From positions 4,223,501 through 4,287,500 of the forward strand of contig NC_060106.1 of assembly GCF_021155765.1 (NCBI RefSeq): DNA of 64,000 nt. The letters run 5' to 3'. Positions 1 through 64,000 of the stretch are shown piece after piece. The stretch comes from Diprion similis (lineage: Eukaryota > Arthropoda > Insecta > Hymenoptera > Diprionidae). How positions within the stretch are numbered: position 1 is the stretch's first letter; every line of letters begins with the position of its first letter. The notes beneath the pieces are model-generated. The model saw only the letters and a list, made by a program, of their open reading frames with translations, was not told the origin of the DNA and did not search any database. Both the position numbers and the translations under genes were made by a program.

Positions 1-3000
1 CGATATGCATTTTTAATATGCTTCCGCTTACCGAGTGTAAAGTATAACCTACTATGTGCGCAGCCGGTACGACGACGTGCGAGATTTAGTTCCCTCTCAG
101 ACTTATTGCTTTATGCGGCGAGGGTCCTAACCCCGGGGTATATAGCTTGAAAAAACTACTCGGAATTCCGCGGACGCTTCGGACAATCTGCGTGAATACC
201 TTGTACACATGGAGTCGAGGAATACAGAACTCCGATGAAAAATCCAACCCAAGGCAACAACGGTTGCCCGCCCGGATTGCAGGATGCTTGCAAATAATGA
301 TCATGCACTAAACAGTCGCTGGGTGCTTTGAAAAAAGTTTTATTCAAACAGCTCTGTGGTTGGAGATATGCCTCCACCCTGCAGTATGCGTTTATGCTTT
401 TAATCTCATGTATATGAGTATCCAAAGTTTCATACAAAGCGGCGCAATTTTTTTTTGATCAGATTTCTTTGCATACGTCACCCAGATTCGAAACTTACAC
501 GTCTGTAGAAGAACGTCTGAATCACTGAAATCCAATTTCTCAGACTGGTAAAAAAATCTGAAGAAATTCGTAGTTGATTTTTCCAAGACGAACCTTACAG
601 GTAGGTACTTGCATTCTGTCGAAAGAAGCAAGAAAGTCGAGACCGGTTAAAATGAACTTGATCGTTCGATTAAACACGTATAAAGCCCTCGGGGTGCAGT
701 TCGAATATTGAATGTACAACCGCCTCGCATAACTCGATATCAACCCTTTAACTCAACAAACAACTGACATTGTTTACTTTGAGTTAGAAATCCCTGCCGG
801 GCTCTAACGATCAGTGAATTGCCTTCGGCTCTGTGCGAGAGGGACGAGTTGCTGTTGATACTCTCTCTTGAGAGGGACAGAGAGCTGCCGAAGACGAGGA
901 AAGAAAGGAGGAGGATACGAGGATAACGGCGAGGGGAGATAGCGGCTCTGCGATCTTTTAATCTTGATCGTTCCAGCTATTAGTAAGAGGCAGATTACGT
1001 TTACCCGAGTGCTATGCGATCATCCTGACGTTAAATGCTATTTTAGAATTGTATTAATAGTTTACGGCTCTGCTGCAAAGCGGAATTCTGTATTCGACAA
1101 CCACACATTTGCCTTAAAAAATGATAACAGAAAAAAAAAAAAACTTCAGATAATAGTGTCCCGATTCTAATTTTTGTTAAAAATCTCGAACGAGAGACCT
1201 TTTATGTACAGTGCGAATAATATTTTCATAGGTTTTTTCGTGATCTCGGCCTATGAATATTTTATACGTCTTGTCTTCGGAGAGAAATGAAAGAACAAGT
1301 TCTCTGCCTTTAGGCATACATAATATAAATCAGAGTAAAATATTTTATTAATGGAATAATACATATATTACAGTCACGGTACTTGAAATAATGCGTATAA
1401 TCAGTGGTCGAATGGACTGTGAAAAAAGTATTCAAATTTCTGGTCGCTTCTCACTTGCAGGGCGCGTTTCTTGCTCATTTTTATGATATATTATAGTACT
1501 GAAACTGACCGACCTCGAGGCTTGGTACACAAGATTCCGCAGCCTGGTTTTTTGAAATAAAGTATGGAAATTCAATGGACACGATTTATTTCAGAACCCG
1601 GTCTTAATGCATCCTGAATTTGCTCTGAATCTATTTCCGCGTTGGATCATATTTCGCTTCAGTTTTTCATCCGTTTTGTCCTTGAATGGCACTCTTCGGC
1701 CCCATCCAGAACATTTTTGCGTACCACTATCACCATAAACCTTCAACGGATACCTTATACGCAGCTGTAATGGATGACAGCGAAGTATTCGACAAATCAA
1801 GATCACGGATTTTCCATTTGCGCACTAGCATCCATGACGCAACACGTCGGCGGAATTGCCTAGATCTGTTTTTTTTTTTTTTTTTTTTTTTTTTCTATGA
1901 TACAATCTGGTTATTCTGTTGACAGTTAAGATACGTTAGTTCACTAGAAGAGTGTTTGAAATAATCGGAAATACTTTTCTGTTTGTACAAAAAACTGTTC
2001 GGTAGACCAAATTATTCCATGCTCAAATGTGAATATGATAAAAGTGTTCTTATAGTCACCGCTCACGGCCTTCGATTTCCTAGTAACATTAATTTACTGA
2101 GTAACGATTATCACGATTGTCAACGAAAATTCAGGTCGACGCAAGTGAAATAGCAGAACCAGCTGTAGCAAACAAAGTGGAACACTTGAAGTGTACATTG
2201 AATACTATTTAAACCAGCTTGAGCAATTTATTCTAGGTTAGAAAATTAGTTTGACTCGTGCATTGAATAAAGTTGAGTTTACTTTGCTCTCGATTGCAGA
2301 CACAACAAATTTGATTTCTCGTTTAAGAATTTTATTTCTGTTCCGATTCGAAGCTCCTTTTATTTCCTTTCTTTTTTCTACTCAATTTTCTTCATCCACC
2401 ATAATCACTGACCCGATTCACGGTCCAGACTATCCACCGTGACACAATGAAGCATCCTTTTACCGATATCTAATTGAACGCTTGAATCATTATAAACACG
2501 GTGGCACCTTCGTTCCATAAAAATCGATCCAGTTTGTTAAAATACATTTTTTTATGTACACTGCAGTGTATAATTTGAGTACTTTTTCCTATAGTCAGAT
2601 TCCATTTTTGAAGTTTCGATCAGTGACTGACAGTATAAATTTCACCTTGAAAGCATTTGTTGTAAGTTCTGTACCGACGGGTAATTCGAACTGCATTCCA
2701 CTTGATCAGCGTTCGAGCGTGGATCGAATCTTTCACTGTTAAAGTTCTCAAGTAGATTATCCCGATCTACAACTTCTTCGTGTCTGTAACGTCTATCTTC
2801 TTATGCCGTTACATCATACTGTGGATCGATGTATTATATAATCTTGTCCGTACTGGTGGATTGAGTTACTACTGTGTAAGCGACTTTGCATCTGAACAAA
2901 ACACAAAGTAAAACAAGATTGATAAAAAAGTTGAAAAGATAAATCCATGTAGTATGGAAAATAGTGCTGGAAGCAATCCTCGGAGCAATTGGTATGGGTG

Positions 3001-4781
3001 TCTAGGTATACCAGGAGGCAGAAGGGAGTCTCCTCCCTACTGATTTCTTGCAAGCAAATGAAGAATGAGATGGAGCAACAAAGAGAAGATCGTTTGGATT
3101 CACTCATCTGCGTACAATTCTCTCACTTCCGTTCACTGTATAAAAATACTGCATAAGATATTGTTCATGATCCGTACACCTGCACAGGAATACACAAATT
3201 AAAATGAACACTATACCGAATATAACCTCTTTCTTTCTCTCTTTCTCTCCCGTTCTTTCTTGCGCGCCAGAGAAATGCCGCAGGTGGTCGAAGACCATGA
3301 AAGTCGTTCGCAGATCGCGGAGCATTGAACGGCCTTGAGAGATGATCGTGAAAAGAAAGACATACATACTTGGTCCGAGTATTATTTTATACCCGTGTAG
3401 GTATTCTCCGAAGTTGTACGACTCGAGAAAGAGATTCTTTTCCAACGTCGTTTTTCTCAGACATCCCCTCAGGCTTCGGTTCCAAGATCTGCTGTCACCC
3501 CCGTTTGTGGTTTGACATTCCCTCTTCGTTTTCTTCGCTTTTCGCACAAACAAATTTTCGCATGCACTCAACTGGGTGACATCGTGATTGAGAAACCAGG
3601 TCGTCAAACACGATGAGGCGAAGCTTTGAACCTTTTTTGTCATCGGAGGGGGTGAAAATAGGCGTATCGACGAAGCATATCTTCGGCAGTGCGAACAGTC
3701 CAATCTCACCGATTAACCGTTGCTAGCTGGTATCGATGAACAACTTTTTCATTCTCAAGAGCCGCTCGACTCCCTTTCCGACGCTATGCATATACTTCTC
3801 CTCCATGAGTCTGGCAAACAATCAGCCAGCGAAGGGTTCGTCTCCGAGGCTCGAGCCAAGTTTGGCAAATTCGAATTACGCCGGAATCAAGCTTTCTCGT
3901 TTCCATCCCGGGCGTTGCGTGGAGGCGGGGTAAACAAAATCAAGACAGAATTTATCGAAATCCTCCCTGCCGTCGCTCGAAATAAGTCGCCCAAGTCCCC
4001 GGACGAATTCGGCGTCCTAATCCAAGGGCGCGTAATCGAATTCCTGTTGCGAATATCCACGATCTATTGAGTACTTGTACAAGAGGTGATAAGTGTTCTG
4101 AAATAAAAATTTTAAACCGTATACTAACACAATGGTATCTCAGCATCGAGAATTTTCGTGCTCTAGGCAAGTCGTGAAGAAAAAAAAGTTAAATCGGAGC
4201 AAATTTGATCCGATTTTTCTACACCCCAAGTGTGCATGGACGAGAGAAGCGCGATGTCAGATAAATCTGTGAGACTCCAATGCGATTAGACGATATAACA
4301 TCAAAAGGGCACTCGACTATGAAGTGTAATAAAAAAGTTTGCCATCAAAAAATTCATATAAGACCACTTGCAGGCAGTTATTAAAAGGAAGGTTGACGTC
4401 CTTTTAGGCCCTATAAAAACATCGCACCCCGAGTCGCTAGGCGCGAGTTCTTCGATCAGTCACCTCGAAACGCGGAGACAAAAGTGTGGGCATGCAGTAG
4501 CTTGACGATATCCTGTTGCGTCAAATTCGAGATTTAGATGCTCAGAGCCCGGAGCAAGGTCGTCGGTGGCGAACAACTCGCAAAGGAACGCCCAAGCACC
4601 GATCTGCAACCCACGAGGTATCGGGTCCGAGATCGTTAACTGGCTCGACCACGCCTGGGACAATGATTTGGTGAGTGGATTCTCGGTGCAGCCGACCTTC
4701 GCCAGCCAGACTGTCCTCAGGTTCCTGGTTCGCCCAGCGACTCACCAACACAACTGCCGAGGTGCGATCCGAGTGTGGGAC
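1..4781. other. Region without a recognised gene
   Basis: I see no exon set with family similarity here on either strand. The stretch holds a 26-base T run at 1869-1894 and a diverged roughly 70 bp sequence starting near 2041 that recurs near 9350. A 201-codon open frame on the minus strand (3104-3709) and a 116-codon frame on the plus strand (3720-4070) resemble no family I know. It probably contains upstream regulatory sequence of the cuticle gene that starts at 4877. Confidence 0.5.
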
Positions 4782-4789
4782 TATAAAAG
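4782..4789 (+). promoter_or_regulatory. TATA box of the first cuticle gene
   Basis: TATAAAAG lies 95 bases upstream of the ATG at 4877. Transcription would start near 4812, giving a short 5' leader. This arrangement (TATA, short leader, tiny signal-peptide exon) is usual for insect cuticle genes. Confidence 0.6.
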
Positions 4790-4876
4790 TCAAAACCAGA
4801 TCGGAAGCAAAGTGTATTGCTCCAACAGTCCTTAGACTACGAGGAGGTTGGCAAAGTAGTATTACATTATTCCAAG

Positions 4877-7800
4877 ATGCAGACTGCACTGGTGAGTATA
4901 TATTCAAATTCTCATTCGTGTTATCTCTGTGGGGACAAAGTTCGACCTACGCAGTGCATTTTAGAATGAGGCTTGAGTGCGTTCGATTAGGCAGGATAAA
5001 GATAGAAATGTCTCGGTGAATGCGGAGGTGAAATCATTCGACAATTTATCGTCAACAAAGAAATTTGTTGCAATGGTGGTTGGATTCAGGCGATCGAAAT
5101 ATTGGGTCTTTCTGTGTGAAATTATCTTCTTTAATCCGTGATCTTGACTTTGAACGAAAATTAATCGTAAAGTCTCGAATTCACAAAAATCTGGTAACAG
5201 TTGTAAAGTTGTAATAATTTCTTGCATTTCCTCATTTCTTAATATACTAAAAAATTTTGGAACTGACCATCGCACCCAAGATTTCTTAACTTATCCTTCC
5301 TAAATTACTCGTTTGTTTAACAAGGAACAAGAAATTACTAAAATTCCGAAATCCTGTTTCATATGCACCAGCTACTGTACAAGTTCTAGACGTGCAAAGT
5401 TCATCGGTCTAACTTTTCTGTACGGTTTAAGGAAGTGTTTAATGTCGAAATCATGGACTCTAAAAGTAAATTTCATCAGAACCTTCAATGCTCTCAAGAC
5501 ATTTGATTAAAAATGCAACGATTAAAACACTTTTTTAACTGAAAGGTAATTCATTTCTGAAAATCCCTTATCAGTTTCACACCGTACGATCGAATTCATC
5601 GTGCTACAATTTTGGTGGAATAAAACTGACACCACTCGAGTTCACTTCGCCCTCCCACGCATTATGTATGAACCCATAACGGGGGACTAGAGAAGGTAGT
5701 ATAGCATAGGAAAGGCAGGGTCTTGACCGCTACAACTCCCATGGATCTTATATTGGGCCGTAAAGTCGACGCGGGGGATCTGAATCTCATGCATAAATAA
5801 ACTCTCAGGAGTTGGTCCGGGTGGCTTAAGGTGGCGCGACGTGGGAGGGTGGAAAATTGCCGGTGAACAACTACCTTGGCTTAGGCAGCTCCGGGTTGGT
5901 GATAATTCGACAAATAGTTCGGCGAAGTGAGCCTGCAACTGCGATGCGGGAATCCGAGTAAAAGTACGGTTGAAAATTTCCTCTCATTTTTTACCACCTC
6001 GTATATATTCATACGGTACATGTGCAAATCCACGCGTGCAGATACCGCGGTAAGTTACGGTCAGACATGATCGCGTCCACACGGAACTACGCTTCTCACT
6101 GCAGTATATCAGATGGTGAACCTTACACGGATTCCTTCTCACCTCGAGATCATTTTTCTAAACGGTCATGGTTCGCGCGCGTAATTGAATAATAAAAATA
6201 CTACATGTATACATTTTCCCGCTAAGCCTTGGGTCGGTATTCAAACACACGAACTAGCATATAACAGAGAGGTTGAACGGAGGGCAACCTGGATCGAGAT
6301 TCTCAGAGCAATTGAATTTTTATTACACGACTGGTATATCTCTTGATGGATCCTCAGTGCCGAGCAAGTATATTGTACTGGTATATCATACTTGTATATA
6401 ACCGCAGGGAACGATGTTTATATCCAAGCTTCGGAGAAGAAGAAAAATTAGCAAACGGTGGGAAATAAACAGACGTGAGTTTAGCTTCGAATGTTCGTTG
6501 GGATCTATTATTATTATTATATTAAAGAATATCTGCACGCATACCTGCATATTATTACAGGAAATTCCACATCATCCAGTAAGCTTATTTCGTTGAAAAT
6601 TGATGCGCCGACTTTTCTCGGATTTTTGAACAAAATTAAGGTCCAGAGTCATGCTTTTGGCACAGCACGCTTGACGTTCATTGAATTGAACAGTTCGAAT
6701 GAACGTGAAAGCAAATCGCATCACGGAGTTTCAAAACTTATCGGAGTGGGAATTTTCAAATCTTAAGTACTCAAGTGAAAGCTTCAAAAGTTTCGCATCC
6801 CGGATCTAATTCTTCAATATAAAATTTTCGATCAAATCCGGTTCCTCTAAATCACCGAATAATCTCACCGTTTCGAATAGCGATTCAAAAGAAAAATATC
6901 ATGTTAACCGACAACAATAGACCGATTGACGAAAACTCTATCAATATTGTCTAAAAATACAATAAAAAAAACCGCGCGAATATTACAAAAGTTTATAAAA
7001 GTGACTTTATCGATCCATTTTTCAAAATCTCCTTTATCTCCTTCCGCAGATTATTCTATCATCGGCATTGGCCGTGAGCACAGGGAGCATAATATCGCTG
7101 GTCCCGATTTCGTACGTGGCGAGTCCGCTGCCGACGTACAATCATGTACAGAATACTCTGACTGGTGAATACGCCTACAACTATGCCGGGGGTCCGTCGG
7201 CCAAGGAAGAAATCAAGACGCTCGACGGAGTGACGCGAGGTGCGTACAATTACATCGACGCCTTCGGCATAGTCCAGTCGGCCCAATACGTCGCAGACAA
7301 GGACGGCTTCCGCATCGCGGCGACAAACGTGCCGACCGACGCCCAAGTCGGTGTAAATGTCCCGCTGGAAACGGCCGAGGTTCAAGCCGCAAAAGCTGCC
7401 CATTTCGCCGAGCACGCGAAGGCCGTGGCGGCTTTGGGCCGCAAGAAGCGCAGCCTGAGCCACGCCGCGACGGCCGTTTCTAGCCAGTACCATCACCAAG
7501 AGCACGAGTCCCTCAAGCTTGAGGCCCCACTCTACAAGCAGTACCTCCCCGCCGCCCCACTCCAGACTTATGCAAGCTATGAGATACCGGTCGCCGTTTC
7601 GGCCGTCCCGACCGCCGTCTCCCACCAGTCGAGAAGCCAGACCCACAATAACGCCAGGATCGAGCTTTCGGAGCCTCTCGTCTACGCCCAATTCGCAAGC
7701 TCCGTTGCCGCCGTTCCCGAGCAGGTTATCGGCTACCACGAGGCCGTCGCACCGGTCGCCGTTTCGGTCGTCCCGACCGCCGTCTCCCACCAGTCGAGAA

Positions 7801-8543
7801 GCCAGATCCACAATAACGCCAAGATCGAGCTTTCAACGCCCGTTGCCTATGCTCAATTTGCAGGCCCCGTTGCTGCCGTTCCCGAGCAGGTGATCAGCTA
7901 CCATGAGGCTGTCGCACCGGTCGCCGTTTCGGTCGTCCCGACCGCCGTCTCCCACCAGTCGAGAAGCCAGATCCACAATAACGCCAAGATCGAGCTTTCA
8001 GCGCCCGTTGCCTACGCTCAATTTGCAGGCCCCGTTGCCGCCGTTCCCGAGCAGGTGATCAGCTACCATGAGGCAGTCGCACCGGTCGCCGTGGCCGCCG
8101 TGCCGACCGCGGTTTCCAGCCAGAGCCGATTCCAGGTCCACAACAGCCAGACGGTCGAGGTCCAGAACCCGCCACACGTCGAGCCTGTTGTTTCCGTCGC
8201 TCCGATCGCTCCGGAGGTCGATTCGGTCGTCGTTGAGGCCAAGACCGCCGCTGCTGCCGCGATTCCGGTCGCCACGGTCGCCTCCGTACCGACCGCCGTC
8301 TCTAGCCAGAGTAGAACGCAAGTCCATTCTGGCCAGCGCGTCGAGATTGAGGCTCCGCAAGTCTATGCCGCTCAGCTCATCGACTCCTATGGTAACCCAG
8401 CGGTCGCCGTTTCCTCCGAGACACTCTACGCGCCGTCTCACCTTGTCGCTCAGCTGCCCCGAGACACTCCGGAGGTCGCTGCCGCCAAAGTAGCTCATGC
8501 CAAGGCCTACGCGGCTGAACTTGAGAAGCACCAAGGGTGGTAG
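4877..8543 (+). CDS. RR-domain cuticle protein with tandem repeats (502 aa)
   Basis: This is a secreted structural cuticle protein expected to bind chitin in the extracellular matrix. Exon 1 is 4877-4891 and encodes MQTAL before GTGAGT. Exon 2 is 7050-8543 after CTTCCGCAG. Joining them in phase 0 gives MQTALIILSSALAVSTG, a good signal peptide, which is why I chose this start; the long open frame alone lacks it. Residues 44-100 form an RR (chitin_bind_4) domain, from GEYAYNYAGG through GAYNYIDAFG and YVADKDGF to AATNVP. Residues 136-140 are RKKRS, a furin-like site. Three tandem 55-residue repeats rich in Val, Ala and Pro follow (VVPTAVSHQSRSQ core), then two diverged partial copies. The C terminus carries DTPEVAAAK, a motif also found in the next cuticle gene. 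The exact orthologue is unknown. GC content is much higher than in the flanks. Confidence 0.93.
7584..8078 (+). repeat. Three 165-bp tandem repeats inside the cuticle gene
   Basis: Units start at 7584, 7749 and 7914 with an exact 165 bp period (55 codons). Units two and three are nearly identical in DNA, so the array has been homogenised or expanded recently. Partial, diverged copies of the PTAVSxQSR core follow from 8079 and again near 8274. Confidence 0.9.
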
Positions 8544-8636
8544 GGAGCCACGATTTGCGGAAAAACGTTATGCATATATATACGACATTAGCGACTGATT
8601 TAGGCGCGGATTCTCGGCAGGGGCTGGTCGTCGGTG

Positions 8637-8642
8637 AATAAA
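8637..8642 (+). terminator. Poly(A) signal of the first cuticle gene
   Basis: AATAAA lies 94 bases after the stop codon at 8541-8543. Confidence 0.6.
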
Positions 8643-11600
8643 TAATGACTCGTGATAATGCAGTATGCGAATTTTTTATGTGGGAAACTGTAACGGCGGG
8701 GTGATCTGGGGTTTATCGGAAATTTTTTTCCACTAATATCATTACATTATGTTATAAATTAATCAGGATTGATTCTAAATCGAGTTCAAGCGTTCACCTT
8801 TTCTTTTCTCAAAAATTATTCAGAACGTGTTTTGGAAATTATGTATTTAAAATTTGCTACGCCATTGATACCGGACGCCCTGGTACAGTCTAATTGTAAA
8901 TTCTGTCTGTAACAATGAGAGAGAAAATTTTGTGCATCGTAATTATTCATCTTTGTCGCTATGCGATAGTAAGAACTCATGATTTGTTCACAACTACCTT
9001 TTTACACGAATTTGTCATTCGTCGCTTCAATTCGAATTGACGATGGAATTTCTGTTTTTCTACTCAATTCGCACGCAACATTATCGTATTACACCGCACA
9101 ATCGTCTCTTACGGAGTTTCATCGCAGTATGGATCACTAAATTATTTGTATTATAAATCACGACGGTCGAAATCGAAATATAAAAAACGATAAAAAAAAA
9201 AAATTGAAAAATAAAAATAAAACCAAGTATCAATCAATCAAATGCTGAATTTCTTTTTTGCCTCCCTTTCAGCACGATTAACGCTGAGTAAATCTGTCAA
9301 TTTTCTTATTGGAGCGATTATATCATCAGCGCTAATGACTCTCTGATTGAAGTGTTCTTATAGTCGTCGCTCACAGCTCTCAAACTTCTGGTAAGGCTTG
9401 TATCATTAATCTGCTAAGCGCTTCCTAACACCAAATTGATTGATTGAATTTTACAGCTTCATCAAATTCATTAGCGATCCTATTTTACTTCAATTTTTTT
9501 TTACCACGCCGTGTTTGTCGAGCTAAAAATAAGGCGAAAATTCAAAATAATATCTAACTCTATTCTTCATATTCATTAATTAAATAGTAATCTTGGCTTG
9601 AACTTGAGGAAAGTGTGTAGGAATTCTCGGTGTCGAAGGTCAACGGAAATTAGTAAAAAGTTTTGACATTTCGGCCATAAGGGGGGGGGCCTCCTTAGTA
9701 AACTAACAATTTATTAACCAAGATTAGCAAATAGAATTTAGCAAACTAACAAATAAGTGAACAATGAAAAAATGTAAAAGAAAATTATAAGGACTTACGT
9801 TAAATTACAAAAGCCTCATGTGCGAGGTGAAACTGTCCATTGCCAGGAAAAATTTGTTCTTAAAATACAAGAATAATAGCGCCAGCATCCAAAATATATT
9901 TGTTAATTCGCTAAATTCTTTTTGTTAATCGTGGTTAATAAATTCTTAGTTTTCTGACGAGTGCTCCCCTTAGGGCCGAAACGTGACAACTTTTGACTCT
10001 ATTCTTCTTCATCGTCTTCTTCTTCTTGCCTGATTGATTAGACACAAAGCAAAGGAGACTGAGCTAATTGGCTTGCATTCATCTTTATCGTCCCATACTA
10101 TCACTCGGCAGTAAATTTCCCATCATGAGAAAAGCGACGGGGTGCTTTTGCGGGTCCGGATGTTATCAGATGGCTGAAGAGCGCATGCAGCATGTTGGCT
10201 TCTGCAGCGGTTATCTTGCTCATGGGAAGCCGATAATGGTTAAAACCGCAGGCGAGACTATTCTTTGCTGAAATGACCGGTAGCCAGGAACGAGGAAGCC
10301 GGGAGTCGTAACAAGCGAATCTCAGGCCACCTTCGAGATCGGAGATCAGAGATCCGAGCAGAGGCAATGAACCTCGGCTAAGTTTAGCCCCGGCCTTCTA
10401 TATCGCTGCCCTTATCTAGCCGCATCCGAACGCAGCTGATTCGGTGTATTGAAAAGATTAAACGATATTATTAGATACCGATGAGTGTGAGGAATTTAAA
10501 AAAATTGCGAACCACTGGTTACTTCACCGTTTCGCAAAGACTCTGAGGAACGAAAAAATACAGCTCACATTTCAAATTCACACGCATAACAATTCGACAT
10601 GAATAGCCTATAGCTATGCCTCGTCGCGTGTCTGATTCCGCGTTGTTCGAAGCGTGAAAAATTTAACGAGTGACGAGTTTTTGCCTCGTTGACTTCCGAG
10701 ATTAATACACCTAAGCCCTAGCCATAACCCGTTCTCAGCTACACGTGCACTCGGAATCCTGTTTGATCCTCGTTAGTCCCAGTTAGACCACGCAATTCCC
10801 TCTTCGCAAAACCCCGGGAAATCCTTGCCTGATCGCCGTTAGCATTGCCAGAGGCATAACTCGTTGCCATTTTGCGTGGGCGGTTGTAGGCAAAAGGAAT
10901 AAGTGTTACTCGAGGCGTACTCAGAATCGGAGGGACCATGCGTTTGATGAAGTACCGGAGGTTTAACGCTTCCGCGGATCCTTCGAAGAAACTGATTGCA
11001 AATTAGCAGTCCATCGTTGGAAATGGTTGGTTTAATATCCTGTATCGAATCACGGATTAGAGGGAACGTTCTATACTTATGATAATTATGTTCTTCGTTG
11101 ATATTATATCACATCTACATATGTAGGGTGCATATCTGTCGACGATATGCTTTGTTGATTGATTTATAAAAGTTGTAATTGATCAGTCGTGAACTGCGCA
11201 CGGTAAGGTCATGGCACCGACGCTGGTACTTCGACCTGTTTCGGATATATTCGAAAATGTAAGAATGTATTGAAAAAAGTTTTACGTGACTCCAGAAACT
11301 TGGCTGATCTCGTGATCGGATTCGCACCGCAATTCTCGTGTCTCAAGATCGTTAGTTAAAATGCAGCTGGGTGCATCGCGTGGTTGCAGATGAGAATTTG
11401 TACGTACTGGTTCCAGTTTCTCTCTTTCTCTCACTCTCCCTCCCTGAATTGGTAATCGACGATGGTCAAAACGCTCTTGAGAGTCCGATGCCCTCTGGTA
11501 TCTGGTACATGGTATCGTAAATGCAATAGACAGACGCCTTCTCTGCCTCGCGGACAACGGTTTCTGGTCACTCCCATTGACGTCGTCCGTTGGGCTCGTT

Positions 11601-14295
11601 GTCTCGGTAGATCAGTAAGAAAAATACACCTCCTTACAAGGATACATCAGACTCACGAAATCGAATCTGAAGGTACATTGATCGACGATGCGAAGGTATT
11701 TCCTTCGCCTGAAAAAAACTTTCTCCATACTTTTTGGACGAATTGAATTAGGTGCTTGCCGGTTCGACGAATCGCTCCGAATAAATTTATCGACAGGTTT
11801 TCGCTCCGCGGTCTGCAAATAATATTTATCTTCAGGTGCATTGATGTAATATTAGCTGAGAGGAACGATAACAGGAGTTCAATAAATTTTGAAATTCTGA
11901 CGAATTCAACCAGGTGAGTGATTTTTTTTTTTCACCGCGCCGATTAATTTGCATCCATGAATCATTGGTAAGAGTGTTCAAGTCGGTGTTCAATATCGTT
12001 CATTGAACTCGCCCGATCAAGGAAGAAAAAAAAGAAAATGGTCATTAGCCCTGGCACACGGCTGACCATTCCAAGTACCGAGTTTCTGGCGAGCAAAAGA
12101 TGTACTCTGGCAGAGTTTTTGCCTTTGATAAAAATCGGTGCAACAATAACGCCGGCGGTTGTGTAATTTCGATGAGTTATTTACGAGGAACGGATTCCGC
12201 TACAGTCGGATGAGTTACGCTGTAAGTGCTGTGCTTTCAAGTTAGTTTCTGTTGGTACAACGCGACTGCCCACGTGTATCTAGGTATAGGCATATATCTT
12301 GGAGGACGAGGTGCGTCACGCAGCCAAGATTACGCGTATAACAGACCGCAAAGTAAGGTAATTTGTTACGCGATCTAAAACAGCGATTTTTTATTTTCCC
12401 TGCAAGTAGTATTTACCCGCAGAGTGGTTTTTCGGAGCGTTTGTTAGGAATGAAAATAAACTGTAAATAAAAACCTGTAGAAAGGGAAAAAAGTGCAGCG
12501 TCAGTCAGCTCTGGAGCGACGGAGAATGAGCCTTATTTTCTTTGTCCCCGTGTTTCTGATGCGCAATATATACATGCCTATACAGAGTGAAAGACAGGGA
12601 AGAGGATGAACCGAAATAAAGATGGCGGTGTTTTTTGGAACTCGGGGCTTCGTGAATCTCACTCTTACTCCTCCTCAAGACCGTTCTTTGCATCATTATT
12701 CCAAGCCACAGAGGCGTGACATTTGTCGGATGATGAAGACCTGAGAAGGTCTGCTACCGACGACGTAGCACAGTGCAGGGCAAAAACGGTGAATAAGAAA
12801 GATGGAAGTCCGAGAGTATACCAAAAGTGATATTACATATATACATAAAATATATATATACATATATATGTGTATAGAGAAGTTGTAACGGTGCATCGAC
12901 TGCAATTATGAGCACCCATTGATACGCGGCCACCGTTGCTTGTGCAATCGATTGTAGGAAGGCCATTCTCCTAAGTATAATCTAATGACGTTATTAGAGC
13001 CTTCTTGTCAACACCGCTCCTTGTGCTGCTTCATCCACCGTGTAATTACGGGCACATTCGGTGCTCAGTTCGGAGATGAAAAATACAGGCGTGTATTCCG
13101 CTCCACAGTATTGCTCCAGGATTCGGTTCTTCGAGACAGATTTTGCGGCTTCGTTCCGTGAATCGGAGGAATTAATGGTGTTGCTTATCGAGTTTTTACC
13201 GCGTATGAACCGTGGTTAGCCAATGAGTTATCGCTGTTCTATCACGTGAGGAAATTCCTCTAACAGAAATTAAGTAGTTTGAAAATAGATTTAATTCCTT
13301 GCGCTTTGGCTCCTTTACGACTTATAAAAAATCCTCTTCACCCGAGCAACCATGCAAGGCCTCATCTTGAATGCTTTCTTTTTCTCCATTTGTTGGCTCA
13401 TAGCAGACTGTGTAGATTCTAGGTCTTGCTGAGGTGGGAACCGGTGGAATCTACCTTATACGTAAGGACGGTGCCAATGCTGAAGCCAACGCAAAGCGCC
13501 CACCGCAGTCTGCATGGTTTTCCTTTCTTCCGCATTCGCCCATCCGTTGAATAATTTTCGTGCATCAGTTCAGGATTTTTCACTATTAATAACGGCTCGT
13601 TAGGAAAATGCAGGACTTTGGTTCAAGTACAGAATTAAAAATTTTATCTCAAACTGCGTGTAGGACTTTTAAAGATTTGATATCTTTCTCTTGGCAAATT
13701 GTGAAAAAAATGGCTACTGTCTGTGCATTGACAAGAGTCCAAGTCGTCTGCATTAGCTTGCGCAATCTCGAGACAAAATCAAGGCGCGAAGAAGGTGAAT
13801 CACACATCTCGGATGATGTTTCTTAATAGAATATTTGCATCGGCATGCGAAATACCGTTTCCCCGCAGGCCTTATTGTTCTCCTCTGCTTCACGTTACAG
13901 AGCCAAGGCTGGAACGCATCGCGAAGTTTAAACCACGCTGTTGCTTCGCTAATTTAGACGTGAATGGGGGCAATTAATTCTAATAATAAGTAAACTTTGC
14001 TTCAATCTAAAGTAAAAATTAAACAATTACAAATAATAAAGCAGTCTATAACGGCGGAGGGTAAAGTACGAGATCGTTTTCAAAATTCAAAAAATCGTCG
14101 TCGAACGCTGTTGCGGCGTGGCGTTGAAATCGCCACGAGACTAATAAACATTGATTTATCGAGCGAAGAATCGATCTCGGGGTGATTTGTGGTCGTGGTA
14201 CCGAGGCTGAGGGCCTCATAGGGCCCCGGCGTTGCTAGTGGGAGGCGGATGAGGGCCGGGAGAAGAGCGTCAAGGAGAGGGAGAAGAAGGGATCC
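8643..14295. other. Intergenic region between the cuticle genes
   Basis: No exon with recognisable coding similarity is seen on either strand. The region holds an inverted-repeat element (9652-9998), the second copy of the sequence seen near 2041 (9350-9420), and an alternating TA/CA tract near 12837-12870. Confidence 0.5.
9652..9998. mobile_element. Short terminal-inverted-repeat element (MITE or foldback)
   Basis: The left end (AAAAGTTTTGACATTTCGGCC, from about 9656) pairs with the complement of the right end (GGCCGAAACGTGACAACTTTT, to about 9994), giving terminal inverted repeats of about 36 bp around a 350 bp element. The inside is AT-rich with no long frame. I do not recognise the superfamily. 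Confidence 0.55.
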
Positions 14296-14303
14296 TATAT
14301 AAG
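14296..14303 (+). promoter_or_regulatory. TATA box of the second cuticle gene
   Basis: TATATAAG lies about 150 bases upstream of the ATG at 14449, with an expected start site near 14328. Confidence 0.6.
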
Positions 14304-14448
14304 AAGATGCACTTGCATCTGGACACGCATCTTCTTTGCCTGGATCCTGGTTCAAGTTTACGACGCGTAATATACTGCGCAGATTTTCATTCGGCTAGAG
14401 TGCATACCGAGTATTATAATACGTGGAGATTCTGCTACGCATAGCGCC

Positions 14449-17434
14449 ATGATAGCTGTGAGTAATAAACGCTACGCAACCTATTCGTCCGTAAATAGGG
14501 GACCAATCATCCTCTTTACTCTGATTGTTCGAATTATTTATAAGCATCATCGTTCTAAAAATAGCTGCTCTCGATTAAATATAATCGACAAATAGAGGAG
14601 CGCATCAAATTCCGGCTCCTTCGTCTCGCAGGTCTGTTATGATTATAATTTGTTTGTTTTTTTTTCTTTTTTTTAATCATCAGAATGAAAATTTGTCAAT
14701 TCTGTTCCATTCGTGTGTTCTAATGCATCGATAGATCAATGAAGAGACGCGTTCACACGTGATCTCAAGTTCACGAGGTTGACGCATTACGTGAGTTTCT
14801 TCACCGGTTTACAGTTTCACTTCATCGTTACTCATACTACAACACTTAAGTGCGCGGTTATCTATCCCGGCGGGTCAAACTTAGCGTAAACTTATGTAAT
14901 CCCATAAGCCGAGTAGAATTGTCAATACGGAGTCAATTAGATTATTTTAACGATCTGTCAATTTATAATTCATATTCACACATGAATTACTCAATGTTTT
15001 TTGCCGCTTCGACCAATTACACGATTCGCTAAAACGTTTTCAATTTAATATTTGATTATCTCCTGACTCATACATCGACAAAAAAAGAAGTCTTGATGTT
15101 TGTAACTATATAATTGATTTTAATGTAGGATATAGTGATAACCAAATTCACAGCGTTTGGAAAACAAGCTTAATCATGCAATAAGTCAGGCGCACAAACC
15201 AGTAAAATATCATTGAAATAAAAATATTACCAAATCAATTAAATTAACTCGAAAATCGTTTGAGTTCAATTTTACAGCTGATAAAAAAGAGAATTAAAAA
15301 CCGATAAGTCGGTTAAGAAAGTTCAGTAATTATAAAAAAATATACAAGAATCATGTGATTTTTGTATTTCTCGCATCCCAAAATCTTATGTTTTGCCAAT
15401 TTTCATACGACAGGGTTAATTTGTTTTCTGGATACATTGTTTCAAAAAAACCGTCTGTAATTTTCAATGATATAATTAAAGTATTTCATAATAAATCAGA
15501 AAAGTCAATTAAACTGTGAACTTCTACATGAAAATTCTCCATTATTTGCTGAGAAGATAGAGCGAAAATTCATTTCAAACGATGATTTCACATAGAATCG
15601 ATTTACGAACAAAATGCGTTCTCGGGATCACGAGAATTAAATGGCATTCGAAAAATAGTGCAATAATGTATAGTAGCTGCTCTAAAGTGATGAATCATCA
15701 AGGTTCTTCTCTACTGCTCAAGAATTAGACGAACTCGAGTTCAGTGGTCCTGGAACTAGTTTTGTTCAATTTGTACTTGGGTGGTGGCGCGATGCGATCA
15801 AACTCCTTTTCAAAAGCCTAAAAAATAACCGACAATTATTTCCAACACCAGGTTACTATCCTGCTCGTCCTGATCAGCTGCTGCGCTGGCACCCCGCTGA
15901 CAGCAGTTTGGCTGAGTCCAATAGCGCCGGTGGGATCCCTGGGACAATATGAGACTCGTGACGATTTGGGCGGCTATCATTACGCTTACGCGGGGCCTCA
16001 TCATTCCAAGGTGGAAACTCGTCTGGGCGGAACGACTCAAGGAGGTAAGATCTAATTCAAGATGCAGCGCGCAGCCTCCGTCTTCCTCGCACAGCACATA
16101 TCCATATAAATTGAACGGGGGCCGCCTACTTCCGCAAACCTCAAAACACTCGATACTTTGTATGTTCGAATGGATTCGCCCCCGTTATAAAGTCATGGTT
16201 TAGAGTTTTGTTAATACCGTCGGGTCACTTTGGCAGGGTGCAGAGGGTGAACATGTAGAAATATCAGAAATTACAAAGTTCACGATATTAAAGTTTCAGA
16301 GACGCGGGAAACTGTTTCGTAGAATTTTTAAGTGTAGAAAGTTAACATTAATAAAGGTCTAATTTTGAGGTAGAGTAGAACTCTGAATTCTAGTTCTTAT
16401 TGTCGCTTTAAAATAGAAAAAGATTTTGAAAGTCAAGTAAACTCGAATGAATTTTAGCTGATTTTGTGAAAATCCTCACCTTGTCCCACCGTCAGTAACA
16501 TTGCTAAAGTTCGAAAATTTATTCACAAGTGAAAGAAGCCCTGATCCATTAAAATTGAATGTTCCATTATCTGTTAAGAAGAGGATCTTTCACTGATATT
16601 CCAACCAATCATCGACGTCAATTTCAATTATCGACCATTGATTTCGCTGCATTTATTCACGAAAAGACACAACCTTGACTTTGAAGGCGGTACCATTATC
16701 CACCATAAGCACATCTAATACTCAGTTTATCCAATTTAGGCTACTCCTACATCGACGCGAACGGGATCCTACAGACTGTCGCCTACACAGCGAATGCTCA
16801 AAACGGGTTCCGAGTGCAGGCCAGCAACCTTCCGCAACAGGCAAAAGAGGAACTGAGGCCAGTAGAGGACACGCCGGAAGTGGCAGCGGCGAAGCAGTCG
16901 CACCTTGAGGAGTTGCGGAAGGCCGATCAGCAGGGTAGCAGCGTCTCTCCCCCGGCATTCCTGGACTATTTGAATCCGGCGGGACAAGATCTGGACAACA
17001 AGTTAGACGCGGAGAGATCAGATCTGGACAAAAACGGTTTCATACTTTCGAAAACACAAGCAGACCAAATTTCCAAAGGCATACCAACGCTCGGTGAAAA
17101 ACCGGAAGTCATTCCCTTGAACCAGCCGCTGCAGCAGGACACTCATCGCGTCCAGAGCTTCGCCCCGTTACCCCACATCCCGCACTACGTTTTCCCAGTC
17201 GTCCCCTACAGGCTGATGCACAGCTCGCTACGTCACACCCAGGACTCGCTCGGTCAGTACGACTACACGTATGCTGGCGACACCAGCGCCAAAACCGAGT
17301 CCAGGTCCTTGGACGGGACAACCCGAGGTGCCTACAGCTACATCGATGCGAACGGACTCCTTCAGCAGGTCCATTACATCGCGGATCACAACGGGTTCAG
17401 AGTCGCCGCCACGAATTTACCGGAGGCTAAATGA
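14449..17434 (+). CDS. Cuticle protein with two RR chitin-binding domains (298 aa)
   Basis: This is a secreted cuticle protein in the same orientation as the gene at 4877 and clearly related to it. Exons are 14449-14457 (MIA, then GTGAGT), 15852-16044 and 16740-17434; phases 0 and 1 match. The joined start MIAVTILLVLISCCAGTP is a strong signal peptide. RR domain 1 covers residues 43-99 (GGYHYAYAG, GGYSYIDANG, NGFRVQASNLP) and is split by intron 2. RR domain 2 covers 239-295 (GQYDYTYAGD, GAYSYIDANG, HNGFRVAATNLP) and is intact within exon 3, just before the stop. Between them is a hydrophilic linker with DTPEVAAAK near residue 108. Most cuticle proteins carry one RR domain, so two suggests internal duplication or fusion of neighbouring genes. 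A possible AATAAA lies at 17937-17942, rather far downstream. Confidence 0.92.
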
Positions 17435-20385
17435 TTCGCGGTTGGATTCAACTTTGCTCGCAGAGTAATACGTTATATTGAAAAAATTATTCCCTTTCGC
17501 GTCTGATCACTTTGTACTATTTGAACTCGTTTTCGCAATGGGGTCGTCTTTGGAAACCATTTCTTATCGTGCCATTGAATCTCTGTGATTCCCGAACGAC
17601 CATCGGATTGAACTTACGTAGATTCATCGATGGTGCTTCGTGTCTTGTATGAGGTCAGGAGGTGCAAGTGTAAGCCGCCCTTAAAATTTGTTGGTATATT
17701 TGGAAAATGTGAAACCTGATTAGCAAAAAATCCGCTACACTTCATCAACGTGTATTTGTATTTCCGTGGAAATTCAACATCGATTAATACGTTATTTTAA
17801 TTCACGCTGATGGTATCGCGAGTCATAAGAATCTTTAGTCCTTGGTACGACCTCATTGCAAGCTATGTCATCACGTATATTTCACGGGAACTTTAAACCA
17901 GTGACCTTTAGCCGTTTTCTTCCGAGTTTTTTTTTTAATAAATGACTGATCCGGCTAGTGGGAATTAGCGACTTGCTGGAAACGGGTTTAAATTATTGAA
18001 CATTGCTTTTACGGAGGGTTCGCTGTAAAGCAGCCTCGTTGAGTGGGTGCCTTTTATACGTACATGGAGGTAGTATGTATATAAAAATTATTCGACTATT
18101 TTCGTTGGGGGGAATACGTAGGTAATGTAGTCGATCGTTAAGCCCGTAAATGATTTATCCCTTGTTTATCTCCACAAAGCTCGTCTCTTGTTTTCCCCAC
18201 AATTATAAAATTGCTCCAATGATCACCACCTTCTTTTCCTTAACTGTAATTCGGGTATTTAACTGAAAGCTTGCGGCCCGGCCGGATCTGTGGTCTTGCC
18301 ACAAGCTCTTGGCACAAGGTGTTGGGACTTGATGTATGGAATACTTTTTGAACATGTCCCACCGTCTCGGAATCCGAGGGACATCTTTGACTTGTATTCC
18401 TTGAAAAATGTGTTTAGAATAAATTATTATTTCCTACAACAGCAGATTTACAGACATTTCTCATTACATATGTACAATGTAACTCAAGTTGTTTTTTTTT
18501 TGTCCGACATAATTTGAGAAAACTTTATTTTCCAAACTATAACGGGCACACGTTAAGTTAAATCGTGTAATTGTTTGATTTTCGTTTTAGTTTTTACATC
18601 ATTTCTTCTTTTGGAAGGTCGGTTATGCCGCTGCGTAAGTAATCGTAAAAATTTAAGAGAAATGTTATCTACGCCTATAAACGCGTACTTCCTGCTACAG
18701 GGGTCGAGTGACTTTATTGGTACTCAGAGAAATATTTTCATTTAGCTATTTTAACTCTTATTACTCAATCTATTATATTTTATCATTTTCCCTGTATATG
18801 GGGTGAATACATAAATACACACCCTGCATACATCAAGCAACTATACATACATACGTAATATTACAAAATTTTCGGAGTAATATAATTCTCCGACGGTAGT
18901 TTAATTTATGCTGATCGTTTGGCGAGTATTTGCAAAACACATCTGTTTCTCATCGTAAACTTTTATTTTTCTTAGCAAAGTGTTCAAATACGAAAGAAAT
19001 TCAGTTAGTCGGCGTTGTCAGTCAACTAAACCATGAGCGTGGAGAATGAATTTTCTCCAGACCCACGAATATATTCTACCCATTCATACGTACGCGGATA
19101 ATTGACTCACTTGCGGATAATTTTCGTTATGGGATGTCGTTATGCATCATTTAACTGCTATACATACAGAGTTTGGTAATCCCGAGAGACCACCTGTTAA
19201 ATGAATCAGTCGACCTCCATTCTCTCACTCACTCGCTTAATTGGCCAGAATGGTTTGATTCGTTTTAATCCGGTTGAGCGTTGTTCTCCAGTCAGAATTT
19301 CCCCTGAAAATTATTGTACAGGTAGGTATAGTACAGTACGGATTTTAAGAGCGTCAGTTGATACTCCGATACACTTGACAGCTCATCAACGTGAACGCGA
19401 AGCACGCCGTGTAGGTACATCCATTACTGTACTCTGAAATGAATCTCGGCAAGATGGGAATACGAATTAGATATAGGTATAGAGATTTATTATCATGTAT
19501 ATTCGCTAGAAGAAGAATTCCTTGATATTGGCATTCAACCGTGAACGTCGACGTTCTCGTGCTGCAGAGAGGGAGGGTAAAGTTGGTTGTTAGGTATTGG
19601 ATTCCAGAGATTTCCGTAACGCTTCCCTCGCCTCTTGCTTCCAATAATAAATCGGGCAAAGGTCACGCCTCGTTGCAATACGACTTGAAACGTGCCATTT
19701 CCACTGCACTGTCGAAACGAGTTGGTGAACATTTTTTCTTACGAATTATTGAGTATTTGAAAAGTGGGAAACGTCAGTGTTCCGAGAGAAAGGCAGAATG
19801 ACGAAAGGCAGAAGAAGCTTTCAGTTGAGTTTGAGATTCGACTGCAATATAAATACTGTCTCTATCCACTGCGTGAACCAAGTTGAACAGGGTTAATAGG
19901 AAATTGACGTGACGTCGAGAGCAATTGGATAGAATCATCGTTCTATTTGAATTGCGGATTTCGCAATACTGCACGCGATAGGTTCATACGAGTAGCATCC
20001 CCGGGTTCCATTTATGCAGCGGTAATACCTCTGCTGGCGTTCTAAGCGTACAGGAAAAATGGACATCATCGGAGATATGGCAAAAATTTTGGAGAAGAAT
20101 TGCACGCCACGCATTGGAATGGGTGTAAACTGAAAGAACATATGATCCCCTGCTCTTGACGGAATTGCGAAATCGCACTTCTGCGTCGTGGCAATTGGAT
20201 TTAATTCGACGATTTATGACAAAAATCTTGTGCGTGCACTATTATAAACTCTTGCGGGGGGGAACAATAAAGCTGCAGTTGTTGTGGACAATTGGATGAT
20301 GATCTTCCGGTAATAGATCTTAAGCATGTGTATATTATGGCAATTATATGCATATCAGGGAGAATAAGAGAAAAAAATGAGGCCG
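17435..20385. other. Intergenic region between cuticle and transporter genes
   Basis: This stretch holds the 3' flank of the second cuticle gene and then AT-rich sequence. I find no supported exon or RNA gene; the short open frames here show no family features. Confidence 0.5.
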
Positions 20386-20433
20386 TGACCTCAAAATTGA
20401 TAAGCTTAGATAAGAGGTAACCCCGTATATAAG
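20386..20433 (+). promoter_or_regulatory. Core promoter of transporter copy A
   Basis: TATATAAG at 20426-20433 sits in a block (GGTAACCCCGTATATAAGAG) that recurs upstream of copies B and C and, partly, D. TGACCTCAA at 20386-20394 follows GAGGCCG, and the same GAGGCCGTGACCT string is found before copy D. It resembles a monomeric nuclear receptor half-site (reverse TTGAGGTCA). The ATG is at 20587. Confidence 0.6.
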
Positions 20434-20586
20434 AGTGTACGAAATGTCCGGCGACTTCTTAACCGTAACGAACCCTTCGTGAGCGCTGCATTTCAACCGC
20501 GACAATTTTATCTTGAGATTATTTAAACAAGTCTACCGCAGAATTACTTCCTGATTTTTGCTTATCTTGTTTTTGTGAATTATAAA

Positions 20587-23500
20587 ATGTCTTCATCAGA
20601 TCGGGAAAATAACTCACCACCGTCACGGACGACTGGAAATTTGATGCAGTACCTTGCAACGCTCTCAGGTAAGTGGTCGCGGTATGATATCGAGAGTATT
20701 TATCACGTTTAAAATTCATCCCACGTTGATCATCCAAATAATGAATCCCGCTACTATGTGAGGGCATTTTTCTTCGCTCTGTCATCAACTTGCTGAGTTT
20801 ATCACCACATAGAGATCGGAGAAGCAGAGGCTCTACCGATTTCTCAAAAGTCTGTTCGGCGCAAATTTAATGAGAAATTACATCATCTTCTCATTCTTCT
20901 CGACAAAGTTTCATCGCACTAATGGTCGCATCTACGTACGGACGGCAAGAAGTGAATCATTCCATTTATTTTAAATACCGCAAAGCTAGGAATACAACGG
21001 TCCATAACCATCCAAAGTGGCATAAGAATTCTGGCGATTGGATTTAATGATTATGAACATAGAATGATGTGAAAACACAGGGATTCAGATGTCAGTGATT
21101 TCACAATTTGTGTCTTCATGCAAAGACACACCGTTTGTTAAAAATGTTCAATATTCGTCATCAAACTTCGCCATTACGTAACTCGTCTTTCTACGTGCCA
21201 ATGAAATGCATAAAAGTACTCAAGTCCAGTCAAATAAGGTAAAATAAAAAGATTAACCGGTAAAAAAACTGGCTTTTGGTAAACGAGCTTACTAAAGCTT
21301 CCGGATGAGAATACCAAATTTTCGAATCAATACATATTGCTCTGAAGCCGCCATTTTAGAAAGATGGTACAATTTTTTAGTTTTTCGTCTGTATCTCGTG
21401 AACTGTCACTGATATTGGAGAAATAGTTCCTAATATACAGGCAAAAAACTAAAAAAATGTACTTTTTTCCAAGATGGTGGCTCGAGCGCAACAGGTATCG
21501 ATTCGGAATTTCGCTAGGCTCATCCGGAAGCCTTAATGAGCTTGTACACAGAAATCCAGACTTTTACCGGTTCATGTTTTCATTTAGCGAAAATTGGTCT
21601 AATATCACTGGACTACTTCTCAATAAGTGTCAATCGTGTAGCTGGATCAAACTTGGGTGGTGTTTGAAGGGCCTATTCCCTCGTAGCATTTAAACTTTTG
21701 AAATTGAAAATGACCGAGACAGTGAATGACCGTATTAAACGAATGAATACGCTTAATCGTAGCTACCCTGGCCGCGGTGACTGCTGGCAACTATCTCGGC
21801 TGGTCATCCCCGGCTCTTCCACTCTACAACCAAAAGGATACACTAACCTTGGCCGATGACGACAAGTCGTGGGTCGGATCCTTGCTCCCGCTGGGAGCTC
21901 TCGTGGGTGCCATTCCTGCCGGATGGATAGCCGATAAAGTAGGACGCAAAAACGCCATACTGACGATTGGCGTACCTTATGTAATTTGCTGGTTCATCAT
22001 AGGATTTGCACCAAGCGCTTTATGGTAACCGATTGAAATTTATTTCAAATTTTTGCTGTTTACCTTTTCAACTGACTTATGTGACCACCTGGCTCTCGAT
22101 ATAGTGCACAATGCCAATTGATAATCGAATTTTGTGATCTGTCAGATCGTCTGAAGCTCGTTTCAATGCTGTACGAGGCCATTGAGGTCTGGGTACCTTC
22201 TTGAAGGAGAACTACATTTTTCATTGCATTATTTTCCATCGATTTATACTGAGTGATTGAGTTAAGTCGAACTCCAAACAAGGTGGACCAAGTAATCAGT
22301 AAACAGGGATCGAGCGGCGCGGCGTGGAAACCACACGTCTTACAGTAATTACTTTACGAATCGTTAATGTAGTTTTTCTATATTCGAAACAGGTTGTTCG
22401 TGGCTCGCTTTTTGGCTGGAGCTGCAATCGGGGCAACGACAGTCGTAGTGCCGTTGTACGTGTCTGAAATTGCGGAGCCAGCTATTCGAGGTACTCTTGG
22501 TGCGTTGTTCCAGCTCCAGATCACGATTGGCGTTTCGCTGGGGTATTTGACAGGTAAAACGTTATTTTTATACTTCATGCTACAAGCTGACAAGAACCTT
22601 CGTATCGTCGTTGATATTTTTTTTCTTCCTGAATGGAAGTTCGTCGTATGTCTACGATTATTGGGACCTTTTGACATCGGTTATGATATCGAATACGCCT
22701 GATGATGAATCCAAGTATCTTTTTTCGCGCAAAATACGATCATTGCGACTTTGAATCGGTAAAAATTGAATTGAAAAAGTTGGTCAAACTATTCGGGTTA
22801 TTTCGTTCTTGTTACCCCCTTTATTTTTGAAGTTATGTCGGGCTAGAGCCAAAAAAGAAAGGTGGACCGATGGTTGGTACCCGAGGGTATCACTCGAGTC
22901 GTCAAATATTAGTATTCGAGTTTATTGAAAACATCCGGGTTCTCTGATGCAATTTCAAACCTTTCCGTGTATACGTGGCGATAAAAATTCAATTTACATG
23001 GAGGGGGATAAAAGAGGTCAATAGTGAATAAAGACGTGCAGGCATTTGGATTTGCCGTATATTGGACCACGGAAAAACAACAGCTAGAACCCTGTGCAGT
23101 CTATGCCATGGTTTGGACAATTTTTTTTTTATCTTGGTAGAAATGGGTTATAACCTAATTTCAATGTCCACCGGTGATTGCGGCGCTCCAGAGTTAATGA
23201 ACCATGCTAGATCTCGTAACACTGTATAATCATATTTTTATTTGCATTCAACAGTTGAGGTTTTTATTTTTCGTATCAGAACTATCATTCGGAAGGTTTC
23301 ACATGATTTAACAGTTATTTATTTCCTCGCCGTAATTTTTAAGCATCTACGTTGGAATAAATATTGCTTTAGACCAAAAAAATTGACCGATGAAAATGTT
23401 AATGGCGTGAACATTTTTATTTCAAATGCTTTACGGCGATACGTGGAGTTTTATCGTCAAATAATTTATGATTCTACCCACGTTGTAAAATTCGCACCAG

Positions 23501-26500
23501 ACGCGGAAGAATGATACGAGGCTGAGAGATAGATTGTTGCTTGGGCTGGAAGAAAAAATAAAAACTAACAAATTTACGACTATCCATGTATAATGTGTCT
23601 ATAATTAAACACTTATCACAGTCATTTTACTGCCAAAATCCTCAATAAATGTCCGATCCTTCGTTATCTCTCATAATTTACGACTCAGTTTATACGTATG
23701 TTTTTCTAAGAAATGTTCAATTGATAGAAAAAGGGTATATGTATAGGGCAGATGAATGCGGCATAATGAATCCCGTTCGGTAACATTAAAATTATTGAGC
23801 CATACAAACACATCGATTCGATTTATTGATCGTTTTCGAATGTGAATCATGGTTGGTCGGACTGAAGGCATTGGATCCCGTCTGCAACCATATAATGTCA
23901 GAATAAATTTCAGCTACTTTTATGATTGTGTTCGAAATCGATCGAAGAAACCTGCGCGTATCGCGCCGCGTTTAAGATAACTCGACCCCTGATCTAATTC
24001 TAAGAAATGCTCTCTTGCGGCAGGTTTGATCGGAAATTTGAAATGGATCGCCGTCACCTCAGCCTTCATACCGGCGGCTCTGCTACTGGTTTTTCTGTTC
24101 ATGCCGGAGACGCCGGTGTGGTTGATCGGCCAAGATCGTCGAGATGACGCGGAGCGAGCCATGGAGCGATTGAGGGGCAAAAGTTACCCTTTTCAGCAGG
24201 AGCTTGCGCAGCTCGAGAGCAATAGAAAATCTCAGAGGATGCAGAAGGCCAGCCTTTCCGAGCTTAAGAATCATAAAAGGGCCGTGCTGATATCTTTCGG
24301 TGAGTTCGTGGTTATTCAATCACGCTTTGAGTTTTTATGGTTTGACGCCCTCCAATTTCCTCCTTCAGGACTTATGGTTCTCCAACAACTGTCTGGAATA
24401 AATGCCGTAATCTTCTACGCCGAGGAACTTTTCAAAGCTGAAGGATCGGCCCTCAGCCCAACGGTATGCACAAGCATCATGGGTGTCGGCCAGGTCTTCG
24501 CAACCGGCGTATCCATGCTGCTGGTCGACAAAGCCGGCCGCCGAATTCTTCTCATGGCCAGTTCCAGCGTCATGGGTGTCTGTCTTATTGCCGTCGCCCT
24601 GCATTTCTATTTTCAGGTGAGTTTTATTATGATTTGATCAACGAACGAAGCGAAAGTGAGGCTGTAGCCAGGATGCGGAAGAATTACAGGATTGTCGCGA
24701 ATTTCCATAAATAGACACGACAATTTTATCTCATTATATTTTATGTCATAGTTGAATGGCAAGTTCTATTACGAGTATCATACAGTCGAGTCTTTCAATA
24801 GGACCTCTCGCAATAGGGCAGCTTCCTCTCAAGAGAGCTCAGCGGTTTCCCCCACTACTCCAGGTAAACAAACCGCAGCCGAAATTTTGCCAGGTACTCT
24901 CGCAATGGGGCCGGAAACATAAGTGAAATGCTGGAAAAAATAGCGTAGCTGTTATGGACTTTGGGCGGCCCTATTGCGCGAGTCTCAGTTCAAAGCGCTG
25001 TAAGAGCACGTGGAGCTCGTTGGTGGGAGTGTACTAATTATTACAAATGCTCTCCCGTACGCCCCCACCACCGGTCCTATTGAGAGAGTCGACTTCAGTT
25101 ACAAACCAGCAGCTAGAGGAAAGCAAGTGGCTTTGGACTGGTCATCAGCCGGTCCTCGAACTTTCCGTTCTCACACGGGAGATTGAAAGGTCACAAAGAA
25201 AAAAAAAATATTCAATTAGAATTTTGAACTGAAGATTCAGATTCGTGATCAACAATTTCAAAGCTTTCGACAACCATATTGTTTCAAAATTTTACGTTTT
25301 TTTCATTTTTTGAACCACTATGATGGTTCCATCATTACAAATTTTGGAAGTCTGGCCTGGGATTCGATATCAGTGATCCAAAACACCTTTTAGAATGTTT
25401 TCCACCCCATTGGATCGCCGGATTTTCCAATCTGATTTTAGATTCGTGTTCAGCCACCCACCAAGCCGACGAGTGCTAATTTTCGTTCGAATCCATTCAT
25501 TCATTTTCAAGACATCTTCATTTTTTGGGGATTATTTGAAATTCCATCTAAAAAATTGAAAAATTAGTGAACCGCTCAAAGCCAATATCTAATCAGTTCT
25601 AATCACGAAGAAGCCGCTTAGATTGAGACCAAAATCATTAAAGTCCGGTAACGTCTTCTTGAGATATCGTCAGGCAAAACAAATTGATCACACACATGCA
25701 CACAAAATTTCGAAATCTCGAATCTCGAAGCTTCGAGATCTAGTGAAAATTCGTCTTTTCATTTTCGGGGTGATTACAGTAACTTTCTTTTTCCTGAAAA
25801 CAGAGAAATGGGAAGTTAGCGAAACAAAATGGTAATCAAGTATAATTGGTTTATGGTGAAATTGTACGTTTATAAAGAGTGTACTTTCTACAGCGTCTGG
25901 TCTATCGATAAGTTCGTTGGAAATCCTAGATATAGAGCAACCGATGCGGATCTCGCGCGACAAAATCAAAATTGGCAAGATGCAATTCATTTCGTCTGAC
26001 GGAAGTATAAATATAACTTGACTTTGAGCAGCTCCAACAACTAGAGCTGAGGTCTCACTGGAAACGTTTCTAACCTGACGAAAATGAGACGTTGAACCAA
26101 CTCGATATAAGATATAGTTGTGATGAAATTCATTTGATATACGTCAGGCCTTGAAAATAGCTTTGAATACTTGCTGGATCAGTAAAATCATTTTATGGAA
26201 CTTGCATGCCTGCTCAGTGTTTCGATTTAAAATCTTAATCGCTGGCTTTAATCGGATATACGCACCAACATGACATTTGCATAACTCATTATACGCATAT
26301 CTAGACGACAAGTAGAGAATCTACTACCGAAATCCATTCACCATGTTTTATGTTCTTTCCGACCAGGCGGGAGTACAATCGACCGGCACTCCATGGGTGC
26401 CTCTGATATTCTTCACGATCTACATAATCATGTTCGCTATCGGATTCGGACCAGTGCCTTGGATTATGGTGAACGAAGTCTCGCCGACCAACGTCGTGGG

Positions 26501-26765
26501 CACAATCGGTTCCGCGGCAGCGATGTTGAATTGGTCGCTGGCCTTCGCTGTGACAAAGATTTTCATCAACATGAAACTCGCCATTGGCTTGCCGCTGTCA
26601 TTTGGCATGTTCGCATTGATATGCTTAAGCGGGACTATTTTCATCGCGGCTATCATACCGGAAACAAAGGGCAGGACCAAGGAGGAAATTCAGATGAAAC
26701 TACATCGGATGAGGAAAATGGAAACGAAAAACGACACCGTCATTAACGACCAGGCTATGCTGTGA
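20587..26765 (+). CDS. Tret1-like: Tret1-like facilitated trehalose/sugar transporter, copy A (475 aa)
   Basis: This is a predicted plasma-membrane MFS sugar carrier (SLC2 family) with 12 membrane segments. Insect Tret1 proteins move trehalose down its gradient; the substrate here is inferred. Exons are 20587-20668, 21763-22024, 22393-22553, 24024-24299, 24369-24616 and 26367-26765; all phases match and all introns are GT-AG. Family motifs seen: DKVGRK (residues 85-90), a RFLAGAAIG helix followed by VSEIAEPAIRG, PETPVW (196-201), QQLSGINAVIFY (266-277), DKAGRR, GFGPVPW (369-375) and PETKGRT (from 441). Length is normal for the family. It is the first unit of a four-unit tandem array. Exon 2 is identical in protein to B and C, and exons 4-6 are almost identical to C. 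The end of exon 3 differs from B and C and looks more like D. Confidence 0.95.
21255..21572. repeat. Palindromic (foldback) element in intron 1 of copy A
   Basis: The left arm (AACCGGTAAAA, CTTCCGGATGAG) is repeated inverted in the right arm (CTCATCCGGAAGCC, TTTTACCGGTT), so most of this 320 bp stretch could fold on itself. Related copies occupy the same place in copies B (about 30236-30534) and C (about 37484-37783). Confidence 0.65.
24784..25094. mobile_element. MITE-like element in intron 5 of copy A
   Basis: The left end CAGTCGAGTCTTTCAATAGG mirrors the right end CCTATTGAGAGAGTCGACTT. The length is about 310 bp with no coding capacity. The CAGTCGA start is reminiscent of pogo/Tigger-type (Tc1-mariner) ends; that assignment is an inference. 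A matching copy lies at 41611-41922 in copy C, so insertion predates the A/C duplication. Confidence 0.55.
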
Positions 26766-28952
26766 TCTACTAACGATCGTCAGGGTATTACGGAAGCACG
26801 GGATATGATAAGAGGGAATGGAATGGGATAAATTCGACTGACGAAAAAGACGTTTATTGCTCATCCCCGGAAAAACAACGCAAAATCAAGATTCTCGTTT
26901 TGAGCAGAAAAACCGGATCCTTCCTTTATCATGTTGATGGGGTCCCATGCTATCCAATATCACACTGTTGGCCCTCATGGTCCCTTTCGTTTTGTAACGC
27001 AGGCTCTCTTACCGTGGACTCTTCTTCTCTACAGATATACAAACGACCTAAAACTCGGGCCAAAAAAGATAACTCTGAATTGGGGTTGTAGCTTGAATTG
27101 TTGCCAAAGTACGTACAGAAGATTCATTTCTTCTACTTTCAGACCTGAATCTCGTCTCTTATCGCATTGCTTGTTGCACTGAGAAAATTTCATTCCATTC
27201 CTGATCTAATTCACCCGGGGTCGATACGATCCCAGAAACTTATATCTTTCTTATGGGACGAAAAATAACAGTGACCACGAAGGGTTAGCGAAAGTTCTCT
27301 CTGTGTTTCTGTTATTCTTTTCTTCCCATCGTTTTCCAATAAAAAGGAAATTCGAAACAATTACCTTATCACCGCCGTCGTATTCCTTGGATTCCACTAG
27401 GTGCAGATCCTTCAATGCACTTGGGTCAAGGATCTCAGCTGAATAGAAATTCACTCTCCAATTGTGGTTATCACCAATTACGATTTTTGTTCATTTTCAC
27501 TGGCAATTGCACATGAGTGTTACTCCTGAAATGATTATTTTGCGTTGAGGAAGATGTGAAAAATTAAATATGTTTTTTTCTCATTTGTAAAAGTCCGAAT
27601 GACTCGTACAATTAGGACAATTTGATATGGAATAATTACCCCATGAATATATATATAATCTGATTAATTGAGTTTAATAGATCTATAGAACATAGTATTG
27701 CCAAAAAAATATCACAAACCTTTTGTCGTAACTTTATCATTAGTATATGTGAACATTGTCGATTCTACAGAGATCATTAAATATATTAGATTCAATTGAA
27801 TATTGAAAACGGAAACGCTTAGAAGTGAAATTACATTTAAGACCATGCTAATTCTCACGTACTTACGTGCCGATTTTAGGTGACTGGAAAGATATAATGT
27901 TCTTTTCAAAATAAAGCATTTTGTATATTTACAAATGAAGTTGTTGGGCGTTGCCTCAGCATCACGCTGAGACGTAAGAATAAAACTGCATTTTTCGATT
28001 TAAATGAAAAACGTTTTATGCGGAAATTGGAGGTGCCGTTTTAACTCGTTACGCTATTAGATAATTTGATTATGTAGAGGAAAAATTTTTGGGTGTCAAA
28101 CGGAGCAAAATATTGGTTTATGTGATTCAGGAGAAAACGAATCCTTCCTCTGCACACAGTTTCTCAAAAAACATTCTTGGTCAAAGTATTCAGGGAAAAA
28201 GTTCAAACAACACATGATTATCAGGGAACAAAAAATAAATTACACGCGAAATCATCTTTTCAGGTGAATCACCCAAGTACCGGTTATTCCTGGAAAATGA
28301 GGCATATGTCTGACTGTGTATCTACAGTTGTAATTCTTTGCGATTTAGGTGTTTTTCCGTATACGGGGATAGCGTAAGACCCGGAAGACATGCCGATCGC
28401 AAGAAGGATTTTCGCACGTCACATTTTCAGGAAATAACATATATATCATGTACATAGATATAATTACACGTACGTATATTTTATACCTACGTAAAATAAC
28501 TCTAAGCTTAATTAACGTGATTGTATAGACAGATGTACAGTGTAATTTACTAATGACAGTAAACCAAAAATTGGTATACGTAATCACTATATTTCGGTAA
28601 TTGTGTTGTTTTTATTTAATAACTATAACCTTTTTTACCTGTTGCCATGCGGTACAGGACTTTTTTATTAGATAGAGAGACAGGCTTCACTTTAAAACAA
28701 GGAGAGCAAAAGATGGAGTATTACCTGCATATCTGCTTATTAGCTTAAACAAATATGGAAGCCTTATAATAATAACACCGTCATTAAGATCATGCGTTTT
28801 TGGTATGAGATAACAGCTAAGAATAGCGAAATCATTATAAAATCAAGTGATTAAGCGGAATCCGTATTTATCGTTTCGAATAGTTTCTCAATACACTGCC
28901 ACTATCAATATCTATTCAATCCGTAGTGCGGTTATCAATGGTCCGCAATTGA
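26766..28952 (+). repeat. Duplicated 3' flank of transporter copy A
   Basis: There is no complete gene here. AATAAA at 27338-27343 is a candidate poly(A) signal. From about 27650 to 28950 the sequence recurs at about 34330-35640, and more distantly at about 44480-45300. It includes a decayed version of the orphan frame at 44930: its first codons match, then TAA interrupts it near 28609. The repeat runs directly into the promoter of copy B. Confidence 0.7.
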
Positions 28953-28962
28953 GGTAACCCCG

Positions 28963-28970
28963 TATATAAG
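28963..28970 (+). promoter_or_regulatory. TATA box of transporter copy B
   Basis: TATATAAG lies in the same promoter block as copies A and C. The upstream TGACCTCAA-type element of A and D is absent; the sequence just upstream is the 3' flank of copy A ending CCGCAATTGAGG. The ATG is at 29210. Confidence 0.6.
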
Positions 28971-29209
28971 AGTGTACGAAATGCACGGCGGCTTCGTAGC
29001 GGTAACGAACCCTTCGTGAGTGCGGCAATAGCAACCGCGACAATTTTATCTCGAGAGAAATTGAACAAGTCTACGGTAGAATTGCTTCCTGATTTTTGCT
29101 TATCTTGTTTTTTCGTGTGCCTCTGAATCGCCTTGAGTAAAACCGTTTATACGGAACGTTTGTATTTTGAGTTACACACTTTTATGTTCGTGAGCGTTGT
29201 GGGTTAAAA

Positions 29210-31516
29210 ATGTCTTCATTGATACAGAAAAATAACTCACCACCGTCACAGACGACTCAAAAGTTGATGCAGTATCTTGCAACGCTCTCAGGTAAGTGGT
29301 CGCGGTATGATATCGAAAATATTTATAACGTTTAAAATTCATCCCACGTTGATTCCCACGGGGACTTTATTTCTGACTCAACTCTGGCCACACCCATTGA
29401 CTCAAAAAGTGGGAATCACACACGCACAGAAGCTGAGTGTTCTATGTCGACCGCAGAGCGAACATTCGGTTGGTATCTTTTTTGGGCAGTTTGTGTTTGC
29501 TGTTTAGCATTTTGCCCTGATTGGGGTTCAGCTAAGCCCGATACCGACTTTAACGTACAATTTTTGAGTCAACGCGCTTGAATCAGGGTTACTTCTGAAA
29601 ATTGATGGAATAAATGGTGGGGTCCAGTTGACCCCAATACCAATTTTAACATACTTGAAGTCAGCGAGTTTGATTCGTGGTTGTGCTAGTAAAATGTAAA
29701 TGAAAAAACAATTTTGGTGTCTCATAGATCCCATGTATATATTGCATATTCTTTTGTCACTTTTTTGTGTTAAAAAATTTCTCCCACATCTCGTTCCACA
29801 TTGTCTATCGTTTGTTTTCTAAAGCTTACATTCGAGTACATTCGCGGAGCGGGTCCAGGGCCGCAGGCCCTGTATGGTGTGGGTCGAAGGGGCGAAGTCA
29901 TCATCATTATCATTATCGACATCATCATCGTTATCATATTCTATCGTGTAATTATTCTATTATATTTCTATTTTGCGGGGAAAACGAGATTAACGGGAAC
30001 AAAGTCTACTTTTTTCCCGCAAATCTCATTTTTCCTGCATTTAGCGCTAGGGAAAAAAGTTAAGCGAGAAAAATATGCCACTTTCGTCCCGCTTTTCAGT
30101 TAACTTTACGGCTGAGTCGGAAATAAATGTTCATGATTCGTCATGAAACTTCGCCATTACGTAACTCGTCTTCCTTTATGACAATGAGGAGCATTAGGGT
30201 ACTCTAGTCCAGTCATATTAGGAAAAATAAAAACTTTAACCAGTTTAAGATCTGGATTTTGGTATACAAGTTTATTAAGGCTTCCGGATGAACATACTAA
30301 GTTTTCGAGTAAATACCTAGTCAAAAAGGCACACTTTCATAGTTTTTCACTTGTACCCGGGAAACTATTACTGAGATCGGAGAAATGGTTCCCGACATAC
30401 CGGCGAAAAACTAAAAAAATGTACCTTTTTTCCAGGATGAAGGCTCGAGCGCAGCAGGTATCAGTTGGGAAATTGAGTATGTTCATCCGGAAGCCATAAG
30501 AAGCTTGTACACAGAAATCCAGATGTTTACCTTTTAATGTTTTTCTTTGTCGAAAATTGGTCTAATATGACTGGACTACTTCTCAATAAGTGTCAATCGT
30601 GTTGCTGGATCAAACTTGGGTTGTGTTTGAAGGGCCTATTCCCCCGTAGCATTTAAACTTTTGAAATTGAAAATGACCGAGACAGTGAATGACCGTATTA
30701 AACGAATGAATACGCTTAATCGTAGCTACCCTGGCCGCGGTGACTGCTGGCAACTATCTCGGCTGGTCATCCCCGGCTCTTCCACTCTACAACCAAAAGG
30801 ATACACTAACCTTGGCCGATGACGACAAGTCGTGGGTCGGATCCTTGCTCCCGCTGGGAGCTCTCGTGGGTGCCATTCCTGCCGGATGGATAGCCGATAA
30901 AGTAGGACGCAAAAACGCCATACTGACGATTGGCGTACCTTATGTAATTTGCTGGTTCATCATAGGATTTGCACCAAGCGCTTTATGGTAACCGATTGAA
31001 ATTTATTTCAAATTTTTGCTGTTTACCTTTTCAACTGACTTATGTGACCACCTGGCTCTCGATATAGTGCACAATGCCAATTGATAATCGAATTTTGTGA
31101 TCTGTCAGATCGTCTGAAGCTCGTTTCAATGCTGTTCGAGGCCATTGAGGTCTGGGTACCTTCTTGAAGGAGAACTACATTTTTCGTTGCATTATTTTCC
31201 GTCGATTCATACTGAGTGATTGAGTTAAGTCGAACTCCAAACAAGGTGGACCAAGTAATCAGTAAACAGGGATCGAGCGGCGCGGCGTGGAAACCACACG
31301 TCTTACAGTAATTACTTTACGAATCGTTAATGTAGTTTTTCTATATTCGAAACAGGTTGTTCGTGGCTCGCTTTTTGGCTGGAGCTGCAATCGGGGCAAC
31401 GACAGTGGTAGTGCCGTTGTACGTGTCCGAAGTTGCGGAGCCAGCCATTCGAGGCACGCTTGGTGCGTTGTTCCAACTCCAGTTATCCTTTGGCATTTTG
31501 CTGGTATATTTGACAG
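29210..31516 (+). pseudogene. Truncated Tret1-like transporter, copy B (exons 1-3 only)
   Basis: Exons 29210-29291, 30726-30987 and 31356-31516 are intact, with good splice sites and no stop. They encode the N-terminal 169 residues (about four to five membrane segments, DKVGRK included). Exons 4-6 are missing: intron-3 sequence homologous to copy C stops at about 33195, where an LTR-like sequence begins, and beyond it comes the 3' flank of the array. Alone this cannot make a 12-helix carrier. Reading into intron 3 stops at 31620 and would give 202 residues. The exon 3 donor is intact, so splicing to exons 4-6 of copy C (from 40853) is conceivable. Intron 1 is shorter than in C. I call it a truncated pseudogene, with a possible role as an alternative 5' cassette. 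Confidence 0.75.
30236..30534. repeat. Palindromic element in intron 1 of copy B
   Basis: This is the counterpart of the foldback element in copy A. CTTCCGGATGAAC and its inverse GTTCATCCGGAAGCC mark the two arms. Confidence 0.6.
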
Positions 31517-33195
31517 GTAAAACGTTATTTCTACACTTTCTGTTACAAGCTGACAAGAACCTTCGTGTCCACGTTGATATTTCATCTCTCCCTGAGTGGA
31601 AATTTGTCGAATGGATATAATTATTGGGACTTTATGGCATCGTTAATGATATCAAATTTACATGTAATGTGTCCTGAAAGTGAAAGCGCTCAAAGTTAAC
31701 CCTTGTATTGCTTCTAATGTCATTCACACACTGGAGTTGCTCATTTTCGATTTTTGCGTATAAGTCGCACTCTTAGCAAAAATTTTTAAATCCTTGCTCT
31801 ATCTTGGCTCGGCAAACATTTTTGCAATTTACTCAAGTGTTATACAAGAAATTTAACAAGTGTCCGGACATTAGTTCCAACCGATTACATTCGAAGGTTA
31901 TGGCGCATTCCGGAAAATAACGTAATTTTTACTTTAAGAATCAAATCCATTTTGTCAATTGCTTTAAGTTCTGCAATTTTTTCCACCAAAAACTCAAAAT
32001 TTGTTACGATTATCCTAGTGAGCCACATTGCGGCGGAACTTGAGTGAAATTGTTTCGAGGCAGGAAAAAATTACTAGACGATATTTTTGCGTTGAGGTTC
32101 TGATTTATACATATATCTACATTTCATTGGAATCCGCCGTTTCATTTATCCTTTTCCTTGTTTCCTTTCTATCTTCTAATTAACGATACAAACAAAATCT
32201 CCCATCCAAGGGATCGTGCCTACCCCAACGTTTGTTTTTTCGCATTATTCTTTGGAGTAAACAGCTTGGATGCAACTGGTGGTCAAGTACAGAAAAACAA
32301 TTAATAAAAATGACGCAGATCTGTAAAGTGAGTACACAGAAGCTCTTCGAAGCTTGAGCGCAAGGAATGTATTCTAACGGCAGCTATTTTTTGTTTTGTC
32401 TGGCCAAAAAGCTGGATTAAGTGAGGAGTGCTTCAAATACGCCTGATAATGAATCCGAGTATCTTTTTTCGGTCAAAATACGATCATTGCGACTTTGAAT
32501 CCGTCAGAATTTAATTGAAAAAGTTGGTCAAACTATTCTGGTTATCTTGTCCTTGTTGACCCATCTATTTCCCAAGTTATGTCGGACTCAAGTCAAAGGA
32601 GAAGGGTGAACCGATGGTTCGGTACCCGAGGGTATCACTCGAGTCATCAAATATTAGGCCTCGAGTTTATTAAAATCATCCGAGATCTCTGATAAAATTC
32701 CAAAACTTTCCGAGTGTAGATGGCGATAAAAATTCAATTCGTACGAGGGGGGGGGGGAGGTGAACAGTAATTAAAGCATGCTGGCTGATGAATTTGCCGT
32801 ACATTGGACCGTGAAAAAACAATAGTGCTAACCCTGTGCAGTTTATGCCATTTTTTTGACGGTATTTTTTTTCTATCGTGATGAAATGGGTTATCGCCTA
32901 ATTCCATTAATCGCCGGTGATTGCGGTGCTGCAGAGTCAATGAACCATGCTAGATCTCGTCTAATTATATAATGATATTTTTATTCGCACTCACCAGTTG
33001 AGGTTTTCATTTTTCGTATCAGAACTATCACTCGGAAGGTTTTACATGATTTCACAGTTATTTATTTTTGTCGCCAAAATTTTTAAGCATCTATGTCGGA
33101 ACAAATATCGCTTTGTAGCAGCAAAATTGACCAATGAAAACGTTAATTACGTGGTCATTTTTATTTCAAATTCTTTATTACGGCGATACACTTAA

Positions 33196-34027
33196 TGTTG
33201 TGTCCCACACGACACTTTAGTGGAGTGAGGGTATTCAATTTAAGAGAAATTGTTCTGGTATTGTTTTTAGAACTTAACTATTTATTTACAAGTTAATATG
33301 AGCGGTTAATAAGATATGTTTATAATTCGTTGACTGGATAGTTCGTTAAAAACAGATATTGGATTGGTATTTGAAACGGTTAGGTATTCGTTGCTTGAGG
33401 TCTTGATAGGATTGTTGGTGGTTGATGTCTCGACGGGAACTGACTGTGTTAAAGTAAAGTAAGAAAGAATGTGAAGGAGTTTTAAGAAATGTGGAGGGTG
33501 TAGGAGTTTACTGATTCGTCAGTTTTCCCTATTGGTTGATTATTGCGATTGGTGGGAATCCAGGATTGGTCAAGAAATTGCATCGGAAGTCTTGGTTATA
33601 GGGATGAAAAGTTTGTATGTAGGAGGAGAGTGGGAGCATGCAGGTATGACCTATGCTTGAACAATACGTGATCCTTTCGGACTTTCGCGTACCTATTGTC
33701 CAGACAGGCCAGCGTCCACATCTGGCAGCCAACTGACTATTGATAATTGGTAAAAACCCAGGGGTAATGAAGTAGTGAAAAACCCGCGCTGGTAGTTCCA
33801 TACGACCCTTAGACGGTTCATTTATTGCGCGATATTTGGTATATTGTTTAGGGTCGCAGTTCCTTCAGCGCGGTCTTGTATTGCCAGATGTGGGACTGCT
33901 GTCCTTTCCAGACAGCTCGATATAGCTTGGGAACCACCGTCCAGGAAAATCCCAGCCGTATAAAATATATGGATTAAAATTGAATAGTTGGTTAATTGTA
34001 TAAATTGGATTGTGTTGATACGCAACA
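33196..34027 (-). mobile_element. Solo-LTR-like element replacing exons 4-6 of copy B
   Basis: This 832 bp block starts TGTTGTGTCCCACACGACAC and ends GATACGCAACA, so both ends form the TG...CA inverted pair (TGTTG/CAACA) typical of LTRs. On the minus strand a TATA-like motif lies early (TTTTATACGG) and AATAAA lies late, the order expected of an LTR. No other copy is seen in the window, and no internal retroelement genes flank it. The flanks are not homologous: left is intron 3 sequence, right is array 3' flank. No target-site duplication is seen (CTTAA against GTTGT). The superfamily is not assigned. Confidence 0.55.
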
Positions 34028-35640
34028 GTTGTAACTCTTTGCGAATTAGGTGTTTTTCCGTATACGAGGATAGCGTAAGACCCGGAAGACATGCCGAACG
34101 CAAGAAAGATTTTCGCACGTCACACTTCCACGAAATAACATATATATCATGTACATAGATATAATTACACGTGCGTATATTTTATACCTACGTAAAATAA
34201 CTCTAAGCTTAATTAACGTGATTGTATAGACAGATGTACAGTGTAATTTACTAATGACAGTAAACCAAAAATTGGTATACGTAATCACTATATTTCAGTA
34301 ATTGTGTTGTTTTTATTTAATAACTATTCTTTTCTAAAATAATATATAATCTGATTAATTGAGTTTATTGGATCTATAGAACATAGTATTGCCAAAAGAA
34401 TATCACAAACCTTTTGTCGTAACTTTAATCATTAGTATATGTGAACATCGTCGATTCTACAGGGTTCATTAAATGTATTAGATTCAATTGAATATTGAAA
34501 ACGGAAACGCTTAGACGTGAAATTACATTTAAGACCATGCTAATTCTCACGTACTTACGTGCCGATTTTATGTGACTGGAAAAATATAATGTTCTTTTCA
34601 AAATAAAGCATTTTGCATATTTTCAAATGAAATTATTGGGCATCGCCTCAGCATCACGTTGAGACGTAAGAATGAAATTGCATTTTTCGATTCAAATGAA
34701 AAACGTTTTATGCGGAAATTGGAGGTGCCGTTTTAGCTCGTTACGTCATTAGATGATTTGATTATGTAGAGGAAAAATTTTTGGGTTTCAAACGGAGCAA
34801 AATATTGGTTCATGTGATTCAGGAGAAAACGAATCCTTCCTCTGCACACAGTTTCTCAAAAAACATTCTTGGTTAAAGTATTTAGGGAACAAGTTCAAAC
34901 AACACATTATTATCAGGGAACAAAAAATAAATTACACGCGAAATCATCTTTTCAGGTAAATCACCCAAGTACCGGTTATTCCTGGGAAATGAGGCATATG
35001 TCCGACTGTGTATCTACATTTGTAACTCTTTGCGATTTAGGTGTTTTTCCGTATACGAGGATAGCGTAAGACCCGGAAGACATGCCGATCGCAAGAAAGA
35101 TTTTCGCACGTCACACTTCCACGGAATAACATATATATCATGTACATAGATATAATTACACGTACGTATATTTTATACCTACGTAAAATAACTCTAAGCT
35201 TAATTAACGTGATTGTATAGACAGATGTACAGTGTAATTTACTAATGACAGTAAACTAAAAATTGGTATACGTAATCACTATATTTCGGTAATTGTGTTG
35301 TTTTTATTTAATAACTATTCTTTTTTACCTGTTGCCATGCGGTACAGGCCTTTTTTATTAGATAGAGAGACAGGCTTTACTTTAAAACAAGGAGAGCAAA
35401 AGATGGAGTATTGCCTGCATATCTGCTTATTAGCTTAAACAAATATGGAAGCCTTATAATAATAACACCGTCATTAAGATCATGCGTTTTTGGTATGAGA
35501 TAACAGCTAAGAATAGCGAAATCATTATAAAATCAAGTAATTGAGCGGAATCCGTATTTATCGTTTCGAATAGTTTCTCAATACACTGCCACTATCAATA
35601 TCTATTCAATCCGTAGTGCGGTTATCAATGGTCCGCAATT
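34028..35640 (+). repeat. Array 3' flank with an internal partial repeat
   Basis: The stretch from about 34028 to 34327 is repeated almost exactly at about 35016-35326, and both match 28328-28626 after copy A. From 34330 the longer flank repeat (as at 27650) begins and runs to the promoter of copy C. It holds two decayed copies of the orphan frame found intact at 44930. No functional gene is supported. Confidence 0.65.
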
Positions 35641-35652
35641 GAGGTAACCCCG

Positions 35653-35660
35653 TATATAAG
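35653..35660 (+). promoter_or_regulatory. TATA box of transporter copy C
   Basis: TATATAAG with leader sequence nearly identical to copy B. The ATG is at 35900. The TGACCT element of copies A and D is missing. Confidence 0.6.
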
Positions 35661-35899
35661 AGTGTACGAAATGCACGGCGGCTTCGTAGCGGTAACGAAC
35701 CCTTCGTGAGTGCGGCAATAGCAACCGCGACAATTTTATCTCGAGAGAAATTGAACAAGTCTACGGTAGAATTGCTTCCTGATTTTTGCTTATCTTGTTT
35801 TTTCGTGTGCCTCTGAATCGCCTTGAGTAAAACCGTTTATACGGAACGTTTGTATTTTGAGTTACATACTTCTATGTTCGTGAGCGTTGTGGGTTAAAA

Positions 35900-38800
35900 A
35901 TGTCTTCATTAATACAGAAAAATAACTCACCACCGTCACAGACGACTCAAAAGTTGATGCAGTATCTTGCAACGCTCTCAGGTAAGTGGTCGCGGTATGA
36001 TATCGAAAATATTTATCACGTTTAAAATTCATCCCACGTTGATCATCCTCGAACTGGAGGATTTTCGAAGACCGAGAAAGGTGAAATAACGAATCCCGCT
36101 ATTACATGAGGGCATTTTCTTTCGCTGTGTCATCAACTTGCTGAGTTTATCACCACATAGAGATCGGAGAAGCAGAGGCTCTGCCGATTTCTCGAAAGTC
36201 TGTTCGGCGCAAATTTAATAAAAAATTACATCATCTTCTCATTCTTCTCGACAAAGTTTCATCGCACTAATGGTCGCATTCACGTACGGACGACAAGAAG
36301 TGAATTATTCCATTTATTTTAAATACCGTAAAGCTAGGAATACAACGGTACATAACCATCCAAAGTGGCATTAGAATTCTGGCGATTAGATTTAATGATT
36401 AAAAACAAAGAATTACGTGAAAACATAAGTACTAAACACAAGGATACAGATGTCAGTAATTTCACAATTTATGTCTTTATGCAAAAACACACCGTTCGTC
36501 AAAATAGTACATTATGTAACAGGGGAATAAAGTCGGAGATAATAACCGCGGGTGGGCTTACTAGTAATCACCTGAAGGAATAATCGACTCCCAATCCTGT
36601 GTTTCATATAGGACTTTATTTCTGACTCAACTCTGGCCACACCCATTGACTCAAAAAGTGGGAATCACTCACGCACAGAAGCTGAGTGTTCTATGTCGAC
36701 CGCAGAGCGAACGTTCGGTTGGTATCTTTTTTGGGCAGTGTGTTTGCTGTTTAGCATTTTGCCCTGATTGGGGTTCAGTTAAGCCCGATACCGACTTTAA
36801 CGTACAATTTTTGAGTCAACGCGCTTGAATCAGGGTTACTTCTGAAAATTGATGGAATAAATAGTGGGGTCCAGTTGACCCCAATACCAATTTTAACATA
36901 CTTGAAGTCAGCGAGTTTGAATCGTGGTTGTGCTAGTAAAATGTAAATGAAAAAACAATTTTGGTGTCTCATAGATCCCATGTATATATTGCATATTCTT
37001 TTGTCACTTTTTTGTGTTAAAAAATTTCTCCCACATCTCGTTCCACATTGTCCATCGTTTGTTTTCTAAAGCTTACATTCGAGTACATTCGCGGAGCGGG
37101 TCCAGGGCCGCAGGCCTTGTATGGTGTGTCTCTAAGGGGCGAAGTCATCATCATTATCATTATCGACATCATCATCGTTAGCATATTCTATCGTGTAATT
37201 ATTCTATCATACTTCTATTTTGCGGGGAAAACGAGATTAACGGGAACAAAGTCTACTTTTTTCCCGCAAATCTCATTTTTCCTGCATTTAGCGCTAGGGA
37301 AAAAAGTTAAGCGAGAAAAATATGCCACTTTCGTCCCGCTTTTCAGTCAACTTTACGGCTGAGTCGGAAATAAATGTTCATGATTCGTCATGAAACTTCG
37401 CCATTACGTAACTCGTCTTTCTTTATGACAATGAGGAGCATTAAGGTACTCTAGTCCAGTCAAATTAGGAAAAATAAAAACTTTAACCAGTTTAAGATCT
37501 TGATTTTGGTATACAAGTTTATTAAGGCTTCCGGATGAACATACTAAGTTTTCGAGTAAATACCTAGTCAAAAAGGCAAACTTTCATAGTCTTTCACTTG
37601 TACCCGGGAAACTATTACTGAGATCGGAGAAATGGTTCCCGACATACCGGCGAAAAACTAAAAAAATGTACCTTTTTTCCAGGATGAAGGCTCGAGCGCA
37701 ACAGGTATCAGTTGGGAAATTGAGTATGTTCATCCGGAAGCCATAATAAGCTTGTACACAGAAATCCAGATGTTTACCTTTTAATGTTTTTCTTTGTCGA
37801 AAATTGGTCTAATATGACTGGACTACTTCTCAATAAGTGTCAATCGTGTTGCTGGATCAAACTTGGGTTGTGTTTGAAGGGCCTATTCCCCCGTAGCATT
37901 TCAACTTTTGAAATTGAAAATGACCGAGACAGTGAATGACCGTATTAAACGAATGAATACGCTTAATCGTAGCTACCCTGGCCGCGGTGACTGCTGGCAA
38001 CTATCTCGGCTGGTCATCCCCGGCTCTTCCACTCTACAACCAAAAGGATACACTAACCTTGGCCGATGACGACAAGTCGTGGGTCGGATCCTTGCTCCCG
38101 CTGGGAGCTCTCGTGGGTGCCATTCCTGCCGGATGGATAGCCGATAAAGTAGGACGCAAGAACGCCATACTGACGATTGGCGTACCTTATGTAATTTGCT
38201 GGTTCATCATAGGATTTGCACCAAGCGCTTTATGGTAACCGATTGAAATTTATTTCAAATTTTTGCTGTTTACCTTTTCAACTGACTTATGTGACCACCT
38301 GGCTCTCGATATAGTGCACAATGCCAATTGATAATCGAATTTTGTGATCTGTCAGATCGTCTGAAGCTCGTTTCAATGCTGTTCGAGGCCATTGAGGTCT
38401 GGGTACCTTCTTGAAGGAGAACTACATTTTTCGTTGCATTATTTTCCGTCGATTCATACTGAGTGATTGAGTTAAGTCGAACTCCAAACAAGGTGGACCA
38501 AGTAATCGGCATACAGGGTTCAAGCGGCGCGGCGGGGAAACCACACGTCTTACAGTAATTACTTTGCGAATCGTTAATGTAGTTTTTCTATGTTCACGGT
38601 GAAACAGGTTGCTCGTAGCTCGATTTTTGGCTGGAGCTGCAATCGGGGCAACGACAGTGGTAGTGCCGTTGTACGTGTCCGAAGTTGCGGAGCCAGCCAT
38701 TCGAGGCACGCTTGGTGCGTTGTTCCAACTCCAGTTATCCTTTGGCATTTTGCTGGTATATTTGACAGGTAAAACGTTATTTCTACACTTTCTGTTACAA

Positions 38801-41800
38801 GCTGACAAGAACCTTCGTGTCCTCGTTGATATTTCATCTCTCCCTGAGTGGAAATTTGTCGAATGGATATAATTATTGGGACTTTATGGCATCGTTAATG
38901 ATATCAAATTTACATGTAATGTGTCCTGAAAGTGAAAGCGCTCAAAGTTAACCCTTGTATTGCTTCTAATGTCATTCACACACTGGAGTTGCTCATTTTC
39001 GATTTTTGCGTATAAGTCGCACTCTTAGCAAAAATTTTTAAATCCTTGCTCTATCTTGGCTCGGCAAACATTTTTGCAATTTACTCAAGTGTTATACAAG
39101 AAATTTAACAAGTGTCCGGACATTAGTTCCAACCGATTACATTCGAAGGTTATGGCGCATTCCGGAAAATAACGTAATTTTTACTTTAAGAATCAAATCC
39201 ATTTTGTCAATTGCTTTAAGTTCTGCAATTTTTTTCACCAAAAACTCAAAATTTGTTACGATTATCCTAGTGAGCCACATTGCGGCGGAACTTGAGTGAA
39301 ATTGTTTCGAGGCAGGAAAAAATTACTAGACGATATTTTTGCGTTGAGGTTCTGATTTATACATATATCTACATTTCATTCGAATCCGCCGTTTCATTTA
39401 TCCTTTTCCTTGTTTCCTCTCTATCTTCTAATTAACGATACAAACAAAATCTCCCATCCAAGGGATCGTGCCTACCCCAACGTTTGTTTTTTCGCATTAT
39501 TCTTTGGAGTAAACAGCTTGGATGCAACTGGTGGTCAAGTACAGAAAAACAATTAATAAAAATGACGCAGATCTGTAAAGTGAGTACACAGAAGCTCTTC
39601 GAAGCTTGAGCGCAAGGAATATATTCTAACGGCAGCTATTTTTTTTTTTGTCTGGCCAAAAAGCTGAGATTAAGTGAGGAATGCTTCAAATACGCCTGAT
39701 AATGAATCGGAGTATCTTTTTTCGGTCAAAATACGATCATTGCGACTTTGAATGCGTCAGAATTTAATTGAAAAAGTTGGTCAAACTATTCCGGTTATCT
39801 TGTCCTTGTTACCCCCTCTATTTCCCAAGTTATGTCGGACTCAAGTCAAAGGAGAAGGGTGGACCGATGGTTCGGTACCCGAGGGTATCACTCGAGTCAT
39901 CAAATATTAGGCCTCGAGTTTATTAAAATCATCCGAGATCTCTGATAAAATTCCAAAACTTTCCGAGTGTAGATGGCGATAAAAATTCAATTCGTACGAG
40001 GGGGGGGAGGTGAACAGTAATTAAAGCATGCTGGCTGATGAATTTGCCGTACATTGGACCGTGGAAAAACAATAGTCATAACCCTGTGCAGTTTATGCCA
40101 TTTTTTTAACGGTATTTTTTTTCTATCTTGATGAAATGGGTTATAGCCTAATTCCATTGACCGCCGGTGATTGCGGTGCTGCAGAGTCAATGAACCATGC
40201 TAGATCTCGTCTAATTATATAATGATATTTTTATTTGCACTCACCAGTTGAGGTTTTTATTTTTCGTATCAGAACTATCACTCGGAAGGTTTTACGTGAT
40301 TTCACAGTTATTTATTTTTGTCGCCAAAATTTTTAAGCATCTATGTCGGAACAAATATCGCTTTGCAGCAGCAAAATTGACCAATGAAAACGTTAATTAC
40401 GTGGTCATTTTCATTTAAAATTCTTTATTACGGCGATACACTTATCATAGTCATTTTACTGCCAAAATCCTCAATAAATGTCCGATCCTTCGTTATCTCT
40501 CATAATTTACGACTCGGTTTATACGTATGTTTTTTTAAGAAATGTTTAATTGATAGAAAAAGGGTATATGTATAAGGCAGATGAATGCGGCATAATGAAT
40601 CCCGTTCGGTAACATTAAAATTATTGAGCCATACAAACACATCGATTCGATTTATTGATCGTTTTCGAATGTGAATCATGGTTGGTCGGACTGAAGGCAT
40701 TGGATCCCGTCTGCAACCATATAATGTCAGAATAAATTTCAGCTACTTTTATGATTGTGTTCGAAATCGATCGAAGAAACCTGCGCGTATCGCGCCGCGT
40801 TTAAGATAACTCGACCCCTGATCTAATTCTAAGAAATGCTCTCTTGCGGCAGGTTTGATCGGAAATTTGAAATGGATCGCCGTCACCTCAGCTTTCATAC
40901 CGGCGGCTCTGCTACTGGTTTTTCTGTTCATGCCGGAGACGCCGGTGTGGTTGATCGGCCAAGATCGTCGAGATGACGCGGAGCGAGCCATGGAGCGATT
41001 GAGGGGCAAAAGTTACCCTTTTCAGCAGGAGCTTGCGCAGCTCGAGAGCAATAGAAAATCTCAGAGGATGCAGAAGGCCAGCCTTTCCGAGCTTAAGAAT
41101 CATAAAAGGGCCGTGCTGATATCTTTCGGTGAGTTCGTGGTTATTCAATCACGCTGTGAGTTTTTATGGTTTGACGCCCTCCAATTTCCTCCTTCAGGAC
41201 TTATGGTTCTCCAACAACTGTCTGGAATAAATGCCGTAATCTTCTACGCCGAGGAACTTTTCAAAGCTGAAGGATCGGCCCTCAGCCCAACGGTATGCAC
41301 AAGCATCATGGGTGTCGGCCAGGTCTTCGCAACCGGCGTATCCATGCTGCTGGTCGACAAAGCCGGCCGCCGAATTCTTCTCATGGCCAGTTCCAGCGTC
41401 ATGGGTGTCTGTCTTATTGCCGTCGCCCTGCATTTCTATTTTCAAGTGAGTTTTATTATGATTTGATCAACGAACGAAGCGAAAGTGAGGCTGTAGCCAG
41501 GATGCGGAAGAATTACAGGATTGTCGCGAATTTCCATAAATAGACTCGACAATTTTATCTCATTATGTTTTATTTCATAGTTGAATGGCAAGTTCTATTA
41601 CGAGTATCATACAGTCGAGTCTTTCAATAGGACCTCTCGCAATAGGGCAGCTTCCTCTCAAGAGAGCTCAGCGGTTTCCCCCACTACTCCAGGTAAACAA
41701 ACCGCAGCCGAAATTTTGCCAGGTACTCTCGCAATGGGGCCGGAAACATAAGTGAAATGCTGGAAAAAATAGCGTAGCTGTTATGGACTTTGGGCGGCCC

Positions 41801-43591
41801 TATTGCGCGAGTCTCAGTTCAAAGCGCTGTAAGAGCACGTGGAGCTCGTTGGTGGGAGTGTACTAATTATTACAAATGCTCTCCCGTACACCCCCACCAC
41901 CGGTCCTATTGAGAGAGTCGACTTCAGTTACAAACCAGCAGCTAGAGGAAAGCAAGTGGCTTTGGACTGGTCATCAGCCGGTCCTCGAACTTCCCGTTCT
42001 CACACGGGAGATTGAAAGGTCACAAAGAAAAAAAAAATATTCAATTAGAATTTTGAACTGAAGATTCAGATTCGTGATCAACAATTTCAAAGCTTTCGAC
42101 AACCATATTGTTTCAAAATTTTACGTTTTTTTCATTTTTTGAACCATTATGATGGTTCCATCATTACAAATTTTGGAAGTCTGGCCTGGGATTCGATATC
42201 AGTGATCCAAAACACCTTTTAGAATGTTTTCCACCCCATTGGATCGCCGGATTTTCCAATCTGATTTTAGATTCGTGTTCAGCCACCCACCAAGCCGACG
42301 AGTGCTAATTTTCGTTCGAATCCATTCATTCATTTCCAAGACATCTCCATTTTTTGGGGATTATTTGAAATTTCATCTAAAAAATTGAAAAATTAGTGAA
42401 CCGCTCAAAGCCAAAATCTAATCAGTTCTAATCACGAAGAAGCCGCTTAGATTGAGACCAAAATCATTAAAGTCCGGTAACGTCTTCTTGAGATATCGTC
42501 AGGCAAAACAAATTGATCACACACATGCACACAAAATTTCGAAATCTCGAATCTTGAAGCTTCGAGATTTAGTGAAAATTCGTCTTCTCATTTTCGGGGT
42601 GATTACAGTAGCTTTCTTTTTCCTGAAAACAGAGAAATGGGAAGTTAGCGAAACAAAATGGTAATCAAGTATAATTGGTTTACGGTGAAATTGTACGTTT
42701 ATAAAGAGTGTACTTTCTACACCGTCTGGTCTATCGATAAGTTCGTTGGAAATCCTAGATATAGAGCAACTGATGCGGATCTCGCGCGACAAAATCAAAA
42801 TTGGCAAGATGCAATTCATTTCGTCTGACCGAAGTGATGCACCTTGACTTTGAGCAGCTCCAACAACTAGAGCTGAGGTCTCACTGGAAACGTTTCAAAC
42901 CTGACGAAAATGAGACGCTGAACCAACTCGATATAAGATATAGTTGTGATGAAATTCATTTGATATACGTCAGGCCTTGAAAATAGCTTTGAATACTTGC
43001 TGGATCAGTAAAACCATTTTATGGAACTTGCATGCCTGCTCAGTGTTTCGATTTAAAATCCGAATCAGTGGCTTTAATCGGATATACGCACCAACATGAC
43101 ATTTGCATAACTCATTATACGCATATCTAGACGACAAGTAGAGAATCTACTACCGAAATCCATTCACCATGTTTTACGTTCTTTCCGATCAGGCTGGAGT
43201 ACAATCGACCGGCACTCCATGGGTGCCTCTGATATTCTTCACGATCTACATAATCATGTACGCTATCGGATTCGGACCAGTGCCTTGGATTATGGTGAAC
43301 GAAGTCTCGGCGACCAACGTCGTGGGCACAATCGGTTCCGCGGCAGCGATGTTGAATTGGTCGCTGGCCTTCGCTGTGACAAAGATTTTCATCAACATGA
43401 AACTCGCCATTGGCTTGCCGCTGTCATTTGGCATGTTCGCATTGATATGCTTAAGCGGGACTATGTTCGTCGCGGCTATCATACCGGAAACAAAGGGCAG
43501 GACCAAGGAGGAAATTCAGATGAAACTACATCGGATGAGGAAAATGGAAACGAAAAACGACACCATCATTAACGACCAGGCTATGGTGTGA
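35900..43591 (+). CDS. Tret1-like: Tret1-like facilitated trehalose/sugar transporter, copy C (475 aa)
   Basis: This is a complete SLC2/MFS sugar carrier. Exons are 35900-35981, 37973-38234, 38608-38768, 40853-41128, 41198-41445 and 43193-43591; phases match copy A exactly. Exon 1 (MSSLIQKNNSPPSQ) and the end of exon 3 (QLQLSFGILLVYLTG) match copy B. Exons 4 and 5 are identical in protein to copy A, and exon 6 is nearly so. The start of exon 3 (LLVARF, preceded by GGTGAAACAG) instead resembles copy D. Differences from A in exon 6 include Pro383 to Ala in NEVSxTN, a position where A and D both have Pro, and Val in place of the last Leu. The exon 5 end is CAA|GTGAG, where A has CAG|GTGAG. All transporter motifs (PETPVW, QQLSGIN, DKAGRR, PETKGRT) are intact. 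Confidence 0.95.
37484..37783. repeat. Palindromic element in intron 1 of copy C
   Basis: Counterpart of the foldback elements in copies A and B; closest to that of B. Confidence 0.6.
41611..41922. mobile_element. MITE-like element in intron 5 of copy C
   Basis: It has the same ends and interior as the element at 24784-25094 and sits at the same point of the intron, so it was copied with the gene. Confidence 0.55.
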
Positions 43592-44929
43592 TCTACTAAC
43601 GATCGTCAGGGCATTACGGAAGCACGGGATATGATAAGAGGGAATGGAATGGGATGAATTAGACCGACGAAAGGGACGCTTATCGCTCATCTCTTAAAAA
43701 CCAGCGAAAAATCCAAGATTCTCGTTTTAGGCGGGAAATCCGGGTCCCTCCTTTATCATGATAATGGGGTCCCATACTACCCAAAATCACACTGTTGGCC
43801 CTCGTGGTCTCTCTAGTCTTATAACTTAGGCTCTTTCACCGTGGACTCTTTTCCTGTACAGACATACGAGTGTCCTATGGCGTAGGCCCAAGATCACTCT
43901 GAATTGGGGTTGGGACTTGATTTGTTACCAAAGTACATGCGGAAGCTTCATTTCTCCTACTTTCGGACCTGAATTCTGTCTCTTTCGCATTGATTATTGT
44001 GCTGAGGAAATTTTAGTCCATTATTGATCTAATTTACCCTCCGCAGTCACCTGGGGTCGGGATGACCCCAAAAACTAATGTATTTTTTATCGGACGAAAA
44101 ATAACAGTGACCACGAAGGGTTAACGGAAGTTTCTTACTGTGTTTTTTCACATTTTTTTCCCGTTCGTATTCTTATAAAAGGGAAACCCGAAGCAATCAC
44201 CCCATCACCGCCTCCGTATTTCTTGCATTCCATTAGATGCAGATCCTCTAATGCACTTGGGTGAAGGATCTCAGCCGAATAGAAATTCACCCTTCAATTT
44301 TGGTTATCGACAATTTCGATTTTTGTCCATTTTCACTGGCTATTGTACATGAGTGTTACTCCCGAAATGATTATTTTGCATTGAGGAAAAAGTATAAAAT
44401 TAAACGTATTTTTTCTCATTTGTAAAAGTTTGAACGACTCTTACAATTCGGTTCATTCGATATGTTATAATTACACCATGAATGTATATAAACTGATTTA
44501 TCGATTTTAAGTGGATTTTTGGAACATACTATTGCCAAAAGAATGACGCAAACCTTTTGTCATAAGTTCATCATTAGTATATTGAAACAATATCGACTCT
44601 CCAGAGTTCATAAAAAACCTTCGAATCAATTGAATATTAAAAACGGAAGTGATTCGAAGCGCAATCACCCAAGTATCGGTTATTCCGTGGAAATGAGGCA
44701 CATGTCAGACTTTGTATCGACAGTTGTAACCTTCTGCGATTAAAGTGTTTCTCTTTATACGAGGATAGCGATCGTAAAAAGAATTTACGCATGTCGCACT
44801 TACAGGAAATAACCGATGTATTACGTATACATAGATATAAGTATGCCCGCGTATATGGTATACCTACGACAAATAATTGTAAGCTTAATTAAGGTGTTTG
44901 TATAGACAGATGTACAGTATAAATTACTA

Positions 44930-45292
44930 ATGAAAGTAAACCAAAAATTGCTATACATAATGGCCATACTTCGGGTATTGTGTTTCTTTTATTTAACACC
45001 AGACTGTACTCAAACACAAAGAGAGCAAAAGATAGAGATATTACGCGCGTATCTGTTCATTAGCCTAAACAAATACGACAGTCGTATTAGAAAATTTTCC
45101 GAACGATTGCCCAGTACCAAAAATAATAACACCGTCAGTAAGACCATTCGCCTTTGGTATGAGATAACGGCTAAGAATAGCCGAGTCATTGTGAGATCAA
45201 GTGATCAACCGGCGATGGATATTTATCGTTTCGCGTACTCCCTGAATACAATGCCACTGTCAATATCTATTGAATTCGTGGCGTGGTTATGA
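44930..45292 (+). CDS. Orphan 120-aa open frame between copies C and D
   Basis: I do not recognise this protein. The frame opens at an ATG and has a hydrophobic stretch near the N terminus (MAILRVLCFFYL, from residue 11) that could be a signal peptide or anchor, followed by a polar, basic region (KYDSRIRKFSERL, TIRLWYEITAKN). Homologous DNA occurs in the 3' flanks at about 28548-28950, 34248 and 35243-35640, where the first codons match but TAA stops the frame at codon 16 and other indels follow. So either this is the only intact member of a small decayed family, or the frame is open by chance in a repeated noncoding flank. No promoter or splice evidence supports it. Confidence 0.25.
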   Translation: MKVNQKLLYIMAILRVLCFFYLTPDCTQTQREQKIEILRAYLFISLNKYDSRIRKFSERLPSTKNNNTVSKTIRLWYEITAKNSRVIVRSSDQPAMDIYRFAYSLNTMPLSISIEFVAWL

Positions 45293-45992
45293 ATAGCCGC
45301 AATTGAGCTATGTTAGGTCCACATCCATACCGGGAACAGTTGCCTTAAATGAGGTCGTGACTTGATCGGAAAGGGGCTGTTTAGAAATGATTTCAGATTT
45401 GTCATTGGCAGCGCAGATGTTCAGCCAGATGTGTGAACTCGCAGTATGACGCGTGGCGCGAAACGGTACCAGGTACAGTTTCGTCGTCTGAAAAGTCTCT
45501 TAGGCATCTGAAGTGTTTGACGTGACACCGAGTCATGAGTATCCGCACAGAGGCCTGTAATAAACTCACCGAATAACACGACGTTATCGTATCTCTACAA
45601 CTTCGTTTTGGATCTTCCTGACAAATTGACGAACAGATAGACGGAAAACAGCTAGTGGTTTTGGCGCCATATTTCTGCAAGCATTGAATTTATTTCGTCG
45701 GTTGGTCACCGTGTGAGCGAAGAGAGGTCAGTGCTATTCACGAGTTTAATGTGTGAGGGCGAATTGGAACGATTACATGCGTGACATCAGCGAGGGTGAG
45801 GAAAAATACTGGATGTTTGAGAAGTCGGGTTATTGGTCTATTCTGGTGGAATAATCTTGGACTCAGGAGAGAAGCGCACCCCAGGGTCTTGCTTCATTGT
45901 TAGCTCAATAGGTTAGAGCGATAAGAAAATTCACGTTCAATATCAAATAGAAAATACCTAGAGTACATGGCAGTCGGACCTTTTACTATTGC

Positions 45993-46443
45993 TGTACGAT
46001 TCAACCGGTTTGACCAGCCGAGACAGTTCACTTACTTAATGAGCTAAAAGGCAACCGGTTGAAGTTGTTTACCTGTTAACGTAGTCAACATAGTTGACGA
46101 GTTAACCGGTTAAGCCAGAGTTAACTAGTCGAATACGAATTGACCAAGAAAACTGATGCTACGAATGGAGTATGCAATGAAACTTAGGCTTAATTAACTA
46201 AAGTTCCTAAATGAAATAAGTCTTATTACAGCCTTGTCATTTCAATTCGTAGAGAGTCGACTCTTGTCCGATTTTTTATAATTGTTTTACTTGTTTGCTT
46301 GACCAGTTATATGCTGGCTGATTAGTTGCTGTTAATTATGAAACTAGTTAAATGTAATGACCGGTTAACTTTTTCAATCGGTTACCCTGAAGCCAATTAC
46401 CTAAGTTGACCTTCTCAGCCGATTAAGCCAGTTAAATCGTACA
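45993..46443. mobile_element. Inverted-repeat element between copies C and D
   Basis: TGTACGATTCAACCGGTTTG at the left pairs imperfectly with CCAGTTAAATCGTACA at the right, and the arms extend inwards for over 60 bp. Between them are many AACCGG, GTTAAC and GTTGAC strings. It looks like a degenerate foldback or MITE of about 450 bp. I do not recognise the superfamily. Confidence 0.45.
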
Positions 46444-46588
46444 TGTTGCTCCTGTTTACAAATTCGAATAAGAGATTCTTGCGTAACTCGAAGAAATTTG
46501 TGAAAAAAGAAATGACACCTTTTTCTCGGCGGCAAATCATTAAGATACTAATCGTTTTTATACATTTGGTGAGTGCCCGATGAGGCCG

Positions 46589-46631
46589 TGACCTTGAACA
46601 AGGCTAGATGAGGCGACACCCTGTATATAAG
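46589..46631 (+). promoter_or_regulatory. Promoter of transporter copy D with ERR/FTZ-F1-like site
   Basis: TATATAAG at 46624-46631 is followed by GAGTGTA as in the other copies. TGACCTTGA at 46589-46597 is the exact reverse complement of TCAAGGTCA, the extended half-site bound by estrogen-related receptor and FTZ-F1 type nuclear receptors. Its surroundings (GAGGCCGTGACCT) are shared with copy A. Binding is inferred. Confidence 0.5.
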
Positions 46632-46969
46632 AGTGTAGAAAATATGCGGCGAGCCTTTAGCCGAGACGAATTTTTCGCGAACGGTTCATTTCAATCGCGT
46701 TGACGTTACTTTGCCGGATTAGAAGCAGGTCTACATTGGGGACGATCATTTCTCCTGCTTGAAAAGTTCGATAGGATATGAAAGACGTCGATAAATTGTT
46801 CGAGAATATCACATAATAGTAATTTATAATAATATATTGTATCGGAATAGTTTATATCGTGTCGAATTATTTGAGCGTGCTGTTCAATTCACATTATATT
46901 TCAAGTGAAACTGTTTGTACAGTATATCGTAATTTTAGGTGATACAGCTTGTGTGGTTGTGTACAAAAA

Positions 46970-49900
46970 ATGACCTCATCAATTCCGGATGTTTCACCAC
47001 CGACGCCTACGAGTAAAAAATCTACACAGTACCTTGCAGCTGTTTCATGTAAGTTCCAGCCCTGAAATAGTATGTAATTGTTTTTAAGACACAAAATTTC
47101 AAGGTATCTTCGGCCATGGCACGTTTGAACTTTTGCCCGCTGTAATTATCTTGAGATTAGACAATTTTTCGAGTCCAAAGAAAAAGATTAAGATTCTCAC
47201 GTTGGCTTTAGAACATCTATTTTCACTCTATGAAATACATTGAGTTTTTAGTTTAATCAAAACAGCAAATACTTCTTACTGATTGCTCGTGAGATCGGGT
47301 GACGTGAATTCAAATATAAGAACCTATAAACAAATTTAGAAGCTATTGGTTTTAGGTATTTGTCTCAAGGTATTAGCATGAGGATTTGGCCTGGAAATAA
47401 TTCGATTTCAACATTTTTTTACACCGGTATTCGAAAGACAAGGTCGGATTTTTCGTCGGAAAAATATTAATTTACAACGGCCTTGTTGTTAGTAAAAAAA
47501 AGATATTCGGCTGTGGCGAGGTCAAACAGCGTGAACCGAATCTCAAAATTTATTTGTCCGATTGGTTTCAAATTTGGACAGATTCTTGATGTTACTATTT
47601 TCTATTGTATGACGAGATGGTTTAAAGAATATGTTTATTGATTTGTTAATACTTGACGTTGAAATTCTAACTTTTTTTCCACTGGAATACTTTTTTTCCA
47701 ATTTGAAATAAAAAAATGTGTCTGACCGTACAAAGAAAATGTGATATTCAAGGATACGTTCAAATTTCAAGTCACTCGGATGAATAGATTTTGAGGTTCG
47801 ATCAACACCGTTACACCACATCGCGGCCGAATGATTTTTCGTATTGCCAATAAGTCCGTTATCAATTGATATTTTTCAATGAAGCAAAATTGAAACCTTA
47901 TAAAACTTTGTACTAACTGTGTGTGAGAATCCTATCTTACCTTCTGATATCCACGTCAGAAAAAAATGTCGAAAATGGACGTGTTTTTTATTTTTTTAAA
48001 CAAGTCCATATGCTAATTGACTTAAGGTACCATTTTAATTCTGAAGATTGTATCTTATATCCAAGGTGTACAAATATCAATACAAAGGTCAAAGGTGATT
48101 CAAATTATTTTTCAACTCCTCTCCCGAATAGAAAGACAAATTGTACTAACTCCGAAAAAAAATGTTGACTTGACTATTCTTGACTATTCCTCGTAAAACT
48201 TCGGTGTTTCTGAACTCATACTTGTTTGGTAACGCAATGACTTGAAAGACACACTTGATTAATCGTAAATTCATACGTCATCAAATGACAAAAATAATAG
48301 AAACTAACCAAATGAATGATTATGTCCAACCTTAGCTACCTTAGCCGCCGTGACTGCAGCCAACTATATCGGTTGGTCATCTCCAGCACTTCCGCTCTAC
48401 AATCAAAAGGATACACTAGCTTTGAGCGATGACGAGAAGTCATGGGTTGGATCCTTGCTCGCGCTGGGAGCTCTCGCGGGTGCGATTCCTGCGGGATGGG
48501 TTGCTGATAAATTCGGAAGGAAGAAATCGATACTGCTAATCGGTGTACCTTGTCTGCTTTTTTGGTTCATGATCGGATTTGCACCAAGCACGTTATGGTA
48601 ATTATTTAAAGATCCGTTTCAAATTTTTCGATTACTCGATTTCACACCCCGGCTCACGAGATAGTGTACATTACACGTTTCTCGTGGAATCGTACATGAC
48701 CAGCCATGCGGTCGAAAGTTCGATTCAACATCGTTTGACACTACTAAAGTTGGGCTAGTTGATCGATAACGACAATAATTTTCATTGCATTAATCGTCAT
48801 CGATTTATTCCAAGCAACGTTAACCCGTTGACTTTAAAATGAAAATATTAACTCAAAATGCCTTTATTTGAGTAAAGAAACACGTTTTAGAGATGATTTG
48901 GATAAGTTTAAAAAAATCGAGTTTTTTTCGCAATGATAGAATAATCCTACAAAATAAATAGCGGCCATCGATTTGTGAGGAAATTTAACACCTGTTTCAT
49001 GTACTTGAGAATTATTTAATACACTTTATATCTCGATAAAATGGTAAAAAACGAAAATCAAGATTATAATGTAAAAAAAAGCGAATGGTTTAAAACGAAC
49101 GCCTAACAAGGTGGACCCAGTATACAGAGTTTCAGCGGTGTTGAATTGAAAACCAAACGTCTTGCAGTAATTAATTGGTGAATCGTTAATATGACTGGTA
49201 TAATATTCATGGTGAAACAGGTTGTTCGTGGCTCGATTTTTGAGCGGAGTTGCAAATGGGGCAACGACAGTCATCGTTCCGATGTACGTCTCCGAAATTG
49301 CGGAGCCGGCTACTCGAGGTACGATTGGGTCGCTGTTCGAGCTCCAGATGGCGATTGGGCTTTCGCTGGGGTGGTTGACAGGTAGAAGAATACTTTTATA
49401 CTTCGTACTAGAGGCGAAAAAATATTTCCGTGCCGTAATTTATTTCTATTTTTTCACTGGAAGTCGCATTTTGTGAAACGTACAAGATGGTCTGTGACTT
49501 AATATTATATAGCAGAGTTAACTCAGTCGAGCAGAAGTTAAACTTATCGTTGATTACATTAAATTCGTATATAACGGGTGAATTTTATACCACGTTGCAC
49601 AAATGGTTTAAGTTAATCCAGACGTCCTTAAATTTGTCGTACATTATTGATTCACGTCTGTACATTACACGTGTCGTTTTCTTTTCATAGGCTTACACCT
49701 GTTTCCATTTCTTCAGCAAACAATTATCAGGTTCATCCAAGCTTTAAGCCATAAACTATATCTACGCGTGGCTGAATATCATTCAAAGGCATTTTACACG
49801 GAAGAATAATTCCCACGCGTTTCATTTGAGATTTATCAAGTCTTGAATCAATTACAGACTGTTTCAGCAAGTTCTATTATCACATCTCATTACGATCTAT

Positions 49901-52900
49901 CTTTTTCTACTATTTTTTCTCTTGATCTCTTTTTTAATTAACCGCGAGTCCATTACGTCAATTTGTGAGGCGTCATGGCGTAGAAGCTGTGATTAAAATC
50001 TCGCGCTTACGAGGTCTCGCTTACTTTCGTTGTTTTCGTGGCATTTTTCACGACACTCAAAGCAGACGATGCAACTAGTGGCAGAGAACAGAAAAATATC
50101 ATTTTACAGCGGTAAATGAGGTCAATTGGGACAGTAAATATACCGAAACCATGACGAAATTCTCCAGTCTAGAGAGTCGTGTCGTAGTCGGAGCTGTTTT
50201 TTTTATCTTTTCTTTGCAAAAGAGATGCGTTGTTAATCGGCCAGAAGATGAATCCAAACGTCTTCGAGCGGGACAAATTACGACAGTTGAATTCGAATAA
50301 ATTGACTGAAGTTAAGCTGCAAACTTAGCGAAACTGGCTACTGAGATTTTCACGTTATCCAAATGTCCTTGTTGTTCCATTCATCACCTGAGTTGCGCCA
50401 CATTTGTTAAGGCATCAGATATTCGGAGTCGGAATTGGTAGTAGCAGTCGAGCTTAGTATCAAACTATAAAAACTCCGAGGAGGAGAATATTCCGTATTC
50501 TTTACGACGGAAGAATCGCAGCCAGAATTAAGCTCTGTGTGCAGACTAATTCACCTTATTTTTCTGCCTTAGGCGAAATATAATTCCAATAAAACAGGAA
50601 GTCAGTAATTGCGGTGCCTCACAACAAATTAATTAGGCACGCTTGCTAATGCGTAATTAGGTGGCGAAGAATCTTTTTACCATTCAAAATTCGATACGAA
50701 TGTAGAATTTCAAGCTTTCGCAAAATTATTGAAATTCACGCTTTTCACAGGAATGTCCAATATTATAAGTTGGGAAAAATGTCATGAGGTACTTGAGTTG
50801 CGTATGAGTCAGAATCATACGCACCAACGATAAGACACAAAGTATATATGGCGCATTCCACGCCAACCCTTACCATTTTTTGTTTGATTAAAAATTTTGT
50901 ATGTAATTACCTTAACTCCAGAGAAGTATCCCGAAATTGTTTGAGATTTTTTTTTGTTTTTTCTTTTAGTAAACCTGTTTGATTCATGATTTTTTAAATA
51001 AGCATGTTTATGGCAATAACATAAAAATTCTCAACAATCTCGTATCGGTTATAAAAATTTTTTCCAAAGTCGGAATTGTCGCGTTTACGTCTCGCAATGT
51101 ACCTAAAAAACTGCAAAAAAACTTTGACAAGCTTACGCGTGCTCAATCAAAGTAGCAACACAAAACTATTTGATACATATAAGCTATAATCAAAGGTGGA
51201 ATAACTGAGGTTCTACAGCCACTCAAAGGTTTTCGTTTTTAACAATGGATTTTTAAGAATTTTTTCAGATTCTTCCGAACTAATTAATTATTTGTAATTT
51301 TTACACTATATTTATATCTTGAAGAACAAAAATCTATTCAGAAAAGTCTAAAAAAAATTCACAAAAATCCTGGATTTTGTATAAATATGTTTGAACATCA
51401 ACACAGAAAACACTGACTATTGCTTCTAAGTTTTACCGATTTTTTTACAGTTTGGGTCTGGGCTTAAAATTTTTTATATCTGATATAAAGTTTTTGAGAA
51501 TTTTTTCAGATTTTGGAAAAACAAGTAACAATAAATTGATTTCAAAAATCATAATTGAAACAGATTTACTAAGAAAAATCTGAAAAAATTCAGGGTACTC
51601 TTTCGGAGTTTGTGAGTTGGTGTGGAATGCCCCATATATGTAGATATAATATTCAAAAGTGTTTTATAAATCAGTCTGAAAGAAGAGTTATGGCCAAATT
51701 TCTAGCTGTGGCCAAATGTGACGCAAATAGAATGTGAATGTCAATTGGAGTGGTACAGGCGTGGGAACGATACCAGTCAAATATATTCATACGCATTGCT
51801 TTAGCCTTTTTTGCTCCAACTGTAGTAAAAATAAATTTTTCCCATTGAACAGGTTTGATCGGGAATCTCAAATGGATAGCCATGACCTCAGCCACTATAC
51901 CGGCAGCTCTGCTGCTGAGCTTCATCTTCATGCCCGAAACCCCGGTGTGGTTGATTGGCCAAAATCGTCGAAAGGACGCCGAGAGAGCGATGGAGAGACT
52001 CAGAGGTAGAAATTTTCCGTTTCAGCAGGAGCTTGCGCAGCTCGAGTTCAACAAAGAATCCCAGAGCAAGCAGAGGGCAGGATTTTCGGAGCTAAAGAAC
52101 CACAAAAGGGCTGTCCTAATCTCCTTCGGTGAGTCTGGGAATTCCAATCACGAGCTGTGAGCTAGTTTGAAACCCTTCAATCCTCTTCCGCAGGACTTAC
52201 GGCTCTCCAACAACTGTCCGGAATAAATGCGGTTGTTTTCTACGCCGAGGAGCTTTTCGTTGCCAAAGAATCGGTCCTTACCCCAACAGTCTGCGCTGCC
52301 ATTATGGGCGTCGCTCAGGTTCTAGCGACTATCGTATCCACGGTTTTGGCGGACAAAGCTGGCCGAAGAATCCTCCTCATGATCAGTACGATCGTCATGG
52401 GTGTCTGCCTCATCGTCGTGTCAGTGCATTTCCATTTTCAGGTCAGTTGTCGTTCCCTTTCACCACTTTCACGAGTATACCAGACGTTTGGTGAAAGTCG
52501 AAGAAATAACAATCCATTGAACAGTCGAACTCTTCCGCACTTACACTTCTTACATGATGTAACGTAATGGAGTATTTTTTACAAGCAACTCAATTTCTCT
52601 TGAATAAACCATAAATCCTTTCTCTCGGTGGAAATTCATAAAGTATGAAGGTCAACAAGAGTACGAACTCGGTTCCCAACATCGTTGCGTAACCACCATT
52701 CCAAAACTCGGTGTTACGTCTAGTCCATAAACAGCACGTATCCCAATGAAACCTGTGTATAACCATGTAATGCGTTTTTCCTGAGCAGGCAGGAGTACAA
52801 TCGACCGGTATTCCATGGGTGCCTCTGATATTCTTCACAATCTACATAAGCATGTACGCAATTGGATGTGGACCAGTGCCTTGGATCATGGTGAACGAAG

Positions 52901-53187
52901 TCTCGCCGACAAACGTGGTGGGTTCAATCAGTGCGGCAGCGGCCATGATCAATTGGTCACTGACCTTCGTGGTTACGAAGGTTTTCATCAACCTCCAGGC
53001 CACGATCGGCCTGCCCTTGACTTTCGGTATGTTCGCCGCGTTGTGCATGATCGGCGCGATATTCGTTGCGTTTGTCGTACCGGAGACGAAGGGCAAGACG
53101 AAAGAGGAAATTCAGCTTCAACTTCACAAGATCAAGAAGGAACCGATGGAAATCTATACTATCACTATCGACCAGACTAGGCTGTGA
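46970..53187 (+). CDS. Tret1-like: Tret1-like facilitated trehalose/sugar transporter, copy D (474 aa)
   Basis: This is a complete and more diverged SLC2/MFS sugar carrier, last in the array. Exons are 46970-47048, 48336-48597, 49221-49381, 51853-52128, 52194-52441 and 52789-53187, with the same phases as A and C; exon 1 is one codon shorter. Motifs: DKFGRK after membrane segment 2, RFLSGVANG then VSEIAEPATRG, PETPVW, QQLSGINAVVFYAEELF, DKAGRR, GCGPVPW and PETKGKT. It lacks the foldback element of intron 1 and the MITE of intron 5 (intron 5 is about 350 bp, against 1.75 kb in A), so it separated before those insertions or lost them. Intron 3 carries its own inverted-repeat element. Poly(A) signal AATAAA is at 53247-53252. 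Confidence 0.95.
50845..51638. mobile_element. Terminal-inverted-repeat element in intron 3 of copy D
   Basis: The left end TATATGGCGCATTCCACGCC matches the inverted right end TATATGGGGCATTCCACACC. The length is about 790 bp, the inside is AT-rich with repeated TTTTTCAGATTTT-like strings on both strands, and there is no long frame. It looks like a non-autonomous DNA transposon; TA may be the target duplication. Confidence 0.6.
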
Positions 53188-53246
53188 TCTGGTAACGATT
53201 GTGGATGCATTTTGGATTTGCGAGACGTGATGGTTTTGGAGGGAAC

Positions 53247-53252
53247 AATAAA
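53247..53252 (+). terminator. Poly(A) signal of transporter copy D
   Basis: AATAAA lies 60 bases after the stop at 53187. Confidence 0.65.
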
Positions 53253-54422
53253 GGATTAATCCGACGTGTGGATGGAGCGTCTCATCCCTCGCCCGCGCGC
53301 CCGTGACAGAGTAGCACATTCAAGATTGTTAAGAATGAAGATTCATTCAAGAATGTGATTGGATTATCGTGGATTGTCATTAGTCCTTTCATCTCAAGGC
53401 ACACTACAGCTTCCCAAGAGAATTCGGAAACTGAGTTTTAACTTGAGTTGTTATTCATCCAAAAGATTCACTCTTCTACATTCGTTAGCAAATCTCGTCA
53501 CTTTCTATTCAACCCGTCCTACTAACCAAAATATTAATTCGTGTCAAGTTTAATTGACAAAATTTTTCACATTATTTTTCATCCATTGAATCACCTTATT
53601 ACAATAGAATAAAATGTTATCTATAATTACCTGAAATCATCACTTGATTTCCGACTCGGTTTTGAAATAATAAAAAAATAAAAATTTATGGTGGTCGGTA
53701 CAGATCCATAGCCCAGATTGGAACTTTCAACTTCTAATTTTGATTATTGACAATTTCGATGTTCTCACTTTTTATGGTAATCGCGCGAGGGAAAGCGGGA
53801 CAAAATGACTGACTCTCTAACCGCGAAAAAAAAATCATTAAAAATTTTTTCTAGCTAGCGATAAAAATATTCTGCGCATATGTGCTATATTTCAAATTCC
53901 GTAGAAGGTGTAGCTTATATATTATAACTATATTATAGGTATATGTATCGTCCAATTTTTAACGGTTGGTGCGTACTTGTATCTCGAAAACACATCGCAC
54001 TCTCATTACAATTGCAAACATTGTTGACCGTTTCAATCGTGTGCTAATTGGTTGTATAAATAATTTGAGTAGTTTGAAAAATTTATATCTGTACACTTAC
54101 CACACTTCGAGTCTTGATAGTTGAAGTTAGATCATAGTATTCCATTACCATTCGCTTCAAAGTTTTCGAGAAGGCAAAAATAAACTTTTCCACTACGTAT
54201 TTCAGTTTGACCAGTGAAATATATACGGTGCGAAAACTTTGTGCGGAATTATTTTTAATCTCAGCATAAGTGTGAAATAGTTCAGTTTGATTATACTTTG
54301 TGAATTATTCAATAATTCTTATGGCGAATATATGTGTTTTGGCCAACCAAAAATTTTGTTGGTTTACATTAATTTATAATGCTCAATAATTTTCTTGTTT
54401 ATTCCTATTATCATTGTTGTTG

Positions 54423-54466
<44 letters not shown>

Positions 54467-55656
54467 TCTTTGTCAACATGCCTGCAAGTCAATAATGACA
54501 AAGTGAGTTTCTTTGGGCCTGTGTTCTGACCATTTTACATTCTTTGTATACATATTTACGACATAATTGAAGAACGTACTTTATTTATTCCTTACATAAT
54601 GTATAACTTGATGCACCAATCAGGATATCCTGTTTCCGTGGACGCAACATTTAAATAGTAAAGAAGCGTTTAATTCGTATTTACATTAATTAATAATTAA
54701 CAACAAGTATTATTCATTCATTCATTTTTTTTTCTTTTGAATTTGATTTAAGCGCTACGCCCCTTGACGATATTCGCCACACGATGTGTCTTACGATTCG
54801 ATCAATATATTATATACGTATACATACGTATAGATATACGATCTATACATTATGTGTAGATTTCTTTTTTTTTTTTTTTTAACCAATGAAATAAAGGTGA
54901 AAATTTACAATTTCTTAATGATTATGTGCATGCGTGTATGACTGGCTGACTTATATTTATACGCGTAAGTATTCGTCATATTTATTTATAGACTCGATAT
55001 GAACGTGCTTTGATTTTTTTTTAAATCAAATTTTGTTTGTCGCGGGTATTATATTATTATGATACACTGACGTGTACCTACCTTGACTAGAATTATTTGT
55101 CAATTATAAATGGAGTGTCATTCTATTCCACATTGAATAATGACGTGATTTTTTTTTTAGGCCAGTGCTCTGGCGCGCCAACGTCGCCAAAAGGTTTTTC
55201 CTTTGTTGAGAACCTTAGTTTACGTAGTAGGGCTGACAGTATCCTGCTTTCCAAATTAATATTAGTTTTTCATGAAATCTTTTCTCGGAAAAATATAATA
55301 TACAGTAAAAGGAAATAAAAGAAAAGAAACTAAGAAACGAAATAAAAGTAACTTAAATTGGACCAAAAGGACTTCTTACGAACTGTATGGACAGGCAGGA
55401 AAATTAAAACGCGTAACCAATCAACAATCAATATTTAAAATTAGAAGCCTCAAAAAGAAGGGAGTTAAAAGAGAAGAAACGAATTAATACGAATATGAAT
55501 AAGGTTGAACCGCGAGACTTAAGGCAGCTCTCTAGCCCCGCAAAGAGTTGCCCTATCGACTCTTCTGCAGTTGCACCGAAATTTTCACGAAATTATTACT
55601 CTAGAAGTCCTTGGATTGAAAGCCACCCTTTGCGCGCCAGCCCTGACTTGCTACAG
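53253..55656. other. Intergenic region between copy D and the receptor gene
   Basis: The two genes converge here. The stretch is very AT-rich and contains a TTG/TTA microsatellite at 54413-54466. The part next to 55656 is probably the 3' untranslated region of the receptor; TTTATT at 54981-54986 (AATAAA on the minus strand) is a possible signal. No other gene is supported. Confidence 0.5.
54413..54466. repeat. TTG then TTA trinucleotide microsatellite
   Basis: A short TTG run passes into an uninterrupted TTA run of roughly 40 bases. Confidence 0.9.
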
Positions 55657-58600
55657 TCATCTGGAGTCGCTTTGCGAATGCGCGTTGTGATCCGAACCCG
55701 GATCAGGATCGGAATCCTCAATTGAGACGCCGTGATGAGGCGTCCTCGCCGAATAGCTAGGACTTCGATCGCATCTGAAATTGAAACGTGTAAATTTCTT
55801 ATTCTAGCGCGCTCCGCGTGTCGTCGGATTCTCATTTAAATAGGTAAATAGGTAACTCGACGCTCCTTAGAGTCAAATTTACACAAATTTTCGCAGAATG
55901 CACAGCGAACAAATCATCTTGATTTAAAAAATTTATATCGGGTGAATTGTGCAAATAATTTTTGTCAAATTTACTGCACCGTATTTGTTTTGTTTTCTGT
56001 TTTCCTTTTATATACCAGATTACTGAAACTTGACTTGCACAATTGATTGAGAAAATTTTTATTCACGAAAGATTTCCTCACGTTTGTCAAAATTATTTTC
56101 AACGGTGAAATAGCAGGTACATAATTGTGGGGAAGAAAGAAGACCAAAAAATTGTTTTCCAAATTGAAATCCACGCTATAACTAGAAAACCGATTTTCTC
56201 ACTGCATCGGATACGTTGTTGTAAATTTTAACGAGAAACGAGTAATTTGAGTAATGCACAGTAGGAAATATATCTCATATTCCCCGCGTTGCATCGCTAC
56301 TAGGATTTACTACTGTAAAGAAATCCCATTGTTGGTCGTCACGTCTGCTCTACGGCATTCTTACGTTCCTACCAGACGTTGGAAGGAAAGAAGGAAGGAA
56401 GGAAGGAAGGAAGGAAGGGGGAGGAGAATGAAAACGCGCACCTACACACAACGTCGTACGAAAGATGCAAGAACGCGGAAGGCATGTGCATCACGAACAT
56501 CACGAGTAGAGACGAGACGTTATTACCGCAAGGTTGGGTAATATCGTTTTTCTGCACTACGTCTCACACACCTTAGCAGGTACTTTATGTGTCGCGGACA
56601 AACGTGATACACGGCCGATATATGTGGTATCACTTTCAAGACATAATGACGCTATTCTACCTCAACAATCTCCCGTACAAACTTCCGGCTGATGCTTGCA
56701 GGCGAAAGAATGATTGTGTAAACGGTTTTTCAAGCAAAGCCTTCGCCAGGCAATTTTCAACGCGGTTCTTTCTTACTTAGTAGGAACAAGTCTGAGCTTT
56801 GAATGCGAAGGCTGTTCTCATAGTCACTTGATTAATGCGCATTCCCGGAATTGACTTGCAAAGACTCTAGTGAAAAATAGAAGGTTCGATTAAACTTGGC
56901 TCGTAGATATTTACGAACGGAGTACACAGAACTGCACCTACGACTCGCCTATGTCTCTGGATCGCGTGATTGCGAATAATAAATTGCGGATTTGATAAGT
57001 ATCAGTAGAAATTTCAGGCAGCAATGAACTACCAGGAATAATCAATGTTCGTTGGGCGTCTCAGTGCAGAAGGTTTGCTTCAATGCGACTAAGTATTTTT
57101 CCACCTTTTCCCTTCAGCTGGAGAAAACAGCATAATCTTGGGCTTTGGGATGAACTTACCGGGTCGCTAATTGGCTCCCGTCACTGCCACGTCTGAGAGT
57201 GTTGGCTCTCCGTTTGCAGAAGCACTTGCATATTATCCTCTTGAAGGCGAACCGGAAGTCCTTGCTAAACAAGGCGTATATGCAGGGGTTTATGGCGGAG
57301 TTGCAGTAGCCAAGCCAGAAGAGGACGCTGAAGACCGTAGGGTGTATGCAGTTCGGGCAGAACGCTCGCACCAGGTACATTGTGAAAAATGGAAGCCAAC
57401 AGAGGACGAATCCACCGACGATGATGCCTAGGGTCTTGGCGGCCTTTGTCTCCATTCGGAACCTCTTCACCTTTTGGAGGAAGGTGGACAGCCGGCGAGG
57501 AAAAAAGAAGGAAATAAGATAATAAATAAGTTATTACCTGGGTATCGTTATACTGTGGCAAATTGAGTTATTCATTTGCTCAAAGTTCAAAGATATGAAC
57601 GGAAACAAAAGAAAGCTTCAGGGAAATAATAAGTACTTGCAGAGTTGAGTTGACGTATCGTTTTATAGAGTAAAATACGCGAACGCAATCTTACGACGAG
57701 ATTGAACTCTGTAGTTGATACACCTCAGGTGATGTATGTGTGAAACGTATTTTCGTCCAGACCGATCAAATTAGCCGTTCCGTCAATGTCTCTACCTCAA
57801 TTGAAATGTCAAACGGTTCTTCTCGAATTGAATTATGACACGAAGTGTTCACAGTCCCGACATTTGTCACCATGCGGTAAAAATGATGGTGTGAACAATT
57901 GGTTCTCAACCTTGACTCAGGGTTGGAACAAACCTTAAAAACGCCTGTTAACCTGGGCGCCACGATGTAGCAGGATCAAACACCGTGTATCGGGTGAATA
58001 AAAAGTGAATCCATGAATCAAGGAGGACTGCAAAACGTCAAGAGGCACCACATTCTTCTCCAACATCAACGGAGTTCATAACCCGAAGTTTATAAGATAG
58101 CGAGAACATGGATAAGAAATGGACGAGAGTGAGTTACTGCAACGATGTTATCTCACCTGAGCTTTTATGTTCCTCTTTCCCATCTTCGGCACTCTGCAGG
58201 GTTTATCGTCAACACCAGGAGCTAGTTCGCGAAGAGATGCATCGTCGCCAGTAACTTGGCTCTCGCAGCTGCTCCGTCGGCTCTGTCGCTTGGTACTTCC
58301 TACCCTATTCACACCCCCCACCTGACAAGTGAAAAGCACAACTACTGAGTTATAGAGAAAGCTAGATGCAGACTAGATCTAGTGAGAGATACCTGCACTA
58401 TGACACAAATGACACGGTCATTTGGACTCGGATAGGTTTCCATAATTTCATTAATACCTTGAGGTGAGCGGCTCTGGGACTCGGGCACAGCTGCGTTTGA
58501 GTCTGTCCGTTGCTGTAGTGCACCGATATCTGCGAACACCTTGACGGCGTGCGTTCCAAGGTGTTGCATTTAGTGTTGAGGGTGTCAGTACTTGGGTAGG

Positions 58601-61600
58601 ACACTGATATCTTGATCTTTTCTTTCCTCACAGAGCTCCGACCTGACTCCGGGCTCCTGGGACTTCCATTGTTGCTGCCGTTATGGAGGCTTCCGCGACC
58701 TCTGTGGATCCTCAATGTCAGTCTCTGCTCGTCGAACCTTGATCGGGAAGAATCGGAGAACCAGATTGAGGACCAATCAGGTGTTGCCCGATGCCGCGAA
58801 TCGCGGCGGGACTAATTAAAACGTGTCAAAGAGACGGACGTGCCGTAGTAGTCCGTTGATCGTGGTTAACTGAACATTTTTTTTTCATCCCTCGGCAAGA
58901 TCAAACGCTCGTTCCGTGTTTGCTTCTATTGATGGGTACAACGGCCAGCCATTGACACGAGTTTCCCAAATTGCACACCGTGCTCTATGAATGTGAACCA
59001 GTGACTCGAGCCAAATTGCAGTCGTATCGCTGATTTCGATCTCCATTGGTACGTTTGAAAAGGGAAGTAGACACCATAGACTCTTCACTGATTCATGTTT
59101 AGAGAGGACGGGTGTAATTTGCGATGGGATGGGAATGTTTGATTACATCGGAGAACAACAACTTCTCCATATTTCAATGCTTACCGTGAGCCGAGCATTT
59201 TCGAACCCTTTGTCGTTCGAAATCCTTGATTGATCGCCTTCGTCGTCGACACAGCAGCGTTGTATATTCTCCAGTAAAAGAAGAGCATAACCAGCATTGG
59301 GATGTAGAAGGAACCGAGTGCGCTACGCAAATGAAGAATTAAAATTCGATATTTGCAATCGTGCGATAATCAATCAATGGCGAAGAATAAGATACGGCTT
59401 CGTAATTCGGATCGCTGATGATGGTATACTCGAAGTTGGTTTCATTTGGATGCGTGGTTACAAACGCATGATAATCGGATACAGTAAATACGGCATGCGT
59501 TTTGGGCGATTAAAATCACCGAACAAAATGGCAGGTTCATATATCGCGATTATTCCTTCAACTAGATTCAACTTGTTGCCAGACTACGAGAATTATCATG
59601 CAGATAGCTGACATATTCTGCAGAGGGGAAAATTTCGTTCCGATTAATACACTGGATGTAATTAGCACTTTGATTTAAGGCAAGCATTTAATGATTCGCA
59701 TTAAAGAGAAAAATGTTCATTTTAATTGTCATCATGAATCCCGAAGTTTATCGTTTGCTCCTCTTGCATCGTTCAACTGTGAAGAGAAATAGAATTTTCA
59801 ATTACTACGTATTACAAAAATCACTGCGGAGTGAAGAGTTTCGCGAATCGGTAGGGAGAAAAAGCGAAGTAAAATATGCGAGGTAGAAAAAACACAAAAC
59901 AACACGCACAGACAACCGAATGAAGTTGCAAAAAAGTAGGTAAGGACTTTGTAGGCGTGTGTGAAATCCTTGGATCCCTTGTCGAAACTTTAAGTGATTT
60001 CAAAACAAGATCACACCGCACCAGACCCTCATGTTAATTCGAAAATAGTCGTCACATCTTCTTTCCGAGGGTGGTGAAAACTTTTTTCTTTCCTTCAAAC
60101 TTTCGTCATTCTCTCTCTCTTTTACTTACTGTACGATATTTATTATACACCGAGTGCAGATATCTCGGCCAGGTTTTTCTCAATGTTTGAAAACATTTCT
60201 GACACAGCACAGGACGTGTGGACACACGTGGGCGTGGCATCTGGATAGGTATGTAGCTGCATGGTTTTCGCGACTACCCTTTGAAATTCGCCTCAACTAC
60301 TGTACCTACAGTATATCCACATGTATGTGGTCAAGTCGACGGTACTTTTATCACCGGAGGCCTTTGCTGAGGGTATGAATTACATTGACTGCAAAGTACA
60401 CGAACGCAACTTTCTCATCTAGTAAACTCCGGATATTACATTTCAGGCCTCAAAATTATAAAATAAATTGCGATGACCGTAGATGGCGTCGAATGAATTA
60501 TTCAGACACCGTACCTCGTGTACCTTTGAGCATTGCAGCTTGATTACAAGTTTCAAGCATGACATCGTTGTACGGAGGATTCAGGACCGCTCGTTACGAA
60601 AATTTGCGGACACTTTACGACCGAGTTCGAATTTCTACGCCGTCATGGATAATTAATAACTTGATAACAGTGTCAACTCACCTGTACACGACGTACCCAG
60701 CATCATTGGTGAGTTCGCATATCCAGGGACAGGGAGCGACCGGAATAAAAATTGTGGTCATATTGAAGGGTCCGTTTTGCGACAGGGTTGTATTGTGGGG
60801 TGCGTGTACCTGGTATGAAAAACGAGAAGAGTTAAGGCGGAGAAAATGATGGGCTCATTTTTATTCTCTTCCAAGTATAGCGTTGGTACATCCAACGTCA
60901 AGGAACTGAACACAAAATCCCACGTGTTACTATCATAATCGGGATAACAGCAGCTGTATTATCGCGTGCCGTTGGTTTTACACCGTGATTCCAATGCTCG
61001 CTCGCTCATTGTTAGAGTCACGTTTGCTGCGGCAATTGGCGTAATTGGATTTCAAGTAATTGAGGCGACAAATTTGAAACGAAATGAATTGACTGATGAA
61101 TAGACGCGTAACAACTTGGATCCGTCTTATTGACACGTCCCGCATCGTGTCTCCGAGTAGTTTAGACCTTTATGTGTATCTTTTGTTCAGAATTGTATCG
61201 CGCAAATTAGCAGCCCAAGTTGGTATAGTATAGTTTTATATATATATATATATATGTATATACAAGTAGACGACAAAATTTCAAGGAAGTTACGTGAAAT
61301 GCGATTGTTGGTAATTAGGACGTTGTAAACGCGAAACACGATTCCGTCATTCTGGGATATTAATTTACAATCGCAATGCTGAATGTGGGTGTAATTGATA
61401 ATTGCAACAATTCTCTAGAATACCTTCGTGCGACTGTACGATTATTTCCAGTTCATTTTACGACTTTAATTGTTCCAAAGTAACTTTCTACCGTCTATTT
61501 TACAGTTGTAACACAAAAAGTATAATCGCTCGGGAATTCAGACCAATTGCTTCGTCGAACTGTGTCACGTTCGTTTTAACGCGTTTTTTATACATCCGCG

Positions 61601-63760
61601 ATGGAGTAAGAACATAATTGATCAAGTTTAATTATACCTCTTTGTCTTTCCAGCCCACGAGAGGAGGGAAACATATCACGAAGCTCAGGACCCAGACAGT
61701 CGCCACAAGAAGTCGAGCTCTCTTTGGTGACATGATCTGCGTTTGAAACCACGTATCAACAATGTCTCGTTGCAAAACGAAAGATTAATTATTATGCGAG
61801 TGACTGAATCAATGCTCGTATTTATGTAATCGCTAAAGTTTGAAATGAAGACAATTTTCAACTTGAAGATGGTTAGGAACTTTTTAACTCACTCAAGCGT
61901 AGTTACGGGGTTTCTGGAATTGTTAAATAACTCTCGAGTGATTACGAGAGAAAAATGAGCGAGTCAATTCTCGAAATTCACAGTATCAGGTTTAGAAATA
62001 GAAGAATAATCGTTGTTTAACAGTCTTTAATTTATTGTTTAATGAACTGCCTCTGGAAGGACGTGGCGTGAAATCTAATTTGGTGATTTTCATCGTGACT
62101 GATTTGACAGAATCCGGGTCCCGGAATATCGATGAAGTTATTTTACCCCGTTGTAGTCTAGCGCATGCATATTCAGTCCGCGTTATCGATAACGCGCACC
62201 TACTTTAGGTTCTATATTAGCGGAATGAATATATTGATTTATTGTTGTTATACCTGTGGATAGCTCACTGGCCTTGTGACAGCTAAGTATCGGTCCAAAC
62301 TAATGGCACACAAGTTCAGAATCGAGGCCGTGCACATCCACACGTCTACGGCAAGCCATACGGAACACCAAATGTCACCAAAAATCCAAACCTTTACGGG
62401 GAGAAGAGGACAGAAAGCAAAGTTTCAGCTGACAATGACCCCTGCAGGCTCTCCGCTACGGAAGAATTCCACTTTTTGTTCCAATGATGTTTAATTGTAA
62501 CTGCAGGGAACAATGGTTAACCAAAACAGAAAAACTGGGTGTTCACTATACGTACACAATTTATCTAAATGATATTATCGAAGAACGGTATGAGTTAAGG
62601 AAATAGGCTGAAGAAAAAGCATAGAAAAAAATGCAGGAAATCAAAGTTTTTTTGCAAATCAAACGATATATTAATTATAATTGAATATAATTTCGACCAA
62701 AAAAGGTCGTTTAATTTTTGGGATAGTCAGTTTATTCAATCAATATCGTGAATAATAAAATCTTATCATTTTTGTGATGATAATGAGTTACGGGTCGTTA
62801 TTTCTTTTTTGGATATTTGCTTGAAATAAATCTATTTTTAGGTTTATATGGTCTTGAGCCTGAGAAAATTGTACGCTGTCAACATAGCTGGATATAATTA
62901 TTGATATTACAGTTTTTTGAAGTGTACATATTAACGTTATTTAAATTTCGCTCCAGATGGTTTTCCAAGAATCTATAATAATCAACGGTGAAACGAGCTT
63001 CGATTCATCAAAACTTGACAAACGATTTTCACATTAACCCTAGGACTCTACACATGGGTACCCCTAAACCCACATAATTCTTCCGGCCTGCTAAAATCAT
63101 TTTTCTTACTTTGTTCAATCGGATTTTTTACGGTAAAAAAATTTATATTACGTTTTTCTCATACATACAGACATACTATTCTATTCTTCAGTCCTTCAGC
63201 TTTCGAATGAAAATAAGCTCTCCTTCGACAAACAGTCCGTTGAATTGAAGTTCTGGGGTGCCTGTAACCCTTGTGTAGGGTCACAGGATTAAAACATGCT
63301 AAAATAATGAGATCATCTCTCACATAGACCGAGAGTTGACCTTTTTTTATTTAAATTTTCACTTTTCAGTGTTTCCCCGTATTTTTATTTTAATTTTTTT
63401 AAACTATCTAGCGCAGACTGTCTGGCTAAAATAAAATTCATGAAAGAACAATGGGAACACGGTTAAATCGAAAGTACATATTTACTTTAATATTCTTACC
63501 TTAAATACTTCCCAAGTGGCACTAAACGGCAGAACCGCAACGCCGACCATTAGATCCGCAACAGCGAGACTGACGATAAACATATTGGTCACGTTTCTCA
63601 ATTTGGACGTGTGGTAAACGGCCAGAATGACCAAAACGTTGCCCAGGACTACCATAACGTTAACAACGGCAAGGACGACGAGCGTCGCAACGATTCCTGG
63701 TCCAGCCCACTCAACGCCCTCGTACAGCGCTGCACAGGCGGACTCGTTGAGCTCTCGCAT
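55657..63760 (-). CDS. Oamb: Octopamine receptor alpha (Oamb / Oct-alpha-1R type GPCR), 545 aa
   Basis: This is a class A biogenic-amine receptor, a plasma-membrane octopamine sensor; the family couples mainly to Gq/Ca2+ and also to cAMP. Coding exons in reading order: 63760-63500, 62391-62254, 61736-61638, 60809-60682, 59322-59185, 58737-58458, 58321-58157, 57470-57160 and 55774-55657; all phases match. Seen: TM2 [20 protein letters not shown], conserved Cys96, amine-binding Asp103, DRY 120-122, [16 protein letters not shown] loop, TM5 Ser209 and Ser213 before Pro217, a long third loop (exons 5-7) with RRSS phosphorylation-like sites, TM6 CWLPFF and TM7 NPCIY (464-468). N5 is in an NES glycosylation site. 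I start at MRELNES; an in-frame ATG at 63856 would add a poly-Arg stretch read from an AGA repeat. Exon 8 can also stop at TAA 57158-57156 (507 aa). Confidence 0.93.
56381..56418. repeat. GGAA tetranucleotide microsatellite
   Basis: Tandem GAAG/GGAA units in the last intron of the receptor gene. Confidence 0.85.
61236..61262. repeat. TA dinucleotide microsatellite
   Basis: A TATATA run in intron 3 of the receptor gene. Confidence 0.8.
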
Positions 63761-63794
63761 CTTAGCCTCACTTCCGGCTCTCCATTTTCTCCAC

Positions 63795-63824
63795 TTTCTT
63801 CTTCTTCTTCTTCTTCTTCTTCTT
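63795..63824. repeat. TTC (AGA on the minus strand) microsatellite in the receptor 5' leader
   Basis: The AGA run lies just upstream of the chosen start codon. Read in frame it gives nine Arg codons, which looks like a leader repeat more than a real receptor N terminus. Confidence 0.85.
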
Positions 63825-64000
63825 TTGTCGTACTCTTTTAATCCTCTTTTTTTCACTCGCCTTTAGATTGGTGCGAAATTTCTACAAAGAAGCTTCGTCA
63901 TGATTTTTATTTTTTAATTCTCTTATCATTTTTGTCATCAATCTCGTTCAGTTTCTTTATTCGCAACGTTCCCGACGCGGTCAATTAGACATTATAAGTC

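Follow-up and report, generated by a model that had tools for sequence, protein, structure and literature searches.

Gene conversion between duplicates of Drosophila melanogaster has reportedly been surveyed genome-wide, in recent duplicated blocks compared with orthologous outgroups. For the GOT1p1/GOT1p2 pair of Tigriopus californicus, the part of the report used here (Willett, PMC3728101) describes a mosaic of high and low divergence under ongoing gene conversion, with new sequence combinations. The portion of a review that we draw on (PMC3449122) covers how inserted mobile elements terminate conversion and how selection opposes conversion in the opsin and RH genes. Our literature search, which covered titles and abstract openings, returned no report of trehalose or sugar transporters undergoing gene conversion.

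The window, meaning the whole 64-kb stretch analyzed (contig C2, positions 4223501-4287500), contains an SLC2-type sugar transporter gene of six exons in four tandem copies, designated A, B, C, and D. The frames of A, C, and D are open, and each of these three has six exons with GT-AG borders. The gene models are as follows:

20587..26765, + strand: gene A, intact, 475 aa; exons 20587-20668, 21763-22024, 22393-22553, 24024-24299, 24369-24616, and 26367-26765, from junctions and translation
29210..31516, + strand: gene B, 5' fragment with exons 1-3 only (29210-29291, 30726-30987, 31356-31516), frame open through the end of exon 3
35900..43591, + strand: gene C, intact, 475 aa; exons 35900-35981, 37973-38234, 38608-38768, 40853-41128, 41198-41445, and 43193-43591
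46970..53187, + strand: gene D, older paralogue with an open frame; exons 46970-47048, 48336-48597, 49221-49381, 51853-52128, 52194-52441, and 52789-53187

Protein C scored above the curated cutoff of both sugar porter (MFS) models, with 269.7 bits against TIGR00879 (cutoff 237.8) and 289.5 bits against PF00083 (cutoff 22.3). Its relatives with solved structures are GlcP, GLUT5, and GLUT1, and the array genes are presumably candidates for the name Tret1 (trehalose transporter). The genome searched comprised 269 Mb in 60 contigs; among 98 scored matches, none outside the array was as close, the best being intact single-exon genes with 37-39% identity. Other tandem transporter pairs were uninformative as a comparison (L017/L018 match at 81% over approximately the coding length only, and L015/L016 at 68%). 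Reading frames neighboring the array matched insect cuticle protein and Retinin-like models, which marks the genome as insect-like, and one frame with such matches carries 165-bp tandem repeats at 7586-8143.

Genes A, B, and C are mosaics of near-identical tracts within diverged sequence. The sliding-window comparison proposed in the first-pass annotation gave, in 100-column windows, an A-C identity of approximately 80% in introns 1 and 3 and in the 3' flank. From A 23609 to approximately 26808, nearly all windows reached 96-100%, with one at 93.9% and three gap columns in total. Tracts were called with a two-state HMM, whose parameters were set after the windows had been viewed. The HMM returned A-C high-identity stretches at A 20653-21053 (94.8%), 21588-22297 (98.6%), and 23429-26829 (98.55%), and an A-B stretch at A 21588-22464 (99.0%). 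The start of the third tract is best taken as 23609 instead of 23429, since only 14 columns precede the gap. The resulting tracts, T1 to T3, are:

20653..21053, + strand: T1 in A, read as the older A-C tract, paired with C 35966-36401; end of exon 1 and intron 1, 94.8% identical, most of it deleted in B
21588..22464, + strand: T2 in A, around exon 2, common with C to 22297 (98.6%) and with B to 22464 (99.0%)
30551..31427, + strand: T2 in B
37798..38507, + strand: T2 in C
23609..26829, + strand: T3 in A, exons 4-6 including introns, paired with C 40438-43655 at 98.5% identity
40438..43655, + strand: T3 in C, left edge at ACACTTA (40438-40444), right edge in the 3' UTR

The noncoding divergence between A and C was 16.2-19.9% in three background stretches, against 1.66% in T3, 2.01% in T2, and 5.45% in T1; A and B differed by 1.47% in T2. 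Mismatches between A and C are dense up to 21587, sparse beyond it, and resume at 26830; the right edge of T3 lies between 26786 and 26830, just past the stop codon at 26765. Tract edges differ between the A-C and A-B comparisons. Near-identical tracts that run through coding and noncoding DNA, with diverged flanks on both sides, correspond to one mark of interlocus gene conversion. The first-pass annotation had attributed the array to repeated gene conversion or unequal crossing over, and tracts of 1.5-2.0% noncoding divergence in a background of 16-20% support an exchange of this kind. Its protein comparisons also stood: exon 2 encodes the same protein sequence in A, B, and C (at the DNA level A equals B, with one synonymous difference in C), and exons 4-5 of A and C encode the same residues at an offset of 16,829 (24024 to 40853, 24369 to 41198). 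Exon 6 has an offset of 16,826 and six differing residues.

Uneven purifying selection in the absence of any exchange, keeping some exons alike while others diverge, would account for the TATA-like sequence (GTATATAAGAGTGTA) found upstream of A, B, C, and D, where A, B, and C share an identical 33 bp and D is largely similar; this promoter match is best read as plain conservation. However, the introns inside the tracts are 98% identical, and synonymous divergence varies about 20-fold and more between neighboring exons (A-C dS of 0.015 in exon 2, 0.33 at the end of exon 3, 0.016 in exon 4, 0 in exon 5, and 0.011 in exon 6). The scores of the best A-C and A-B high-identity segments were reached in 0/300 permutations with all sites, and likewise 0/300 with noncoding sites only, which refutes selection as the sole cause; we assign it next to no probability.

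Three observations concern the 5' part of the genes. A palindromic repeat occupies intron 1 (A ~21220-21618, B 30183-30602, C 37430-37849) and has relatives on several contigs; its halves lie 2-5 kb apart on contigs C14 and C7, like the terminal inverted repeats of a DNA transposon, and the left edge of T2 coincides with the last bases (right end) of the repeat. In gene B, intron 1 is missing about 568 bp (29353-29362 against C 36043-36611), over most of which A matches C. Homogenization between B and C around exon 2 was considered and set aside as weak: a 600-bp window has one difference, 8/2000 permutations were as low, and the HMM called no tract.

Exon 3 carries two further discordant segments. 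At its start, A and B are alike and C resembles D, as the first-pass annotation reported; C and D read GGTGAAACAG, and A and B, without 5 bp, read TTCGAAACAG. At its end, the reported likeness of B to C (LSFGILLVYLTG) and of A (ITIGVSLGYLTG) to D (MAIGLSLGWLTG) was also found. The annotation further claimed that different segments support different trees. This was sustained at the end of exon 3, where 11 sites favor BC|AD against 0 and 0 for the other two topologies and all but BC|AD were rejected (AU p 0.001). For the 127-bp acceptor segment taken alone, the alternative topologies were not rejected (AU p 0.08). The acceptor segment contains a stretch shared by A and B only:

A 22298..22408, + strand: identical to B 31261-31371; C differs at 11 sites and keeps the 5 bp common to D

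These are 11 consecutive AB|C informative sites, flanked at 22245 and 22444 by BC|A sites; in 5000 label shuffles, runs of this kind reached at most four. Together with the 5-bp deletion common to A and B, this run is the basis for the A/B tract. Conversion between C and D was ruled out as the cause of their likeness, given that C-D identity in the segment (100/132) is no higher than A-D identity (98/127). For the same reason, the likeness of C to D is taken as retained ancestral sequence; C would then keep the older state, and therefore A and B exchanged sequence at the acceptor. The search for another donor for C found genome matches at four places only, namely A, B, C, and D. Copying from A into B is the simplest direction, and we regard it as fairly probable. 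Mutational clumping could account for part of the 11-site run, because B and C differ equally densely in intergenic DNA (12 differences in 130 bp, B 27872-28001).

The likeness of B and C extends over intergenic DNA and ends at a long terminal repeat (LTR):

27646..33194, + strand: duplicated unit (intergenic DNA and B), paired with 34338-40444, 97.9% identical
33196..34027, + strand: solo LTR ending B, 832 bp, TGTTG...CAACA, with unmatched flanks CTTAA and GTTGT
34028..34336, + strand: partial intergenic copy right of the LTR, matching 28324-28626 and 35016-35327

Identity between the units was 97.9% across 5,533 aligned sites, intergenic DNA included, with a noncoding divergence of 2.19%; about 8 bp of filler join them at the junction, and we read B and C as a tandem duplication. 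The intergenic pair 27864-28063 and 34556-34755 differs at 16/200 sites, as high as in only 2/2000 permutations, and the differences, judged by eye from the alignment, are mostly transitions. One intergenic segment occurs once per spacer (28324-28626, 35016-35327, 44720-44996), with an extra copy at 34028-34336 beside the LTR of B; the extra copy lies approximately 991 bp from its neighbor, which suggests a small tandem duplication.

After intron 3, nothing of exons 4-6 is present in B, and its homology to C stops at 33194. The LTR (query 33195-34024) had at least 47 genome matches, itself included. Among 12 other copies, nine carry a perfect 5-bp flanking duplication, and the remaining three match at 4, 4, and 3 of 5 bases; the TG...CA ends together with target-site duplications in dispersed copies identify a retrotransposon LTR. 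A simple insertion into B does not fit, as the flanks are CTTAA and GTTGT, the left one intron 3 and the right one intergenic DNA. Recombination between two LTRs, which probably removed exons 4-6 of B, would be expected to leave such flanks. An unmatched flank by itself says little, since one of the 12 other copies matches at only three of five bases.

The same unit could be an assembly artefact in which B and the LTR are a second C haplotype misplaced in tandem, leaving only the A-C exchange as real. The 97.9% identity over 5.5 kb and the filler at the unit junction fit this view. However, the 64-kb window has no N, B carries a short A-like tract and the 568-bp deletion, and an allele would be expected to retain a matching right flank. 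We consider such a misplacement very unlikely, and the tandem duplication is retained below.

The left junction of T3 bears on how C obtained its 3' half. C is B-like up to ACACTTA (40438-40444) and A-like from ACACTTA onward, so that the edge is a 7-bp microhomology, displaced by 166 bp from the in-register position in A. The offset corresponds to a segment specific to A:

23443..23608, + strand: A-specific intron 3 segment, 166 bp, without counterpart in B or C and found at one place in the genome

Regarding its origin, the genome search gave no second place and the window search no match at E 0.01. The start of T3 lies within a few bases of the intron 3 position of the LTR in B. Most simply, the ancestor of B and C would have carried the LTR there, and C would have lost it on copying from A. 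Copying from A to C is the only direction that would explain this co-location without coincidence, and on balance it is favored for exons 4-6. Distance to D was uninformative on direction, as A-D equals C-D across exons 4-6.

Unequal crossing over alone could join a B-type 5' half to an A-type 3' half by one crossover in intron 3. In agreement with such a fusion, C changes from B-like to A-like at a single intron 3 point, and the 3' half is absent from B. However, A-C identity returns to approximately 80% at A 26830, although the adjoining intergenic sequence is common to A/B and B/C. The fusion is disfavored because a crossover should bring the flank of A along, whereas the right edge of T3 is in register; it also leaves the exon 2, intron 1, and exon 3 tracts unexplained, and we give it very little weight. 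T3 lies between diverged sequence left and right, and its end in the 3' UTR is in register; we therefore attribute it to gene conversion and not to one unequal crossover.

The noncoding divergences also allow a relative timing. Compared with the B-C value of 2.19% (Fisher's test), neither T3 (p 0.15) nor T2 (A-C p 1, A-B p 0.35) was distinguishable, and T2, T3, and the B/C duplication are thus of similar age. T1, at 5.45%, differed from B-C (p 0.0004) and is taken to be older than T2 and T3.

We conclude that conversion, tandem duplication, and LTR recombination very probably shaped the array together; besides conversion, the latter two are needed to account for the B/C pair and for the truncation of B. 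The tracts with their edges, the absence of exons 4-6 from B, and the unmatched LTR flanks are observed directly, and we infer the order of events from one genome. In this order, A and the B/C ancestor would first have diverged by approximately 20%. Interlocus gene conversion would repeatedly have overwritten parts of the genes, starting with intron 1 and reaching exon 2 and exons 4-6, introns included, at a later stage. A tandem duplication would have made B and C around the time of the later tracts, and an LTR in intron 3 of B would probably have recombined with another in intergenic DNA, leaving B without exons 4-6. The copying of exons 4-6 from A to C may have proceeded by one-sided strand invasion, closed at the 7-bp ACACTTA microhomology.

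The A and C proteins differ at 21/475 residues: seven N-terminal, F117L, I141V, six at 158-165, and six in exon 6. Residues 158-165 align to helix 5, just after the glutamine of the PQL motif of GLUT5, which we take to be sugar-binding; a literature search for glucose-pocket residues in GLUT3 gave no paper. The nonsynonymous excess in codons 158-168 over 132-157 (Fisher p 0.04, from rounded counts and a split chosen post hoc) is a weak hint of selection on helix 5. A wider reading appears unlikely. In it, conversion homogenized exon 2 and exons 4-6 of A and C, while selection keeps two versions of transmembrane helix 5 as two substrate variants on a shared backbone; in addition, a break at an LTR in intron 3 of C would have been repaired by the large tract copied from A, which erased the LTR. 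Should selection indeed maintain the helix 5 difference, the array would offer a natural test of duplicate specialization under gene conversion.

Tandem paralogues that evolve in pieces would mislead an analysis with one tree per gene, and exon-based dating of the duplication would vary approximately 20-fold among exons. The process itself is well known, and the array adds a new, well-resolved instance. Like the survey of Drosophila melanogaster, it concerns conversion between recent insect duplicates; unlike that survey, the comparison is made without outgroup orthologues. As described in the part of the paper on GOT1p1/GOT1p2 used here (PMC3728101), the array is the same kind of paralogue mosaic; that pair was studied with population data, whereas the array comes from one genome, with a truncated third copy and an LTR at the breakpoint. 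Like the primate red/green opsins and RHCE/RHD, as presented in the portion of the review cited above (PMC3449122), the tandem paralogues are homogenized while functional codons still differ. For the opsins and RHCE/RHD, that portion argues selection from function, whereas in the array the unconverted end of exon 3 is a weak candidate for it.
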